From NCBI RefSeq assembly GCF_029531655.1, contig NZ_JANRMI010000001.1, positions 1,054,001 through 1,118,000 of the forward strand: a stretch of DNA of 64,000 nucleotides, given 5' to 3'. Both the position numbers and the translations under genes were made by a program. The stretch comes from Bdellovibrio svalbardensis (GTDB taxonomy: Bacteria > Bdellovibrionota > Bdellovibrionia > Bdellovibrionales > Bdellovibrionaceae). Below, piece by piece: positions 1 through 64,000 of this stretch. Positions within the stretch are counted from its first letter, which is position 1. Each line of letters begins with the position of its first letter. Below the pieces are notes generated by a model. It was not told the DNA's origin, did no database searches, and was given only the letters and a program-made list of their open reading frames with translations.

Positions 1-863
1 TTGAAGACATGCCATACCTTGCAGACGGTTCACCGGTTGACATGGTTCTAAATCCACTGGGCGTTCCTTCTCGTATGAACATCGGGCAAATCCTCGAGGT
101 GCATTTGGGTTGGGCTGCGCACAATCTTGGTAAGCAACTAGGCGAACACTTAACTAAGTGGAATGCTGAAAATGCTCGTAAAGAAATGAAAGATATCTTC
201 AGTGATGACGAAATCAGCGCGAAACTTGACGGTGCTGACGACGCTTCATTGAAAGCAATGGTAACTCGTATGAAGAACGGTGTGCACGTTGGCACTCCAG
301 TATTCGACGGTGCTCGTGAATCAGACGTGAAGGGCTTGCTTGCAAAAGCAGAAGTTCCTAGCTCTGGTAAGTCTATCCTGTTCGATGGTCGTACAGGTGA
401 GCCGTTCACGAACCCTGTTACTGTCGGTATCATGTACATGCTTAAGCTTCACCATCTGGTTGAAGAGAAGATCCATGCGCGTTCTATCGGACCTTATTCA
501 CTCGTTTCGCAACAACCATTGGGCGGTAAAGCACAATTCGGTGGTCAGCGTCTAGGGGAGATGGAAGTCTGGGCGATCGAGGCATACGGAGCTGCATACT
601 CACTACAAGAGTTCCTCACTGTTAAGTCAGATGACGTAGCGGGAAGAACACGTATGTATGAAAGCATCGTGAAGGGTGAAAATATCCTTGAGCCGGGCTT
701 ACCTGAATCATTCAACGTATTGGTGAAAGAGCTTCAGTCTCTTGCATTGAATGTTGAGTTGATGGAGTCCGACATCCTTCGTGACCAAGATGAAGATCTT
801 GGCGACGACGGTATCGAGGGTGGTGGATCTGTTTCGACTCCAAGTGAGTCGGGTCAGCATTAA
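1..863 (+). CDS. rpoB: RNA polymerase subunit beta, C-terminal part (5' end outside window)
   Basis: Carboxy-terminal 287 residues of the beta subunit of RNA polymerase; the reading frame is open from base 3 and enters from outside the window. The segment with [13 protein letters not shown] followed by EVHLGWAA is the conserved switch/clamp region of bacterial RpoB, and [19 protein letters not shown] is the C-terminal signature that contacts beta'. It ends with an acidic then Gly/Ser-rich tail ([14 protein letters not shown]), a lineage-specific addition. rpoC follows after 26 bases, so the two large subunits are co-transcribed as in most bacteria. Confidence 0.98.
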
Positions 864-889
864 TTAATAACTAACAACAGGGGTGTTCT

Positions 890-5023
<4,134 letters not shown>

Positions 5024-5078
5024 AACGTCCATTTTCGGGTTAAACCGGGGTGGATAAGTCTTAAAAAGGTGTAAAAAG

Positions 5079-5110
5079 CTCCAAAAGGGAATCTCACAGC
5101 CCTTTTGGAG
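5079..5110 (+). terminator. Perfect 11-bp hairpin after rpoC
   Basis: CTCCAAAAGGG (5079-5089) and CCCTTTTGGAG (5100-5110) form a perfect stem with a 10-base loop, 55 bases after the rpoC stop. It is followed by an AT-rich run rather than a clean T tract. It is probably a partial terminator or 3'-end processing/stability hairpin separating rpoBC from the str genes. The promoter-like element just downstream supports a transcript boundary here. Confidence 0.55.
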
Positions 5111-5132
5111 ATATAAATTTAATAACAAAGTC

Positions 5133-5160
5133 TTGACCAGGGCGCTTTTGGTAATGTAAT
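5133..5160 (+). promoter_or_regulatory. Sigma-70-like promoter before rpsL
   Basis: TTGACC at 5133-5138 and TGTAAT at 5155-5160 are separated by 16 bases, a good match to housekeeping -35 and -10 elements. It lies about 55 bases before the rpsL start and after the rpoC hairpin, so it is the likely start of the str transcript. Inferred from sequence only. Confidence 0.5.
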
Positions 5161-5214
5161 TTCCAGCGTCCTGAGTTCGAGGATTTCGAATAAATTGTTT
5201 AAGGGGTTTTAAAA

Positions 5215-5589
5215 GTGCCTACAATTAATCAGCTCATCAAAAATGAGCGTACAGTTCAAAAGAACCAAACAAAGTCTCCGGCTTTGTCATCTTGCCCTCA
5301 ACGCCGTGGCGTTTGTACTCGTGTTTACACGACTACGCCTAAGAAACCGAACTCAGCGCTTCGTAAAGTTGCTAAAGTTCGTCTATCTAACGGTTTTGAA
5401 GTTATCTCTTACATTCCTGGTATCGGTCATAACCTTCAAGAGCATAGCGTTGTCTTGATCCGTGGTGGTCGTGTGAAGGACTTACCGGGCGTTCGTTACC
5501 ATATCGTACGCGGTGTATTGGATCTTCAAGGTGTGAACGGCCGTCTACGTGCTCGTTCTAAATACGGTACTAAGAGACCTAAGAAATAA
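5215..5589 (+). CDS. rpsL: 30S ribosomal protein S12
   Basis: S12, 124 residues, part of the decoding centre of the small subunit. The conserved core [12 protein letters not shown] and the loop [24 protein letters not shown] are intact. Lys at the PKKPNSA site, where substitutions give streptomycin resistance in other bacteria, is the wild-type residue. It starts at GTG 5215 behind an AAGGGG ribosome site. First gene of the str group, 14 bases before rpsG. Confidence 0.98.
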
Positions 5590-5603
5590 TAAGGAATTGA
5601 CAC

Positions 5604-6077
5604 ATGTCACGTCGTAAAAAGACCTTTAAAAGAGAAGTAATTCCAGATCCAGTTTTCAAAGATCTAGTTATTGCTAAGTTCATTAACAAAATGATGATCC
5701 AAGGCCGTAAAGCTACAGCTCAGAAACTTTTCTACGGAGCTCTTGCTGAGCTTGAAGGTAAAGTTCCAAATGAAGAGCCAATGGCAGTATTCAAGAAAGC
5801 TCTTGAAAACGTTAAGCCTTCTATCGAAGTTCGTTCACGCCGTGTAGGTGGTGCTACTTACCAAGTACCGGTTGACGTTCGTCCATCTCGTCGTTTGGCT
5901 TTGGCTATGCGTTGGTTGGTAGAGTACTCACGTGCTCGTGGCGAAAAAGACTACGCTAAACGCTTGGCTGGTGAGTTCATCGACGCTTACAACAATAGAG
6001 GTAACTCTATTAAGAAGAAAGACGATGTTCACCGTATGGCTGAAGCGAACAAGGCTTTCTCTCACTACAATTGGTAA
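5604..6077 (+). CDS. rpsG: 30S ribosomal protein S7
   Basis: S7, 157 residues, nucleates assembly of the 30S head by binding 16S rRNA. Begins [12 protein letters not shown] and contains the conserved segment [20 protein letters not shown] and the C-terminal [13 protein letters not shown]. Length is normal. It lies between rpsL and fusA in the standard str order, with an AAGGA ribosome site before ATG 5604. Confidence 0.98.
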
Positions 6078-6086
6078 TCTGTATTC

Positions 6087-8195
6087 ATGTCAGCTAAAGA
6101 TCCTAAAGTTGTAGCTGATCTCAAGTATACTCGTAATATCGGCATCATGGCTCACATTGATGCCGGTAAAACGACGACCACCGAACGTATCTTATACTAC
6201 ACTGGAAAAAGTCATAAAATCGGAGAAGTTCATGATGGCCAAGCCACTATGGACTGGATGGTTCAAGAGCAAGAACGTGGTATCACTATCACGTCCGCTG
6301 CTACTATGGCGTTCTGGAAAGATCACCGCATCAATATCATCGATACTCCTGGGCATGTTGACTTCACTATTGAAGTTGAACGTTCTTTGCGCGTACTTGA
6401 CGGTGCAGTTGCAGTTTTTGACGGTGTAAACGGTGTTGAGCCCCAGTCTGAAACTGTCTGGAGACAAGCTGACAAATACAAAGTTCCAAGAATTTGCTTT
6501 ATCAATAAAATGGACCGCGTAGGTGCAGATTTTGTGATGTCTTTCGGGACAATCAAAGATCGCCTTCTTGCGAATCCAATCCCAGTTCAAGTACCAATCG
6601 GTGTTGAAGATACCTTCCGTGGCGTTGTTGATTTGCTAGAAAATCGCGCTTACGTTTGGAGTCAAACAGCAGCCATTGGCGACAGCTTCGAAACTACCGA
6701 TGTTCCCAATGATATGAAAGAGGAAGTTGCGCGCTTCCGTACTGAAGTCGTTGAGAAGATCGTTGAGTTTGACGATGTCCTCCTTGAGAAATATCTTAAC
6801 GGAGAAGAAGTGACTGTTGCTGAACTAAAAGCAGCACTTCGTAAAGGAACTCTCGAGCTAAAAGCATTCCCAGTATTCTGTGGCGCTGCTTTTAAAAATA
6901 AAGGTATTCAGCCTTTGCTTGATGGAGTTATCGACTATCTTCCGTCACCAATCGAGGTTCCGCCTATCGTGGGACATGATCCTGAAAAACCTGAAAAAGA
7001 AATTCCATGCAAAACTGATTTCGATGCTCACGTAGCAGCGCTGGCTTTCAAAATTGCCAATGATCCGTTTTCGGGTTCTTTGACTTACATCCGTGTCTAT
7101 TCGGGTGTGGTAAAAACAGGCGATCAGCTTTTGAATCCGCGCACTCAGAAGAAAGAGCGCATTCAAAAGCTAGTTAAAATGCATGCAAATGCACGCGAAG
7201 AAGTGGCTGATCTTAAAGCCGGTGATATCGGCGCCGTTGTGGGTTTGAAATTCACCGGTACGGGCGATACTCTTTGTGAGACTTCCCATCCAGTAGTTCT
7301 TGAGTCTATTACTTTCCCAGAGCCAGTTATTTCTGTAGCTATCGAAGCCAAGTCATCTGCTGATCAAGAGAAGATGTTGCAAGGTTTGGAAAAGCTTCAG
7401 AAGGAAGATCCTTCGTGTAAATTAAGAACAGATCCAGAGACTGGGCAAATTCTTCTTTCGGGAATGGGTGAGCTTCATTTGGATATCTTGGTGGACCGCT
7501 TGTTGCGTGAACATAAAGTTCAAGCCAATGTTGGTAAGCCACAGGTTTCTTACCGTGAGACTATTACGGGTACGGCTTCGGCAACTCACGTCTATGAGCG
7601 TGAAATTGCGGGGGATGCTAACTTCGCATCAGTCTCTTTGACTCTTGAGCCAATTTCTCAAGCAGACCTTATTCAGTTCAATAGCAAAGTTTCAGTGTCT
7701 AAAGAATTTACAGCTCCTTTCTTAAAGGCTGTTGAAAGCGGCTTCCGTGAGGCAGCCGAGGTTGGTCCAATAGCGAGCTACTCTATGCTCGGTATTAAGG
7801 GGACTTTGAACTCCGTAGAGGTCCGTCCAGAGGCTTCTACTGAAATGGCATTTAAAGCGGCTGCCTCTTTGGCCTTCAGAGATGCCGTAAAGCAAGCGCA
7901 AGTAGAGCTTATGGAACCTATCTTTAAGCTTGAAGTGACTTGTCCTGATGAATTTGTAGGCAATATCGTTGGCGATCTAAATTCTCGCCGCGGTAAAATT
8001 CTCACTATGAATGTGCGCCAGGGTGGGGGGCAGGTAATTTCTGCAGAGGCCCCTATGGCGTCTCTCTTTGGTTATGCGACGGATATCCGCAGTTTAAGCC
8101 AGGGAAGAGCGAGTTTTAGCATGGAATTCTTGGAGTACGCTATCGTTCCTCCAAAGGTGAAAGCTGAAATTCTCCACAAAATTGGAAGATACTAA
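6087..8195 (+). CDS. fusA: Translation elongation factor G
   Basis: EF-G, 702 residues, the GTPase that drives translocation on the ribosome. The G1 motif AHIDAGKT (residues 22-29), switch region [11 protein letters not shown]3 DTPGH and G4 NKMD are all present, followed by the domain II to V arrangement of the family. It is separated from rpsG by 9 bases. In most proteobacteria tuf (EF-Tu) would follow; here the next gene is rpsJ. A genome may hold several EF-G paralogues, but position in the str group argues that this is the housekeeping copy. Confidence 0.96.
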
Positions 8196-8213
8196 TTATT
8201 TAATATTTTCCCT

Positions 8214-8242
8214 TTGACAAAGATTTTTTAGTTGCGCATACT
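8214..8242 (+). promoter_or_regulatory. Sigma-70-like promoter for the S10 operon
   Basis: A perfect -35 TTGACA (8214-8219), a 17-base spacer and CATACT (8237-8242, 4 of 6 matches to TATAAT). It starts 19 bases after the fusA stop. Transcription from here would give an mRNA leader of about 150 bases before rpsJ, long enough to hold a regulatory structure of the S10-leader type, although I see no strong hairpin in it. The leader includes a run of six C at about 8275-8280. Confidence 0.6.
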
Positions 8243-8398
8243 CGCGCACTCGTGACGTATAAATCTACAAAAAACCCCCCGCGTTTGGTGAAATCACGGC
8301 TGCAAGGGCTAATTCGGGGCAAGTTTTCGATGGGATATTTACGTTAGTTTTTAACATATTTGCTAGTAATTACGCTACCTTACAAGAAGAGAAGTGTT

Positions 8399-8716
8399 AT
8401 GCAAAGTCAAAAGATTAGAATTCGCCTTAAGGCGTTCGATCACAAGTTGCTTGATCAGTCGACGAAAGAAATCGTTGAGACTGCTCGTCGTACCGGCGCA
8501 AAAGTTGCGGGCCCTATCCCCTTGCCAACCCGCATCAATCGCTATACAGTTCTTCGCTCTCCGCACGTTGACAAAAAATCACGTGAGCAGTTCGAGGTGA
8601 GAACTCACAAACGTATGCTCGATATTTTGGAACCTACGCAACAAACAGTAGATCAACTTATGAAGTTGGATCTTTCTGCTGGTGTTGACGTTGAAATTAA
8701 ATTGTCGGCGATCTAG
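8399..8716 (+). CDS. rpsJ: 30S ribosomal protein S10
   Basis: S10 (NusE), 105 residues, a component of the 30S head that also acts with NusB in antitermination. The start is ATG 8399 ([20 protein letters not shown]), which matches the family N-terminus; the frame is open 13 codons further upstream but that segment is not S10-like. The conserved [21 protein letters not shown] is intact. First gene of the S10 group, preceded by its own promoter-like element. Confidence 0.97.
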
Positions 8717-8725
8717 GAGTAAGAC

Positions 8726-9394
8726 GTGAGTGAATCTACAGAAAACACAAATACTTCTGCGCAAGGCCTAAAGCTCAACGGCTTGTTCGCATTTAAAGAG
8801 GGAATGGCTACTATCTATAATGATAAAGGTGAAGCTATTCCTGTTACAGTTCTTCGTTATGAGCCTTGGTTTGTTTCTCAAATCAAAACTAATGAAGAAG
8901 ATGGTTACGAGGCTATTCAGGTAGCTTGCGAGCCTAAAAAAGCTAAAAACTCAAACAAAGCAGAAAAAGGCCACCTTAAAGGTGCTGGTTTTGAAAATGG
9001 CGCTAAGTTCGTAAAAGAACTTCGTCAAAATCTTCCAGAAGGTCTTACTGTTGGTGCTCAAGTTTCTATCGATAGCTTGGTAAAAGGTGATGTTGTAAAA
9101 ATCACTTCTAAGTCTAAAGGTAAAGGCTTTGCTGGTGTTATGAAGCGTTGGAACTTTGCCGGTGGGCCTGGTTCACACGGTTCTAAATTCCACCGTCGTC
9201 CGGGTTCTTCTGGTAACAGAACATGGCCGGGTCGTGTAATGCCGGGTAAGAAATTCCCTGGTCACCTAGGTAATGAGACTGTGACTGTGAAAAATGTCGA
9301 GATCGTAGACGTTATCCCTGGTGAAAACGTTCTTATGGTTAAGGGTCCAGTTCCAGGTGCTAGAAACACTTTGGTTAAGTTGGTGAGAGAATAG
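8726..9394 (+). CDS. rplC: 50S ribosomal protein L3
   Basis: L3, 222 residues, binds near the 3' end of 23S rRNA and is needed early in 50S assembly. The family signature [19 protein letters not shown] and the [18 protein letters not shown] loop are clear. Starts at GTG 8726 behind GGAGTAAGAC. About 15 N-terminal residues ([13 protein letters not shown]) precede the usual start of the fold, a small low-complexity extension. Confidence 0.97.
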
Positions 9395-9395
9395 T

Positions 9396-10025
9396 ATGGC
9401 AACAGTAAATGTACTAAACTGGAAAAAAGAAAAAGTTGGATCAATTGATTTGGCTGCTGATGTTTTCGAAACTCCTGTTAAAAAGGAAGTTTTGCACACT
9501 GTAGTTCAATGGCAATTGGCTAGCCGTCGTGCTGGTACTCATATGACTAAAACAAAAGGTCTTGTGAGCGGTGGCGGTAAGAAGCCATTCAAGCAAAAAG
9601 GTACTGGTGGAGCTCGTCAAGGTTCTAGCCGTTCTATCTTGATGCCTGGTGGTGGTACTGCGTTCGGTCCTCAACCTCGCAGCTACGCATTCGTCCTTCC
9701 TAAAAAAGTTCGCCGTTTGGGTTTGAGCATGGCTCTTTCTCATTTACAAAAAGAAGGCAAGTTGTTCGTAGTGGACAGCATGAATTCTGAAGGTAAAACA
9801 GCAGAATTGAACAAACGTTTGAAAGCGTTCGGTTTGACTAAAGCTGTATTGGTAGATTCAGAAGTGAATAACAAATTCAATCAAGCTTCTAAAAATTTGC
9901 CTACATTCAAATACTTCCCAGTTGAAGGTTTGAACGTATTCGATTTGTTGAAGTACGATGCAGCGGTTATCACTAAAGAATCAGTGGCTAAAATCGTTGA
10001 CCGTTGTTCAATGGAGAAGGCGTAA
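9396..10025 (+). CDS. rplD: 50S ribosomal protein L4
   Basis: L4, 209 residues, lines the peptide exit tunnel and in some bacteria represses its own operon. The long tunnel loop with KKPFKQKGTGGARQGSSRS is typical. It starts 1 base after the rplC stop and its stop overlaps the rplW start (TAATG), indicating translational coupling. Confidence 0.97.
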   Translation: MATVNVLNWKKEKVGSIDLAADVFETPVKKEVLHTVVQWQLASRRAGTHMTKTKGLVSGGGKKPFKQKGTGGARQGSSRSILMPGGGTAFGPQPRSYAFVLPKKVRRLGLSMALSHLQKEGKLFVVDSMNSEGKTAELNKRLKAFGLTKAVLVDSEVNNKFNQASKNLPTFKYFPVEGLNVFDLLKYDAAVITKESVAKIVDRCSMEKA

Positions 10026-10303
10026 TGAAACAAATTATCAAAGCACCTCTCATCACTGAGAAAAATACTTATCATAACGCAGCTGGCGTTTACGTGTTCG
10101 AAGTAGACATGAAGTCTTCTAAAACAGAAGTAAAGGAAGCTGTAGAGAAAAACTTTAAAGTTAAAGTTGATAGCGTTAGAACTAGCGTCTGCCGCGGTCA
10201 TTCTAAAAACTCAAAGTTCGGTTTAACAAAGGTCCCTTACTGGAAAAAAGCTTACGTTAAGCTTGTTGAAGGTGAGAAGATCGCTCTTTTTGAGGGAGTA
10301 TAG
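10025..10303 (+). CDS. rplW: 50S ribosomal protein L23
   Basis: L23, 92 residues, at the exit of the peptide tunnel where trigger factor and SRP dock. ATG 10025 shares an A with the rplD stop and gives [17 protein letters not shown], the family N-terminus; the frame is open 7 codons further upstream inside rplD but has no ribosome site. The C-terminal [14 protein letters not shown] is standard. Confidence 0.96.
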
Positions 10304-10305
10304 AG

Positions 10306-11124
10306 ATGGGTATTAAAACATTTGCCCCACGCTCTCATGGACGCAGAGGAATGACTGGTTTCGATTTCAAAGAAATCACAAAGACAACTCCAGAGAAGTC
10401 TTTGCTTGCTCCTCTAAAAAAACAAGCTGCTCGTAACAATCACGGTCAAATTACGATTCGTCACCAAGGTGGCGGACATAAACGTAAATACCGTTTGATT
10501 GATTTCAAGCGTAACAAGTTGGAAGTGCCAGCGAAAGTTGCTTCGATCGAATACGATCCAAACAGAACTTCTCGTATTGCTCTTCTTAACTATGCTGATG
10601 GTGAAAAAGCTTACATCATCGCTCCAGTTGGTTTGAATGTTGGTGATTCAGTAGTTTCTTCTGATAAAGCCGATATCAAACCAGGCAACTCTTTGGCTCT
10701 TATGGCTATCCCAGTAGGTACAGTAATTCACAATATCGAATTGCGTCCTGGTAAGGGTGGTCAAATTTGCAGAGGTGCAGGTGCGAGCGCGACTTTAGCT
10801 GGTAAAGGTGATATGTACTGCCAAGTACGTATGCCATCTGGCGAGTTGAAGCAGGTTCTTTCAGTTTGCCGCGCTTCTATCGGGCAAGTTGGAAATACTG
10901 ACAATGAAAATATCAACCTTGGTAAAGCAGGTCGCTCTCGTTGGAGAGGTATCCGTCCTTCGGTTCGTGGTATGCACATGAATCCGGTAGACCATCCGCT
11001 CGGTGGTGGTGAGGGTGTGGGTAAAGGTCATCATCCTGTGACGCCTTGGGGTCAGCCTTGTAAAGGTTACAAGACTAGACATAACAAGAGAACAAACTCT
11101 TCAATCATCAAGAGACGTAAGTAG
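10306..11124 (+). CDS. rplB: 50S ribosomal protein L2
   Basis: L2, 272 residues, near the peptidyl transferase centre and needed for subunit association. Conserved segments include [11 protein letters not shown], the [14 protein letters not shown] core, and [20 protein letters not shown] with the histidine implicated in peptidyl transfer. Two bases after rplW. Confidence 0.98.
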
Positions 11125-11133
11125 GAGTAGACT

Positions 11134-11421
11134 GTGGCACGCTCAATTAAAAAAGGTCCATTCGTTGATATTTCTGTTCAAAAGAAAATCGACCATGCGA
11201 TCGAAAAAAACGACAAAAAAGTTATTAAGACTTGGTCTCGTCGCTCAACAATTCTCCCTGAGACTATTGGACTTACGTTCGCAGTTCATAACGGTAGAAA
11301 GTTCGTTCCTGTGTACATCACTGAGAACATGATTGGTCACAAACTCGGTGAGTTTGCTCCAACAAGAACTTTCCACGGTCATGCTGAGAAGAAAGCTGCA
11401 GCTCCTGCAGCTAAGAAGTAG
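11134..11421 (+). CDS. rpsS: 30S ribosomal protein S19
   Basis: S19, 95 residues, forms a complex with S13 in the 30S head. [12 protein letters not shown] and [20 protein letters not shown] are family signatures; the C-terminus carries a short Ala/Lys tail ([11 protein letters not shown]). GTG start at 11134 behind GTAGGAGTAG. Confidence 0.97.
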
Positions 11422-11430
11422 AGGTTGGTA

Positions 11431-11763
11431 ATGGAAGTTAAAGCTAGTCTTAAACACGCAAGAGTAGGTGCTCAAAAAGCAAGACTTGTTGTTGACTTGG
11501 TTCGCGGCAAAGACGTGAACGAAGCAGTAAAAGTACTTACTTTCTTGAACAAAAAAACTGCAGGAATGGTTAAGAAATTGATCGAATCTGCTGTTGCCAA
11601 CGCTGAATACAAAAAGGTTATGGATGTAGATAATCTTGTAGTAAAAGCGATCTGGGTTGACCAAGGTCCCGTTCTCAAAAGATTCCGTCCTCGTGCACAA
11701 GGTCGCGCGTTCGGTGTTCGTAAGAAAACGAGCCACATTAACGTAGTACTTGAGGAGAAATAA
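11431..11763 (+). CDS. rplV: 50S ribosomal protein L22
   Basis: L22, 110 residues, extends a hairpin into the exit tunnel where macrolides bind. ATG 11431 is chosen over the in-frame TTG two codons upstream because GAGG sits directly before it and [19 protein letters not shown] is the family N-terminus. The tunnel hairpin with RPRAQGRAF is intact. Confidence 0.97.
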
Positions 11764-11765
11764 TC

Positions 11766-12431
11766 GTGGGACAAAAGGTTAATCCTATTGGTCTAAGAGT
11801 TGGTGTAATCAGAACTTGGGACTCTCGCTGGTACGCGAAGGGCAACCAATATTTTGAGAATCTCCACGAAGACATCCGTTTGAGAAAATACCTAAAAGGT
11901 AAACTTAAACACGCGGGTGTTGCGAAAATCGAAATGGAACGTGCAGCGAAGAAGATTAAAATCATCATCTCGACTGCTCGCCCAGGCGTAGTAATTGGTA
12001 AAAAAGGTACTGGTATTGATTCGCTTAAGGCGGAAGTTCAAAAATTGACTCCTAACGAAGTCTTTTTGAGCATCCAAGAAGTGCGCAAGCCAGACCTCGA
12101 TGCTCAGCTCGTTGCTGAGAGCATTGCTCAACAACTTGAGAAACGTATCTCTTGGAGAAGAGCTCTTAAAAAATCTATTGCAGCTGCGATCAAAGGCGGC
12201 GTGAGAGGTATCAAGATCCGTGTTTCCGGACGTCTTGATGGAGCAGAGATTGCTCGTTCAGAGTGGTACAATGAGAAGAGCGTTCCTCTTCATACATTGC
12301 GTGCTGATATCGATTATGGTACAGCAGAAGCCCTGACAGCATATGGCATCATCGGGTTGAAAGTTTGGATCTACAAGGGCGATATCTTATCTGCTCGCGA
12401 AGTTGAGGAGGCAGGTCGTGTTAAGTCCTAA
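11766..12431 (+). CDS. rpsC: 30S ribosomal protein S3
   Basis: S3, 221 residues, with an N-terminal KH domain (the GxxG loop is in [10 protein letters not shown]) and the C-terminal S3 domain; it lines the mRNA entry channel. GTG start at 11766 gives [14 protein letters not shown], the family N-terminus. The last 14 bases overlap the start of rplP. Confidence 0.97.
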
Positions 12432-12825
12432 AAGAGTAAAATGGCGTAAACAATTTGTAGGCCGCGCAACTGGCTTTGCAGTTAGAGGTGCTAACCTCGA
12501 TTTCGGAGATTACGGTCTTCAAGCAATCGAGGAAGGTCGTCTAACAGCTCGTCAATTGGAAGCTGGTCGTATTGCTATCTCTCGTTCAGTAAAACGTGGT
12601 GGTAAAATTTGGTGCCGTGTGTTCCCAAATATTCCAGTTACGAAAAAGCCTGCTGAAACACGTATGGGTAGCGGTAAAGGTAATCCAGAATTGTGGGTTG
12701 CTCGTGTTCTTCCTGGAAAAGTTCTTTTCGAAATGAACGGTGTGACTCGCGAACAAGCTAAAGAAGCTTTCGAACGTGCAGCTCATAAGCTTCCTTTCAA
12801 AACTCGTTTCTTGGTTAGGGAGTAG
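12418..12825 (+). CDS. rplP: 50S ribosomal protein L16
   Basis: L16, 135 residues, organises the A-site region of the 50S subunit. GTG 12418 gives [12 protein letters not shown], the family start, and is preceded by GAGGAGGCAGG inside rpsC; the frame is open 5 codons further upstream. The overlap of 14 bases with rpsC suggests coupled translation. The [12 protein letters not shown] core is conserved. Confidence 0.96.
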
Positions 12826-12827
12826 TT

Positions 12828-13019
12828 ATGAAGTTCGTAGAGATTAAAGATCTTTCTGTAACTGAATTGAAAAAGAAAAGAACAACTCTTTCTGAAGAGT
12901 TGTTCCAGGCGCGCATTAAGAATTCAATTGGTCAACTTTCGAACCCAATTGAAATTCGTGATCTTCGCCGTAGCATCGCTAAAATCAATACAGCGATCGT
13001 AAAAAAAGTGGCGAGGTAG
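12828..13019 (+). CDS. rpmC: 50S ribosomal protein L29
   Basis: L29, 63 residues, a two-helix hairpin next to L23 at the tunnel exit. LKKKRTTLSEELFQARIKN and the C-terminal RDLRRSIAKINT are characteristic. Two bases after rplP, with GGGAG as ribosome site. Confidence 0.95.
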   Translation: MKFVEIKDLSVTELKKKRTTLSEELFQARIKNSIGQLSNPIEIRDLRRSIAKINTAIVKKVAR

Positions 13020-13022
13020 TAA

Positions 13023-13295
13023 ATGTCAACTGAGACTAATACTAGAGGACGTAAAATCGAAGTTGTAGGTGAAGTTATCAGCGACAAAATGGATAAAACC
13101 ATTTCTGTCCTCATCTACCGCATGGTAAAACACGCTAAATACGGCAAGTATGTTAAAAAGACATCTGTATTCAAAGCTCATGACGAGAAGAACCAAGCTA
13201 AAACTGGTGATATCGTTAAGATCCGCGAAACTCGCCCATTGAGCAAAACTAAACGTTGGGCTTTGGCTGAAATAGTCGAAGCTGCAAAAGCCTAG
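13023..13295 (+). CDS. rpsQ: 30S ribosomal protein S17
   Basis: S17, 90 residues, an OB-fold protein of the 30S body. [14 protein letters not shown] and the [19 protein letters not shown] block match the family. A short N-terminal stretch ([10 protein letters not shown]) precedes the fold. Position between rpmC and rplN is standard. Confidence 0.96.
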
Positions 13296-13306
13296 GGAGT
13301 ATTTAT

Positions 13307-13675
13307 ATGATTCAAATGCAAACTAGACTTAATGTAGCTGACAACTCTGGCGCTAAAGAAGTTATGTGCGTTAAGGTTCTTGGTGGTTCTAAACGTCGTG
13401 TAGCATCTATCGGTGATGTTATCGTTGTTTCTATCAAGGAAGCTTTGCCAAACGCTAAAGTTAAAAAAGGTGATGTGGCTAAGGCAGTTGTTGTAAGAAC
13501 TGTGCAAAAACTTCGTCGCGCTGACGGATCTTATATCCGTTTCGACGACAATTCTGCAGTTTTGATCAATGCCAATAAAGAGCCAATTGGAACACGTATC
13601 TTTGGCCCAGTTGCCAGAGAATTGAGAGCAAAGTCGTTCGTTAAGATCGTATCTTTGGCTCCGGAAGTTCTATAA
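13307..13675 (+). CDS. rplN: 50S ribosomal protein L14
   Basis: L14, 122 residues, at the subunit interface. [19 protein letters not shown] is the family N-terminus and the length is exact. First gene of the spc group. The next gene is rplE after only 10 bases, so rplX (L24), normally between them, is absent from this locus. Confidence 0.98.
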
Positions 13676-13685
13676 GGGGTATGAG

Positions 13686-14225
13686 ATGAATCGCTTAAAA
13701 GCTAAATATCAAAAAGAGATCTCTCCCGCTCTTCAAAAGCAATTGGGAGTTAAGAACATCATGCAGGTTCCTCGCCTCGACAAAATCACTCTAAGCGTTT
13801 GCTTGAGTGAAGCTGTTCAAAATCCAAAAATTTTGAACACAGTTGTAGACGAAATCACTGCGATCACTGGTCAAAAAGCAGTGATCACTAAAGCTAAAAA
13901 AGCTATTTCTAACTTCAAATTGCGTGCTGGCATCCCATTGGGTGTTCGCGTGACTTTGAGAAAAGAAAAAATGTGGTCATTCCTTGATCGTTTGAACACT
14001 TTGGCACTACCACGCGTAAGAGACTTCCGCGGTTTGCCAAATAAAGGTTTCGACGGCCGTGGTAACTACAACATGGGTCTTAAGGAGCAAATCGTGTTCC
14101 CTGAGATCAACTTTGATAAAGTTGATAAAACTCGTGGTATGAACATCACAATCTGTACAACTGCTAAAAACGACGCTGAAGGCAGAGCGCTTCTTGAAGC
14201 ACTTGGCATGCCTTTCAGAAAGTAG
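13686..14225 (+). CDS. rplE: 50S ribosomal protein L5
   Basis: L5, 179 residues, binds 5S rRNA in the central protuberance. [15 protein letters not shown], the [19 protein letters not shown] core and [17 protein letters not shown] are family signatures. Ribosome site GGGGTATGAG before ATG 13686. The L5 N-terminus is normal, so L24 has not been fused to it. Confidence 0.98.
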
Positions 14226-14233
14226 GATGAACA

Positions 14234-14539
14234 ATGGCACGTAAAGCAAGTATTGTTAAAAACAATAAAAGAAAAGAAATTGCTAAGCGCTACACTGCTT
14301 ACAGAGCAGAGCTTAGAACTAAAGCCGTTGACATGAAACTTTCTGAAGAAGAAAGAGGCGAGGCTCGTAAGAAGCTTCAATCTCTTCCTAAGAATACGAA
14401 CATCAACCGTGTTATCACACGTTGTGAACTTTCTGGTCGCCCTCGTGGTAACTACAGAAAATTCGGTTTGTCTCGTATTGCCTTCAGACAACTTGCGCTT
14501 GACGGTAAATTGCCTGGCGTAACGAAAGCTAGCTGGTAA
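14234..14539 (+). CDS. rpsN: 30S ribosomal protein S14, long zinc-free form
   Basis: S14, 101 residues. This is the long form lacking the CxxC...CxxC zinc ribbon of the short form; the C-terminal [21 protein letters not shown] replaces it. It belongs to the 30S head next to S3 and S10. Between rplE and rpsH as usual. Confidence 0.97.
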
Positions 14540-14549
14540 GAGGAAAACT

Positions 14550-14939
14550 ATGGATACTATTTCTCAGTTCCTTACAATCATTAGAAATGCTGGAGCAGCG
14601 AAACACGAAAAAGTGGATCTTCCTGCTTCTAAAGTTCGCGCGGGCATCGCTCAAATCCTAGTTAACGAAGGTTTGATCCGTAGCTTCAAGGTTGCTAAAG
14701 ATAGCAAACAAGGCATCATGCGCGTTTACTTGAAATACGATGAAGCTGGTGGCCATGCTATCAACTCTATCGACAGAGTAAGCCGCCCAGGTCGTCGCGT
14801 TTATGTTAAATCTGATAAAATTCCTCAAGTTCGTTCTGGTTTTGGTATGTCCATCATCAGCACTAGCAAAGGGATCATGAGTGGTAAGCAAGCAGCTGAG
14901 CAAAATCTCGGCGGCGAATTGCTTGCTACACTGTGGTAG
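14550..14939 (+). CDS. rpsH: 30S ribosomal protein S8
   Basis: S8, 129 residues, binds the central domain of 16S rRNA and in E. coli represses spc operon translation. DTISQFLTIIRNAG and the C-terminal STSKGIMSGKQAAEQNLGGE are conserved. Ribosome site AAGAGG before ATG 14550. Confidence 0.97.
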   Translation: MDTISQFLTIIRNAGAAKHEKVDLPASKVRAGIAQILVNEGLIRSFKVAKDSKQGIMRVYLKYDEAGGHAINSIDRVSRPGRRVYVKSDKIPQVRSGFGMSIISTSKGIMSGKQAAEQNLGGELLATLW

Positions 14940-14946
14940 GTGATTT

Positions 14947-15489
14947 ATGTCTCGTATTGGTAAAGCACCCGTTATTTTTGATAACACGGTAAAAATTGAT
15001 GTTACACCAGCGAACGAAGTTGTAATTAAAGGTGCAAAATCTTCTTTGAAGATTGGTATGCAACCTCAAATTTCAGCTAAAGTTGATGGCAACAAAGTTG
15101 TCTTGACTCGCAAAGATGATTCTAAAGAATCACGTGCATTGCACGGTCTTTACAGAGCTCTAGTTCAAAACGCTGTTACAGGTGTTACTAAAGGCTTCAC
15201 TAAAGGTCTTGAGCTTCAAGGTGTCGGATATCGTGCGAACGTTGCAGGTAAAAAGTTGGAACTCTCTTTGGGTTTCTCTCACCCTGTGATCTTCGATATT
15301 CCTGAAGGCATTGAAATCAAAGTTGATAAACAAACAGCAATCTCAATCACTGGCGCGAGCAGAGAACTTGTTGGTCAAGTTGCTGCTAAAATCCGCTCAT
15401 TCCGTCCACCAGAGCCATATCTTGGTAAAGGTGTTCGTTACGCTGGTGAGAATATCCGTCGTAAAGCCGGTAAGTCTGCTGGTAAATAG
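14947..15489 (+). CDS. rplF: 50S ribosomal protein L6
   Basis: L6, 180 residues, two tandem RNA-binding domains near the GTPase centre. MSRIGKAPV start and the C-terminal signature PEPYLGKGVRYAGE are clear. Follows rpsH by 7 bases. Confidence 0.98.
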   Translation: MSRIGKAPVIFDNTVKIDVTPANEVVIKGAKSSLKIGMQPQISAKVDGNKVVLTRKDDSKESRALHGLYRALVQNAVTGVTKGFTKGLELQGVGYRANVAGKKLELSLGFSHPVIFDIPEGIEIKVDKQTAISITGASRELVGQVAAKIRSFRPPEPYLGKGVRYAGENIRRKAGKSAGK

Positions 15490-15498
15490 AGGTAATGT

Positions 15499-15864
15499 AT
15501 GAAATTGAAAATGAGTAAGCATACAAGCGAAAGAAAAGTAAATCGCCTCAAAAAGAAAATCAGAATCCGTAAAACTGTTATGGGTACTGATGAAAGACCA
15601 CGTCTTTGCGTTTACAGAAGCGGTAAGCATGTGTACGCGCAAATCATCAATGACGTAACTGGACACACTATTGTTTCAGTTTCTTCACTTGGTAAAGAAG
15701 ACAAGTCTGGTGTTGAAATGGCGAAGCTTGTTGGCGTAGAAGTGGCGAAAGCTGCTTCTGCTAAAAACATTAAAAGCGTGGTTTTCGATAGAAATGGATA
15801 TCTCTATCATGGCCGTGTTAAATCTCTAGCTGATGGCGCTCGTGAGGGCGGCCTTAATTTCTAA
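15499..15864 (+). CDS. rplR: 50S ribosomal protein L18
   Basis: L18, 121 residues, carries 5S rRNA together with L5. [20 protein letters not shown] and [23 protein letters not shown] are family hallmarks. ATG 15499 is used; an in-frame ATG four codons later (15511) is also possible but lies further from the AGAGG ribosome site. Confidence 0.96.
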
Positions 15865-15874
15865 GGAGTGATGT

Positions 15875-16336
15875 GTGGAGAAAGTTCAAGCTTCTCAAGC
15901 TGAATTAGAAGAGCGTGTAGTTGCGATCAACCGTGTAACAAAAGTTGTTAAGGGTGGTCGTCGCTTCTCTTTCGCAGCTCTAGTGGTTGTTGGTAACAAA
16001 GCTGGTGATGTTGGTTTTGGTTCTGGTAAAGCAGGCGAAGTGCCTGAAGCTATCGGTAAAGCTAGCAGATCTGCTAAAAAATCAGCTAAATCTGTAACTT
16101 TGAAAGAAGGACGTACAATCCCTCACGAAGTGATCGGCAAGTTCGGTGCGGCAAAGGTTATCATGAAACCTGCTGCTCCTGGTACTGGCGTGATCGCGGG
16201 TGGTGCGGTTCGTGCGGTTCTTGAGTCTGTTGGCGTAAAAGACATTCTTACTAAATGTGTTGGTACTCGTAATCCACACAATGCAGTAAGAGCAACAATC
16301 GACGGCTTGAATCAACTTAAACAGTTGAACAAATAG
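15875..16336 (+). CDS. rpsE: 30S ribosomal protein S5
   Basis: S5, 153 residues, involved in mRNA unwinding and decoding fidelity. The double-stranded RNA-binding part with [19 protein letters not shown] and the S5 fold with [19 protein letters not shown] are intact. Starts at GTG 15875 behind AAGGAG. Confidence 0.97.
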
Positions 16337-16344
16337 TCGGAACG

Positions 16345-16539
16345 GTGGCAAAAATGGCTAAAAAATTCGTTGTAACATTGAAAAAATCGACTATCGGCTG
16401 CTCTCAAGAGCAAAAAGATGCGGTTAGATGCCTAGGTTTGAAGAAAATTCGTTCATCTGCAGAGGTGAACGATACTCCAGCTAACCGTGGTCAAATTATG
16501 AAAGTACAACATCTTGTTGATGTTGTAGTTAAGGGGTAA
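16345..16539 (+). CDS. rpmD: 50S ribosomal protein L30
   Basis: L30, 64 residues, a small single-domain protein with no known catalytic role. KKFVVTLKKSTIGCSQEQKD followed by LGLKKIRSSAEVNDTPANRG matches the family. The start is ambiguous: GTG 16345 (used here) or ATG 16354, three codons later, both with a weak GGA/GGTGG site. Between rpsE and rplO as usual. Confidence 0.93.
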   Translation: MAKMAKKFVVTLKKSTIGCSQEQKDAVRCLGLKKIRSSAEVNDTPANRGQIMKVQHLVDVVVKG

Positions 16540-16542
16540 TCC

Positions 16543-16980
16543 ATGAGCTTGCTTAAATCACTAGCTCCAAAAGCTGGATCCAAGCACAGCCCAAAAAGAA
16601 TCGGTCGTGGTATCGGTTCTGGTATGGGTGGAACTTCTACTAAAGGTCACAAGGGTCAATTGGCTCGTACCGGTGGAACAGTGCGTAGAGGCTTTGAGGG
16701 CGGTCAAACGCCTATGCATCGTCGTCTTCCTAAGTTTGGTTTCAGCAACGTCGCATTTGCTAACAACTTTGAGATTGTTAATATTGGACAACTTGCTAAA
16801 TTCTCTGGAGAAGTAACTCCTGAGTCTCTACACCAAGCTGGACTTGTTAATAAAGGCGCGGTTAAGATTTTGGGAAATGGCGAGTTGAAAACTGCTTTGA
16901 CAGTTAAAGCTCACAAATTTTCAGAATCCGCTAAGAAAGCTATCGAAGCTGCTGGCGGCAAAGTCGAGGTAATTAAGTAG
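16543..16980 (+). CDS. rplO: 50S ribosomal protein L15
   Basis: L15, 145 residues, a late assembly protein of the 50S subunit. The Gly/Arg-rich N-terminal extension ([20 protein letters not shown]) and [16 protein letters not shown] are typical. Its TAG stop shares the G with the GTG start of secY. Confidence 0.97.
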
Positions 16981-18308
16981 TGTCTGCAATAGAGAGCATC
17001 GCAAAGAATTCGGATCTTCGTAAACGCATTTTCTTCACATTGGCTTTATTAGCTGTATACAGAGTTGGGGTTCATGTTCCAACTCCTGGTGTGGATGGAA
17101 CTGCGGTGCTCTCATTTTTCCAGGCTCAAAGCCGTGGAATCTTCGGACTCTTCAATACCTTTACAGGTGGCGCACTTTCTCAATTCAGCATCTTTGCTTT
17201 GGGAATCATGCCTTACATCTCTGCTTCAATCATTTTCCAACTTTTGACTTCAGCAGTTCCATTGCTTGAGTCATTGAAGAAGGAAGGGGAGCAGGGACGT
17301 CGTAAAATCAACCAATACACTCGTTATGCGACTGTAGCTCTTGCTGTTGTGCAAGGTTATGGTATCAGCAGTTGGTTGATGAATTCGACAAGCCCAGATG
17401 GACGTCCTCTTGTGATTGCTCCAGTTGTGGCCTTCCTTCCATTCCAAATCATGACTGTTATTACTTTGACTGCTGGTACTTGTTTTATCATGTGGTTGGG
17501 TGAGCAGATCACTGAAAGAGGTATCGGTAACGGTTCTTCTTTGATCATCTTCACAGGTATTGCTGCTGCTATTCCGCAAGGAGCTCAGCGCCTTTTCGAA
17601 CTAGTTAAATCTGGTGAGATGAAATTTGCTGTTGTTCTTCTATTGTTGGTTTTGATGGTTGCGATTATTGCAGCTGTTATCTACATGGAAGTGGCGCAGC
17701 GTAGAATCACTGTACAGTATTCTCAACGTGCTGGTGGCGGCGGAATGCAGTCTATGCAAACTCCAACAAGCCATTTGCCAATCAAAATTAACTTCTCTGG
17801 CGTTATTCCGCCAATCTTCGCGAGCTCATTGTTGATGTTCCCAGCAACTATGGCTCAGTTCGTACACGTTCCTTGGTTGAAGGCATTGCAGGAATCTTTG
17901 AATCCTTCAGGCACTATCTTCAATATCATGTTCGTTGCGTTGATCGTTTTCTTCTCATTCTTCTACACTGAGATCGTATTCAACCCGACTGAAGTAGCTG
18001 ATAACTTGAAAAAGTACGGTGGTTTCATTCCTGGCGTTCGCGCAGGTAAAAGCACTGCGGATTATATCCAAAAAGTACTTGAGCGCGTTAACGTACTTGG
18101 TTGCGTTTATCTTTCTACGATCTGTATTTTGCCAGGTATTTTGACAAGCCAACTTAATGTGCCGTTCTACTTCGGTGGTACGAGCTTGTTGATCTTGGTT
18201 GGTGTTGCTTTGGATACTGCTCAGCAAATCCAATCTCACATGATCACTCAAAAATACGAAGGCTTCATGAAGGGTGCTAAAATCCGCAGCAGAAGGGTTC
18301 AATTTTAA
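16980..18308 (+). CDS. secY: Sec translocase channel subunit SecY
   Basis: SecY, 442 residues, the pore of the Sec protein export channel in the inner membrane. Ten hydrophobic segments are predicted; [11 protein letters not shown] near the N-terminus and the cytoplasmic loop [10 protein letters not shown]-like region ([15 protein letters not shown]) are conserved. GTG start at 16980 overlaps the rplO stop by one base and its own stop overlaps the adk start (TAATG), so rplO, secY and adk are translationally coupled. Confidence 0.98.
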
Positions 18309-18943
18309 TGAACTTGATCCTGTTTGGAGCCCCAGGGGCCGGTAAAGGGACTCAGTCTGAGCTTTTGATTAAACGCCAGGGTATGACACAAATCAGCACT
18401 GGCGATCTTTTCAGAGCAGCTATTAAAGGCAAGACAGACCTCGGCCAAAAAGCTCAAGCATTTATGGATAAAGGCCAACTTGTACCGGATAGCATTGTTA
18501 TCGGTATGGTTGAAGAAGTTCTCCAAAATGGTGTTAAGAACTTTATCCTAGATGGCTTTCCAAGAACTGTAGCGCAAGCTGAGGCCTTGGATTCTTTGCT
18601 AAACAAAATGAATCTATCGATCGGAAAAGCCATCTTTTTGGAAGTTCCGATGGGTATTTTGATGGATCGTTTGACGGGTAGACGCGTTTGTAAAAATTGC
18701 GGGGCTGTCTATCATATCGTCAGTAAGCCTTCTAAGACGGAAGGTGTATGTGATAATTGCGGAGGCGAAGTCATTCAGCGCAATGACGATAAAGCTGAGG
18801 TCATTGAGACCCGCTTGAAGACCTACCAAGAATTCACTAGCCCACTTAAAGAATTTTATAAAAAGTCAGGAAAGTACATCGAAGTGGACGGTAATAGAGG
18901 CACCGAGGAAGTCTATTCAGAGATCGAAAAAGTAATAAAGTAG
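18308..18943 (+). CDS. adk: Adenylate kinase with zinc-type lid
   Basis: Adenylate kinase, 211 residues, interconverts ATP + AMP and 2 ADP. P-loop [10 protein letters not shown] at residues 7-16, AMP-binding [11 protein letters not shown] and DGFPRT are present. The lid contains two Cys-x2-Cys pairs (VCKNCG and VCDNCGG), the zinc-stabilised long-lid variant. Its ATG overlaps the secY stop. map and infA, which often follow adk, are absent; the next gene is rpmJ after 129 bases. Confidence 0.97.
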
Positions 18944-19072
18944 GCTGCTGTATTATTTTATCTCTAGACTTTAATGGTTCTCGGTGTTAGCGTGCCGAAC
19001 CGCATTTGTATTTTTGCTGGAATTTACGACTTATTTTTGAGTCGAAATATTAGCAAGTATGGGAAGACAGTT

Positions 19073-19186
19073 ATGAAAGTAAGACCATCAGTAAAAGCAA
19101 TCTGTAATAAGTGTAAAGTTATCAAAAGAAAAGGCGTTATTCGCGTTATCTGCGAGAACCCTAAACATAAGCAAAGGCAGGGTTAA
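19073..19186 (+). CDS. rpmJ: 50S ribosomal protein L36, zinc form
   Basis: L36, 37 residues, the smallest ribosomal protein. The zinc ligands Cys11, Cys14, Cys27 and His32 are all present. ATG 19073 gives [14 protein letters not shown], the family start; the frame is open for a further 33 codons upstream, but that part is not conserved. First gene of the alpha group; the 129 bases upstream contain no gene and may hold a promoter, though I could not identify one with confidence. Confidence 0.96.
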
Positions 19187-19188
19187 TC

Positions 19189-19563
19189 ATGGCACGTATT
19201 CTTGGTGTCGACTTACCTAGAAATAAGCGCGTTGAAATCGCGTTGACATACATCTACGGCATTGGACGTCCTCGTGCGGCTATGATTTGCAAGCAAGTAG
19301 GTATTCCTTCTACTCTAAGAACAGAAGGTCTTACAGATGAGCACATTGCAGCTATCCGTGGCATCATTGAGCAAAGCTTCAAAGTTGAAGGTGATTTGCG
19401 TCGTGAAATCGGTTTGTCTATCAAACGTTTGATGGATTTGAACTGCTACCGTGGTATCCGCCATCGTAAGGGATTGCCAGTTCGTGGACAGAACACTCGT
19501 TCTAATGCACGCACTCGTAAAGGTCCTAAGAAGACGGTAGCTAACAAGAAAAAAGCCGTATAA
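19189..19563 (+). CDS. rpsM: 30S ribosomal protein S13
   Basis: S13, 124 residues, contacts the P-site tRNA and the 50S subunit. [20 protein letters not shown] and [20 protein letters not shown] are signatures. Starts 2 bases after rpmJ. Confidence 0.97.
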
Positions 19564-19580
19564 TCAGGAGTGATTAGCAG

Positions 19581-19979
19581 ATGAATACTGAAAATAAGCA
19601 AAAAACAGTTGCTAAGAAAAAAGTTAAAAGAAATGTTCCACAAGGGAACTGCTACATCCAAGCTGGTTTCGGAAATGTTATCGTAACGATGACTGATCCA
19701 AACGGTGCTACTGTGTCTTGGTCTTCAGCCGGACATCTCGGTTTCAAAGGAAGCCGTAAAGGTACTCCATTTGCAGCTCAAGTCGCGGCAGAAGATGCTG
19801 CAAAAAAGGCTATGGAAGCAGGCATGAAATCTGTGGACGTTTATCTAAAAGGACCAGGCGCTGGTCGTGAACCTGCTATTCGTGCGTTGGCAGCAACAGG
19901 AATGAGAATCTTGACTCTTAAAGATATCACTCCTGTTCCACATAACGGTTGCCGTCCACCTAAGCGTAGAAGAATCTAA
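19581..19979 (+). CDS. rpsK: 30S ribosomal protein S11
   Basis: S11, 132 residues, part of the 30S platform. [20 protein letters not shown] and the C-terminal [17 protein letters not shown] are conserved. The first 15 residues ([15 protein letters not shown]) are a basic lineage-specific leader. Follows rpsM. Confidence 0.97.
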
Positions 19980-19989
19980 GGAGTATATC

Positions 19990-20616
19990 GTGAGCTGCAT
20001 TAACGAAAGTGTTTGTAGACTTTGCCGTCGCGAAAACGTGAAACTTTTCTTGAAGGGTGACCGTTGTTACACTGATAAGTGTTCTTTCGAAAGAAGACCT
20101 TATCCACCAGGACAACATGGTCAATCTCGTTTGAAGTTCTCTGAATTTGCACTTCAATTGCGTGAAAAACAAAAAGCTAAAAGATATTACGGTGTTTCTG
20201 AGAAACAATTCGTAAAGTATGTGCATGAAGCCAGCCGTTCAAAAGGATTGACTGGTACTGAGCTTCTTAAAAATCTTGAGATGAGATTTGATAACGTAGT
20301 TTATGCTTTGGGATTCGCTAACTCTCGCCGCGAAGCAAGACAGCTTGTTAAGCACAACCATTTCTTGTTGAATGGTAAGAGAGCTAACATTCCAAGCATC
20401 CTTGTTAACAAGGGTGACGTTATTCAGGTTTCTGAAAAGAGCCGTGAAGTGGCGAAGGTTCAAGCAGCTATGCAATCAGTTGCTAGACGTTCAGTTCCAT
20501 CTTGGCTTGAAGCAGATCATGGTGCCTTCAAAGGTACTGTTAAGGATCTTCCTAATCGTGAAGACGTAACAGTTGCAGTTGAAGAAAACATGATCGTTGA
20601 ATACTACTCAAGATAA
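19990..20616 (+). CDS. rpsD: 30S ribosomal protein S4, zinc form
   Basis: S4, 208 residues, a primary 16S rRNA binder that in E. coli represses the alpha operon. Cys9, Cys12, Cys26 and Cys31 form the zinc site of the C+ type. RRPYPPGQHGQ and the S4 RNA-binding domain (NSRREARQLVKHNHFLLNG) are clear. GTG start at 19990. It sits between rpsK and rpoA as usual. Confidence 0.97.
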   Translation: MSCINESVCRLCRRENVKLFLKGDRCYTDKCSFERRPYPPGQHGQSRLKFSEFALQLREKQKAKRYYGVSEKQFVKYVHEASRSKGLTGTELLKNLEMRFDNVVYALGFANSRREARQLVKHNHFLLNGKRANIPSILVNKGDVIQVSEKSREVAKVQAAMQSVARRSVPSWLEADHGAFKGTVKDLPNREDVTVAVEENMIVEYYSR

Positions 20617-20636
20617 TTTAACCTCTCGGGGGATCC

Positions 20637-21668
20637 ATGCAAGAGCATTATTATAAATTTTGGAGAGAGATGATCAAGCCGAAGGGATTCGAGGTTGATC
20701 GTGATTCTCTTCGTGATGACTACGCAAAGTTCATTATCCGTCCCCTCGAAAGAGGTTTTGGGGTTACTCTTGGTAACTCCCTAAGAAGAATTCTTCTTAG
20801 TTCTATGATGGGTTCTGCGATTACTGCGGTTAAATTCGAAGGCGTATTGCACGAGTTTACAACGATCCCTGACGTTCTTGAGGATGTTACTGACATCATC
20901 TTGAACCTTAAGGAAGTTCGTTTTAAACAATACACTGCTGATGCTTTGACTTTGAAGATCAATAAAAAAGGTCCAGGCAAAGTAACTGCAGCTGATATCC
21001 AAACTTCTGATAAGATCGAGGTTCTAAACCCTGATCACCATATCGCAACTTTGGGTGCAAACGGTAACTTCGCAGCTGAGATCATCGTAAGCTTCGGCCG
21101 TGGATACGTTCCGACTGAGAACAGAGAAACTGATCTTCCTGTAGGCTTTATTGGCGTTGACGCTCTTTACAGCCCTATCAGAAAAGTAAACTACAATGTT
21201 TCTAATGCACGCGTTGGTCAAAGAACTGACTACGATGCATTGACTTTGGAAGTATGGACTGACGGTTCTTTGAAACCTGAAGAATCTGTAGCTCTTTCAT
21301 CAAAAATCATGAAAGAACAACTTCAGATTTTCCTTACTTTCGATGAAACAATGGAGCCAGCTGAAGAGTCTCGTGAAATGGGTTCTCCTTCTTTGAATGA
21401 GAATTTGTTCCGCTCTGTAGACGATCTTGAGCTTTCTGTTCGTTCTGCGAACTGCTTGAAAAACGCTAACATCCGCTACATTGGTGAGTTGGTTGTTCGT
21501 TCTGAAGCAGAGATGCTTAAAACTAAAAACTTTGGCCGTAAGTCACTTAACGAAATCAAGGAGATCCTTGGTGAGATGGGACTTGGTCTTGGCATGAAAA
21601 TCGACGGCTGGCCTCCAGCTGGTTGGGACCCTAGCCAACCTCCTCAAAAGAGAGAAAGCCAACAGTAA
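20637..21668 (+). CDS. rpoA: RNA polymerase subunit alpha
   Basis: Alpha subunit, 343 residues. The N-terminal dimerisation domain ([18 protein letters not shown]) and C-terminal DNA-binding domain ([18 protein letters not shown] then [20 protein letters not shown]) are both present, joined by the usual linker. ATG 20637 behind GGGGGATCC. The C-terminal tail ([18 protein letters not shown]) is Pro-rich. rplQ follows, but only after 183 bases of structured non-coding sequence. Confidence 0.98.
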
Positions 21669-21851
21669 TCACCATGTTCGGTGATTAGGCGATGGCTCCC
21701 TCAAAAGGGGAGCTATTAAGGCGGGATGCCTGAAGCCAGAAGTCTTAGGTTTAGGCCCAAGGCTTCGAAAAAGCGACACTGAGCAATTAAGCTTGAGTGT
21801 TCTATCGTGCTGATACCTTGTACGGTCAGCCCGTTTTAATCGGAGTATAAA
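21666..21851 (+). other. Structured spacer between rpoA and rplQ
   Basis: No gene fits here. The stretch holds successive inverted repeats: TAATCACC (21666-21673, including the rpoA stop) with GGTGATTA (21680-21687), perfect with a 6-base loop; GCTCCC with GGGAGC (21695-21700/21708-21713); GAAGCC with GGCTTC (21732-21737/21761-21766); ACACT...AGTGT (21776-21800); and GCTGA...TCAGC (21809-21830). None has a T tract. The region could be a structured mRNA leader of rplQ, an RNase processing region or a small RNA. Confidence 0.45.
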
Positions 21852-22385
21852 ATGAGTTCACACAGAAGAAGAATTAAGCATTTCGATCGTAAATCTGGCC
21901 CTAGAAAAGCTCTTTTGAGAGGACTAGTTTGTTCTCTAGTTGAGCATGGCCGTATTACTACAACTGTTGACCGTGCGAAAGAAACTCGCCGTCACGTTGA
22001 AAGAGCGATCACACTTGGTAAAAAAGGTGACTTGTCTACAACTCGTTTGTTGATGTCTCGTTACCCAAATAAAGACGTTGTTAGCGCGATCATGAAAGAT
22101 ATCGCTCCACGTTTCGCGACTCGTCCTGGTGGTTACACTCGTATCATCAAAATCGGTCGTCGTCCTGGTGACACTGCTGAAATGGCATTCCTTGAGTTCG
22201 TAGACTATGACTTCGAAGCTAAAGGTGCAGTAAAAGAAACTAAAGCTGCTAAAGGCGCTAAAGCAGAACCAAAAGCTGATAAAGCTGCTGCTAAAGCGAA
22301 AAAAGCTGCTACTAAACTAGTTGCAGCTAAAAACAAAAACGTTAAAAAGATCCAGAAAAAAGCAAGAGCAACATCTCGCGCATAG
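21852..22385 (+). CDS. rplQ: 50S ribosomal protein L17 with Lys/Ala-rich extension
   Basis: L17, 177 residues against about 120-130 in most bacteria. Residues 1-123 are the normal protein (RKALLRGLVCSLVEHGRI and GGYTRIIKIGRRPGDTAEMA). The last 54 residues are almost only Ala, Lys and Glu, a basic tail probably lying on rRNA or the ribosome surface. ATG 21852 behind CGGAG. Last gene of the cluster, followed by a strong terminator. Confidence 0.97.
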   Translation: MSSHRRRIKHFDRKSGPRKALLRGLVCSLVEHGRITTTVDRAKETRRHVERAITLGKKGDLSTTRLLMSRYPNKDVVSAIMKDIAPRFATRPGGYTRIIKIGRRPGDTAEMAFLEFVDYDFEAKGAVKETKAAKGAKAEPKADKAAAKAKKAATKLVAAKNKNVKKIQKKARATSRA

Positions 22386-22436
22386 TTTTCTGAAATTTGA
22401 TTTAATAGTTTTGAAATCAATTAGATTTCCTAAGAA

Positions 22437-22470
22437 AGCCCAAGCTAATAACTTGGGCTTTTTTATTTTT
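22437..22470 (+). terminator. Intrinsic terminator after rplQ
   Basis: AGCCCAAG (22437-22444) and CTTGGGCT (22452-22459) form a perfect 8-bp stem with a 7-base loop, followed by TTTTTTATTTTT. It ends the ribosomal supercluster. Confidence 0.9.
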
Positions 22471-22493
22471 GGCTCCTGCGATAGGGTGAACTT

Positions 22494-23054
22494 ATGAAAC
22501 AACATCTTAAAGCTTTTGCGATCGTCGTTATTTTAGGGGCTCTTGCTATCTGGGGCTTCAATACCTTCTTTTTGCCGAAGGTGCAGCAAGCGCCTACAAC
22601 GATGGCTACGGTCGAATCCATGGAAAAGGACGGGGTGCCGAACTTCTCTGCGAAGACTTTGAGTGGCGAGTCCATCGAGCTTGAGCAATTTAAAGGCAAA
22701 GTTGTTATTTTGAACTTCTGGGCTTCTTGGTGTGGACCTTGCGTTGAGGAAGTTCCTTCTTTGATCAAGCTGGTTAAGGAGTTTAAAGGTGATGTCGTCC
22801 TTATAGCGATCTCTGGCGACAGCAATGAAGAAGATATCAGAGTCTTTCTGAAGTCTTTCCCTGAGCTCAATGGTGAGCATATAAAGATCGTTTATGATCA
22901 AGATCGCTCTAAGATGAAAATGTTCGATATCGCTCGTCTTCCTGAATCAATGGTCTTAAGCGCGGACCACAAGCTTGCGAAGAAGCTTGTGGGCTCTATT
23001 AATTGGTACACGAACGACTCTATTGAGTATATGCGCTCTCTTATTAAGAAGTAG
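22494..23054 (+). CDS. Membrane-anchored TlpA/ResA-like thioredoxin
   Basis: Predicted thiol-disulfide oxidoreductase of the TlpA/ResA group, 186 residues, tethered to the inner membrane and facing the periplasm. Residues 7-27 form an N-terminal membrane segment; the redox motif WCGPC places Cys80 and Cys83 in a thioredoxin fold of the AhpC/TSA-Redoxin type. Such proteins reduce or isomerise exported disulfides, often in cytochrome c maturation; no partner gene is adjacent, so the substrate is unknown. It lies 24 bases after the rplQ terminator and is probably transcribed alone. Confidence 0.88.
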   Translation: MKQHLKAFAIVVILGALAIWGFNTFFLPKVQQAPTTMATVESMEKDGVPNFSAKTLSGESIELEQFKGKVVILNFWASWCGPCVEEVPSLIKLVKEFKGDVVLIAISGDSNEEDIRVFLKSFPELNGEHIKIVYDQDRSKMKMFDIARLPESMVLSADHKLAKKLVGSINWYTNDSIEYMRSLIKK

Positions 23055-23069
23055 AAGGTAGTTAGCTCA

Positions 23070-23093
23070 AGGTCTCCTCTATAGGCGAGACCT
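23070..23093. terminator. Hairpin between convergent genes
   Basis: AGGTCTC (23070-23076) and GAGACCT (23087-23093) form a perfect 7-bp stem with a 10-base loop between the thioredoxin gene and the convergent lipoprotein gene. T-rich sequence begins about 10 bases later (23105-23118) rather than directly after the stem. Possible weak terminator. Confidence 0.35.
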
Positions 23094-23141
23094 CAATCAT
23101 GGGTGTTTTTTTCTTTTTATGCGCAGCCTCGATCGTCAGGC

Positions 23142-24233
23142 TTATTTACAGTCAAATTTTAGATCGATCTTTGTTCCCTCTATCAAAGGTGTTTTGAATT
23201 TCATCAAGTTCTTGTCGATAGTGAACTGAGTGAACTCTTGTGAGTTGATCACGACCTTTACGGTTGCGGGATCAGGTTCACACTGCAAAGTCAGATGAGA
23301 CATGGAGTTTACGATCTTGTCCTTGAAAGTATTTAGACTGCTAGCAAAGTTGGCGTCACAAATACTACCGACACCTCCATCCGTCATATTGGAAGCTTGA
23401 GCGTAGATAGCGCCAGGATGGCTAGGTGAAGTACCGCTGGCATCTTGCTTGGCTTCGCACGTTGAATCACCTGGTTTTACGATGATGGAGTTGAAGGTAA
23501 ATCGCACGTCAGCACCAAAACTGCTTTGGGCTTGAGAGACTAAATTGATTGGAAGGTCTTCGGCCTCCAGGGGCTGATAGCTTCCAGCTGCATCTGTGGC
23601 TTTGACCTTTGATTGATCACCGCCGACAGATCGTTCATCTTCATTGGAGACGATGATCACAGAGACTGCAGCACCTGCGCGGTAGCAGCCATTGCCAGAT
23701 ACATTGCTCAATGCACCGGATTTAAAATGTTCGTATGCAGTTTTGATTCCTCGCTCGTCGCCGGAGCCAGCTCCGCCAATCTGAAGTGAGTTCACGGTGT
23801 TCACGAAGATCCCATCAAGGTTGGCTGTTCCTCTTTTTAGAAGACTATTGGGAGTTCCTGCTTTTGGAGTGTAGCCCACCCAATTGTAAGACGTTCCCCA
23901 AGTTGGAGAGCCACCGACCATGAGTGAGCGGGTTGTCGTCATACACATCTGCCAGTCTATATCGCTGGATTCTAGTGAGGTCACAAAAGAACCAAGGCTG
24001 GCGGCGAGTTTTTGAAGATCGGGAAGCATGGAGTTGGAGTCATCAAAGACGACCAGGAAGTCGACCTGTTTATTTCCATAAGCAACCACCTCAGAGAGTG
24101 TCACGGTTTTGCTGGGTGTGATAGCCGCCTCTGTTGTCACATCTACAGGTGAAAAGCTCACCTTCGCACAGGCAGCACAGAGGGTTGTCGCAGCACTTAG
24201 TAGGAGTAAATTTTTGAAACTCTTCTTTTCCAT
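23142..24233 (-). CDS. Lipoprotein with von Willebrand A-like domain
   Basis: 363-residue predicted lipoprotein. The signal peptide ends in a lipobox (LCAAC, modified Cys22), so it should be anchored to an envelope membrane. Residues 58-69 (DFLVVFDDSNSM) carry a DxSxS motif (Asp64, Ser66, Ser68) typical of the metal-ion-dependent adhesion site of von Willebrand A domains; a later acidic turn (VSNEDERS) fits the fold. Such proteins mediate metal-dependent protein binding on surfaces. The ligand is unknown. Transcribed alone on the minus strand; AAGAGGT precedes its ATG. Confidence 0.78.
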   Translation of the reverse strand: MEKKSFKNLLLLSAATTLCAACAKVSFSPVDVTTEAAITPSKTVTLSEVVAYGNKQVDFLVVFDDSNSMLPDLQKLAASLGSFVTSLESSDIDWQMCMTTTRSLMVGGSPTWGTSYNWVGYTPKAGTPNSLLKRGTANLDGIFVNTVNSLQIGGAGSGDERGIKTAYEHFKSGALSNVSGNGCYRAGAAVSVIIVSNEDERSVGGDQSKVKATDAAGSYQPLEAEDLPINLVSQAQSSFGADVRFTFNSIIVKPGDSTCEAKQDASGTSPSHPGAIYAQASNMTDGGVGSICDANFASSLNTFKDKIVNSMSHLTLQCEPDPATVKVVINSQEFTQFTIDKNLMKFKTPLIEGTKIDLKFDCK

Positions 24234-24607
24234 AATTCGTACCTCTTAAAAAGGTTATCACGATGAGGCCAAGAAAAAATAGTGGGGAGACGCAAATGCG
24301 AGGTAAATAAGTTAATAAAAACAATAAGTTATGGAATGTGTCGAATTAATAAGCAGCGTCCTGTAAAGACGTTTGACGGAAGTTTGCAAGATCCTATCTG
24401 TAAAAGCGAAGTTCCAAAAAAGTTAGATTTTTTTTACAGAGCAAAGGGCGAGTTTGAATTGATGAAATTGGCGGAGTGCCCTGGTGGGAAGTCTATTTTA
24501 TGGCTTTCAAAAGGTTCTGTGCTCTGTATGGTGAATCGGAACAAGCTAACAATCGTGCTCCGTGTTTTGCGGGAACTCTTTGTCATGACAACGATGGCTT
24601 GCGTGGG
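24234..24607. other. Spacer without a supported gene
   Basis: 374 bases upstream of the von Willebrand-like lipoprotein gene. It should contain that gene's promoter on the minus strand, but I cannot point to clear elements. One plus-strand frame is open across it (24282-24692), but it has a GTG start without a ribosome site and runs into a terminator on the other strand, so I do not call it. Confidence 0.4.
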
Positions 24608-24638
24608 AAAAAAAAGCCCCAGCAGAGTGCCGGGGCTT
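24608..24638 (-). terminator. Intrinsic terminator for the TIGR03545/TIGR03546 pair
   Basis: On the minus strand AAGCCCC (complement of 24632-24638) pairs with GGGGCTT (complement of 24614-24620) and is followed by a run of eight T. It lies about 90 bases after the stop of the TIGR03545-type gene. Confidence 0.85.
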
Positions 24639-24729
24639 AGAAGCGATTCTATTAATGAGTCCACCCATTTGAAGGCGGGAGAACCGATCTGAACTTTGAT
24701 AAGTCCGCGGCTTTCGAGAGATTGGCTGC

Positions 24730-26697
24730 TTACCAACCAAATTGCTTTTTCAAATCGTCGAGGGCTTTCTTGCCCTGTTCCTCAAGTTGCTTCTTCCCTT
24801 GGTTTTCCGCATCTTTTTTCGCAGAGTTTACTTTGCTTTCGACTTGCTTCTTTTGGTCATCCAACTGAACTTGGGCTTTCTTTATTTCGCCTTCAAATTG
24901 CGATTTCAGTTTGTTGAGCTCGGCTTCAACTTGTGCTTTTTGTTTTCCAATTTCTTGCTCTACGTAGGCTTGAATCTTTTTGCGAGCTTCATCAATTTTA
25001 GCCTGGATCTGTTTTTCAAATCCCTTTTGCAGTTCGGGTCCAAGATTCGAGTTGATGGCAAGATCAACTTTAGGAAGAACTCCTTGTCCCTGAGCTGTCA
25101 ACGTCACGACCGGAATGCCGGCGAAAACAGCTTTCAAGATTTGATCGGCAATTTCATTTTTAGAGGAAACGCTGTAGTCGATCTTTGTAAACTTATTGTC
25201 GAGGCTGACATTTAAATCTTTAAATCCGACAAGGCTTCCTTCAATTCCCAGGGCTCCGGTGGCTTTATTGAAGGCAATATGAACATCAGGAGACTGCACC
25301 AGTTCTTTGCCTTCAAGGGCATAAGAATCAACCTTCAAGAGGTATTTAATGATTGCATCATCCTTGCGGTTGTCTAAAGAGAGTTTTGCAAGGAAACCAA
25401 AAATCTGCATGCCAGGGAAGTCTCCAGCAAGAGTTGCAACCGTAGGTCTGCCAATGAGACGTTGATTTGATGTGATGTCCAGAATTTCACCTTTGATGTT
25501 TCCAGCATTCGGCGATGAGCCCGCTTGAGAGCTGACGGCTGTACGCTTCAACCAGAACATTGGATAGGAATTCGGGCGACCGAACTCATATGAAATGCCT
25601 TTTTCACGTGGATGCGGTTGGATCGCAACTTCTTCTTCCTCGGTTTTGTCTTGGCCCTTCTTCAAGAACTTCGGTGGAAGGTATTTTTCTGCCAGGTCTT
25701 TGTAGCGGAAGAACTTTGCTTTGTAAGGTGCAAGGTAACGACTGAAGACAGCCATCGTCAGGGCTTTGGCATCCAGTTGGGGAATTTTGAAGTGCTGTTC
25801 AAGGGACTTGATGTCTACCTTCACTTGCTTCTCAATGTCCTGATATTGAGTCTGCAGAGCTTTTAAATCTTTGCCCAAGTCATCCGTCACCGCTTGGATT
25901 TGTTTGTATTTTCCATCGGCGTCTTTGTAGACAGCATCCAACTGCTGAAGGGCGCTGGTGAGCTCTTGAGGTGATTTGAAATCCTTGTATTGGATTTTAT
26001 TTAAACGATCTCCCAAGGCTTGAATGTCTTTGCCCTGAGGAAGATTTTTAAGTCTGGCGTCCCAGGTTTGCTGTTTGGACTCAAGATCTTTTTGGAACTT
26101 CTCAATCATGGCCTTTGAGGGAAGAGTTTCTTGAAGCTTCTGTAGTTGCGCATTGGGATCTGTTCCGCTGAGCATGCCAATGACATCACCCAGAACGTTG
26201 TCGCCATAACGTGCTTCAAGTTCTTTTTGTGCATCTGCTTTGAGCTTTCCGCCTTCGGTAGAAAGAACACCAGGCTCATTGGAGACGGGTGGTGGTGGTG
26301 CGACCTTGCCCGGTGATTGTCTTTTTACTCCGAATTCGATTTGTTCAACAGCGGCTTCATTGATGACGAACTTCACGCGAAGAAGAGCGTCCCAAAGCAT
26401 AGAAAAACGAACGTCGCCAATTTTGATAGAGTCGTGAGTTGGCTTTTCTGCGTCAGTGAGTTCGATCCCTTGGATGCGAATGCTGGCATCGAAAAAGCTG
26501 GTTTTAAGATCCGCGATATTAACTTCAGCACCTAGAGCCTTGTAGCCCACCCATTCCATTCCGCGACGAAGATGACCGTCAAAGAAGAAGTGGAAATAAA
26601 GTCCAACGAGCAAAGAAATGATAGTGAAGGGAATGATGGCACCCCAACGAATGATGCCTTTTTTCTTTTTTGGTAGAGAGTTGATTTCAGTTGTCAT
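24730..26697 (-). CDS. TIGR03545-family envelope protein with coiled coils
   Basis: 655-residue protein resembling the uncharacterised TIGR03545 family, which is usually encoded next to a TIGR03546 protein, as here. A single membrane segment near residues 17-37 is followed by an AsmA-like stretch (residues 50-125, with NIADLKTSFFDASIRIQGIEL) typical of lipid-binding envelope proteins. Residues about 145-330 and the last 100 residues (repeated KKQVESK and EEQGKKAL segments) are strongly predicted coiled coil. The function is not established; an envelope or lipid-transfer role is my inference from the AsmA-like part. Confidence 0.78.
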   Translation of the reverse strand: MTTEINSLPKKKKGIIRWGAIIPFTIISLLVGLYFHFFFDGHLRRGMEWVGYKALGAEVNIADLKTSFFDASIRIQGIELTDAEKPTHDSIKIGDVRFSMLWDALLRVKFVINEAAVEQIEFGVKRQSPGKVAPPPPVSNEPGVLSTEGGKLKADAQKELEARYGDNVLGDVIGMLSGTDPNAQLQKLQETLPSKAMIEKFQKDLESKQQTWDARLKNLPQGKDIQALGDRLNKIQYKDFKSPQELTSALQQLDAVYKDADGKYKQIQAVTDDLGKDLKALQTQYQDIEKQVKVDIKSLEQHFKIPQLDAKALTMAVFSRYLAPYKAKFFRYKDLAEKYLPPKFLKKGQDKTEEEEVAIQPHPREKGISYEFGRPNSYPMFWLKRTAVSSQAGSSPNAGNIKGEILDITSNQRLIGRPTVATLAGDFPGMQIFGFLAKLSLDNRKDDAIIKYLLKVDSYALEGKELVQSPDVHIAFNKATGALGIEGSLVGFKDLNVSLDNKFTKIDYSVSSKNEIADQILKAVFAGIPVVTLTAQGQGVLPKVDLAINSNLGPELQKGFEKQIQAKIDEARKKIQAYVEQEIGKQKAQVEAELNKLKSQFEGEIKKAQVQLDDQKKQVESKVNSAKKDAENQGKKQLEEQGKKALDDLKKQFGW

Positions 26698-26709
26698 GTT
26701 GTTGTCGTC

Positions 26710-27234
26710 CTAACCGTAAAGTTCGTCGTACTTCGTGTACCAGTTATAGAATTTTGTTGCCGTGAATGCTTTCCAAGCTTTGGTTCCTTTGAATCGTGCG
26801 ACCACAGTGGCTCTGTAAGCGAGGATCAAGGCTTTGAATGCGTAGAATGCAAAGGGGAACAGGACCAGAGAAACAATCATGGAGCCCATCACAATGCTGT
26901 TATTAAAGCGAGTCATCGGGACGATCGGCATGTTGTAAAGGCTGACAAAGAGAGGGCGAAGTGGCTCGGCCTCCAGGACAGATTTTCCGAGTAGGTGGGC
27001 TGGATAGTCGAAAAGAAAAGCGACAAATTTAAAGAAGAAAGCAGAAAGGAATGCGGCCCCCAATTGAACCCGGAAAATAAAGATAATGAAAAGAACAATG
27101 AAGGTTTGAATTGAGAAGAATGGTGCAAAACCCAAAATCAATCCGAGTGAAAGACCGTATGCAAGGGGGCTTGTTTCGGTATCGGAATTGAGTAGTTTAA
27201 GAAAATTAAATATCTGCTTTAAAAGTAATGTCAT
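26710..27234 (-). CDS. TIGR03546-family membrane protein (DUF2062-like)
   Basis: 174-residue integral membrane protein resembling TIGR03546. The segment SPLAYGLSLGLILGFAPFFSIQTF is the core of DUF2062-type proteins, split in description here as GLSLGLILGFAPFF plus flanks; four hydrophobic segments follow. It starts at ATG 27234 and ends 12 bases before the TIGR03545-type gene, so the two form an operon and probably act together in the inner membrane. Function unknown. Confidence 0.8.
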   Translation of the reverse strand: MTLLLKQIFNFLKLLNSDTETSPLAYGLSLGLILGFAPFFSIQTFIVLFIIFIFRVQLGAAFLSAFFFKFVAFLFDYPAHLLGKSVLEAEPLRPLFVSLYNMPIVPMTRFNNSIVMGSMIVSLVLFPFAFYAFKALILAYRATVVARFKGTKAWKAFTATKFYNWYTKYDELYG

Positions 27235-27338
27235 GAATCCTCCGTAAGCCAGCTAGAACTACTCTGAGTTTAGGTCAAAAATGCATGGCGGCAAGCGAAA
27301 AACGAGACAGAAGACATGACTTGTCGTAATACTTTCTT

Positions 27339-28316
27339 ATGCAAATTTGGGAACAATTGATTGCCGATACAGTACAGCTTGGTGGAACCTTGGTCTTTAT
27401 TAAGGAGCAGGTGCCTGCGGACATGTCGCAATGGTTAGCACCCTTTAAGAATTCATCTAATTGCGATCTTCCAGTCGTCACTCGATCTGTTCAGGATTTA
27501 CTTTCGCGTAAGTTTCAAACCAAGTCTCAAGATTTGATTTTCTTTTTTGAATCTCAAAAAACGTTTATTTCCTCATTGAACTCTGTCTTACAGGGGCAGC
27601 GGATTTTATTGGCCGATGGTTCAGCTATTCAGGGGATTGATTTTGCCTGGAAAGAAGCGTCTTTATCTCAATGGATCAGTTCTTTGAAGGCTGTTGAGGC
27701 TTATCTCGCATCCGCTAAACCTCTGCATGAAAACCTAAGCACGCAGGAAGCTCCCTGCTTATTCTTGGATCGCGATGACGTGGTTGTGCGGAATGTTCCC
27801 TATAACAACGATCCTGCGAAAGTGGAGCTCATGCCTGGGGCGGTGGAGTTGATCAATCAGGCGCATGCTGATGGCTTTTGGGTGGCTTTGGTCACCAATC
27901 AATCGGGCTTGGGACGTGGACGTATTTCTTGGCTTGAGTATAAGGGCGTTCATCAGCAAATGTTGCAGCTATTGGCGGCACAAGGTTGTTGGATTGATGA
28001 ATGTGTCTGGGCTTCATTCATTGAGAATGAAGCGGTGATCGAGGGTCGCTTGTTTGCAAGTCTTCGCAAACCTCGCGCGGGGATGTTCCAGCTGGTGCAT
28101 GATAAACTTCGCACCAGGATGGCGGACTCATTTATGGTGGGTGACAGCGCGACAGATCTGATCGCCGCTCACTCTGCCGGAGTGAAGCATCTGCATCTGT
28201 TCAATTCGGAAAAATTTGCGAAGGAAGAAGCCACTCTTCGTGAATATCAAAAGAATCATCCGCAATTTCAATTTCATGTTCTAAAAAATTTGTCAGACTT
28301 AAAGCTCGGAAACTAA
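27339..28316 (+). CDS. HAD-superfamily (subfamily IIIA) phosphatase with unknown N-terminal domain
   Basis: 325 residues. Residues 140-315 are a HAD phosphatase of the GmhB/histidinol-phosphatase type: nucleophile motif FLDRDDVVV (Asp144, Asp146), VTNQSGLGRG, a motif III lysine in LRKPRAGM and GDSATDLIAA. The cysteine zinc loop of GmhB is missing. The first 140 residues match nothing I recognise. Members act on sugar bisphosphates or nucleotide sugars; ManC, two genes away, hints at sugar metabolism, but the substrate is open. No clear ribosome site precedes ATG 27339, so the start is uncertain. Confidence 0.72.
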   Translation: MQIWEQLIADTVQLGGTLVFIKEQVPADMSQWLAPFKNSSNCDLPVVTRSVQDLLSRKFQTKSQDLIFFFESQKTFISSLNSVLQGQRILLADGSAIQGIDFAWKEASLSQWISSLKAVEAYLASAKPLHENLSTQEAPCLFLDRDDVVVRNVPYNNDPAKVELMPGAVELINQAHADGFWVALVTNQSGLGRGRISWLEYKGVHQQMLQLLAAQGCWIDECVWASFIENEAVIEGRLFASLRKPRAGMFQLVHDKLRTRMADSFMVGDSATDLIAAHSAGVKHLHLFNSEKFAKEEATLREYQKNHPQFQFHVLKNLSDLKLGN

Positions 28317-28350
28317 AACGGCTATTACTCGAAACGACGCAATGAGTGAA

Positions 28351-28375
28351 GCAAAAGGTGCCTGGCACCTTTTGC
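28351..28375. terminator. Palindrome between convergent genes
   Basis: GCAAAAGGTGCC (28351-28362) and GGCACCTTTTGC (28364-28375) form an almost continuous 12-bp palindrome between the HAD gene (ends 28316) and the convergent LPG-synthase-type gene (ends 28385). The T-rich right arm makes it a possible bidirectional terminator. It could also be one copy of a dispersed repeat. Confidence 0.5.
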
Positions 28376-28384
28376 GTTTGCGGG

Positions 28385-29380
28385 TTAGCTGACTTGTTCT
28401 AGGTCTGAAATTTCGGAGTGGCCCTTGAAGCGCAAGTAAAAGAAAGCGCCGAGCAGACTGACCAGGAAGGTTCCGACTTGGAAGGCTGTGATTGTGGTAG
28501 GGCCCAAGTCTGATGTTTTTCCATTGTAAATATTGAATAGGAAATAAAAGGCTGCTTGGCCGACACCGACTCCAGCAGGGGAGATGGGGATGGCCGTTGC
28601 CATGAAGCCCAGAGGGGCGACCAAGAAGTAAGTTTTCAAAGAAATATCGTTGTAGCCGGCTGTAATGCCGACAAGGTAAAGAAACAGAATCGCGCAGGAT
28701 TGGGTGATCAGGCTCAACAAGATCACCCACAAAATGCGTTTACCCTGCCTTCCGTAAAGGTGCATGCTTTCATAAAGCTTCAAAAACTTTTCAGACAAAG
28801 GCAGCAGGTTGATGGCTTTTTTAAGAATATTTTTCTTATAAAGTTGCTGTGAGAAAACCATCGCAAGAGCCACTGAAAATCCCAAAAACAAAGCGAGAAT
28901 AAACCAGAACAGCGTCATCAGGCTTGGAACATGGGTGATATGGTCCATGTCGTAGACCATCACCAAAAGAGCCATAAGGATCATGGCGAAAAGCCCCATC
29001 ACGCGGTCCATCAGAATGCTTGTGACGGCGACCACTTTGCTGCCTGGATTTTGACGAGCGAAATAGTATCCCTTGATAACGTCGCCACCCACGCCTCCTG
29101 GCATCGCGAAGTTAAAGAAAATACCGATGAGACTGAGTTTGAATACTGGCCAAGATTTGGCCTTTAAACCCTGAGATTTTATCAGAACTCGCCAACGTTC
29201 GCTGGCTAAGAACAGATTGAGGGCAACGAGGCTGAGGGCCATTGCCGCGGGGCCAGGAGCAAGCAGGGCACGCAGGGCAGAGAAGTTCAGTTTGCCCGAA
29301 GAAACGAGCCAATAGATAATCCCCGCTGAGAAGACGATTTTTAGAGCCTGAAGCAGGAATTTTTTTGTGTGCTTGATCAT
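28385..29380 (-). CDS. LPG-synthase-type (UPF0104) membrane protein
   Basis: 331-residue integral membrane protein with about eight hydrophobic segments, matching the lysylphosphatidylglycerol synthase transmembrane family (PF03706). The motifs MPGGVGGDVIKGYY and MDRVMGL are characteristic. The soluble aminoacyl-transferase domain found in MprF is absent, so it is more likely a flippase-like or glycolipid-related protein than a lysyl-PG synthase. It is divergent from manC, with 161 bases between them that should contain both promoters. Confidence 0.82.
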   Translation of the reverse strand: MIKHTKKFLLQALKIVFSAGIIYWLVSSGKLNFSALRALLAPGPAAMALSLVALNLFLASERWRVLIKSQGLKAKSWPVFKLSLIGIFFNFAMPGGVGGDVIKGYYFARQNPGSKVVAVTSILMDRVMGLFAMILMALLVMVYDMDHITHVPSLMTLFWFILALFLGFSVALAMVFSQQLYKKNILKKAINLLPLSEKFLKLYESMHLYGRQGKRILWVILLSLITQSCAILFLYLVGITAGYNDISLKTYFLVAPLGFMATAIPISPAGVGVGQAAFYFLFNIYNGKTSDLGPTTITAFQVGTFLVSLLGAFFYLRFKGHSEISDLEQVS

Positions 29381-29541
29381 GGCTCAGTCATACCCAAAAT
29401 CCGGGTCTAACTCTACTTAGAAATGATTCTCAAGCCTTAGTTCCTATGACTAAATGGGCCAAATTGTGATGAAAAATACGCACTTGAAGCCGATGATGAT
29501 ATCAATTAAGACTTTATTCGAGATTAGTTCGGAGGTTTTAA

Positions 29542-30918
29542 GTGATTCCAGTGATTTTATCTGGTGGCAGCGGAACTCGGTTGTGGCCTGTATCGCGTCA
29601 GCAAATGCCGAAGCAGTTTTGCACCATTTTTGATAAGTCTTTGCAGACCTTTACTTTGCAAAGAAGCCTGCGCTTGGGATCGCCTTGGATCGTCACTTCG
29701 AAAGCCTTGCAGACTCTGACGGAGCTGAATCTCAAAGATAATAAAGCCTCTGGGGTGCAGGTAGTTTATGAACCCTTCGGGAAAAACACGGCTCCGGCAA
29801 TCGCAGTTCTTTGTCAGCTTCTAAAGCTACAAGGCAAAGCGGATGAGGTTGTTGGTATTTTTCCTTCCGATCATTTGATTACAAAAGAAGATGTCTTCCT
29901 GAACGTTGTTGAGTTCGCAGCTTCGGTTGCAAAAGATAACAAAGTTGTCACGTTGGGCATTAAGCCTTCTTATCCAGAAACTGGTTATGGATATATTCAA
30001 ACCGAGCCAACGAGTTTTAAAGATAAAGGTTCGTTGAAGGCATTCTCTGTCGTGAAGTTTCATGAAAAACCTTCCCTGGAAAAAGCACAGGAGTTTTTGG
30101 CGCACGGAAGCTTTAGTTGGAACGCTGGAATTTTTGTTTTCAAGGTTTCCCACATGGCCAGTCTTTTTGAAAAACACCAACCTGAAATGTGGGCTTTGGT
30201 TTCGACATTGAAGGCCGACTCTTCAAATCTTGAAGAGATTTATACAAAAGTAAAAAGCATTTCCATCGACTACGCCATCATGGAGCATTTGAGCGGTGGG
30301 GAGTTGACATGCATTCCTGCGGAATTTGGCTGGAGTGATGTGGGCTCTTGGGATGCGGTGGCCTCTTTGCAAAAGGGTCATGAGGTTTTGAATGTCTCTG
30401 GTAAAGATAACTTTGTCTTTGGTGACGACGACAAACATTACTCATTTGTGGGGATTGACGACGTTATCGTTGTAGATACCAAAGATGCCCTGATGCTTGT
30501 GAAGAAGGGTCATTCACAGGATGTTCGTCATGTTGTCGAAGCATTGACGAAGCAACAATCCAAGCTCGTGAAAGAGCATGTCTACGAATATCGTCCTTGG
30601 GGTTATTTTGAAATCTTGAAGGATACCGAGAATTTTAAATCCAAAGTGATCCGTGTAAATCCTCATGCGCAGATCTCTTACCAGTCTCACGCCAAGCGTG
30701 AAGAACATTGGACGATCACAGTGGGATCTGGTGAAGTTGTTCTGAATGATCAGGTGATTCCGGTCCAAGCGGGGAGTCATATTCATATCCCATTGGGAGC
30801 GAAGCATCGCATTCGCAACAACACTGAGCATATGCTGGAGTTTGTGGAGGTTCAGTTAGGAACCTACTTCGGGGAAGATGATATCGTCCGCTATCAGGAT
30901 GATTACAAGCGCTCTTAA
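29542..30918 (+). CDS. manC: Mannose-1-phosphate guanylyltransferase/mannose-6-phosphate isomerase
   Basis: 458 residues, bifunctional type II enzyme making GDP-mannose for polysaccharide or glycolipid. The pyrophosphorylase motif GGSGTRLWPVSRQQMPKQF lies at residues 8-26 and EKPSLEKA provides the second active-site segment; the C-terminal cupin (residues about 345-450) carries the isomerase motif, here HAQISYQSHAKREEHW, less canonical than the usual QxHHHRAEHW. GTG start at 29542 with GGAGG 8 bases upstream. It has its own terminator. The weaker isomerase motif leaves that second activity uncertain. Confidence 0.9.
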   Translation: MIPVILSGGSGTRLWPVSRQQMPKQFCTIFDKSLQTFTLQRSLRLGSPWIVTSKALQTLTELNLKDNKASGVQVVYEPFGKNTAPAIAVLCQLLKLQGKADEVVGIFPSDHLITKEDVFLNVVEFAASVAKDNKVVTLGIKPSYPETGYGYIQTEPTSFKDKGSLKAFSVVKFHEKPSLEKAQEFLAHGSFSWNAGIFVFKVSHMASLFEKHQPEMWALVSTLKADSSNLEEIYTKVKSISIDYAIMEHLSGGELTCIPAEFGWSDVGSWDAVASLQKGHEVLNVSGKDNFVFGDDDKHYSFVGIDDVIVVDTKDALMLVKKGHSQDVRHVVEALTKQQSKLVKEHVYEYRPWGYFEILKDTENFKSKVIRVNPHAQISYQSHAKREEHWTITVGSGEVVLNDQVIPVQAGSHIHIPLGAKHRIRNNTEHMLEFVEVQLGTYFGEDDIVRYQDDYKRS

Positions 30919-30920
30919 AC

Positions 30921-30955
30921 AAAAAAACCTTCGCCTTTAGGACGAAGGTTTTTTG
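30921..30955. terminator. Bidirectional intrinsic terminator
   Basis: ACCTTCG (30927-30933) and CGAAGGT (30943-30949) with A-rich left and T-rich right flanks: seven A before, six T after. It serves manC on the plus strand and the convergent L,D-transpeptidase gene on the minus strand. Confidence 0.9.
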
Positions 30956-30979
30956 CTTTAGAGAGGCTGCAGAAGAAGA

Positions 30980-31780
30980 CTATTTCTTTTGGAAATCCTC
31001 TTCTTCATTTGGAAGATCTACGTCAGCCTCGTCTGGTTGATCGTGGATTTCCTGGAGTGTCGGAGTATCTTGAATTTTGCTCATGAGGTCTTTTTGATAG
31101 GCATAGATCACGCCTCCGTCTTTAAAGAGTGTAATCATTTTTTTGATAATTCCAGGGGCAACTGCCGGGCAACCCCAGCTGCGTCCTAAGCGACCACTGC
31201 TTGCAACAAACTCTGGAGAGACGTAGTTTGCTGCGTGTACAACTATGTCACGAGCTGCAGCTTGGTCGTTTGATTTTTCGAGACCATAGAGGTTCAAAGA
31301 CTCACCATGGCCGCCGAAGTAGGTTGATCCACCTAGGTAGAATCCCAAGGATGACATTTTAGAACCGTCGAGGTTGGAGAATTTCGTAGCGATACGAACG
31401 CCAGATCCTTTTCCGTGAGCTACAAAGTGCTTGGAAACTGTACCTTTTTGCAGATCAAGAATAAGTAGGCGTCTTGAATCTGAAGGCTCTGAGAAATCAA
31501 TGATAGCGATATAATCCGATTTAATATCGATACTTCTGTCGGTGAGGTAAGCGTCACCTTCTTTGGGACGAACTTTGGTTTTTACTTTGATTGTTTTTCC
31601 GCCATTGGTGTCCATAAACTCAAGGGATCTTTGCAGAGCCTGCTCTGGCACCCCTTGTTTTTTAAAGAGATCATAAAGACGTTCGCCATTTATCTTTTTG
31701 TCAGCCAAGCCTTCGGCGAAGGCGTGAGTGTTGAAAAAAATCACGGTGAGAATGCTTAACATTTTGAACTTGTTCTTCAT
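30980..31780 (-). CDS. Secreted L,D-transpeptidase-like protein (YkuD_2 type)
   Basis: 266 residues, a predicted periplasmic peptidoglycan L,D-transpeptidase of the PF13645 type. A signal peptide ends near residue 23 (THAFAEG). The catalytic region has HGKGSG, IVVHAANYV (His182) and SWGCPAV with the nucleophile Cys204. ATG 31780 (MKNKFKMLSILTV) is chosen because AGAGGGTACC precedes it and it gives a signal peptide; the frame is open 38 codons further upstream without one. Bdellovibrio L,D-transpeptidases are known to remodel their own and prey cell walls during predation; that role here is inference. The C-terminus is acidic. Confidence 0.88.
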   Translation of the reverse strand: MKNKFKMLSILTVIFFNTHAFAEGLADKKINGERLYDLFKKQGVPEQALQRSLEFMDTNGGKTIKVKTKVRPKEGDAYLTDRSIDIKSDYIAIIDFSEPSDSRRLLILDLQKGTVSKHFVAHGKGSGVRIATKFSNLDGSKMSSLGFYLGGSTYFGGHGESLNLYGLEKSNDQAAARDIVVHAANYVSPEFVASSGRLGRSWGCPAVAPGIIKKMITLFKDGGVIYAYQKDLMSKIQDTPTLQEIHDQPDEADVDLPNEEEDFQKK

Positions 31781-32045
31781 GGTACCCTCTGGAACGTGTG
31801 AGTGCAGTATCCGAGCGGGGGAATTACAAAGGCCGTGCCATAGAAAGACCAGTCGGAAAGGCCTTAAATTTGAGCTGAATGTTCCATAAGTCATGAAGTG
31901 GAGACCGTGGGCGGCACCTGTTAAGTTCTTAGACAGTGAAGATCCGTGCGGTTTGGCAAAGAATAAATAACTGACAATGGGGATAAGGTTTGTTTCTATA
32001 AATGAGTCCGAAAAGTTCGGAGTGAAACAAGTTAAGGAGTTTTCT

Positions 32046-32303
32046 ATGAAAATAATGATCGTTCTTGCATCTCTTTTGTGGAGTTCTTTTGGTTTTGCGG
32101 CAAAGACATATCAGGTGACCGGCCCTGTTCTTGAGGTGACTGATAGCAAAATTATCGTCGAAAAAGGTAAAGACAAATGGGAAATGGACCGAGGCGAAGC
32201 GACGAAAAGCGATGTTAAGGTTGGGCAGAAAGTGACTATTGAGTACACAATGACTGCTAAGAACATTGAAGTGAAAGAAGCTAAAGAGAAAAAGAAAAAA
32301 TAG
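32046..32303 (+). CDS. Small secreted protein
   Basis: 85 residues with a signal peptide (MKIMIVLASLLWSSFGFAA) and a mature part of about 66 residues that reads as a small beta-barrel: KTYQVTGPVLEVTDSKIIVE followed by EMDRGEATKSDVKVGQKV, similar in style to periplasmic OB-like or DUF5666-type proteins. It ends in a Lys-rich tail. ATG 32046 has AAGGAG upstream; the frame is open 23 codons earlier but without a signal. Own terminator. Function unknown. The 265-base spacer upstream, shared with the divergent transpeptidase, contains no gene. Confidence 0.75.
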   Translation: MKIMIVLASLLWSSFGFAAKTYQVTGPVLEVTDSKIIVEKGKDKWEMDRGEATKSDVKVGQKVTIEYTMTAKNIEVKEAKEKKKK

Positions 32304-32326
32304 TCCTAGGGTTGATTCAATATTTA

Positions 32327-32357
32327 GGGCTGCTCTTGGAGCGGCCCTTTTTTATTT
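32327..32357 (+). terminator. Intrinsic terminator
   Basis: GGGCTGCTC (32327-32335) pairs with GAGCGGCCC (32339-32347) through nine positions including one wobble, with a 3-base loop and TTTTTTATTT behind. Confidence 0.85.
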
Positions 32358-32484
32358 CAACTGTCTTAAGTTTTGGAAATGTAGGTGTAACATTCTTAAC
32401 TGAAATTACAGAAGTCTGGATTGATCCCCTTATAGTCAGCCAATAGAGTGCCCTCATTGTTAGAAAGCAAATAGGGGGTGTATC

Positions 32485-33075
32485 GTGTTTTCGATTTTGT
32501 TCAAGTGGCTGAAGAATATTCTGATTTCAGCATTCATAGTCGCTAATGTGATTGTGATTGTTTTTGGCTCGCTTCCTGATCGAAGCGCTGTGGGAAACAG
32601 AATATTCAACTGGGTTCGTCCCTATCAGGAGCTTTTCGCGCTTTATCAAGCATGGAGTATGTTTGCTCCTAATCCTTCAAGTTTGAATTCTTATATTGAT
32701 GTTGAATTGACATTCGCAGATGGCTCCAAGGAGAAGTGGAATTTCCCCAGATCCAGTCAACTCGGCACTGCAGAGAGGCTCGTAAGTGGTGAGCGCTTTA
32801 GAAAGTTTGCCCAAGACAACTTGATTCCCATGGAGAAAGAAGACGTTTGGATTGATCTTGGGAAGTATGTCGCTCGAGAAGTATCTCGCCTGGAGGATGA
32901 GGGTAAGCATCGATCATTGGAGCGGATGGATTTCTATCGCCATACAAATCGTATTCAACCACCAACAAAGGTTTTTGTACCGCACGGACAACTATCGCGG
33001 GAATTTTCCGAGGAACTTGTTTTCCACTTTAAACCAGACTCAAAGGTGAAGTATGAAGCTCGCAACAATAACTAA
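32485..33075 (+). CDS. HTTM-partner membrane-anchored protein
   Basis: 196 residues. One hydrophobic segment near residues 12-30, then a soluble part with the motif YQAWSMFAPNP (residues about 52-62), seen in small proteins encoded next to HTTM-domain proteins (DUF5819-like). GTG start at 32485 behind GGGGGTG. Its 3' end overlaps the HTTM gene by 23 bases, so the two are translationally coupled and likely form a complex. Biochemical role unknown. Confidence 0.72.
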   Translation: MFSILFKWLKNILISAFIVANVIVIVFGSLPDRSAVGNRIFNWVRPYQELFALYQAWSMFAPNPSSLNSYIDVELTFADGSKEKWNFPRSSQLGTAERLVSGERFRKFAQDNLIPMEKEDVWIDLGKYVAREVSRLEDEGKHRSLERMDFYRHTNRIQPPTKVFVPHGQLSREFSEELVFHFKPDSKVKYEARNNN

Positions 33076-34006
33076 ATCAGTTCAAGATTTCTTTTTTAAA
33101 CCGATTCAGGTTCAAAACGTCGCTTTAATGAGGATTGGGATCGGTGTTATTCTTTTACTCAATTGGTATATGATATGGAGTCACCTTGGCGTATTCTATA
33201 GTGACTCCGGCTTGGTCTCTTGGGAGACGATGAAGCATTATATCTCACCGAATGTGTTCAATCTTTATTTCTATTTTCCTAATGATCCTCGAACAACTTG
33301 GTTGTTTGGAGTAATAAACTTACTGGGTGCCATTGGCGTGTTCTTGGGGCTATTCACGCGAACGTCGATTGTATTGACCTTCCTGACGTTGGTGGCTTTC
33401 CATGAGAGAAATATTTTTATTTTGAATAGCGCGGATTTAGTTCTGAGAAATTTTCTCTTCTTTATGTTGTTCTCGCCAGCTGGTGAAGCCTATTCTTTAG
33501 ATCGATGGATTAAGGTGAAGCTTGGTAGCGCGTCTGAAGAGCCAGTTCTGCGTAGGCCTTGGGCTTTGCGACTTATGCAGTTACAGTTCTCTTTCATATA
33601 TATTGCGACAGTATTATTTAAAATGAAGGGAACTTACTGGGCTGATGGAACGGCAATTTACATTGCCACTCGATTGGATGAGTTTTTCCGAATACAGCTT
33701 TCGATTCTCAATAGCATGTTTGCAATAAAAATGCTTACTTGGGGTACTCTGCTCGTGGAGTTTGCTTTGGGAACTTTGATTTGGATTCGCGAATTGAAGT
33801 ATTGGGTATTGCTTGCAGGAGTCGGTTTGCATTTAGGAATCGAGCTGACTATGAGTATTCCATTGTTCGAATGGGTTATGATTGTGACTATGCTTTGCAT
33901 GGTTGATCCCGCGGATATTAATAAAGTTGAGTTGTGGTTGCGTCAAAAAATGAGATCAAGAAATAGATCTGGTGTAGTCACTTCTCCCTCAATTAGTGTT
34001 TTGTAA
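33053..34006 (+). CDS. HTTM-domain (gamma-carboxylase-like) membrane protein
   Basis: 317 residues, a multi-pass membrane protein of the HTTM family related to vitamin K-dependent gamma-carboxylase. Family features are the first membrane segment with VALMRIGIGVILLLNWY, the segment with GLFTRTSIVLTFLTLVAFHER and FLFFMLFSPAGEAYSLDRW. The bacterial members mostly have unknown substrates. It is the second gene of a pair with the MFAPNP-type partner and is followed by a strong terminator. Confidence 0.82.
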   Translation: MKLATITKSVQDFFFKPIQVQNVALMRIGIGVILLLNWYMIWSHLGVFYSDSGLVSWETMKHYISPNVFNLYFYFPNDPRTTWLFGVINLLGAIGVFLGLFTRTSIVLTFLTLVAFHERNIFILNSADLVLRNFLFFMLFSPAGEAYSLDRWIKVKLGSASEEPVLRRPWALRLMQLQFSFIYIATVLFKMKGTYWADGTAIYIATRLDEFFRIQLSILNSMFAIKMLTWGTLLVEFALGTLIWIRELKYWVLLAGVGLHLGIELTMSIPLFEWVMIVTMLCMVDPADINKVELWLRQKMRSRNRSGVVTSPSISVL

Positions 34007-34037
34007 ATCGGACGCAGATGAAGAGAAAAATCAATCA

Positions 34038-34072
34038 ACGCCAGTCGAAAAACGACTGGCGTTTTTTATTTT
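34038..34072 (+). terminator. Intrinsic terminator after the HTTM gene
   Basis: ACGCCAGTCG (34038-34047) and CGACTGGCGT (34053-34062) form a perfect 10-bp stem with a 5-base A loop, followed by TTTTTATTTTT. Confidence 0.92.
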
Positions 34073-34232
34073 TGAAATTGTGTCCTCGATGAAAATGATT
34101 TCAAGCATTCAATATATTAAATTTGTCAGAAATTAAAAGACTGAAACAGACAAAGATTTGGCTAACAAAATAAAAACCCATCGAATAGTTTTTTCTCCAC
34201 GAACAAAACACAACCCATAATTTGGAGGAAAT

Positions 34233-37200
34233 ATGATTCGAAAGCACAGGAATATTATTCTTGTTGCAGGTATGGCTCTATTTGTGAATCCGGCGTGGGC
34301 AAAGGAAAGTACCGTAAAGGGATATTCTCTTGCACCATCTTCTTCACAGGTAGCGAATAAATCTGCAGAAGGTAAGTCAAAGAAAAATCTAAGTGATTCT
34401 ACCGAGTACAAAACTGGATTTCCAGTGCGCTCGACATCAAAAAGTGTCAGTGGACAAAGTTGTCAGACCATCAAAGGGAAGCTAGTTTGTACAAATACCT
34501 CAAGCCCTAGTAGTACTACCGGTAATAACGGTAACAACGGCAATAACGGTAACAACGGTAACAACGGAAACAACGGAAACAACGGCAATAACGGAAGTAC
34601 CGGTGGAAGTGGAAGTACTGGTAACAACGGTAATAACGGTAATAACGTAAATAACGGTAATAACGGTAACAACGGTAACAACGGTAACAACGGAAGCACC
34701 GGTGGAAGCGGAAGTACTGGTAACAACGGTAATAACGGTAATAACGGTAATAACGGTAATAACGGTAATAACGGTAATAACGGTAATAACGTAAATAACG
34801 GTAATAACGGCAATAACGGTAATAACGTAAATAACGGTAATAACGGCAATAACGGTAATAACAGTAATAACGGCAATAACGGTAACAACGGTAATAACGG
34901 CAATAACGGCAATAACGGTAACAACGGCAATAACGGTAACAACGGCAATAACGGCAATAACGGCAATAACGGTAATAACGGCAATAACGGTAATAACGGT
35001 AATAACGGTAATAACGGCAATAACGGTAATAACGGTAATAACGGCAATAACGGCAATAACGGTAACAACGGCAATAACGGTAATAACGGTAATAACGGCA
35101 ACAACGGTAACAACGGCAACAACGGTAATAACGGCAACAACGGTAATAACGGTAACAACGGAAACAACGGAAACAACGGAAATACCGATTGCGAACCGAC
35201 TACAGGTCATCCATCCACATCCACAACTAGCGGTGAGAGTACAACCAGGGGTGAGACTGTCTCCACAAGCACAACTAGCGGTGAGAGTACAACCAGAGGT
35301 GAAACTGTCTCCACAAGTACAACTAGTGGTGAGACTGTCTCCACAAGCACAACCAGTGGTGAGACTTCTTCAACAAGTACAACTAGTGGCGAGACAACTA
35401 CGACCAGTACGACTAGTGGAGAGACGTCTTCAACAAGTACAACTGGTGGAAACGAAGAGAAGAAGAAGCTTAAGCACAAGTTGGAACCTCTGTTCCATCT
35501 CGCGTTCGACTTCGGCTCTTACATTGTCAACTTGACTCCTCAAGTGACATTGCCTCAACCGAAATCAGCAGATTTCTATGCTTATGCTCCAAAGGCCGCA
35601 AGCTCTATGGATACATTGGTAGTTGGAGATTATCGTGATGGTTTCCAAAAAACTGTTTGGGGATCTGTTGAGGTAGGTTTAGGTGTACAACTGAAATTCT
35701 GGTTCGAAAATGCATCAGGAATTGCAAATCAATTCTGGGCATATGTCGGAGTATTGCCAGTTGTTGGTAAAGACACAACTTCAACTCGTTATGTAGGTAC
35801 TTTGGCCAAAGCTTACGATATGGGAGGAAGATGGCAAATTCCAGAATCTGCATCTGATCTAAATACCTGGGATCCAGGAGATAGTATTTCTTACGTTTCT
35901 CGTGGGGGAGTTATCTTCATGGGTAGCGCAGGGGTAGGACCTGTTGGCGTTGGCGCTAGCAGATTGGCTTCTGGTATTTGGGAAACTTATGTAGAAAAAG
36001 TTGGAAGTCATAAGGCTTATGTGAAGATTACGAATGGTCGACTTGATAGCTTCTCAGCATTCTTGAGCGCTTCAATTCTGACAATTTCGAAAACTTACTT
36101 TAAATCTGCCGATGACGGATTCTCTTATCTGTTTGATTTGAGCACAGAGACAGGTCGCAAAGCATATGAGGATATGATTCGCGGTAACGTGATCGCATCA
36201 GATATCTTGTCGAAAGAGAAACCAAGAAACCTGGTTGAAAATGCTCCTGTTCTAAAAGTAGAAACGTTCAGAACAGTTTCTACTGGTACAACAGTAAGCA
36301 AAGCGTTCGCTATTCCAATTATTTGGGATAAAACATACAGTACAGGTCGAGTGCAATCGTTCACTTCATCTGATCTGCATATCGATCGCAATACAGCCCG
36401 TGTTCACTACGGTATTTTCACGACTTCAGAAGATACAAACTTCTGGTTCAAACATAAAGAAGAAGACTTTATGTTCTATGGTGCGAAGTACTCTATTGAA
36501 AATTGGGATACAAAAGCTCGCACAGAAAGTATGTTCGGTAACTACGGATATGCATTCCGCCACGAGAAGAGTAACTCAAGCCGTCTTCAAGCCGGTATCA
36601 GAGAGCTTATTGAAAAAACAGGTCTTCAGGCTTTGATGGTCAAAATCCCATATGATGGTGATCTTGGTTACACAGGTCTAGAGTTCAACGTTATGTTTAA
36701 CGAAGCGAATACTATTAGAATGATGAATGCGGTACGCTCTATGAGCCAGGCTGACTTCGTTTCTAGAGTTTCTTCACTTGCAGATGCATACTTGATGAAG
36801 TCTGTAGATCCTTTGGCAATGTGCCCAGTGGCGAAAGGTCAGACTAAGCAAGTTGCTCAGCAACCGGATGCAAACTGCGCTTACACTTTGAAAGCGACGA
36901 CTGCAACAGGCGCGAGCAAAATGTACGCGGCTTTGAGACGTATGGCTGCAACAGTCAATACAGATCCTCGCGCGTTCTCTGCCGCTTATGGTCAGTTCGG
37001 TGAGGCAATGAATGAAAATGCATTCATGTTCAAAACTGCGATGAATCTTGCGGGCCCTGGTGCGACGATTGAATACCTCATTGAGGGTACGAAATTGTCT
37101 ATGTACTACAAACAATGGGTGACGGATGCGTCAGGTCGTTGGATTGTGGTGACTCAGCCAAGCAAAAAAGGACTTCCTTTCAAACCGGAACTTCGACACT

Positions 37201-37274
37201 CACGTGTTCGCGGTATCGTGATTGGAAACAATCCTGGTGATGTTATGAATCCAAATTTCGCGCCGTTATTCTAA
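34233..37274 (+). CDS. Large secreted protein with Gly-Asn-Asn triplet repeats
   Basis: 1013 residues. A signal peptide (residues 1-23, ending NPAWA) is followed by a Ser-rich spacer. Residues 97-317 are almost pure Gly-Asn-Asn triplets, broken by two STGGSGSTG islands and by a few Val or Ser replacing Gly. Next come about 80 residues of Thr/Ser-rich repeats (TTSGE units) and a KKKLKHK stretch. The last 600 residues form an ordered, aromatic-rich domain I do not recognise. The layout suggests a surface or periplasmic protein with a long flexible stalk. TTGGAGGAA precedes ATG 34233; own terminator. Monocistronic. Confidence 0.8.
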   Translation: MIRKHRNIILVAGMALFVNPAWAKESTVKGYSLAPSSSQVANKSAEGKSKKNLSDSTEYKTGFPVRSTSKSVSGQSCQTIKGKLVCTNTSSPSSTTGNNGNNGNNGNNGNNGNNGNNGNNGSTGGSGSTGNNGNNGNNVNNGNNGNNGNNGNNGSTGGSGSTGNNGNNGNNGNNGNNGNNGNNGNNVNNGNNGNNGNNVNNGNNGNNGNNSNNGNNGNNGNNGNNGNNGNNGNNGNNGNNGNNGNNGNNGNNGNNGNNGNNGNNGNNGNNGNNGNNGNNGNNGNNGNNGNNGNNGNNGNNGNNGNNGNNGNNGNNGNTDCEPTTGHPSTSTTSGESTTRGETVSTSTTSGESTTRGETVSTSTTSGETVSTSTTSGETSSTSTTSGETTTTSTTSGETSSTSTTGGNEEKKKLKHKLEPLFHLAFDFGSYIVNLTPQVTLPQPKSADFYAYAPKAASSMDTLVVGDYRDGFQKTVWGSVEVGLGVQLKFWFENASGIANQFWAYVGVLPVVGKDTTSTRYVGTLAKAYDMGGRWQIPESASDLNTWDPGDSISYVSRGGVIFMGSAGVGPVGVGASRLASGIWETYVEKVGSHKAYVKITNGRLDSFSAFLSASILTISKTYFKSADDGFSYLFDLSTETGRKAYEDMIRGNVIASDILSKEKPRNLVENAPVLKVETFRTVSTGTTVSKAFAIPIIWDKTYSTGRVQSFTSSDLHIDRNTARVHYGIFTTSEDTNFWFKHKEEDFMFYGAKYSIENWDTKARTESMFGNYGYAFRHEKSNSSRLQAGIRELIEKTGLQALMVKIPYDGDLGYTGLEFNVMFNEANTIRMMNAVRSMSQADFVSRVSSLADAYLMKSVDPLAMCPVAKGQTKQVAQQPDANCAYTLKATTATGASKMYAALRRMAATVNTDPRAFSAAYGQFGEAMNENAFMFKTAMNLAGPGATIEYLIEGTKLSMYYKQWVTDASGRWIVVTQPSKKGLPFKPELRHSRVRGIVIGNNPGDVMNPNFAPLF
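34521..35183 (+). repeat. 9-base tandem repeats coding Gly-Asn-Asn
   Basis: About 70 tandem copies of a 9-base unit, mostly GGTAATAAC with third-position variants (GGC, GGA, AAC for AAT). Every unit keeps the frame, so gain or loss of copies would change stalk length without a frameshift. Because the repeat lacks stop codons in other frames, long meaningless frames appear on the opposite strand (34463-35210). Confidence 0.95.
35214..35450 (+). repeat. Degenerate repeats coding Thr-Ser-Gly-Glu units
   Basis: About nine imperfect copies of a 24-36-base unit built on ACAAGTACAACTAGTGGTGAG, encoding STTSGE with TV or TS insertions. It forms the second, Thr/Ser-rich part of the stalk of the Gly-Asn-Asn protein. 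Confidence 0.85.
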
Positions 37275-37316
37275 TAACGGAGTGAAATAAAAGCTCTGAA
37301 TATTTTCAGAGACGGC

Positions 37317-37356
37317 ACAGCCGCTGATCGAAAGATCCGCGGCTGTTTTGTTTTGG
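37317..37356 (+). terminator. Intrinsic terminator after the repeat protein
   Basis: ACAGCCGC-T-GATC, a GAAA tetraloop and GATC-C-GCGGCTGT (37317-37346) form a 12-bp stem with one mismatch, followed by TTTTGTTTTGG. Confidence 0.85.
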
Positions 37357-37366
37357 TCTTGAGCAC

Positions 37367-38917
37367 TTACAACTCAAAGTTATAGACGGCGGCTTCTCCC
37401 ATAACGTCTCCCAAAGACAAGGCCAATTGGCGAGCATTTGATTCCCAAGTCTCTGGACTGTTACCGTTGAGTTTGTTGACGAGTTCTTGGAATACAGTCC
37501 ATTTTGCCATGAACTTTGGCTGATTCGCTTTGGCGGCCGGAGAATTTTTTAGATATTCCATCACGACTGGAAGAGACTGTTCTTTTTCAAACGCCCTGAG
37601 CATATCAAGTGCAAGGACATTCGTAGTTCCTTCCCAGATTGAAAATACTTGGCCGTCACGCACTAAGCGTGGCAGACCCGTATCTTCAACATAGCCAGCA
37701 CCACCAAATATCTCGACAACTTCACTGGAAACGATCATCGCTTTTTTTGCAGTGTAAAGTTTTAAAACTGGAGTGAGGGTGCGAAGCAAAGTCCTTTCCG
37801 CTGCAGAGATTTCACCAACTTCTTCTTTTCCCAGCAAATGTGCCACCAAAAAACTAAAGGCGAAAGAATGTCGGAAATCCTCTTCGAGCCAACGTAATGT
37901 TTCGCGGTGTAGAGGGTGGTCGATCAGCAATTTCCCAAAGGCTGTTCTTTTTTTGGAGTAGCTTTGTGCAAGGTCCAAAGCTCTGCGCATGTGACCCACG
38001 GCGCACATGGAATTATAAATGCGTGTGATATTCAAGACGCTCGCAATGCGCTTCACACCTTCACCTTCGCCACCCATCATGCGGGCGGGTGTGCCCTGAA
38101 GGCTCAACTCGGCGGTTGGCAAAGCTTTAGTTCCAAGTTTGTCTTTGAGGCGATGGATCTGGATGTTGTTCAGTTGTCCCTGGTTGTTGCGAAGCTCAAG
38201 ATAGAAAAGGCTTAAGCCACGCGATCCGGCTGGAGCCCCAGCGGGGCGAGCCAGAGTCAGCGCCATTTGCGATGTCGTGGCGGATGTGAACCATTTTGTT
38301 CCATGCAAAGTATGGGTTGCTCCAAAGGAACTTTGTCCTTGATAGGGATGTGCATCCGTTGAAGTTCCACTGACATCGGAGCCGCCAGTTCGCTCCGTCA
38401 TCCATTGTCCCGCAGTCCAAAAGCTTGTGGAGTCTTTGGAAAGCAGGTGGGACATTCCGCGGGTTTTCAGCTCCGGAGTTCCATAAAGCTCCAAGGCTCG
38501 TGCGGCCCCGTCAGTCATCGCCAAGGGACAGGAGAAAATGGCGGAGCTGGGGGAATATATATAGAGTAAAGCCATTTGATAAACGCGAGAAAAAGCTCCG
38601 AATCGGCGTTCATAGGCGGTGGCGACAATCCCTTCCTCCGCTGCGACTTTCTCAAGCTGCTTCCAGCCATTGGAGACCTTAATATCGTCGATGCGGCGGC
38701 CCCAGGGATCAAATGGAACGTGAACAGGGGGCTGAGCCTCAGCCTCTTGGGCCCAATCGAGCATATCCGTAACCGCTCTTTGACCAAGATGAGCGAGATG
38801 AGGCAGGGCTTCCCTTTGGCAATCCGGGGGAAGAACCTTTGTTAAAAACTTCTTCAGGATTTCGTCAGATTCGAAGGTATTCGTAAGGCTGGGGCCTTCT
38901 TGATAAAAGTTTTTCAT
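37367..38917 (-). CDS. Acyl-CoA dehydrogenase family protein (AidB-like)
   Basis: 516 residues, an FAD-dependent flavoprotein. MTERTGGSDVSGTST matches the FAD-binding region of AidB and long-chain acyl-CoA dehydrogenases (AidB has MTEKQGGSDV), and the C-terminal SIWEGTTNVLALD with RLVRDGQVF is the family signature near the flavin. The C-terminal 70 residues carry a further helical part. Likely catalyses alpha,beta-oxidation of an acyl-CoA, or acts as an AidB-type protein; its neighbours give no hint of substrate. Transcribed alone on the minus strand from ATG 38917. Confidence 0.85.
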   Translation of the reverse strand: MKNFYQEGPSLTNTFESDEILKKFLTKVLPPDCQREALPHLAHLGQRAVTDMLDWAQEAEAQPPVHVPFDPWGRRIDDIKVSNGWKQLEKVAAEEGIVATAYERRFGAFSRVYQMALLYIYSPSSAIFSCPLAMTDGAARALELYGTPELKTRGMSHLLSKDSTSFWTAGQWMTERTGGSDVSGTSTDAHPYQGQSSFGATHTLHGTKWFTSATTSQMALTLARPAGAPAGSRGLSLFYLELRNNQGQLNNIQIHRLKDKLGTKALPTAELSLQGTPARMMGGEGEGVKRIASVLNITRIYNSMCAVGHMRRALDLAQSYSKKRTAFGKLLIDHPLHRETLRWLEEDFRHSFAFSFLVAHLLGKEEVGEISAAERTLLRTLTPVLKLYTAKKAMIVSSEVVEIFGGAGYVEDTGLPRLVRDGQVFSIWEGTTNVLALDMLRAFEKEQSLPVVMEYLKNSPAAKANQPKFMAKWTVFQELVNKLNGNSPETWESNARQLALSLGDVMGEAAVYNFEL

Positions 38918-38991
38918 GGTCCTAGTGTAGGTGTCGGCAGAGAGGGGGACAACAATATGTCATCAAGCCCGCCTTTTTTTCGAGAAAACTC

Positions 38992-39020
38992 TTGCCGACC
39001 TGTAATTGTATCCATATAAG
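38992..39020 (+). promoter_or_regulatory. Sigma-70-like promoter for the serine protease gene
   Basis: TTGCCG (38992-38997), a 17-base spacer and TATAAG (39015-39020), about 22 bases before the GTG start of the protease lipoprotein. Inferred from consensus only. Confidence 0.5.
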
Positions 39021-39042
39021 AGCCCCTCGTTTAGGAGGCGCC

Positions 39043-39930
39043 GTGTTCCGTTTATTGTTAGCAGCAAGTTTAGTTACTTTGGTATCCTGCACACCCAAAT
39101 CTTCGGGTTTGATCGAAAAGGGCCAAAATTCTTCAATTATTAATGGCCATGAAGTTAAGGAAGGCGCTCCCATCACAGCCAGTATCGTGGCGTTGTTTGA
39201 TACAAAAGAGAACTTCATTTGTACCGGTTCTTTGATCGCACCAAATATCGTTTTGACAGCAGCTCATTGCATGCCAAACCGGGCTTCAGATTTGAAAGTG
39301 GTTTTCGCTAATAACGTTGATTCAGTTTTGAACGCTCGCGAACAAGACATTCTTCAAACTTATGTTTTGACAGCAACCGATTTCAAAACCTATTCAACAT
39401 GGAAAGAGAATTCGCAAGTTCAAGTCGACAGAGGAGACATCGCGCTTGTGAAATTCAAAGGACAAGCTCCTGAAGGTTACAAACCTGCGACCTTCCTTCC
39501 AGACCAAAGCGCTCTTAAAAAAGGGGCGATGGTGACTGTTGCTGGTTACGGTGTGGATCTTGTTGAGACAAAAGACTTAGATCCGAAAAAATACCGTGGC
39601 AACCTCGATGAGGCGATTGAGTTCGGCGAAGTAATCTGCGACGACAATAAACGTAACTGCATGACTGTGGACATGAGTGGTGACGGCATTCTTCGTCAAA
39701 CTGAAGCTCCGATTTCATCTCTTCAACAAACTGAATTGCGCTTGGATGAGAGCAAAGCGGGAACATGCAGCGGTGACTCTGGCGGTCCTGCATACATCGA
39801 AAAAGATGGTAAGTTCTATCTTTTCGGAATCACGAGCCGAGGCAGCGTGCTCTGCGATGACACGGGCGTATACACAAATGCTTTGGAATATAAGCAGTGG
39901 ATCGCGGATACCATCAAGGTTTTGAAGTAG
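39043..39930 (+). CDS. Trypsin-like (S1) serine protease lipoprotein
   Basis: 295 residues, predicted envelope lipoprotein: LVSC lipobox with Cys16. The chymotrypsin-fold catalytic triad is complete: His75 in LTAAHC, Asp132 in RGDIALVKF and Ser246 in TCSGDSGGPA. The mature enzyme probably begins near Ile32 (SIINGHEV), matching the activation site of trypsin-type zymogens, so it may need processing. GTG 39043 is the start, with AGGAGG just upstream; the frame is open 17 codons earlier without a ribosome site. Secreted proteases are common in predatory bacteria; its target is unknown. Confidence 0.9.
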   Translation: MFRLLLAASLVTLVSCTPKSSGLIEKGQNSSIINGHEVKEGAPITASIVALFDTKENFICTGSLIAPNIVLTAAHCMPNRASDLKVVFANNVDSVLNAREQDILQTYVLTATDFKTYSTWKENSQVQVDRGDIALVKFKGQAPEGYKPATFLPDQSALKKGAMVTVAGYGVDLVETKDLDPKKYRGNLDEAIEFGEVICDDNKRNCMTVDMSGDGILRQTEAPISSLQQTELRLDESKAGTCSGDSGGPAYIEKDGKFYLFGITSRGSVLCDDTGVYTNALEYKQWIADTIKVLK

Positions 39931-39937
39931 TAATTAA

Positions 39938-39963
39938 ATCTGAGCAAGCTCCATTGCTTAGAT
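39938..39963 (+). terminator. Hairpin after the serine protease gene
   Basis: ATCTGAGCAA (39938-39947) and TTGCTTAGAT (39954-39963) pair through ten positions with one wobble and a 6-base loop, 8 bases after the protease stop. There is no T tract, so it may be a weak terminator or a 3'-stability hairpin. Confidence 0.4.
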
Positions 39964-40002
39964 AAAAAGATAGTGATTTTGACTCCCATAGTTTGCTGAC
40001 AT

Positions 40003-40040
40003 ACGAATTTCTTTTGTTTTTAACAACAGGAGAAATTCGT
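40003..40040 (+). promoter_or_regulatory. Inverted repeat over the leader ORF ribosome site
   Basis: ACGAATTTCT (40003-40012) and AGAAATTCGT (40031-40040) are a perfect 10-bp inverted repeat with an 18-base spacer. The right arm overlaps the AGGAG (40028-40032) that serves the short leader ORF starting at 40042, so folding would partly hide that ribosome site. Confidence 0.6.
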
Positions 40041-40041
40041 A

Positions 40042-40077
40042 ATGAACGTCTCCTTGATTTACTGGAGACGTTTATGA
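40042..40077 (+). CDS. Putative 11-residue leader peptide
   Basis: A short ORF with 11 codons (MNVSLIYWRRL) has AGGAG 9 bases before its ATG. Its TGA stop (40075-40077) overlaps the ATG of the next gene (40074-40076) as ATGA. It contains Tyr-Trp-Arg-Arg near its end. The overlap and ribosome site argue for translational coupling; that it is translated is inference. Confidence 0.45.
   Translation: MNVSLIYWRRL
40045..40072 (+). promoter_or_regulatory. Hairpin sequestering the ribosome site of the chalcone-isomerase-like gene
   Basis: AACGTCTCC (40045-40053) and GGAGACGTT (40064-40072) form a perfect 9-bp stem with a 10-base loop. The right arm contains the only ribosome site (GGAG, 40064-40067) before ATG 40074. 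The whole stem lies inside the leader ORF, so a ribosome translating the leader would open it. Confidence 0.6.
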
Positions 40078-40727
40078 AATCAGTGTCCAACTTCTTGGTA
40101 TCCTCTGCTCTTGTCCTGACTTGCTCACTCGCTCAGGCTTCTCTTTTAAAACTTGAAAAAGGTCCTCGCACTGTCGAGGGAATCAATATTTCCCAATCGG
40201 CTGATGCGATTGTGGGCGATCAGTCTGTCCATTTGGGAACTGTGGGTGCTGGCGTTCGTTGGAAGAAAATTCTTCTGGCGAAGTTGAAAGTCTATGTTGC
40301 GCAGCTGATGGTTGAAAGTCCCGATCGCTTTATTAAGAAAGACAAAGAGGCATTGAAATCACTTGATGACAGCAGCACAGTTGCCATTCAATTGACTTTC
40401 CTGCGGACAGTGGATGCTCCGACAGTGCAAAACTCCTTCCGTGATGCCTTGATGGCCAATAAAATTGATTTAAGTCATGATGCAGTCAAAACTTTTCTTA
40501 GCGCGGTAAAGAACGGTGGCGATGCCACTTCTGGAAATAGTTTAACAATCCTCATTCAAAAACACAGCGATGGGACTGAGACCCTGGTGTACGAAGATTC
40601 AACGGGCATGCAAACCCAAGTTCAAAGTGACAAGGGATTGACGCAGAAAATTCTGGCGATTTGGTTGGGAACTCCCAGCGATGATGGTGTGGCATCGTGC
40701 AAGTCAGATCTTCTTTCAAATAACTAG
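40074..40727 (+). CDS. Secreted chalcone-isomerase-like protein
   Basis: 217 residues with a signal peptide (residues 1-22, SLAQASLL). The mature protein reads as the chalcone isomerase-like domain PF16036: VHLGTVGAGVRWKKILLAKLKVYVA is typical (shortened here to GAGVRWKKILLAKLKVYVA), followed by STVAIQLTFLRTVDAP. Bacterial members are mostly of unknown function and probably bind a fatty acid or other small ligand instead of a flavonoid. ATG 40074 has TGGAGACG upstream; the upstream leader contains a nested regulatory structure. A lipoprotein gene follows after 9 bases, so they form an operon. Confidence 0.72.
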   Translation: MKSVSNFLVSSALVLTCSLAQASLLKLEKGPRTVEGINISQSADAIVGDQSVHLGTVGAGVRWKKILLAKLKVYVAQLMVESPDRFIKKDKEALKSLDDSSTVAIQLTFLRTVDAPTVQNSFRDALMANKIDLSHDAVKTFLSAVKNGGDATSGNSLTILIQKHSDGTETLVYEDSTGMQTQVQSDKGLTQKILAIWLGTPSDDGVASCKSDLLSNN

Positions 40728-40736
40728 GATTTGCAG

Positions 40737-41729
40737 ATGATTTTTTCTTTTAAAACTTTTGCAGTCTCAGTTCTGGTGATTTCATTCTGTCTGTCGTTGA
40801 CGGCCTGCGATGCCGTCGATGCCATGAGTGCGACCAAAGAAATCCCCGAGAAAATGGATCAGACCAATAGCCGCATGAGCAATATGCTGGAGGAGATGAA
40901 GAGAACTACTTCCGGAGTTCATGATCAAAGTTTGTTGATTCCTCTGGAAAATATTTTGAAAGAGGAAAATCACGATTCCCTGGCTCCGGTTCCTTTTAAG
41001 TTGATGCCTTATGGAAAGAAATTTGCGGAGGCGGCGACAGCCCAAGAGCTGGTGGATTTGACATATATTTGGATCAAAGAAGTTGAGGTGTCTTTGCCGA
41101 CCAAAGACATTGATGAGGCCACGGGTTCAGAGATTCCCTATACGCGCAGGCAAGTGGCAAATATCAACAACGAGAAGATGGCCAGATTGGTGGCCTTGCA
41201 AGTTATTGCGGGATTTACTCCTCAGCCAATTGTAGAGGAAATCATTCGAATGCACATTGTTGGCGCACCCGAACAGGGGAGTCGTCGTTTTGAAGACACC
41301 GCTTTGGCATTTTTGATGTTAAGAGCAATGTTTATTCGTGATGTTCTTCTTCAGGAAAGTCTTTTGGCATCGCCTTTGGATAATATTGGAAAAGTGGAAG
41401 AGGCAATAAAGTATGCTCGGCAGATTGAGTTCATTGCCAGACTTCGATTTGCAGATAAAGTGTCGTTTAAGACGCGAGGATTTATCGATGAACATGGGCA
41501 ACAACTTCCTGTAGAGGAGCAGCCTCAAGAGCAGTTGAAAGGAGATGTTGCGGCAAAGCTTTGGCGCAGTATTCTCGAAAAAGCTCAGACTGATTTACGT
41601 GTTGTTGAACGCGAAGTTGGCAGCAACAGTGAAGAAGATAAAAAAATCTATGAACAAGAAAAACTCAGAGCGGCCCAGGGGCTTCAGACCTTGGAGGACT
41701 ATGTGAGATCTTGGGAGCCTCAGTCCTGA
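40737..41729 (+). CDS. Lipoprotein of unknown function
   Basis: 330 residues. The signal peptide ends in the lipobox LTAC (MIFSFKTFAVSVLVISFCLSL precedes it), so it should be membrane anchored. The mature part is predicted mostly helical with two recognisable stretches: TNSRMSNMLEEMKRTTSG and a 200-residue helical domain ending in a coiled-coil-like segment. I recognise no family. ATG 40737 has AGGA 7 bases upstream; the frame is open two codons earlier. It follows the chalcone-isomerase-like gene by 9 bases. Confidence 0.7.
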   Translation: MIFSFKTFAVSVLVISFCLSLTACDAVDAMSATKEIPEKMDQTNSRMSNMLEEMKRTTSGVHDQSLLIPLENILKEENHDSLAPVPFKLMPYGKKFAEAATAQELVDLTYIWIKEVEVSLPTKDIDEATGSEIPYTRRQVANINNEKMARLVALQVIAGFTPQPIVEEIIRMHIVGAPEQGSRRFEDTALAFLMLRAMFIRDVLLQESLLASPLDNIGKVEEAIKYARQIEFIARLRFADKVSFKTRGFIDEHGQQLPVEEQPQEQLKGDVAAKLWRSILEKAQTDLRVVEREVGSNSEEDKKIYEQEKLRAAQGLQTLEDYVRSWEPQS

Positions 41730-41740
41730 TCCCTTACTCT

Positions 41741-41777
41741 GAATACTATCTTTTGTGTGAATCAACAGATAGTATTC
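41741..41777 (+). promoter_or_regulatory. Perfect inverted repeat before the YeiH-type gene
   Basis: GAATACTATCT (41741-41751) and AGATAGTATTC (41767-41777) are a perfect 11-bp inverted repeat with a 15-base spacer, between the previous stop (41729) and the ribosome site GGAGGG (41785-41790). It has no T tract. It could be a regulator operator or an RNA hairpin in the leader. Confidence 0.6.
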
Positions 41778-41798
41778 TTGGGACGGAGGGATCTGTTC

Positions 41799-42767
41799 AT
41801 GCAAACTCTTGAAAAACCACTTTCTCATCATATTAAGGCCTCCGTGATTCCTGTTGCGGGGATTATGTGTTTGACGCCCTATATTTCCTCAGCGGTTGCA
41901 TTGATTTTGGGAATTGTCATTGCCGTTGCCTTGGGGAATCCCTATATCGCGCGCACCCGAAAACTAACCTCAACTTTGCTAAGTCTTTCAGTCATGGGAC
42001 TTGGTGCAGGGATGGACTTGGGAGTGGTTGGTAAAGTTGGTTTGGCTGGGGTGGGATACACTGTCGTGGGAATTTCGACCACCTTAGTTTTGGGATACCT
42101 TATTGGTAAACTTTTACGAACAGAGCGCGACACCTCTATTTTGATTTCTGTTGGTACAGCCATTTGCGGGGGCAGTGCCATTGCGGCTGTGGCACCAACA
42201 ATTCGCGCTAAACATCATGAAATCTCAATTGCTCTGGGAACAGTATTTTTGCTGAATGCACTGGCCTTATTTATTTTTCCACCGATTGGTCATATTTTGA
42301 ATTTGAGTGAGACTCAATTTGGTTTGTGGAGTGCCTTGGCCATTCATGACACCAGCTCTGTGGTGGGATCGACCTTGCAGTATGGCCCTCATGCTTTGGA
42401 AGTGGGGACCACAGTAAAGCTGGCTCGCGCATTATGGATTGTTCCCGTTACATTTTTATTTAGCTACTTGTTCGCTCGAGGTCAGAAGAGCCAAGGAGCT
42501 GAAAAACCAAAACGTCCGTGGTTTATTTTAGGTTTCTTGATAGCGGCCGCTCTGGTTACGTGGATTCCTGAAATTCGCCCAGCCGGTCATATGGTGAATG
42601 AAGTTGCTAAAAAGGTTTTGGTGTTGACGTTGTTTTTAATCGGCACCAATTTGACCAAAGAAACAATTCGCAGTGTTGGCTTAAAGCCTTTGATCCAAGG
42701 CATTTCTTTATGGATAGTTGTCGCCAGCGCGACTTTGGGAGCCATCCTGATAGGTTGGATTCATTAA
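41799..42767 (+). CDS. YeiH-family putative sulfate exporter (UPF0324)
   Basis: 322 residues, ten or eleven hydrophobic segments. LSLSVMGLGAGMDL, VGTAICGGSAIAAVAPTIRA and LWSALAIHDTSSVVG are hallmarks of the YeiH family. These transporters have been linked to sulfate or sulfite export and to resistance to sulfur compounds; direct data are sparse. ATG 41799 with GGAGGG 8 bases upstream is chosen; the frame is open 14 codons earlier. The last 4 bases overlap the convergent Nramp gene. Confidence 0.88.
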   Translation: MQTLEKPLSHHIKASVIPVAGIMCLTPYISSAVALILGIVIAVALGNPYIARTRKLTSTLLSLSVMGLGAGMDLGVVGKVGLAGVGYTVVGISTTLVLGYLIGKLLRTERDTSILISVGTAICGGSAIAAVAPTIRAKHHEISIALGTVFLLNALALFIFPPIGHILNLSETQFGLWSALAIHDTSSVVGSTLQYGPHALEVGTTVKLARALWIVPVTFLFSYLFARGQKSQGAEKPKRPWFILGFLIAAALVTWIPEIRPAGHMVNEVAKKVLVLTLFLIGTNLTKETIRSVGLKPLIQGISLWIVVASATLGAILIGWIH

Positions 42768-44044
42768 TTGAATATCTGCACGATCAGCCAAATGTTCGCG
42801 GTGCTGATGACTGCGAACAGCCCCCAGGTGAGAAGCTTCAAAGGTCGACGATTCGCAAAGCTGCCCATCAGTTTCTTATCGCTGGTGAACTTCACCAGGG
42901 GATATACGGCAAAGGGCAGTTGCAGACCTAAAATGACCTGAGTGATGACTAATAATTTTCCGGTGGAATCATCCCCAAGCCACGCCACACCAATAAAAGC
43001 TGGAATCAAAGCCAGACTTCTGGTTATCAAACGAATTTTCCAGCTGGGAAGCTGCAGGTTCAAATAACCTTCCAAGATGACCTGTCCCGCGATGGTGCCC
43101 GTGAAAGTGGAACTTTGCCCTGAAGCTAAAAGAGCGATAGCAAAAAGCAAGGGGGCGAGCCAGCTGCCCATGATGGGCTCCAGCAAGCGATGAGCATCTT
43201 GAATGTCAGCAACTTCGTTCCTTCCCGTTCCATGAAATGCGGAAGCAGCTAGAATTAAAATGGCGGAGTTTACCAAGAAGGCCAGGCTTAAAGAGACGAC
43301 GGTGTCGATGGTTGAGAAGCGAATCGCCTGACGTTTTTCCACTTCGCTTACGCCGATCTTTCGAGTCTGTACGATTGCAGAGTGTAGATAAAGATTGTGG
43401 GGCATTATGGTGGCACCGACGATGCCAATCGCCAGATACCAACTATGAGGATCGTGAGCGAGGCTTAGCGATGGAATGTAGCCTGCTAAGACTGATGGCA
43501 TATGGAGATCTAAAAGCAGAAGCTCCACTAAATAGCAAATCCCGATCGTAGCCACTAAGCCAAGAATAATAGCTTCGATTTTTCGAAAGCCTTTTCCTGC
43601 AAAGGCCAGCACAATAAAGGTATCTAAACAGGTGATCGCAACTCCTGTGAGCAGGGAACAACCGAAGAGAAGTTTGAATGCCAAGGCGCTGCCAAGGACT
43701 TCGGCGATATCGGTGGCGATAATGGCGATCTCTGCCAGAAACCATTGAAAGAGATTTGTTTTTTTGCCGAATTGCATGCGTGAAGCCAAGGCAAGGTCCA
43801 TCCCCGAAGCAATTCCTAATTTCAAACTGAGATACTGAAGTGCGATGGCACCCAGGCTGGAAAATAAAACAATAGAAAGAAGAAGATATCCAAAGCGAGA
43901 ACCGGCTTCGATGTCGGTGGCCCAATTACCGGGATCCATATAGCCGACCGAGACAAGAAGTCCCGGCCCTAAAAATCTGAAAAACTTCGCCCAGGGGGTG
44001 CCATCCTTTGGAATGCTGATGCTTCCTTTGAAGTCGGACATCAT
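42764..44044 (-). CDS. mntH: Nramp-family divalent metal transporter (MntH)
   Basis: 426 residues, proton-coupled uptake of Mn(II) and other divalent metals across the inner membrane. The metal site of Nramp proteins is visible: DPGNWATDIEAG near residues 37-48 (TM1) and GATIMPHNLYLHS (TM6, with MPHNLYLHS). About eleven hydrophobic segments. Starts at ATG 44044 or the adjacent ATG 44041, behind GGGGG. It runs convergent to the YeiH gene and overlaps its end by 4 bases, so transcription may interfere. Manganese uptake often protects against oxidative stress. Confidence 0.92.
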   Translation of the reverse strand: MMSDFKGSISIPKDGTPWAKFFRFLGPGLLVSVGYMDPGNWATDIEAGSRFGYLLLSIVLFSSLGAIALQYLSLKLGIASGMDLALASRMQFGKKTNLFQWFLAEIAIIATDIAEVLGSALAFKLLFGCSLLTGVAITCLDTFIVLAFAGKGFRKIEAIILGLVATIGICYLVELLLLDLHMPSVLAGYIPSLSLAHDPHSWYLAIGIVGATIMPHNLYLHSAIVQTRKIGVSEVEKRQAIRFSTIDTVVSLSLAFLVNSAILILAASAFHGTGRNEVADIQDAHRLLEPIMGSWLAPLLFAIALLASGQSSTFTGTIAGQVILEGYLNLQLPSWKIRLITRSLALIPAFIGVAWLGDDSTGKLLVITQVILGLQLPFAVYPLVKFTSDKKLMGSFANRRPLKLLTWGLFAVISTANIWLIVQIFN

Positions 44045-44067
44045 CCCCCCGGCATAATACAGTGTGA

Positions 44068-44697
44068 TTACTGTGCAGCGGCCTCGATCTTAGCTTCGCA
44101 AGCAGCAAGAGATTGTTCAAGCTCTACGCGCTTTTCTGCCAAGCTTTTGCGATAGTCCTGATAACGCTCAATGGTTTCGAGTAAGTTCTCTTTGGTCACT
44201 GCTGTCACTTGACCTTTTTCGTTGTAACCAACATCCACAGTGGCATTTGTGTCGCTGCTTTTCTTTTTCTTATTGAAGTTCTTCCATTCAGTCATCATTT
44301 CAGGATTCATTGCCTCAGGACCTTGAACGGGCTTTACGGGTGTGCCATCACCGCCGTATTTTTTTGAATTGGCTTTGTTATTACAAGCGTTCACTTTGCC
44401 CGCAAGACCTTTGCTGGAGTATTCGCGAATTCCATAAAGAGCTTCATACTCTTTAAAAGTTTCATACTTCAGATTTTGCAAATATTCTGTCAATTGAGTT
44501 TTGTCCATGTGCATGACGTTGCCTTCTTGATCGACACCAATGGAGGAATCGCCACCAAGAGATTCTTCTTTTGAAAGATTAGTGGAAATGCTTTCATCCT
44601 TCAAAACTTGAGTCTCACGCTTTTTGGCACTTGAACATCCAGTAGAATAGCCCGCGATGAAGAGAGCTGTTGCTGTAAATAAAAGAGTCTTTTTCAT
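44068..44697 (-). CDS. Lipoprotein paralogue B
   Basis: 209 residues with a lipobox (STGCSS). It is a shorter paralogue of the next gene: both contain the segments SIGVDQEGNVMHMDK/VIGLNEKDEMVMQKK, a central LQNLKYETFKEYEALYG-like block and a second block (VGYNEKGQVTAVTKENL/IGLDEKKNLVAVSTDYL). Long helical segments and charged residues predominate. No known family. It lies 18 bases after the end of its paralogue, in the same operon. Confidence 0.78.
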   Translation of the reverse strand: MKKTLLFTATALFIAGYSTGCSSAKKRETQVLKDESISTNLSKEESLGGDSSIGVDQEGNVMHMDKTQLTEYLQNLKYETFKEYEALYGIREYSSKGLAGKVNACNNKANSKKYGGDGTPVKPVQGPEAMNPEMMTEWKNFNKKKKSSDTNATVDVGYNEKGQVTAVTKENLLETIERYQDYRKSLAEKRVELEQSLAACEAKIEAAAQ

Positions 44698-44715
44698 AGG
44701 TCACTCCGTCTTAAG

Positions 44716-45666
44716 TTAGTTGTTCCAAAGATTGCTGCCTCTGCGCAGACAGTTTTTTCCGCCAGGCACGATATCGGCGGAGTCATTCATCCAAGACTTC
44801 AAAGAAGGATTTGTGGTGTTGTCTTCGATCTCGGATAATTTCGCTCCTTTGTCAAAAGCCAAAGCCCAGCCACCAAGACGCAAAACATTGGGGCGTTCTG
44901 CTTGATTGGAATCGACGACCTTTAATGAATTCACCGGCATATCCTGGTCAAAGTCTTCTTTCATGATCCATTGCTTGGACAAAGCGGTCTTTACCAGATC
45001 ATTCATCTTTGCCCCTTGTCTGACGTAACGGCATACATACCGATCGAGTTCGGATGTTGTATTGGTAATTGGCGGGTACTTGCTAAGATCAAGTTTCGCC
45101 TGTTTTGCATTATAGGTTTTACGCTCTAAATTGGCGTTGCAGATCTTAACTTGAGTCTCGTACCAGTCTTTACGCTTTTTATAGGTGGCCTTATAGTTTT
45201 CAAAGCGGCGAATACGGTCTCTCAAATAGTCAGTCGAAACTGCGACAAGATTTTTCTTTTCATCCAGACCGATTTTCTGGAATTGATCTTCGCGATCGGT
45301 AAGGCGCGCTTTTTCCGGCATCTTCACGTAGGTGCCTTCGCCGCCCATCTCTGCAGAGTTCTCTTTTGTCTGGCATTCTTCCAGAACACCCCAAAGACCT
45401 CGATTGCCGGATTCATCCCCGCCATAAATGGTATCTTCAAGGCCATAGACTTCGAATTGAAGTTGGCGAACATAGTCAGCAAGGCGTATTTTCTTTTGCA
45501 TGACCATTTCGTCTTTTTCGTTCAAACCAATAACGGTCCCGCCACCCATATCATCTGTTTTTTGAATCTCAGTATTCAGCTTTTCAGCTTTATTGGGATT
45601 CGATGCGCATGCAGCAAGAATAAATGATGCTGTAATTGGAAGAAGGAGAGAACTAACTTTCTTCAT
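44716..45666 (-). CDS. Lipoprotein paralogue A
   Basis: 316 residues with a lipobox (LAACAS). It shares two blocks with its neighbour (TVIGLNEKDEMVMQKK, residues about 45-60; QKIGLDEKKNLVAVSTDYL, residues about 130-150) and adds a C-terminal part of about 120 residues with paired Cys (residues 174 and 214) absent from the shorter paralogue. The IGL(N/D)EK motif occurs twice within the protein, suggesting an internal duplication. Function unknown; probably outer-membrane anchored. First gene of the operon. Confidence 0.78.
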   Translation of the reverse strand: MKKVSSLLLPITASFILAACASNPNKAEKLNTEIQKTDDMGGGTVIGLNEKDEMVMQKKIRLADYVRQLQFEVYGLEDTIYGGDESGNRGLWGVLEECQTKENSAEMGGEGTYVKMPEKARLTDREDQFQKIGLDEKKNLVAVSTDYLRDRIRRFENYKATYKKRKDWYETQVKICNANLERKTYNAKQAKLDLSKYPPITNTTSELDRYVCRYVRQGAKMNDLVKTALSKQWIMKEDFDQDMPVNSLKVVDSNQAERPNVLRLGGWALAFDKGAKLSEIEDNTTNPSLKSWMNDSADIVPGGKNCLRRGSNLWNN

Positions 45667-45731
45667 TTGATATCACCTCAGTTAAGGTTGGATGCAGAAA
45701 CAAGTTTGCATTTGTAAAAATCTACTCCTTC

Positions 45732-45771
45732 AAAATGAGATAGGGTAGTGGCAAAATGAGACAGGGTAGTG
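45732..45771 (-). repeat. Two 19-base direct repeats, 21 bases apart
   Basis: AAAATGAGATAGGGTAGTG (45732-45750) and AAAATGAGACAGGGTAGTG (45753-45771) differ at one position. The period of 21 bases equals two helical turns, so proteins bound to both copies would lie on the same face. They lie 66-105 bases upstream of the lipoprotein operon start (minus strand), a normal place for an activator or repressor site. Confidence 0.55.
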
Positions 45772-45934
45772 TTTGCTGCAAATTGTGTTTCGGGCAATGG
45801 TCTTGATGCGTCCGTCCACTTGTATGTATCTGAAACTAGTTGATATTTATGAACCCGGTATTGACGCATATTTGCTCGTCTTTTGACTTTGGTCCCGATG
45901 ATTAAGGGAATCTTAATCTTGGGGTAAAAAAGAA

Positions 45935-45960
45935 TTAATACCGTTTTAATCGGTGATTAA
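45935..45960 (+). promoter_or_regulatory. Operator-like inverted repeat
   Basis: TTAATACCG (45935-45943) and CGGTGATTAA (45951-45960) form an imperfect inverted repeat (one extra base in the right arm) with a 7-base centre, 31 bases upstream of the -35-like element at 45991. Possible operator for the small secreted gene. The rest of the 378-base spacer 45667-46044 has no gene. Confidence 0.35.
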
Positions 45961-45990
45961 GGACTCTTTGCTAATCTGTCTTCAGTGGAT

Positions 45991-46018
45991 TTGATGATAA
46001 TTAAAGTTATCTATAACC
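45991..46018 (+). promoter_or_regulatory. Sigma-70-like promoter for the small Lys-rich secreted protein
   Basis: TTGATG (45991-45996), a 16-base spacer and TATAAC (46013-46018), 27 bases before the ATG at 46045. Consensus match only. Confidence 0.45.
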
Positions 46019-46044
46019 AAATAAAAAAACCAACGGAGGTTTTT

Positions 46045-46254
46045 ATGAAATTCGCAACAGTTCTTATGTCTCTTCTTTTCGCTGGAATGATGGCTCACGC
46101 TCAAGGAGAAGCTCCTGCAACGACACCTGCTGGTGGTGCTGAAATGAGCGCTCCGAAAGCTGAAACATCAGTTAAAAAAGATAAAAAACACAAAAAACAC
46201 GGCAAAAAAGAGAAATCAGAAAAATCAGAAAAAACTGAAGGCATGACTAAGTAA
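46045..46254 (+). CDS. Small secreted Lys-rich protein
   Basis: 69 residues. A signal peptide (FATVLMSLLFAGMMAHAQ) precedes a mature part of about 50 residues that is Ala/Pro/Thr-rich and then Lys/Glu/Ser-rich (KKDKKHKKHGKKEKSEKSEK). Low complexity and highly basic. ATG 46045 has CGGAGG upstream; the frame is open 20 codons earlier. Own terminator. Perhaps a cell-wall or nucleic-acid-binding peptide; function unknown. Confidence 0.72.
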   Translation: MKFATVLMSLLFAGMMAHAQGEAPATTPAGGAEMSAPKAETSVKKDKKHKKHGKKEKSEKSEKTEGMTK

Positions 46255-46280
46255 TTAAGTTTTGCAAATGCTGATGAAAA

Positions 46281-46308
46281 GGGAACTGGAGACGGTTCCC
46301 TTTTTTAT
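46281..46308. terminator. Intrinsic terminator
   Basis: GGGAAC (46281-46286) pairs with GTTCCC (46295-46300), with an 8-base loop and TTTTTTATT behind. It sits between the small secreted gene and the convergent orphan binding-protein gene, which ends at 46311. Confidence 0.75.
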
Positions 46309-46310
46309 TG

Positions 46311-47096
46311 CTAGAAGTGATAGTAACTATTGAAGTCTTCTTCCGGAACGTATTTCAGTATGATTTTCTTGAGAGTCCCATCTGTTTTCATATCTTGGAT
46401 AACCTTCTCAAACATTTTGAGTTCAAGGGGCTTCATTCTTTTCTTGGAAAAGAAGATAGCGAGTTCCAGGCGTTTACTGTCATCAGCAACTACCATCGTC
46501 TTTTCTTTGATTTTATATTGAATTGCATATCGACGTAGGAAGATTGGTGAGGTGAATGCGGCTTGTACTTTGCCTTTCGAAAGGAGATCCATAACACCAT
46601 CTGGGAAGGCGACAAAGGTGGCTCGATGGGCCTTTTGAAGGGCGGCTATTTCCACGGAACTTGAAAAGAAGCTGCCTCCCGAAAGCATGGCAAAATTGAC
46701 CTTGGAGTCTTTGAGGTAGTCTGCAACTTTGGCGCCGGGTTTGTAAAATTTATTTTGAACCAATAAAAGACGATTCACTGAATATATGGGGATAGAGGTG
46801 GCAAATTTGCTCCAGGATTCGTTCGTAAAAGAAAAAGCAAATATATCTATGCGATTATTCCGCAAATCTTCAGCGGCTCTGGAGAATGAAATAACTCTTT
46901 CATTGTAGACGCAATCAAGTCGTTTTTTAAGTTCGTTGAAGATCTCAATGGAAATAAGATTTGCACCGGCCTTGTCTTTTGAAACAGCATCCGTATTCGT
47001 GCCTACGCTGTAGACTCGATTGCAAAGGGCCTTTGCATGGAGTGGGTTGGCAGTTAAAAGACAGAAGAATAGGATTTTTGACAGGATGGTCTTCAT
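46311..47096 (-). CDS. Periplasmic substrate-binding protein (SBP_bac_3-like)
   Basis: 261 residues with a signal peptide (ending PLHAKA). The rest fits the family 3 extracellular solute-binding fold, which usually feeds amino acids or opines to an ABC transporter or acts as a sensor input: DLRNNRIDIFAFSFTNE and FPDGVMDLLSKGKVQAAFTS are typical. No permease or ATPase gene is adjacent, so it is an orphan. ATG 47096 gives the signal peptide; the frame is open 11 codons earlier. Confidence 0.75.
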   Translation of the reverse strand: MKTILSKILFFCLLTANPLHAKALCNRVYSVGTNTDAVSKDKAGANLISIEIFNELKKRLDCVYNERVISFSRAAEDLRNNRIDIFAFSFTNESWSKFATSIPIYSVNRLLLVQNKFYKPGAKVADYLKDSKVNFAMLSGGSFFSSSVEIAALQKAHRATFVAFPDGVMDLLSKGKVQAAFTSPIFLRRYAIQYKIKEKTMVVADDSKRLELAIFFSKKRMKPLELKMFEKVIQDMKTDGTLKKIILKYVPEEDFNSYYHF

Positions 47097-47224
47097 TTGT
47101 GAAGTATATGGGCGCATTGCCGAACACACAAGCTGCCTGATGACAGATGGCTAAATACTGACGTTGAAAATACAAGGACAAGTCGGAACGAAGTCGCCGT
47201 ATGCTTTTCTAAAAAGGAGTCACT

Positions 47225-47638
47225 ATGCGTGTCAAAGAAGTCATGAGACCTCGAGCTGAAGTTATTCATTTTGATCACACAGTTGCTGAGGCAGCAAAGA
47301 TGATGCTCAAGGGGGATTACGGCTGCATCCCCGTGGAGCGAGCCGATAAAATGGTCGGAATGCTGACCGACCGAGATATTGTCGTTCGAGTGGTTGCGAA
47401 GGGGTTAGACCCGGCTAAGACGACTGTCGAAGAGTGCATGAGCGAGGGTATCAATTACTGTTTCGATGACGATGATATTGCCGTTGTTGGTCAAACGATG
47501 ATTTCGAAAAAAATACGCCGCATGCCAGTCATTAACAGAAGTAAGAGATTGGTCGGGATGCTGAGCTTGGGGGATATTGCAAACCGAGCTCAAAACAGGA
47601 ACTTAAGTCACGATATTCTTTCTCACGTGTCTCATTAA
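47225..47638 (+). CDS. Two-CBS-domain protein
   Basis: 137 residues made of two CBS repeats (MRPRAEVIHFDHTVAEAAKMM with DRDIVVRVVA, then MSEGINYCFDDDDIAVVGQTM with GMLSLGDIANRA). Cytoplasmic; CBS pairs bind adenosyl compounds such as AMP or ATP and regulate partners. No catalytic domain is attached, so it is a stand-alone regulator of unknown partner. ATG 47225 has AAGGAG upstream. Confidence 0.88.
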   Translation: MRVKEVMRPRAEVIHFDHTVAEAAKMMLKGDYGCIPVERADKMVGMLTDRDIVVRVVAKGLDPAKTTVEECMSEGINYCFDDDDIAVVGQTMISKKIRRMPVINRSKRLVGMLSLGDIANRAQNRNLSHDILSHVSH

Positions 47639-47656
47639 TAGAAAAGAATCCAACCC

Positions 47657-47695
47657 GCAGGCTTGTAGCCACCTTTAAGTGGTTGCGAGGCCTGC
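47657..47695 (+). other. 39-base hairpin overlapping a promoter-like element
   Basis: GCAGGC-TTGTAGCCAC (47657-47672) pairs with GTGGTTGCGA-GCCTGC (47679-47695) through 16 positions with three wobbles and one bulged G; the loop is CTTTAA. It begins 19 bases after the CBS gene stop and has no T tract behind it. Its right arm contains the TTGCGA that could be a -35 element for the czc genes. Confidence 0.5.
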
Positions 47696-47712
47696 TGAAT
47701 TACGGCTATACT
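47683..47712 (+). promoter_or_regulatory. Promoter-like element for the czc genes
   Basis: TTGCGA (47683-47688), an 18-base spacer and TATACT (47707-47712). Transcription would start near the first candidate start codon (GTG 47719), which would make the first gene leaderless or start at GTG 47731. The -35 lies inside the hairpin arm at 47679-47695. Confidence 0.4.
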
Positions 47713-47718
47713 TTGGCA

Positions 47719-48063
47719 GTGAAAAGAAATGTGAAGTCATTGATATTGTGGGCCGTTACAGTCTCGCTAGTCTCGGTACTGGTGGGGGGCTTCTTGTCTT
47801 TTCATCTCGAATTCAATTCCAATCTCTCCCAAAGTGCAATCCAGCAAACTGAGTTTCATGCGAAGGATCTACACTCTCACGACAGTGATTTCGATCCTTG
47901 CAGTCAGGGCTATTGCCACTTGGGGCATTGCGCGGTTGTTCTCATTCCTCGCGTTGCGGGATTGGTTGATCAATCCTTGTATACACTTTCCTATCGTTCA
48001 CAAGAGTTCCCTATAATAGGTCGATTTCTGGAAGGTCCCTTCCAGCCTCCGCGACTTGGCTAG
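47719..48063 (+). CDS. Small His/Cys-rich membrane-anchored protein (CzcI-like)
   Basis: 114 residues. One hydrophobic segment (SLILWAVTVSLVSVLVGGF) is followed by a periplasmic part with several possible metal ligands (FHAKDLHSHDSDFDPC, YCHLGHC) and a Pro-rich end (FQPPRLG). This layout and position just before a czcC-type gene resemble CzcI or CopL-like proteins, which accompany heavy-metal efflux operons and are thought to modulate them. The start is uncertain: GTG 47719 or GTG 47731; no good ribosome site is seen. Confidence 0.58.
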   Translation: MKRNVKSLILWAVTVSLVSVLVGGFLSFHLEFNSNLSQSAIQQTEFHAKDLHSHDSDFDPCSQGYCHLGHCAVVLIPRVAGLVDQSLYTLSYRSQEFPIIGRFLEGPFQPPRLG

Positions 48064-48074
48064 TTCCAAGTCTT

Positions 48075-48100
48075 CATAAATGCAAAATCTAATATTTATG
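48075..48100 (+). promoter_or_regulatory. Inverted repeat in the czcC leader
   Basis: CATAAAT (48075-48081) and ATTTATG (48094-48100) are a perfect 7-bp inverted repeat 53 bases before the czcC-type start. It is followed by an imperfect repeat (CTGACC...GGTCGG). Could be an operator or hairpin between the CzcI-like and czcC-like genes. Confidence 0.35.
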
Positions 48101-48152
48101 CTCTGACCGTCGTTTGGATGTGGTCGGAGTGAATTTTAAAAAAGGTGTACCT

Positions 48153-49403
48153 ATGTCTTTAAAGGCAAAAGTGATACCTATGATTTTAATGGCGTCTTCT
48201 GCTTGGGCAGAAGGGGCGGAATCATGTGGTGTCTTGTCGAATCTTAAACAAGTGATTTCCTGTGCAGAGAGTCGCTCTCCTGAAGTGATCAAAGCACAGT
48301 TGGAAGTGAAACAAAAGCAGGCTTCCGTTGAGGCCGCCGGTCAGTTGTTAAATCCTGAACTTTCTGCGGATGCGCTGTCTGGAACTGTTCAGTCTGAAAC
48401 TCGATCCGAAACAAATCTTTCCTTACTTTTCCCGGTTGAATTAGGGGGGAAGAGGCGCGCCAGAAAAGATGTGGCCTCCGGAGCGGCTTCCCGTGCTGAG
48501 CTGGAACTTTTTAATGCCACAGCGGAAGTAAGAAAAAATGTATTATTAAAAGTTCTTCGACTTCGGCAAATTGACAGCGAATTGGATCTGGTCAACGAGT
48601 CCGCCGAGGCCTTTGGCAAGTTGGTCAAACAGTATGAAGGGCGTCCTGCGCTCAGCCCGGAGCAAGAGGTGACGCTGACGGTATTCCGTATTGCTAAAGA
48701 TGACTATAGTTTTAAGCGCATGGAATATGATGAGGAGCTTTCTCAGCTGGCATCCTTCTTCAGGATTTCGACGGGTCAGGATCTCGGAGCGATACGAAAA
48801 GTTATGCCGGCACGTATGCCTAATCTGATGATTAACTTGACGAAAACACCTGCCGAAAATAGCGATCTCAGGAATTCGCCTCTGTTGCTAACTTATGATG
48901 CTGACATAAAGGTCGCCCGTGCGGAATTAGATCGGGCACAGGGTGATGCCTGGCCGACTTTAAATGTGGGGCCGGCCGCGAAATTCTCCAAGGAAGCAGG
49001 GCAAGACATTCAGCAATGGGGTTTGAGCTTAAGTATGCCATTGCCTGTATTGAGTCTTAATCAAGGAGAGAAAGCCGCAGCAAATGCCACGGTTCGTTCT
49101 TCGCAAACTCGCCGCGAACTTGCGGAGCAAGAGCTGAGAGAACGTCGCGCATTTTTGGTCGAGATTTACAAAAAGTCAGCGAAGGCTTTGCAGGAAACCT
49201 CTAATGCACATGTCTTGGAAAACAAGCACAAAAAAGTTGAGAGTATGTTTGTCAAAGGATTGGTTCCCAGCTCTTTGGTGATTGAGGTCCATCGTTCTTT
49301 GGTGGAGTTCGAGAAAACCCGAAATCTGAGAGAACTCAAAGCGGTTGAAGCTATTTTTGATATTCAAATAATCGATGGCGCGAATGTGGAGTTGGGCTTA
49401 TGA
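48153..49403 (+). CDS. CzcC-like outer-membrane efflux factor (TolC family)
   Basis: 416 residues, outer-membrane channel of a heavy-metal RND efflux system. A signal peptide (ending SSAWAEG) is followed by two halves of the outer-membrane efflux protein fold; LNPELSADALSG and FPVELGGKRRAR are typical of the CzcC subgroup. ATG 48153 with AAAGGTGT upstream is used; the frame is open 13 codons earlier. Its stop overlaps the next gene by 4 bases (ATGA), so translation is coupled. Confidence 0.85.
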   Translation: MSLKAKVIPMILMASSAWAEGAESCGVLSNLKQVISCAESRSPEVIKAQLEVKQKQASVEAAGQLLNPELSADALSGTVQSETRSETNLSLLFPVELGGKRRARKDVASGAASRAELELFNATAEVRKNVLLKVLRLRQIDSELDLVNESAEAFGKLVKQYEGRPALSPEQEVTLTVFRIAKDDYSFKRMEYDEELSQLASFFRISTGQDLGAIRKVMPARMPNLMINLTKTPAENSDLRNSPLLLTYDADIKVARAELDRAQGDAWPTLNVGPAAKFSKEAGQDIQQWGLSLSMPLPVLSLNQGEKAAANATVRSSQTRRELAEQELRERRAFLVEIYKKSAKALQETSNAHVLENKHKKVESMFVKGLVPSSLVIEVHRSLVEFEKTRNLRELKAVEAIFDIQIIDGANVELGL

Positions 49404-49852
49404 AGGCAAAATTAATTTTGGCAATTGGAATGTGTATAACAGCGGGGACGTCCTTGGCAGACACTGAGCATGCGGAGAGCCATGAGGAAGTAAACTCCAG
49501 CGTAGGACCTGACAAAGGAATTACAGAAGCAGATGAACACGATGGAGTTAAACTGTCTTCAGAGGCGATCAAAAACTTTGAATTAAAAACCCAGATTCTT
49601 TCCGGAGCGGCTCCGTGGGAGATTCCTAGCAGCGCCATTTTGACTGCTGGAGAAGAAGTCAATATTTACAGATTGAGAAATGGTTTCTACAAGCGGATTG
49701 ATTTTAATTTGATTTCGAAAAGTGGATCTTCGCTGAAGGTAAATTCCAAAGATCTAGTAAAGGGTGACGCTGTTGTGATGACTGGTGTTGGCTTTTTAAG
49801 AACGGCAGAAATAACTGCATTCGGTGGCGCTCCAGAAGGGCACAGTCATTAG
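49400..49852 (+). CDS. Minimal CzcB-like periplasmic adaptor
   Basis: 150 residues, where RND adaptors (CzcB, CusB) have about 380-500. A signal peptide is followed by a His-rich stretch (ADTEHAESHEEV), the CzcB-type opening (VKLSSEAIKNFELKTQIL) and then directly the membrane-proximal part (PSSAILTAGEEVNIYRL ... DLVKGDAVVMTGVGFLRTAEI), ending GHSH. The beta-barrel, lipoyl and helical hairpin domains that reach the outer-membrane factor are missing. No frameshift is visible: the gene overlaps its neighbours in the normal operon way. It probably supports only a metal-chaperone or assembly role. Confidence 0.7.
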   Translation: MKAKLILAIGMCITAGTSLADTEHAESHEEVNSSVGPDKGITEADEHDGVKLSSEAIKNFELKTQILSGAAPWEIPSSAILTAGEEVNIYRLRNGFYKRIDFNLISKSGSSLKVNSKDLVKGDAVVMTGVGFLRTAEITAFGGAPEGHSH

Positions 49853-49853
49853 T

Positions 49854-52800
49854 ATGATTAACAAAATAATACATTTTTCAGTCTATAATCGAGCCCTGGT
49901 TCTGCTTTTTACCGTGATGGTCGCAATTGCAGGCGTTTATTCATTCCAGCATTTGCCCATTGATGCAGTTCCAGATATTACCAACAACCAAGTTCAAATC
50001 AATACGACGATCGAGGGTCTGGCGCCGGAAGAGATCGAGAGATCCATAACCTATCCGATCGAATCCTCCATGCGAGGCATCGCTGGGGTTTTGCAAGTAA
50101 GATCAATCACTCGCTTTGGTTTGTCACAGGTGACAGTGGTCTTTAAAGATGCCGTAGATGTTTATCGCGCAAGGCAGATGGTCACAGAACGTCTGCAAGG
50201 AGTTTTAGCCGAACTGCCCAAAGGGGCCGAGGCCAAATTAGGACCGATCTCTACAGGACTGGGTGAGATCTTCCAGTACACGTTGGATTATGAAAAGCCT
50301 GCTACGGACTCTCAAGAACGTTTAAAGCAATTGATGGAAGTCAAAGCGTTGCAGGATTGGTTCATCAAACCGCGTTTGTTAACCGTGGAGGGAGTGGCTG
50401 AGATTAACACCACAGGGGGCTATGAGAAGCAATATCATGTTCAACCTGACATTAAAAAAATGGCGTCTTATGGGATTCATTTCGAAGAAATTGTCACAGC
50501 GCTGGAAAAAGTAAATCGCAATGTTGGTGGTGGATATATTGCACAAACCGCAGAGCAGTTTCTTGTTCAAGGTGTGGGGCTTTTCAAGACAGCAAAGGAC
50601 ATTGAGAAAGTTCCAGTTAAGCAGTTGGATTCATTCCGTGTCATTCGAGTCGGTGATATAGCCAAGGTCAGATTGGGCAAGGAGCTTCGAACCGGAGCCG
50701 CAACATACAACGGACAAGAGACCGTGTTGGGCACCGTGATGATGTTGTTAGGGGAGAACAGTCGAACTGTTGCAACCCGAGTTAAAGACAAAGTCGATGA
50801 GGTTAGAAAGACACTTCCTGCCGGGATGGAGATGACGACGGTCTACAACCGTTCGGACCTGGTTGATTCAACCTTGGGAACTGTCGAACACAATTTGATT
50901 TTGGGTGCGACTCTGGTCATCGTGATTTTGTTTCTGCTCATTGGCAATATTCGCGCGGCCGTCATTACTGCGATCACTATTCCGCTGTCTCTTTTGGCAA
51001 CCTTTCTGGTGATGAAGCCACTGGGGTTGTCGGGAAATCTTATGAGTCTTGGTGCTTTGGATTTTGGGATCATTGTCGATGGCACCGTGATCTTAATCGA
51101 CAATTGTGTGCGCTATGTGCATGAAAGAAGCAAGGCCCTGGGAAGAAAGTTGAGCCCGGAAGAAGTGCAAGCGGCGGTTTATGAAGCCGCTGTCGAAGTT
51201 CGTGTTGCGGCGGGATTTGGTGAGTTGATTGTTGTCGTGGTTTTCCTTCCAATCTTTGCCTTGACTGGCGTTGAAGGGAAAATGTTTACACCGATGGCTG
51301 CGACCTTTGCCATTGCCGTGGCTTCGGCTTTGATTTTGTCGTTTACGACAGCTCCGGCTTTGGCATCTCTCATTTTAAAGGGCAACGCTGAAGATAAAGA
51401 ACCTCAAGTCATGCAGTGGATACGCAAGGTCTACACTCCGTTGTTCAATCTGACCTTTAGGCACCGTTTGGCGACTCTGGTGATGGCCGGCTCTGCCGTT
51501 ATCGTCGGGGCCGTTCTATTTGCGAGCCGAGGAGCTGAGTTTTTGCCACAACTGAGTGAAGGATCGTTTGCGTTTCATATGATTCGCCCTGTGAATCTGA
51601 GCCTGGATCAATCGATCGCTTTCCAGTTGAAGGCCGATCAAATTGTGAAAGACTTCCCTGAGGTGGATAAGGTTTTCTCTCGCATAGGAACAAGCGAGGT
51701 CGCAACGGATCCGATGGGTGTGAATATATCTGACACCTACATCATGCTGAAAGAGCGGTCGGACTGGCCGAAGTCGAATGAAGGTCAAAGACACAGCTAT
51801 GAAACCTTGGTGAATGCTTTGGTAGCTCGTCTTGAAAAGGAACTTCCTGGACAAAACTATTTGGCCTCTCAGCCTATTCAAATGCGCTTCAATGAGCTTT
51901 TGGAAGGAACCAGAGCGGACGTTTCGGTGAAAATCTTTGGGCCGGATTTGCAAGTGAATATGGATCTGGCCAAGAAAGTTCAAGAAATCGTGGCGAAGGT
52001 ACCTGGCGCGGGAGACGTCGAAGTCGATCTTGCTGGCACGAGCCCAGTTTTGCGAGTTAAGCCCAAGGAAGAGGCGATTAGAAAGTATGGCGCGAATGAG
52101 TCGGATGTGATGAGCACTATCTCAATCGCCTTGGGAGGTCAGGAAAGTGGCTTTCTTTATGAGAATGAAAGAAAGTTTCCAATAGTGGTCCGCCTGAGTG
52201 ATGAAGAACGTTCTGACTTAAGCACAATCAGAAATCTTCCAGTCGGATTGGGAACTAATACGACCACGCCGCTTGCGAACTTGGCGACCTCTGAATTTTC
52301 AGAAACTTTTAGCTCGATCAATCGAGAGGATTCAAACAGAAGATCGGCCGTGTTAATCAATTTACGTGGCCGGGACACTGAAAGCTTTGTGAATGAAGCG
52401 CAGAAAGTGGTTGAGCAAGAAATCAAATTGCCACAAGGGTACTACATGCAATGGGGTGGGAACTTCAAAAATCTTCAGGAGGCGAGAAGCCGATTGATGG
52501 TGTTAACGCCTATTGCGTTGGTGCTTGTGCTCTTGATGATTTACGCTGCCTTTAGAAGTATTGGTCAAACTATGCTGATCTTCGCTTGCATCCCTTTCGC
52601 CCTGGTGGGCGGTGTTCTGGGACTGATCGCGAATGGTTTGCCGTTTAGTATCTCTGCCGGTGTGGGCTTTATTGCCTTGTCTGGAATTGCCGTACTGAAC
52701 GGCGTGGTCTTGGTGAATTACTTCAATCAATTGAAGACGCAAGGATTGACTGGAAAAGAGTTGGTGCTGAAGGGGACGCTGGTGCGCTTGCGACCTGTGC

Positions 52801-52994
52801 TCATGACAGCCTTGGTGGCGATCTTTGGCTTCTTGCCAATGATGCTATCCACGGGAATCGGAGCTGAAGTGCAAAGGCCTCTGGCTTCGGTGGTTATCGG
52901 AGGGATTGTTTCTTCGACGATTCTTACGCTGATTGTTCTGCCGACCTTGTACTCAATTTTTGAGAATAAATTCAAAGGCCGAGTGGCTCATTAG
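49854..52994 (+). CDS. CzcA-like heavy-metal RND efflux pump
   Basis: 1046 residues, inner-membrane proton-driven exporter of the HME-RND family. Twelve hydrophobic segments and two large periplasmic loops. The TM4 motif GALDFGIIVDGTVILIDN, near residue 400, has the CzcA-type pair of Asp residues rather than the CusA-type pattern, suggesting Zn/Co/Cd or Ni rather than Cu/Ag. The N-terminus (VFTVMVAIAGVYSFQHLPIDAVPDITNNQVQ, here quoted as HLPIDAVPDITNNQVQ) is conserved. ATG 49854 follows the adaptor stop by one base. Followed by a strong terminator. Confidence 0.9.
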   Translation: MINKIIHFSVYNRALVLLFTVMVAIAGVYSFQHLPIDAVPDITNNQVQINTTIEGLAPEEIERSITYPIESSMRGIAGVLQVRSITRFGLSQVTVVFKDAVDVYRARQMVTERLQGVLAELPKGAEAKLGPISTGLGEIFQYTLDYEKPATDSQERLKQLMEVKALQDWFIKPRLLTVEGVAEINTTGGYEKQYHVQPDIKKMASYGIHFEEIVTALEKVNRNVGGGYIAQTAEQFLVQGVGLFKTAKDIEKVPVKQLDSFRVIRVGDIAKVRLGKELRTGAATYNGQETVLGTVMMLLGENSRTVATRVKDKVDEVRKTLPAGMEMTTVYNRSDLVDSTLGTVEHNLILGATLVIVILFLLIGNIRAAVITAITIPLSLLATFLVMKPLGLSGNLMSLGALDFGIIVDGTVILIDNCVRYVHERSKALGRKLSPEEVQAAVYEAAVEVRVAAGFGELIVVVVFLPIFALTGVEGKMFTPMAATFAIAVASALILSFTTAPALASLILKGNAEDKEPQVMQWIRKVYTPLFNLTFRHRLATLVMAGSAVIVGAVLFASRGAEFLPQLSEGSFAFHMIRPVNLSLDQSIAFQLKADQIVKDFPEVDKVFSRIGTSEVATDPMGVNISDTYIMLKERSDWPKSNEGQRHSYETLVNALVARLEKELPGQNYLASQPIQMRFNELLEGTRADVSVKIFGPDLQVNMDLAKKVQEIVAKVPGAGDVEVDLAGTSPVLRVKPKEEAIRKYGANESDVMSTISIALGGQESGFLYENERKFPIVVRLSDEERSDLSTIRNLPVGLGTNTTTPLANLATSEFSETFSSINREDSNRRSAVLINLRGRDTESFVNEAQKVVEQEIKLPQGYYMQWGGNFKNLQEARSRLMVLTPIALVLVLLMIYAAFRSIGQTMLIFACIPFALVGGVLGLIANGLPFSISAGVGFIALSGIAVLNGVVLVNYFNQLKTQGLTGKELVLKGTLVRLRPVLMTALVAIFGFLPMMLSTGIGAEVQRPLASVVIGGIVSSTILTLIVLPTLYSIFENKFKGRVAH

Positions 52995-53007
52995 TTCTTT
53001 GATTTTT

Positions 53008-53052
53008 AAGAGAAGGGCCTGTGAATGGCCTGTGCGGCCTTTCTCTTTTTAT
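53008..53052 (+). terminator. Intrinsic terminator after the czc operon
   Basis: AAGAGAAGGGCC (53008-53019) and GGCCTTTCTCTT (53036-53047) form a 12-bp stem with one wobble and a 16-base loop, followed by T-rich sequence. Confidence 0.8.
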
Positions 53053-53070
53053 TCACAAACTGTGAAATTT

Positions 53071-53721
53071 TTAAATACAGCTTTTTCCCCAGGTATTTGC
53101 AGTTTTGTCGCCCACACCAATATGCAAAGAGGCGCTTCCGTAGTGGCCGATGGCTCTGATTCTTTTTGCCGCGCGCATTTTGCAAAGTTCTTTGAAGGCG
53201 CGATCTGCATCTCCGTTGGTGCAGAATCTTACGTCTATCGCAGTCCCAAAGGGATGGCGTCCTGCGGCCCCATGGACATTCTTATTATAGGGTTCTGGTC
53301 TCCACCAGTTATAGATCTGGCAGACTTTCAAACCTTTGGCCTGAAGATCCTGAATGACTCGAACTCCTTCGATGGGATATTTCCAGGTGGCTTCATCAGG
53401 ATGGATGAGTTGATGAATTTGATTGGAGCCGTAAGTGCACTTGAAGGCATTATAACTATTTTCATTGGGACGAACCAGTTGCGCACACCAAGCGGAGTTG
53501 TTGGTTTCTTTCGCACACAAACTTAGAAAATCATTTTTTTTATCGTTGCCGAGATCAACTTGATAGCGTTGATTGCTGTTGGCTTTCAAGCAGCCCAGAG
53601 CCTGAAAGTCCTGTTCTGTGATTTCTGATGAATCTTGAGAGTCGTGTTCGTGGGGAGCTTGTGCGTAGGAACTTGAAGTCGCAAAAGCTATCAGCGCAGT
53701 CATCAAAATTAATCTAATCAC
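53071..53721 (-). CDS. Secreted M15-like zinc peptidase
   Basis: 216 residues with a signal peptide (ending SSYAQ). The segment RHPFGTAIDVRF has the HxxxxxxD zinc-ligand pattern of peptidase family M15 (D-alanyl-D-alanine carboxypeptidases, endolysin-like), and SLHIGV supplies a third His ligand. Such enzymes cleave peptidoglycan peptides, plausible in a bacterium that remodels prey walls. GTG start at 53721 with AAGGG upstream. It runs convergent to the czc operon. Confidence 0.72.
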   Translation of the reverse strand: MIRLILMTALIAFATSSSYAQAPHEHDSQDSSEITEQDFQALGCLKANSNQRYQVDLGNDKKNDFLSLCAKETNNSAWCAQLVRPNENSYNAFKCTYGSNQIHQLIHPDEATWKYPIEGVRVIQDLQAKGLKVCQIYNWWRPEPYNKNVHGAAGRHPFGTAIDVRFCTNGDADRAFKELCKMRAAKRIRAIGHYGSASLHIGVGDKTANTWGKSCI

Positions 53722-53817
53722 TCAGTATCCCTTCATTCGCGCTCTCTACACTTTGCTTTGTTTGAGTAGATGAACGCTTTGCAATTGAAGGGATAGATTA
53801 TGTGGAGGGACATATGT

Positions 53818-53842
53818 GAAGCTACAGTCTAGCTGTAGCTTC
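53818..53842. other. Perfect 10-bp hairpin downstream of chrA
   Basis: GAAGCTACAG (53818-53827) and CTGTAGCTTC (53833-53842) with a 5-base loop, immediately followed by a second small stem (CTAGT 53842-53846, ACTAG 53853-53857). On the minus strand these lie about 25-65 bases after the chrA stop. No T tract follows; a processing hairpin or partial terminator is possible. Confidence 0.5.
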
Positions 53843-53881
53843 TAGTGCTTTGACTAGGAAAAAAATCAGAATCAACTGGGC

Positions 53882-55060
53882 CTAATATCCAGGAATAACC
53901 AATCCTGCAAGAACCCCCAGCAGAACGACCAGCCATGAAGGGGCTTTTGCCAAGGTCAGCAAAAGGAAGGCAGATAGGGCTAAAAGAAAGTCCTTGAGGT
54001 TTAGTATTCCACTACTCCACACGGGATGAATGAAAGCAGAAAGAAGAAGGCCTACGACAGCAGCATTGATACCCAACATGGCAAGGCGCATTTTTTCAAT
54101 TTTGCGAAGTTGTTCCCAGAAGGGGAGAGTGCCCAAGATTAGCAGAAATGCCGGCAGGAATGCCGCAAGCAAACAAATCAAAGCTCCCAGCCAGCCATTC
54201 GGTGGAACATTCGAAATCGCTCCAAGATAGGCAGAGAATGAGAAGAGCGGGCCGGGAATTGCCTGAGCCGCTCCGTATCCCGCCATAAAGGCGCTGTCTG
54301 AAACCCAACCTGTTGGCACCACTTCAGACTGTAGCAGCGGAAGGACAACATGGCCCCCACCGAAAACTAAAGATCCGGCTCGATAAAAGCTCTCAAATAA
54401 CTTAAGACCTTGAGCTTGGCTGAACTTCGCAGCCATTGGCAACAACACCAAGAGTGAAAAAAACAAAGTCAAAAGAGTGGCGCCCACTTTCTTGGAAAGG
54501 ACTGCTGGCATGGGAGTGTGAGGAAGTGCTGTCGATTTTTTAAAGAAAAATGCAGCAAGAATTCCGGCGACGGCCAGAGTGATCAGTTGTATCCAAGCTG
54601 ATGGAAACGCACTGGTGGCTGCGCAGGCAAGCAAGGCGATACCCAGGCGTTCTTTGTCAGGACAAAGTTTTGTGCCCATGGCCCAAATCGCTTGGGCAAC
54701 CACGGCGACAGCGATCACCTTTAGGGAATGAAGCCATCCGGAATCAAGACTCCCCGAAAAATGAGAAATACCAAAAGCAAAGAGCACCAGCAAAATGGCA
54801 GAGGGCAGGGTGAAACCAATCCACGCGACGATGGCTCCGAGCAAGCCAGCTCTGTTCAAGCCAATCGCCATGCCGACTTGGCTGCTTGCGGGACCGGGAA
54901 GGAATTGGCAAATAGCTACCAGCTCGGCATAGGCTTCTTCGTGAATCCATTTGCGGCGATTTACAAACTCATTGTGAAAATATCCCAGATGAGCAATCGG
55001 TCCTCCAAAAGAGGTCAGGCCTAAGCGCAAAAAGATAAGAAAGATTTCTAATAGCTTCAT
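53882..55060 (-). CDS. chrA: Chromate transporter (CHR family, long form)
   Basis: 392 residues, two homologous halves, each with the CHR pattern: FLRLGLTSFGGPIAHLGYFH and CQFLPGPASSQVG in the first, FGGGHVVLPLLQSEVV and AQAIPGPLFSFSAYLG in the second. Exports chromate (CrO4 2-) from the cytoplasm; members may carry other oxyanions. About ten hydrophobic segments. ATG 55060 lies 38 bases after the LysR gene end, so they are probably co-transcribed and LysR may control it. Confidence 0.9.
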   Translation of the reverse strand: MKLLEIFLIFLRLGLTSFGGPIAHLGYFHNEFVNRRKWIHEEAYAELVAICQFLPGPASSQVGMAIGLNRAGLLGAIVAWIGFTLPSAILLVLFAFGISHFSGSLDSGWLHSLKVIAVAVVAQAIWAMGTKLCPDKERLGIALLACAATSAFPSAWIQLITLAVAGILAAFFFKKSTALPHTPMPAVLSKKVGATLLTLFFSLLVLLPMAAKFSQAQGLKLFESFYRAGSLVFGGGHVVLPLLQSEVVPTGWVSDSAFMAGYGAAQAIPGPLFSFSAYLGAISNVPPNGWLGALICLLAAFLPAFLLILGTLPFWEQLRKIEKMRLAMLGINAAVVGLLLSAFIHPVWSSGILNLKDFLLALSAFLLLTLAKAPSWLVVLLGVLAGLVIPGY

Positions 55061-55098
55061 GAATTCTGTTTCCTATTTAAGATCTGATCCAGATGACA

Positions 55099-55953
55099 TC
55101 ACAGCAGAAGATCAACAAAAGCTTTTGCTTGTCTTGTGAGTTGATGATCGCCTTGATGAATCAATAGAACGCGATATTTTTGTTTGGACGCCAATTCTTT
55201 AAATTCATCCAGAGGACGAAGGTTGTCCCAGTTCTTCAAAAGAAGATCAGGCAGAAATCCTACACCCATTCCCAAAGTGCAGAACTTCGCGATCACTTCC
55301 CAGCTTTCGACCTGCATTGCGATTGTGGCTGGTTTTCCGAATTTCTTTTTAAAGATCTTTTGCAGTTCATCAACACCGGGGCTTTCTTTGGTGGCCAGGA
55401 AGGAGGCGCTCTCGCCCGAAACCTTTTGATTTTTTCCCGCAGCGCAGACGAATACTCCTTCGTGGAGAATGGACTTATGAACGCCTTGAACTCTTCCATC
55501 ATCTACGATAATGCCCAGATCAACTTGGCCCGAACGCACCTGTTCTAAGATGGCAGGCACGTCGCCGAAGTTGATTTCGGCTGAAAGCAGAGGATGTTTG
55601 TGGCGAAGCTTCTGGAGGGACTTTGGCAGAAGGCTTTGTGCCAATGTATCCGCCGTGGCGATTTTGACAGTCCCGGAAAGTTCCTTCAGAGAGCCGTCTA
55701 TATCGCTGCGTATACTGGTCAGAGTTTTAAAAATTTCTTCAGCTCGGCCGACCAGGAGCTTGCCCTCATCGGTGAGTTTAAAACGATTTTTGGTATGAAT
55801 CATCAGCTCGCAGCCCAGAGTTTCCTCTAACTTGCGAATTCCCTGGCTGATCGCAGGCTGACTGACGTTGCAGGCCTTTGCCGCCGCCGCCAAACTGCCC
55901 AGCTTTGCGGCGGAGCTAAAGTATTTTAGGTGATGGATATTGGGTTCATTCAT
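55099..55953 (-). CDS. LysR-family transcriptional regulator
   Basis: 284 residues. An N-terminal winged helix-turn-helix (residues 6-65, with SLAAAAKACNVSQPAISQGI) is followed by the substrate-binding domain in two lobes. LysR proteins are often autoregulated and control a neighbouring gene; the downstream chrA is the natural candidate. The inducer is unknown. Upstream of its ATG lies an AT-rich stretch (55954-56020) shared with the divergent small secreted gene, a likely regulatory region. Confidence 0.9.
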   Translation of the reverse strand: MNEPNIHHLKYFSSAAKLGSLAAAAKACNVSQPAISQGIRKLEETLGCELMIHTKNRFKLTDEGKLLVGRAEEIFKTLTSIRSDIDGSLKELSGTVKIATADTLAQSLLPKSLQKLRHKHPLLSAEINFGDVPAILEQVRSGQVDLGIIVDDGRVQGVHKSILHEGVFVCAAGKNQKVSGESASFLATKESPGVDELQKIFKKKFGKPATIAMQVESWEVIAKFCTLGMGVGFLPDLLLKNWDNLRPLDEFKELASKQKYRVLLIHQGDHQLTRQAKAFVDLLL

Positions 55954-56039
55954 AATAATATAATCTTATAGTTAAATTAAAATTAATCCAATTTTATAAT
56001 TGTCAAAAATGATATAGTTTGCGCGGCAAGGAGATCTCT

Positions 56040-56384
56040 ATGAAATCGTTGAAGTCAGCTCTTTTGCTTGGATGTGTTTTCACCGTACCTAAAATGGCTC
56101 TCGCTGCGGGTCTTCCTCAGTGCACTATCGATATCAAGGACCAACAGGGACACAGACAGATGGTTGTTGATTTGCAGGTGCAAACCTATCCTCAGTCAGA
56201 TCTTGCGTCCTATGTCTTTAGAGACGAGGTTGAGGGAGCTCAGGTTTCAATCTCAACCTGTGATGGAAACTATATTGCTTCAGTTCGATTCAAAAATGGT
56301 TTTTCGTCTTCGACCTATAGTCAAGATGGAGTGAATCTGGAAGCGGGCTCTGAAACAAAGTCCCTGTCTATTGTTTGTCCTTAA
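56040..56384 (+). CDS. Small secreted protein
   Basis: 114 residues with a signal peptide (ending KMALAAG). The mature part of about 90 residues contains two Cys (CTIDI and STCD) plus a third at the end (SIVCP). No recognised family. ATG 56040 has AAGGAG upstream. Its 3' end overlaps the convergent methyltransferase gene by 4 bases. Divergent from the LysR gene, 86 bases away, so it may belong to the same regulatory unit. Confidence 0.65.
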   Translation: MKSLKSALLLGCVFTVPKMALAAGLPQCTIDIKDQQGHRQMVVDLQVQTYPQSDLASYVFRDEVEGAQVSISTCDGNYIASVRFKNGFSSSTYSQDGVNLEAGSETKSLSIVCP

Positions 56385-57142
56385 TTCCTGCTTGGTGAAG
56401 TTTCTTTGATGGCCTGGCCGCAATAGGACAGAAGCTTCATTGGCGTCTGTCTGAAGACGAGATTCTCTGGGACAACACCGGAATAGAGGAGCTTAAAGAA
56501 GGCACGGTTCAGAATCGGGCGTATACCGATAAAGCCGGTGACTTTCATTCCCGCTTGTTGGCAATAGCTTTCGATTTCTTTGGGTTTGATAAATAAGGAA
56601 ATAACATGAAGGTCATGCGGAGTGCTTTTCACAAACCACTCCATGCCTTTGATGGCAATCATCCATGATAGGAAATTTCTGCCGAAAGTATGAAAGAGCA
56701 TTTGCCCACCGGGCTTCAGTACGCGCGCGATTTCGGCAATAACCAGCTGAGGCTCGGAAACATGTTCTAAAAAATCAAAAACGATCACGGCATCAAAAGA
56801 ATTTTCTGCGAAAGGCAAGTGATAGGCATCGCCTTGAATGTAACGAACGGAATGAGTGAGATCCATTTTCTTTGCAATATCCAGCGAAGGCTGAGAGAAA
56901 TCCAAACCGGTGAGTTGAAAATTCTTTTGCGCCAAAAAATTGGCGACAAAACCAGCGCCGCAACCGACATCCAAAACTGTTCTCGAATTTTTCTCTAAAA
57001 GAAGAGGCAAGGCCCAATTTAATTTTTCCCGGGACTCGGCTCTGAGTACAGCGATGGGGTGATCGTGGGCGGCATACCACTTTTCATTAAGATGGTCATA
57101 AATTGCATTATTGATGATTTGGCGATCCCTTAATGCATCCAT
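56381..57142 (-). CDS. SAM-dependent methyltransferase (UbiG-like)
   Basis: 253 residues with a class I methyltransferase fold: VLDVGCGAGFVANFLA (SAM-binding glycine-rich loop), GLDFSQPSLDIAKK, and FDAVIVFDFLEHVSEPQLV. The overall pattern, with a C-terminal FVKSTPHDLHVISLFIKPKE segment, resembles UbiG (the ubiquinone/menaquinone O-methyltransferase), but members of this group methylate many small molecules. No pathway genes are adjacent. ATG 57142; minus strand, single gene. Confidence 0.8.
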   Translation of the reverse strand: MDALRDRQIINNAIYDHLNEKWYAAHDHPIAVLRAESREKLNWALPLLLEKNSRTVLDVGCGAGFVANFLAQKNFQLTGLDFSQPSLDIAKKMDLTHSVRYIQGDAYHLPFAENSFDAVIVFDFLEHVSEPQLVIAEIARVLKPGGQMLFHTFGRNFLSWMIAIKGMEWFVKSTPHDLHVISLFIKPKEIESYCQQAGMKVTGFIGIRPILNRAFFKLLYSGVVPENLVFRQTPMKLLSYCGQAIKETSPSRN

Positions 57143-57166
57143 GATTCTTTTATATAACGATTGAGG

Positions 57167-57186
57167 TCTTTTGGGCGCGCAAAAGA
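57167..57186 (-). terminator. Weak hairpin after the LamG gene
   Basis: On the plus strand TCTTTTG (57167-57173) and CAAAAGA (57180-57186) form a 7-bp stem with a 6-base loop, about 30 bases after the stop of the LamG protein gene. No T tract follows. Low-confidence terminator. Confidence 0.3.
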
Positions 57187-57214
57187 GGCTTCACTGTTAA
57201 ATAACTGCGAAGTC

Positions 57215-58120
57215 TTAATTGCACTTTTGGTGACGATAAAGTTTCTCGATCTCTGTCGAATTCAGAACTCTATTCCAGACAGCGAACTCGTCCATGGTTC
57301 CAGAAAATGCGCCAGCGGCAGGATTTGTTGTCGTACTTGCTGGACTGCCAAGCAGAATGAAGGGGCTGGTTGCATCGGACGCAAAACCGCTAGTGCCATT
57401 CTGAACATAACTGCCATTTCCGCTGGACGTGTCGAATCGGGGATCCGCGACGTCGTAAACCAGTTCTTTGCCATCCATGTAGAGTTTTGCGCCAGTACCT
57501 GTTGAAGTTCCATTCCAAGTGACTACAATTTGGTGCCAGCTATTTGAAAAATAAGCACTGGCCAGTGGGGAAGAAAAATTCTGCAGATTAGAACCGTTGT
57601 GTACTTTCGCAAATTTCAGTTTTCGATCGCTGTCTATCAATAAAAAGTACCCGTTAGAGCTGTTGTTGTCGCTTTTATAGAATAGCTTTATCGCGCTCCC
57701 AGCAGTCACTTTAATCCACATCATCCAGGTTGCAGCAGAAAGATTGGCGAGCGCTGCAGGTGTTCCCGCGCTGATATAATCAGCGGAGGTTCCGTTAGCG
57801 GTGATGCCTTGATTTATAATACCAGAAGCGGTGTATGAGAGGGAGTTGGAACTAATAGTCGCTGTCGCCGTAGGACCGCCTGTAAAGCCAGAGCTCAGAG
57901 TGGCTCCATTGGTGATTACTCCAGCAGCACCGTCCATTTTCCAGTGGGCGACAAGATTGGTGTTATAGCCAGGTGTTTGCGGATTATAAAGACTTCGGCA
58001 CTCTTGAGCATCAGCTGTCAGGAGTCCCCGAAAAAATAAGTTTTGCGCTTGTGCAGAGGATGCTCCCACAAATAAAAACGCAATCAGATTTTTTAAGACT
58101 CTTTGACTAAGTATATTCAC
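57215..58120 (-). CDS. Secreted LamG/concanavalin-like domain protein
   Basis: 301 residues. A signal peptide (GASSAQAQN) precedes a short Cys-containing linker (ECRSLYNPQ) and a LamG-like (jelly-roll) domain: LVAHWKMDGAAGV, then TWMMWIKVTAGSAIKLF, KLYMDGKELVYD and the ending GTMDEFAVWNRVLNSTEIEKLY, which is the signature of bacterial LamG/laminin-type modules that bind glycans or proteins. GTG 58120 has AGAGGGACT upstream; the frame is open 26 codons earlier. It starts 7 bases after the tail-fibre-like gene, so they form an operon; it probably binds to or acts with the fibre. Confidence 0.8.
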   Translation of the reverse strand: MNILSQRVLKNLIAFLFVGASSAQAQNLFFRGLLTADAQECRSLYNPQTPGYNTNLVAHWKMDGAAGVITNGATLSSGFTGGPTATATISSNSLSYTASGIINQGITANGTSADYISAGTPAALANLSAATWMMWIKVTAGSAIKLFYKSDNNSSNGYFLLIDSDRKLKFAKVHNGSNLQNFSSPLASAYFSNSWHQIVVTWNGTSTGTGAKLYMDGKELVYDVADPRFDTSSGNGSYVQNGTSGFASDATSPFILLGSPASTTTNPAAGAFSGTMDEFAVWNRVLNSTEIEKLYRHQKCN

Positions 58121-58127
58121 AGTCCCT

Positions 58128-60164
58128 CTACTGAAATCCTGTCGACCAAGTGATGTAACAATCATAGTTGGTGCCGTTATAGACAGAAAGAATGGCATAG
58201 ATAGATGGAGTTCCTGTCGTGGTTGCTGTGTTCGGAGGAGAGTATTTGCTGGTGTTGCATCCTGTGAATGTGTAGGTGCGTGAAGTGGTATCTTGGATCA
58301 CCAATGTGTAGGTTCCGCCGTGAGACAGATTATTTAATGTAATTGCGGGCCCACCTGCGGCAGTCAAAACTTGTGTATTGCCTGCCGCCAAGTTTACAGT
58401 GGCCCCCGTGATGGGCGAAGGTGGTGTACTGACAATGGTACCAGCGACGGTCAAGGACGATCCGGGTGAACTTGTTCCGATCCCAACATTGCCAGTGGAA
58501 GTCACTCGAATTCGTTCGATGTTTCCCGTGGCCAAGACCAGTGGTTTGGTGTTCATACTTGAGAAGAATACTGTATCCGGTAAAATTCCCACACTAGGAT
58601 TCGCATAGCCAATAGCTGCTTGATTGGTTCCGGCAGAGTCTGTGAATACACTTCCGGAATAACCATTTACTGACGTATTTTGAATCGCAAAATTGAAGGT
58701 CCATGCTGCGGAGTTACTTATAGAAGCGCTGCCTGTATAAAGAGTTCCCGCAGAGACAGTTGTTGCCGTTGATGCTATTGATGCGATGGTTCCATTGACC
58801 TCGAGAGCGGAGCTTGGCGTCGTTGTGCCGATTCCAATATTGCCTCCGCTTTGGATTGTCATGCGAGTCAGATTATTTGTTTTGAGATTCAAATCGTAGT
58901 TGTCGTTATTGCCGATATTTGAAGTGGCACCAAAGGTGTTTCCCCCATTGATAAAACCCGAATATAACGAACTCAAAGAATAACAACCATAATTTCCCGA
59001 GGCATCAAAGCTTAAAATTTGATTTAAGCTGCATGAGATTGCCTGTTGGGCTGTCCCTGTCCCATTGCTGGCAATCAAGCGATTGGCAGCGAATGAAGTT
59101 GTGCCAGTCCCACCATTGGCAAGAGGTAAAGTGCCTGTCACCTCAGAGGTTAGATTGATATTACCGCCGTTGGCTGCCGCCGTAATTCTGCCTTGAGCAT
59201 CGACCGTAATATTAGTGCGAGTGTAAGATGCAGGAGTCACGGCGGTGTTCGCAAGATTCAGCGTAACGGTACCGGAAGTGCCGCCGCCACTCAGGCCTGT
59301 TCCAGCCGTGATTCCAGTTATTGTTCCCACGTTTGAGGAGTCTGCCCCAGGAGCCCACTTTGTACCGTCATACTTTAATACCTGGCCTGTTGAGGGCGCG
59401 GTGCCGTCTACTGCGACGGATTGAATTTTCAGTGCATTCCCGAAGCGATTGTCGTCGCCAGCGGCGACGGTGCCGCTGACTGTGCCCACTGAGATACCTA
59501 ATGTTGGAGATGAGGCGGCACCAGATTTAGTCAGGGGAGCCGTGACGTTCACATCACTCAGCATGCCTGCGCCACCAGCATCAGTTGCGCAGGAAAATCC
59601 GGCGAAGACATCATAAGTAAGATACTGGCCGGCTGTACAACTTGTTAGATCAGTTTTTGCAACAAAATCAGTGGGAAGTTTATCTCCCAGTTTAGCTGCG
59701 GAATCGGCAAAAGAGGCGTAGGGAACAGAGCGGAGTTCTGAATTAGGAGTTATGTCTTTCCAGCCGGTGCCATCATGAAATTGAACGGCGAGTACTCGAC
59801 CATCGCCCTCGGAAGGAGTGTAGGTGGAGCCACCTTCGCAGTTCTGAAGAACAGAGTTATTAAAGGCATCGCGAAGCTTAAATGTCGCAGAAGCAGGATA
59901 TAGCTTTGTGCCACCAGATCCAATGGGCACATCGAAGACGCCTTTGGATCCTTGCATGTTGATATTGTCTCGCTGTTCCCGGTAGAGCACACAGTTGCCT
60001 GATGTGTTCATGATCGAAAATGAAAAGCTGACATTGTTATATTCAAGCGGAGTTCCATCGTCGCGAACAATCCGACCTTGATAAGTGAAGACGCTCGGCG
60101 AAGCCAAGGATGTGGCTCCAGAGAGGAGCATGAAAAGAGACATCAGGTACGTACAGGTTTTCAT
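58128..60164 (-). CDS. Tail-fibre-like secreted adhesin (MAT-type candidate)
   Basis: 678 residues with a signal peptide (ending TSLAS). The N-terminal part (FTYQGRIVRDDGTPLE) is shared by many Bdellovibrio secreted fibre proteins. The rest is a chain of tail-fibre-type repeats: VSGTVAAGDDNRF (residues 229-241), TLPLANGGTGTTSF (345-358) and two copies of NIGIGTTTPSSALEVNGTI-type motifs (442-460 and near 569). Such repeats are known in phage tail fibres and in the trimeric chimeric fibres (mosaic adhesive trimers) that B. bacteriovorus uses to recognise prey. Trimerisation is inferred. No peptidase S74 chaperone is visible at its C-terminus. Confidence 0.8.
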   Translation of the reverse strand: MKTCTYLMSLFMLLSGATSLASPSVFTYQGRIVRDDGTPLEYNNVSFSFSIMNTSGNCVLYREQRDNINMQGSKGVFDVPIGSGGTKLYPASATFKLRDAFNNSVLQNCEGGSTYTPSEGDGRVLAVQFHDGTGWKDITPNSELRSVPYASFADSAAKLGDKLPTDFVAKTDLTSCTAGQYLTYDVFAGFSCATDAGGAGMLSDVNVTAPLTKSGAASSPTLGISVGTVSGTVAAGDDNRFGNALKIQSVAVDGTAPSTGQVLKYDGTKWAPGADSSNVGTITGITAGTGLSGGGTSGTVTLNLANTAVTPASYTRTNITVDAQGRITAAANGGNINLTSEVTGTLPLANGGTGTTSFAANRLIASNGTGTAQQAISCSLNQILSFDASGNYGCYSLSSLYSGFINGGNTFGATSNIGNNDNYDLNLKTNNLTRMTIQSGGNIGIGTTTPSSALEVNGTIASIASTATTVSAGTLYTGSASISNSAAWTFNFAIQNTSVNGYSGSVFTDSAGTNQAAIGYANPSVGILPDTVFFSSMNTKPLVLATGNIERIRVTSTGNVGIGTSSPGSSLTVAGTIVSTPPSPITGATVNLAAGNTQVLTAAGGPAITLNNLSHGGTYTLVIQDTTSRTYTFTGCNTSKYSPPNTATTTGTPSIYAILSVYNGTNYDCYITWSTGFQ

Positions 60165-60276
60165 ACTGTTCTTATCGGATACTTAACAGCATCCGAGAGT
60201 TACAAATATGAAGGTCGCTTGAAGGTGAATAACGCTCACCGTTTAGCGAGCAGGGGAGACTTGTGGAGCAAATAGA

Positions 60277-60307
60277 ACGTTCCGTTTAAGAAGCTTAAAC
60301 GGAACGT
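60277..60307. terminator. Perfect 14-bp hairpin between asnS and the adhesin gene
   Basis: ACGTTCCGTTTAAG (60277-60290) and CTTAAACGGAACGT (60294-60307) are a perfect inverted repeat with a 3-base centre. It lies 13 bases after the asnS stop (minus strand) and upstream of the adhesin gene. No T tract follows; it could terminate asnS transcription through the stem alone, or be a regulatory site. Confidence 0.45.
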
Positions 60308-60319
60308 CTCATTTAGTAT

Positions 60320-61711
60320 CTAGAACAAAGCATTCTTAGGGGTGCGAGGGAACGGAATCACGTCACGAATATTGGTCATACCGGTGATGTACATCAACAT
60401 GCGCTCGAAGCCCAAACCGAAGCCAGAGTGCGGGAAGCTGCCATAGCGACGCAGATCCAAATAGAATGAGTAGTCTTCAGGGTGAAGGTTCACTTCCTTC
60501 ATACGCGCTTCCAGCAACTCAAGATTGTCTTCCCTTTGCGAGCCACCGATGATCTCGCCAATGCCCGGAGCCAGCAAGTCCATCGCTCTGACGGTCTTTT
60601 GATCCGGATTGAGTTTCATATAGAAGGCTTTGATCTCTTTTGGATAATCAGTCACGAAGACCGGTTTTTTGAAATGTTCTTCCGCCAAGAATCTTTCATG
60701 CTCAGACTGCAAGTCGATACCCCATTCAACTGGGTATTCGAATTTCTTACCGGATCTTTTCAAGATTTCGACAGCTTCAGTGTAAGTCACTTTGCCAAAG
60801 TCATTGTTAAGGACGTTGTTCAATTTCTCGAAAAGACCTTTTTCAATAAACTGACTGAAGAACTCCATTTCTTCCGGACATTGCTCCATCACGTAGCGAA
60901 TGATGTATTTGATCATCGCTTCACCCAATTCCATGTTTGCAGAAAGATCGGCAAATGCGATTTCTGGTTCAATCATCCAGAACTCAGCTGCATGGCGAGA
61001 CGTGTTTGAGTTTTCAGCGCGGAAGGTTGGGCCAAAAGTATAAATGTTTCTAAAGGCCGCACAGAAAGTTTCACCGTTCAACTGACCGCTGACCGTAAGG
61101 TTTGTTTCTTTGCCGAAGAAGTCTTGAGTGGAATCAATTGTTCCATCCGCATTGCGAGGCGGTTTGTCCAACTTCAAAGTTGTAACACGGAACATTTCAC
61201 CAGCACCTTCAGCGTCAGACCCAGTGATGATCGGAGTGTGAACGTTCACGAAACCTTGCTCTTGAAAAAATTTGTGAATTGCATAGGACAAAACCGAGCG
61301 CACACGGAAGACTGCAGAGAAGGTGTTTCCACGCGGTCTGATGTGGGCGATTTCGCGCAAGAACTCGAAAGTATGTCGTTTGTTTTGCAACGGATATTCT
61401 GCAGAGGCCTTTTGATAAACTTCAACTTTGGAAGCGATCACTTCGAAAGTTTGGCCTGCACCTTGCGATTTCACCACTTTGCCAGTGACATAAACAGAGC
61501 TTGCGATAGAAAGTTTCGCGATCTCTTCGAAGTTTGAAAGATTGCTGTCGAAAACGACCTGCACCCCTTTAAAGAAACTGCCGTCATTGAGTTCAATGAA
61601 GCCGAAGCTTTTTTGATCGCGAATTTTTCTGACCCAGCCTGAAAGCTGAACTTCTTTATCGAGATGTTTTTCAGTGTCTCTAAAAAGTGATTTTACAAGA
61701 GTCGTTTGCAT
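60320..61711 (-). CDS. asnS: Asparagine--tRNA ligase
   Basis: 463 residues, class IIb aminoacyl-tRNA synthetase. N-terminal anticodon-binding OB domain ([21 protein letters not shown]), then the catalytic domain with [19 protein letters not shown] (motif 1), [24 protein letters not shown] (motif 2, here [19 protein letters not shown]) and [21 protein letters not shown] (motif 3, here [19 protein letters not shown]). The [12 protein letters not shown] and [10 protein letters not shown] segments separate AsnS from AspS. ATG 61711; transcribed alone. Confidence 0.97.
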
Positions 61712-61927
61712 TTCGTAGCCCTTTCGACAATTCGTCTAACTTAGCGTTATTTCGGAGGAATGTCTAAGACTGGATGGGGAAATTCAGCGTCGCTTCAGGC
61801 GAAAGTCTTAGATGTTATGTGTTATTAACATAATAACTATCGTAATATACCTTTTATGTTTGAATGATAGCCCTTTATACCTCTCTTCATCCATTTGCAG
61901 ACAACTTCCCGACTGAAAGAGATCCGT

Positions 61928-62512
61928 ATGAAAAAACTAATTTTGGCTTTGATCACCGGCTTTTTAGGGCCCCACGTATTTGCCTCGACATTAAGAATTC
62001 CTTTGGTCCTTGAGGGTGACAGACTGATTCCCGCAACTGAGATCAACACAAAACTGAAAGCATTGAGAATGCCGCTGTTGCCGTTGTATTACGAGATTTC
62101 CGATTCAGATAATGGGTATCAAAAAGTGAAAGCTTTGGATGCTTTCATCGCGAAGTCGCTTTCGGCTTTAGGGGCTGAGTATGAAAACATGGGACGAGTA
62201 TGGGGGCGAGTTCCTGGCTCCGGGGATGTGGCAGGCTTTGCAACTTGCTACATGGGAAATCCAGAAGGGGTCGTGAATATTGTCAGTAATCTTGCAGACG
62301 TTGTGTACTCGGATCAACTTAATGTTTTTGGGTATAGATATAAAAATCAAAAGAAAATTTACAGCGAAGATGAGTCTACTGAGGAATTTCTTTCAGAGAG
62401 CTCGCAGCTTTGGCGCGGGTGGACGGGGCAAGGAGAGAACTTGTTAATTCTCTCTTCAGTGGGCGATGGCGGAGATGACGTGAATGAGTCTTTGATTCAA
62501 AGATGCAAATAA
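61928..62512 (+). CDS. Secreted protein of unknown family
   Basis: 194 residues. A signal peptide (ALITGFLGPHVFAS) is followed by a soluble domain with an acidic stretch (EYENMGRVWGRVPGSGDVAG, then GDGGDDVNES at the end) and two Cys (TCYMG and the last residues RCK). I recognise no family. ATG 61928 is chosen because it gives a signal peptide; the frame is open 11 codons earlier. The 216-base spacer upstream, shared with asnS, holds AT-rich inverted repeats (TTATGT/ACATAA, 61815-61833) but no gene. Confidence 0.65.
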   Translation: MKKLILALITGFLGPHVFASTLRIPLVLEGDRLIPATEINTKLKALRMPLLPLYYEISDSDNGYQKVKALDAFIAKSLSALGAEYENMGRVWGRVPGSGDVAGFATCYMGNPEGVVNIVSNLADVVYSDQLNVFGYRYKNQKKIYSEDESTEEFLSESSQLWRGWTGQGENLLILSSVGDGGDDVNESLIQRCK

Positions 62513-62525
62513 GGAAGATGGGAAT

Positions 62526-63290
62526 CTAGTTGGGATATTTGCTGAGAATATCCCGATAGGCCTTGGTTTTGGAAAAGGCGAGAAAGAGCTTGTTGAATTT
62601 TTCGAAGTCCTCATTGAACTTGGAATTTTTATTAACTAAAAAATAGAAATCCAGGTTGTCGATAAAGATAGGAATCTCTTTGATCTTATCTTCGAGATTC
62701 ATTTTCTTAAGATAATACCTGACGACAAGACTGTTATCGACAACGACATCGCCGTGACCTCCCACTAGCTTTCGAATTGAGCTTTCAATACTGCTGGAGT
62801 ATTCAATTTTGCTGGCAGGAAGATGATCTGCTGCCCACCCGGCACCAACATAAATATTAAAAATAAGTGGAGCCTGAGTGAGGGATTTTAGGTCTTGGAT
62901 GCCCTTAACTTTTGCCAGTTCAGAGGGGGTGTTACGAATGTAAACTCTTACCATACCTCGGAAGACAGGGTGCTTGGACGCATTCATAAACTTCAACCGC
63001 TTCTCGCTGGCGATGGAGCACAAGGCATCGTATTTTCCCCGGAAGGCATCTTCCTGAGCGCGACTCCAGGGAAGACCCACATACTGGACCTGATAGTTCA
63101 TCTGTTTTTCCAGAATCTCTTTGAGGATATCCACCGACATGCCTTGTACCTTGTTGAGCTGTCCGTAAGACCAAGGATAGTAGTCCTCACTCAAGGCGAT
63201 CTTGATCCTTTTCTGTTGTGCCAGCGCGGAGGAGCTTGTCAAAAAGAACAGAATTGGCAGAACCGATGTAATGAAATGCTTCCAGCTCAT
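62526..63290 (-). CDS. Periplasmic substrate-binding protein (SBP_bac_3-like)
   Basis: 254 residues with a signal peptide (ending SSALAQ). EDYYPWSYGQLNKVQGMSVD and LPWSRAQEDAFRGKYDALC are typical of the SBP_bac_3 fold, and the C-terminal FEKFNKLFLAFSKTKAYRDI completes it. It resembles the other orphan binding protein at 46.3 kb in size and layout; no ABC partner is near. Its ligand is unknown; sensor input or uptake are both possible. Minus strand, ATG 63290. Confidence 0.78.
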   Translation of the reverse strand: MSWKHFITSVLPILFFLTSSSALAQQKRIKIALSEDYYPWSYGQLNKVQGMSVDILKEILEKQMNYQVQYVGLPWSRAQEDAFRGKYDALCSIASEKRLKFMNASKHPVFRGMVRVYIRNTPSELAKVKGIQDLKSLTQAPLIFNIYVGAGWAADHLPASKIEYSSSIESSIRKLVGGHGDVVVDNSLVVRYYLKKMNLEDKIKEIPIFIDNLDFYFLVNKNSKFNEDFEKFNKLFLAFSKTKAYRDILSKYPN

Positions 63291-63395
63291 GAAAGTCCTT
63301 TGAGTTTCATATGGCGTTCATAAAACATGGTTGTCTGATAACAGCTTGTTCGCAAGGAGATTATTTTTAATTCTCAGCGATGTTAGTATTTATTC

Positions 63396-64000
63396 ATGGA
63401 ACGAAATAGGGAACGAAAGAGCCGTTTCGCTCTGACTGTATCATTTTTCATTTTATCTCTCTTTTTTCTAATCTGTGCCTCGGCCTGGTTCATTCTTTCT
63501 GTATTTTCGCGCTCCATCGAGGACAATCTTGAGAAAGTGTATAAAACCCAGGCTCAGTCCGTCGGTGAGCAGATCGGCTCGCAGTTTTTTGAGCGTTACG
63601 GCGATGTGCAAGCGATGGCACAAGCCGCAAGTTTGGCGCTGGATGTGCCCAATTCGAAAAAGCGTCTGGTGGAACTCTTGAACAGGTATGCCCGGCTGTA
63701 TCGTCTTTACGACTTTATTATGGTCGTTGATATGACGGGCCAGATTATTGCCGTGAACAGTGAAGACGTTATGGGGGGAAAGCTTACACCTGCGATGTTT
63801 TCAGCGATGGATGTTAAGCATGCCGATTGGTTTGCAAAACCTGTTGCGGGAATTTTTACCGAGGATCGCGGCAGAAATCTTCAAGGGACTTTTTTCTATC
63901 TTCAAGAGTCTGATCCTGAAGTTGTCAAAATCTACAACGACAAATCGGTGCGCGCTTTGTTCTCGGCATTGATATACAAAAACAATCGCCCCGTGGGGGT
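63396..64000 (+). CDS. Membrane sensor protein, N-terminal part (3' end outside window)
   Basis: An open frame from ATG 63396 runs off the right edge of the window; 201 codons are visible. Residues about 13-35 (TVSFFILSLFFLICASAWFI) form a membrane segment, and the following part reads as a periplasmic Cache-type sensor domain: KVYKTQAQSVGEQIGSQFFE, then FIMVVDMTGQIIAVNSED. Such domains occur in histidine kinases, chemoreceptors and diguanylate cyclases; the output domain lies outside the window, so the class cannot be named. Confidence 0.82.
   Translation, partial: MERNRERKSRFALTVSFFILSLFFLICASAWFILSVFSRSIEDNLEKVYKTQAQSVGEQIGSQFFERYGDVQAMAQAASLALDVPNSKKRLVELLNRYARLYRLYDFIMVVDMTGQIIAVNSEDVMGGKLTPAMFSAMDVKHADWFAKPVAGIFTEDRGRNLQGTFFYLQESDPEVVKIYNDKSVRALFSALIYKNNRPVG

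What the first reader, a model, noticed from the sequence alone, without database searches (positions are those of the whole stretch)
40003..40077. Nested leader: a short ORF melts the hairpin that hides the next gene's ribosome site
Directly visible: AACGTCTCC and GGAGACGTT (40045-40072) form a perfect 9-bp stem holding the GGAG before ATG 40074. The same bases lie inside an 11-codon ORF (40042-40077, MNVSLIYWRRL) with its own AGGAG, and its stop overlaps the next start as ATGA. A second perfect 10-bp repeat (40003-40012/40031-40040) overlaps the leader's own ribosome site. Inference: translation of the leader opens the stem and permits reinitiation on the chalcone-isomerase-like gene, and the upstream stem can shut the leader. 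This would be a two-step, purely RNA-based control. The Tyr-Trp-Arg-Arg codons near the end could be a stalling site.
Basis: partly seen in the sequence, partly recalled or inferred. Interest (0 to 1): 0.62.

Follow-up and report, generated by a model that had tools for sequence, protein, structure and literature searches.

The report
Hairpin silencing a gene's read-through transcripts

Summary
The sequence features are real: two stem-loops (40002-40041 and 40042-40075), an 11-codon ORF between them with its own AGGAG, and an ATGA stop/start overlap. The gene is a secreted chalcone-isomerase-fold protein of a Bdellovibrio. Relatives change the interpretation. The nearest ortholog (G005) has one hairpin and no leader ORF. 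Both window hairpins align to it, so the leader is most likely the leftover start codon of a tandem duplication. The hairpins covary (46/48 cells paired, five pairs changed on both sides). All seven orthologs share a promoter (nnGAC[TG]-N17-TA) whose -10 box is the 5' arm of the hairpin, so a transcript from that promoter would lack the arm. Strong hairpins occur only in the three genomes where the upstream gene points the same way. Best explanation: a read-through silencer, as at phage T4 gene e. Only here, after duplication, would leader translation be needed to open the second stem. Exploratory scans of four Bdellovibrio genomes show the same bias: excess behind co-directional genes, little or none behind divergent genes, none inside operons, G-U tolerant, absent in a small E. 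coli sample. Nothing was tested experimentally. Stalling at Tyr-Trp-Arg-Arg has no support.

The parts
39979..40007 (+). predicted promoter: -35 TTGACT 39979-39984, 17-nt spacer, -10 TACGAA 40002-40007; start of transcription expected near 40013-40015
   Evidence: [TG][GTC]GAC[TG]-N17-TA occurs exactly once in the ~1.5 kb upstream of each of the seven orthologs, always at this place; random rate 0.019 per 110 nt. No RNA data.
40002..40041 (+). hairpin 1 (17 RNA pairs, two G-U, 6-nt loop); 3' arm holds the leader's AGGAG, 5' arm overlaps the -10 box; can form only in read-through RNA
   Evidence: three compensatory pair changes against the G005 hairpin
40028..40032 (+). Shine-Dalgarno AGGAG of the leader ORF (aligned with the single SD of the G005 ortholog)
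40042..40077 (+). 11-codon leader ORF MNVSLIYWRRL, stop overlapping the next start (ATGA); probably a duplicated start codon, found only in this genome
40042..40075 (+). hairpin 2 (12 RNA pairs, one G-U, 10-nt loop) sequestering GGAG 40064-40067 of the main gene
   Evidence: aligned with the single G005 hairpin
40074..40727 (+). secreted chalcone-isomerase-fold protein, 217 aa
   Evidence: orthologs in six genomes; predicted fold matches chalcone isomerases in the PDB, best E 2.2e-6, mean pLDDT 67; no Pfam family at 0.001
39010..39930 (+). co-directional upstream gene, trypsin-like serine protease: the likely source of read-through RNA
   Evidence: PF00089, E 3.6e-24; no intrinsic terminator found on the + strand of 39800-40200

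Best explanation
The conserved element is a hairpin that pairs the gene's Shine-Dalgarno site with sequence inside the gene's own promoter. RNA reading in from the co-directional protease gene contains both arms and should be untranslatable. RNA started at the gene's own promoter begins after the 5' arm and escapes. In this genome the promoter-proximal segment (-10/hairpin/SD/start codon) has been tandemly duplicated. Copy 1 keeps the promoter-overlapping arm and contributes the start codon of the 11-codon leader. Copy 2 lies wholly inside the gene's own transcript and closes the gene's SD. Here, translation of the leader, free to start in own-promoter RNA, is expected to open stem 2 and hand ribosomes to the gene through the ATGA overlap, while read-through RNA is locked twice. 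Shown by computation: the structures, the covariation, the promoter/arm overlap, the link with upstream-gene direction, and the genome-wide bias. Inferred: the start of transcription, the silencing itself, translation of the leader, the coupling, and the history of the duplication.
For: (1) Covariation: four hairpins (two here, G005, G018) pair in 46/48 cells, five of 12 pairs changed on both sides; at most 5/500 shuffles reach any measure; slid controls pair about 50%. (2) Promoter: nnGAC[TG]-N17-TA once per locus in 7/7 orthologs, at this place; the 5' arm overlaps its -10 in G000, G005 and G018. (3) Direction: strong hairpin in G000, G005 and G018, whose upstream gene is co-directional, not in G007, G020, G016 and G035, whose upstream gene is divergent (3/3 v 0/4, Fisher 0.029). 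(4) Duplication: copies 1 and 2 align to the single G005 element (2/2000 and 0/2000 shuffles as good); -10 to ATG is 66 nt here and 24-33 nt elsewhere. (5) Genome-wide, excluding this gene: co-directional genes with >=60 nt upstream, stems with >=8 Watson-Crick pairs, 20/368 v 4.2 expected (0/500 permutations); divergent 8/372 v 3.7; operon-internal 0/435 v 3.1; in the three replicate genomes 9/123 v 1.4, 3/150 v 2.0, 0/158 v 1.1. (6) RNA not DNA: in co-directional genes stems with G-U 29 v 9.8 expected, with A-C 8 v 3.0; divergent G-U 9 v 8.2. (7) The frequency falls with distance from a co-directional gene, 16% to 2%.
Against: No transcript start or translation is mapped. Automated promoter prediction over all hits does not show 5' arms preferring positions upstream of the start (17 v 13.3, P 0.14). 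Folding of own-promoter RNA depends on the length folded: the G005 SD is 27% open with 40 nt of coding sequence but 1% with 60; the leader SD here falls from 67% to 1% as more downstream sequence is added; and with a ribosome imposed on the leader the main SD is only 24% open. The similarity of the two window copies to each other is weak (79/2000 shuffles as good). The direction link for this gene rests on seven genomes. The genome-wide scan was exploratory and uses a crude gene caller; at >=8 pairs co-directional v divergent is only p 0.02 (at >=7, p 0.0004).
Confidence: 0.58

Rival explanations
1. One reading: a regulated RNA leader in which translation (or stalling) of the short ORF switches the gene through stem 2, and stem 1 controls the leader.
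For: SD-bearing ORF crossing stem 2, ATGA overlap, stem 1 over the leader SD. The only such SD-stem plus coupled short ORF among 743 sampled genes.
Against: Leader absent in all relatives; stem 1's 5' arm lies in the promoter; no conserved peptide or signal. The leader is explained as a duplication product.
Confidence: 0.14
2. The inverted repeats are DNA operators: a dimeric repressor covers the -10 region and start site.
For: 5' arm overlaps the -10; palindromes are typical of operators.
Against: Sequence differs between species while pairing is kept, with G-U pairs; co-directional excess is G-U tolerant and largely absent in divergent genes.
Confidence: 0.12
3. The hairpin serves the upstream gene, as a terminator or 3'-end stabiliser that happens to cover the next SD.
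For: Also predicts the co-directional bias and the fall with distance.
Against: T-tract after the 3' arm no commoner than elsewhere (4/40 v 25/331); other terminator-like hairpins equally frequent; loops of 10-35 nt; the SD-proximal arm is kept in pairing through turnover.
Confidence: 0.1
4. Neutral: an accidental duplication and chance stems without function.
For: Only one genome has the double arrangement; the leader is not conserved.
Against: Stem quality tops the genome sample; compensatory changes.
Confidence: 0.06

Closest known systems
Phage T4 gene e (lysozyme) and I-TevI read-through silencing (PMC3014915, PMC2988022)
   Same: SD sequestered in transcripts from upstream promoters; the 5' strand of the stem is encoded in or next to the gene's own promoter, so proximal transcripts lack it and are translated.
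   Different: Chromosomal genes of a predatory bacterium rather than phage late genes; sigma-70-like promoter; here duplicated with a leader ORF. Experimental silencing shown only for T4.
Translational coupling by RNA unfolding or re-initiation, -4 nt ATGA overlaps, ribosome-delivering short ORFs (review PMC12548453)
   Same: Short upstream ORF ending in ATGA, downstream SD inside a stem that the leader crosses.
   Different: Coupling not tested; leader confined to one genome and probably created by duplication.
Fold-back inhibition of read-through transcripts in insertion sequences such as IS10 and IS50 (own knowledge; not found in the library searches)
   Same: Hairpin formed only in RNA entering from outside hides the RBS.
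   Different: Protects transposase genes; no mobile element seen here.
Leader-peptide translational attenuators such as ermC (own knowledge)
   Same: Short ORF and hairpins over the next RBS.
   Different: No conserved peptide, no alternating structures, no inducer indicated.

Membership tests
T4 gene e-type read-through silencing hairpin | SD/start sequestered in a stable stem in upstream-initiated RNA | tested here: met
   SD accessibility about 0 in read-through RNA for G000, G005 and G018
T4 gene e-type read-through silencing hairpin | 5' strand of the stem lies in the proximal promoter, upstream of its transcription start | tested here: met
   5' arm overlaps the conserved -10 in G000 (hairpin 1), G005 and G018; promoter predicted, not mapped. 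For hairpin 2 of the window it is not met: both its arms lie inside the own transcript.
T4 gene e-type read-through silencing hairpin | proximal transcripts have an open SD | tested here: inconclusive
   27-70% open with 40 nt of coding sequence, 1-48% with 60 nt
T4 gene e-type read-through silencing hairpin | upstream transcripts actually enter the gene and are not translated | not testable with these tools
   needs RNA-seq and reporters; no + strand terminator seen
Translationally coupled leader ORF | stop/start overlap or close spacing | tested here: met
   ATGA, -4 nt
Translationally coupled leader ORF | downstream SD occluded unless the leader is translated | tested here: inconclusive
   occluded: yes; with a modelled ribosome on the leader the SD is 24% open
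Translationally coupled leader ORF | conservation of the leader | tested here: not met
   absent in six orthologs
Known RNA families (Rfam 15) | match at gathering score | tested here: not met
   none in 30000-50000

The most novel reading that the evidence does not exclude
Bdellovibrio chromosomes use T4-like read-through-silencing hairpins as a general way to insulate genes from a co-directional neighbour: roughly one in ten genes with their own promoter behind a co-directional gene pairs its SD with promoter-proximal sequence. At this locus a duplication of such an insulator has turned one gene into a leader-coupled gene.
Probability: 0.42. Interest if true: 0.75.

Novelty: new variant of a known kind. 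Interest (0 to 1): 0.6.

Why it matters
Bacterial genes sit close together and read-through is common. If a bacterial chromosome silences read-through at the level of translation, by folding the promoter's own sequence onto the SD, promoter choice would decide not only how much RNA is made but whether it can be translated at all. This is known for a few phage and transposon genes; the library searches here found no genome-wide account in a bacterium, though most subscription papers are not held. In Bdellovibrio, which alternates two nearly exclusive transcription programmes (PMC3627812), it would keep neighbouring attack-phase and growth-phase genes apart. It also gives a simple route for the birth of coupled leader ORFs: duplication of a translation start region.

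Tried and rejected
Rfam search: nothing. Canonical sigma-70 scan: none at strict thresholds; the promoter came from comparing orthologs. FliA promoter (TTAAG-N16-CCGATA, PMC3627812): does not fit the orthologs' spacing (read by eye). Genome-contig scans: no relative with the window protein as query, six with the alignment (the nearest, B. bacteriovorus kdesi, has the contig length of G016). Recurrence of the arm motif in the genome: five GTCTCC..GGAGAC sites, fewer than the nine of the reversed control, so not a dispersed element. Intrinsic-terminator explanation: not supported. Test of 5'-arm position against predicted starts over all hits: inconclusive. E. coli control: 0 of 53 co-directional genes v 0.5 expected; small. 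Signal-peptide enrichment among hits: not seen with a simple rule (6/150 v 12/318 at >=8). Coupled short ORFs elsewhere: only two unlike cases in 743 genes.

Full report
WHAT IS THERE. As RNA they form two adjacent hairpins: hairpin 1, 40002-40041, 17 pairs with two G-U, -18.4 kcal/mol; and hairpin 2, 40042-40075, 12 pairs with one G-U, -16.4 kcal/mol. Hairpin 1 holds the AGGAG (40028-40032) of an 11-codon ORF, MNVSLIYWRRL. Hairpin 2 holds the GGAG (40064-40067) of the next gene, whose ATG overlaps the ORF's stop as ATGA. The exact hairpin-2 pattern never occurs in 100 shuffles of the window. Among 277 sampled genes of the genome with an SD, this gene has the best SD-containing stem; its ortholog is also the best of 126 in G005.

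THE GENE. The gene encodes a 217-aa secreted protein with no Pfam match at 0.001 and no NCBIfam match. Its predicted fold (mean pLDDT 67) matches chalcone isomerases and chalcone-isomerase-like proteins in the PDB (best E 2.2e-6). The upstream gene is a trypsin-like protease on the same strand. No intrinsic terminator was found between them on the + strand.

RELATIVES. Six orthologs at 50-74% identity exist in the 66 held genomes of the family. None has the leader ORF. The nearest, G005, has the same neighbours and a single hairpin, TAAGAACGTCTTCTTACCTTTAAAAGGAGACGTTCTATG. Aligned from the upstream side, this corresponds to the window's hairpin 1; aligned from the ATG, it corresponds to hairpin 2 (2/2000 and 0/2000 shuffles as good; the two window copies against each other 79/2000). 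The distance from the -10 box to ATG is 66 nt in the window and 24-33 nt in all others. The simplest reading is a tandem duplication of the hairpin/SD/start-codon segment. The leader ORF then begins at the duplicated start codon and ends at the ATGA that all these genes share.

THE HAIRPIN IS CONSERVED BY PAIRING, NOT SEQUENCE. With the four hairpins (two here, G005, G018) aligned by their arms, 46 of 48 cells pair. Five of twelve pairs change on both sides and others by G-U. At most 5 of 500 shuffles match any measure, and slid controls pair about half the cells. The alignment was set by hand to this register, so it leans towards the structure; the slid controls are the fairer comparison.

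THE PROMOTER OVERLAPS THE HAIRPIN. The pattern [TG][GTC]GAC[TG]-N17-TA occurs exactly once in the roughly 1.5 kb upstream of each of the seven orthologs, always 53-95 nt before ATG; the random rate is 0.019 per 110 nt. In the window it is TTGACT 39979-39984 and TACGAA 40002-40007. The 5' arm of hairpin 1, and of the single hairpin in G005 and G018, coincides with this -10 box. A transcript from this promoter, starting about 40014, cannot form that stem. Only RNA reading in from upstream can. This is the anatomy described for phage T4 gene e and I-TevI (PMC3014915, PMC2988022): the 5' strand of the inhibitory stem is encoded around the proximal promoter, upstream-initiated RNA is not translated, and proximal RNA is.

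A PREDICTION THAT HELD. If the hairpin guards against read-through it should be found where the upstream gene is co-directional. It is strong in G000, G005 and G018 (co-directional upstream genes) and not in G007, G020, G016 and G035 (divergent upstream genes); 3/3 v 0/4, Fisher 0.029. G007 has a 6-pair version.

GENOME-WIDE TEST. I called genes crudely in 1.7 Mb of this genome and asked how often the SD lies in the 3' arm of a stem with a 10-35 nt loop, against permutations that swap upstream sequences between genes of the same class. Loop classes were explored on this genome, then applied to G005, G018 and G023. Leaving out this gene and its orthologs, the pooled counts of stems with at least 8 Watson-Crick pairs are: co-directional with at least 60 nt upstream, 20/368 v 4.2 expected (0/500 permutations); divergent, 8/372 v 3.7; operon-internal, 0/435 v 3.1. 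In the replicates alone they are 9/123 v 1.4, 3/150 v 2.0 and 0/158 v 1.1. At 7 pairs the co-directional and divergent classes differ at p 0.0004. Frequency falls with distance from the co-directional gene, 19/116, 12/101, 8/110, 1/44, and stays low for divergent genes. Stems containing G-U are in excess in co-directional genes (29 v 9.8), more than stems containing A-C (8 v 3.0), while divergent genes show no G-U excess (9 v 8.2). That asymmetry is expected of selection on the sense RNA and not of DNA palindromes. Orthologous hairpins elsewhere turn over in sequence while keeping pairing, for example the gene starting MYETSDFKKG and the gene starting MKILL. A 400-kb E. coli sample shows no excess (0 of 53, 0.5 expected). 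T-tracts after the stem and other terminators are not enriched.

MECHANISM. In relatives with one hairpin: read-through RNA is silenced, own-promoter RNA is translated. In this genome: own-promoter RNA lacks the 5' arm of hairpin 1, so the leader SD is comparatively open, but contains hairpin 2 entire, so the main SD is closed; translation of the leader is then the likely way in, by the known routes of coupling (PMC12548453). Read-through RNA is closed twice.

WEAK POINTS. No transcript start, read-through or translation has been measured. Predicted openness of the SD in own-promoter RNA depends strongly on how much downstream sequence is folded, and a modelled ribosome on the leader opens the main SD only to 24%. 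Automated promoter calls do not show that 5' arms in general lie upstream of the start. The gene caller is crude and the scan was exploratory.

VERDICT. A new variant of a known kind: a T4-like read-through silencer on a bacterial chromosome, here duplicated into a leader-coupled form, and possibly one of many in Bdellovibrio.

Noticed in passing
window 39942-39966: A hairpin between the protease stop and the promoter (ATCTGAGCAA..TTGCTTAGAT; in G005 ATTTGTGCAA..TTGCACAAAT, a perfect 10-bp repeat) keeps pairing with compensatory changes; no T-tract follows. The TTGATTGC-N11-GGGAC stretch in the same place is shared by several orthologs, perhaps an activator site.
   Followed up: partly
window 34191-34232: The gene at 34233 also has its SD in a stem (TTTTCTCCA..TGGAGGAAA) behind a co-directional gene, though a terminator-like hairpin precedes it.
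   Followed up: no
window 34520-35184: About 74 copies of a 9-bp repeat encode a long Gly-Asn-Asn tract in a secreted 1013-aa protein.
   Followed up: no
window 39969-39978: About 10 bp (one helical turn) extra between the conserved upstream block and the -35 box compared with G005.
   Followed up: no
genome G000, C7:102211-102846: A second copy (43% identity) of the chalcone-isomerase-fold gene, of the type found in nearly all genus members.
   Followed up: no
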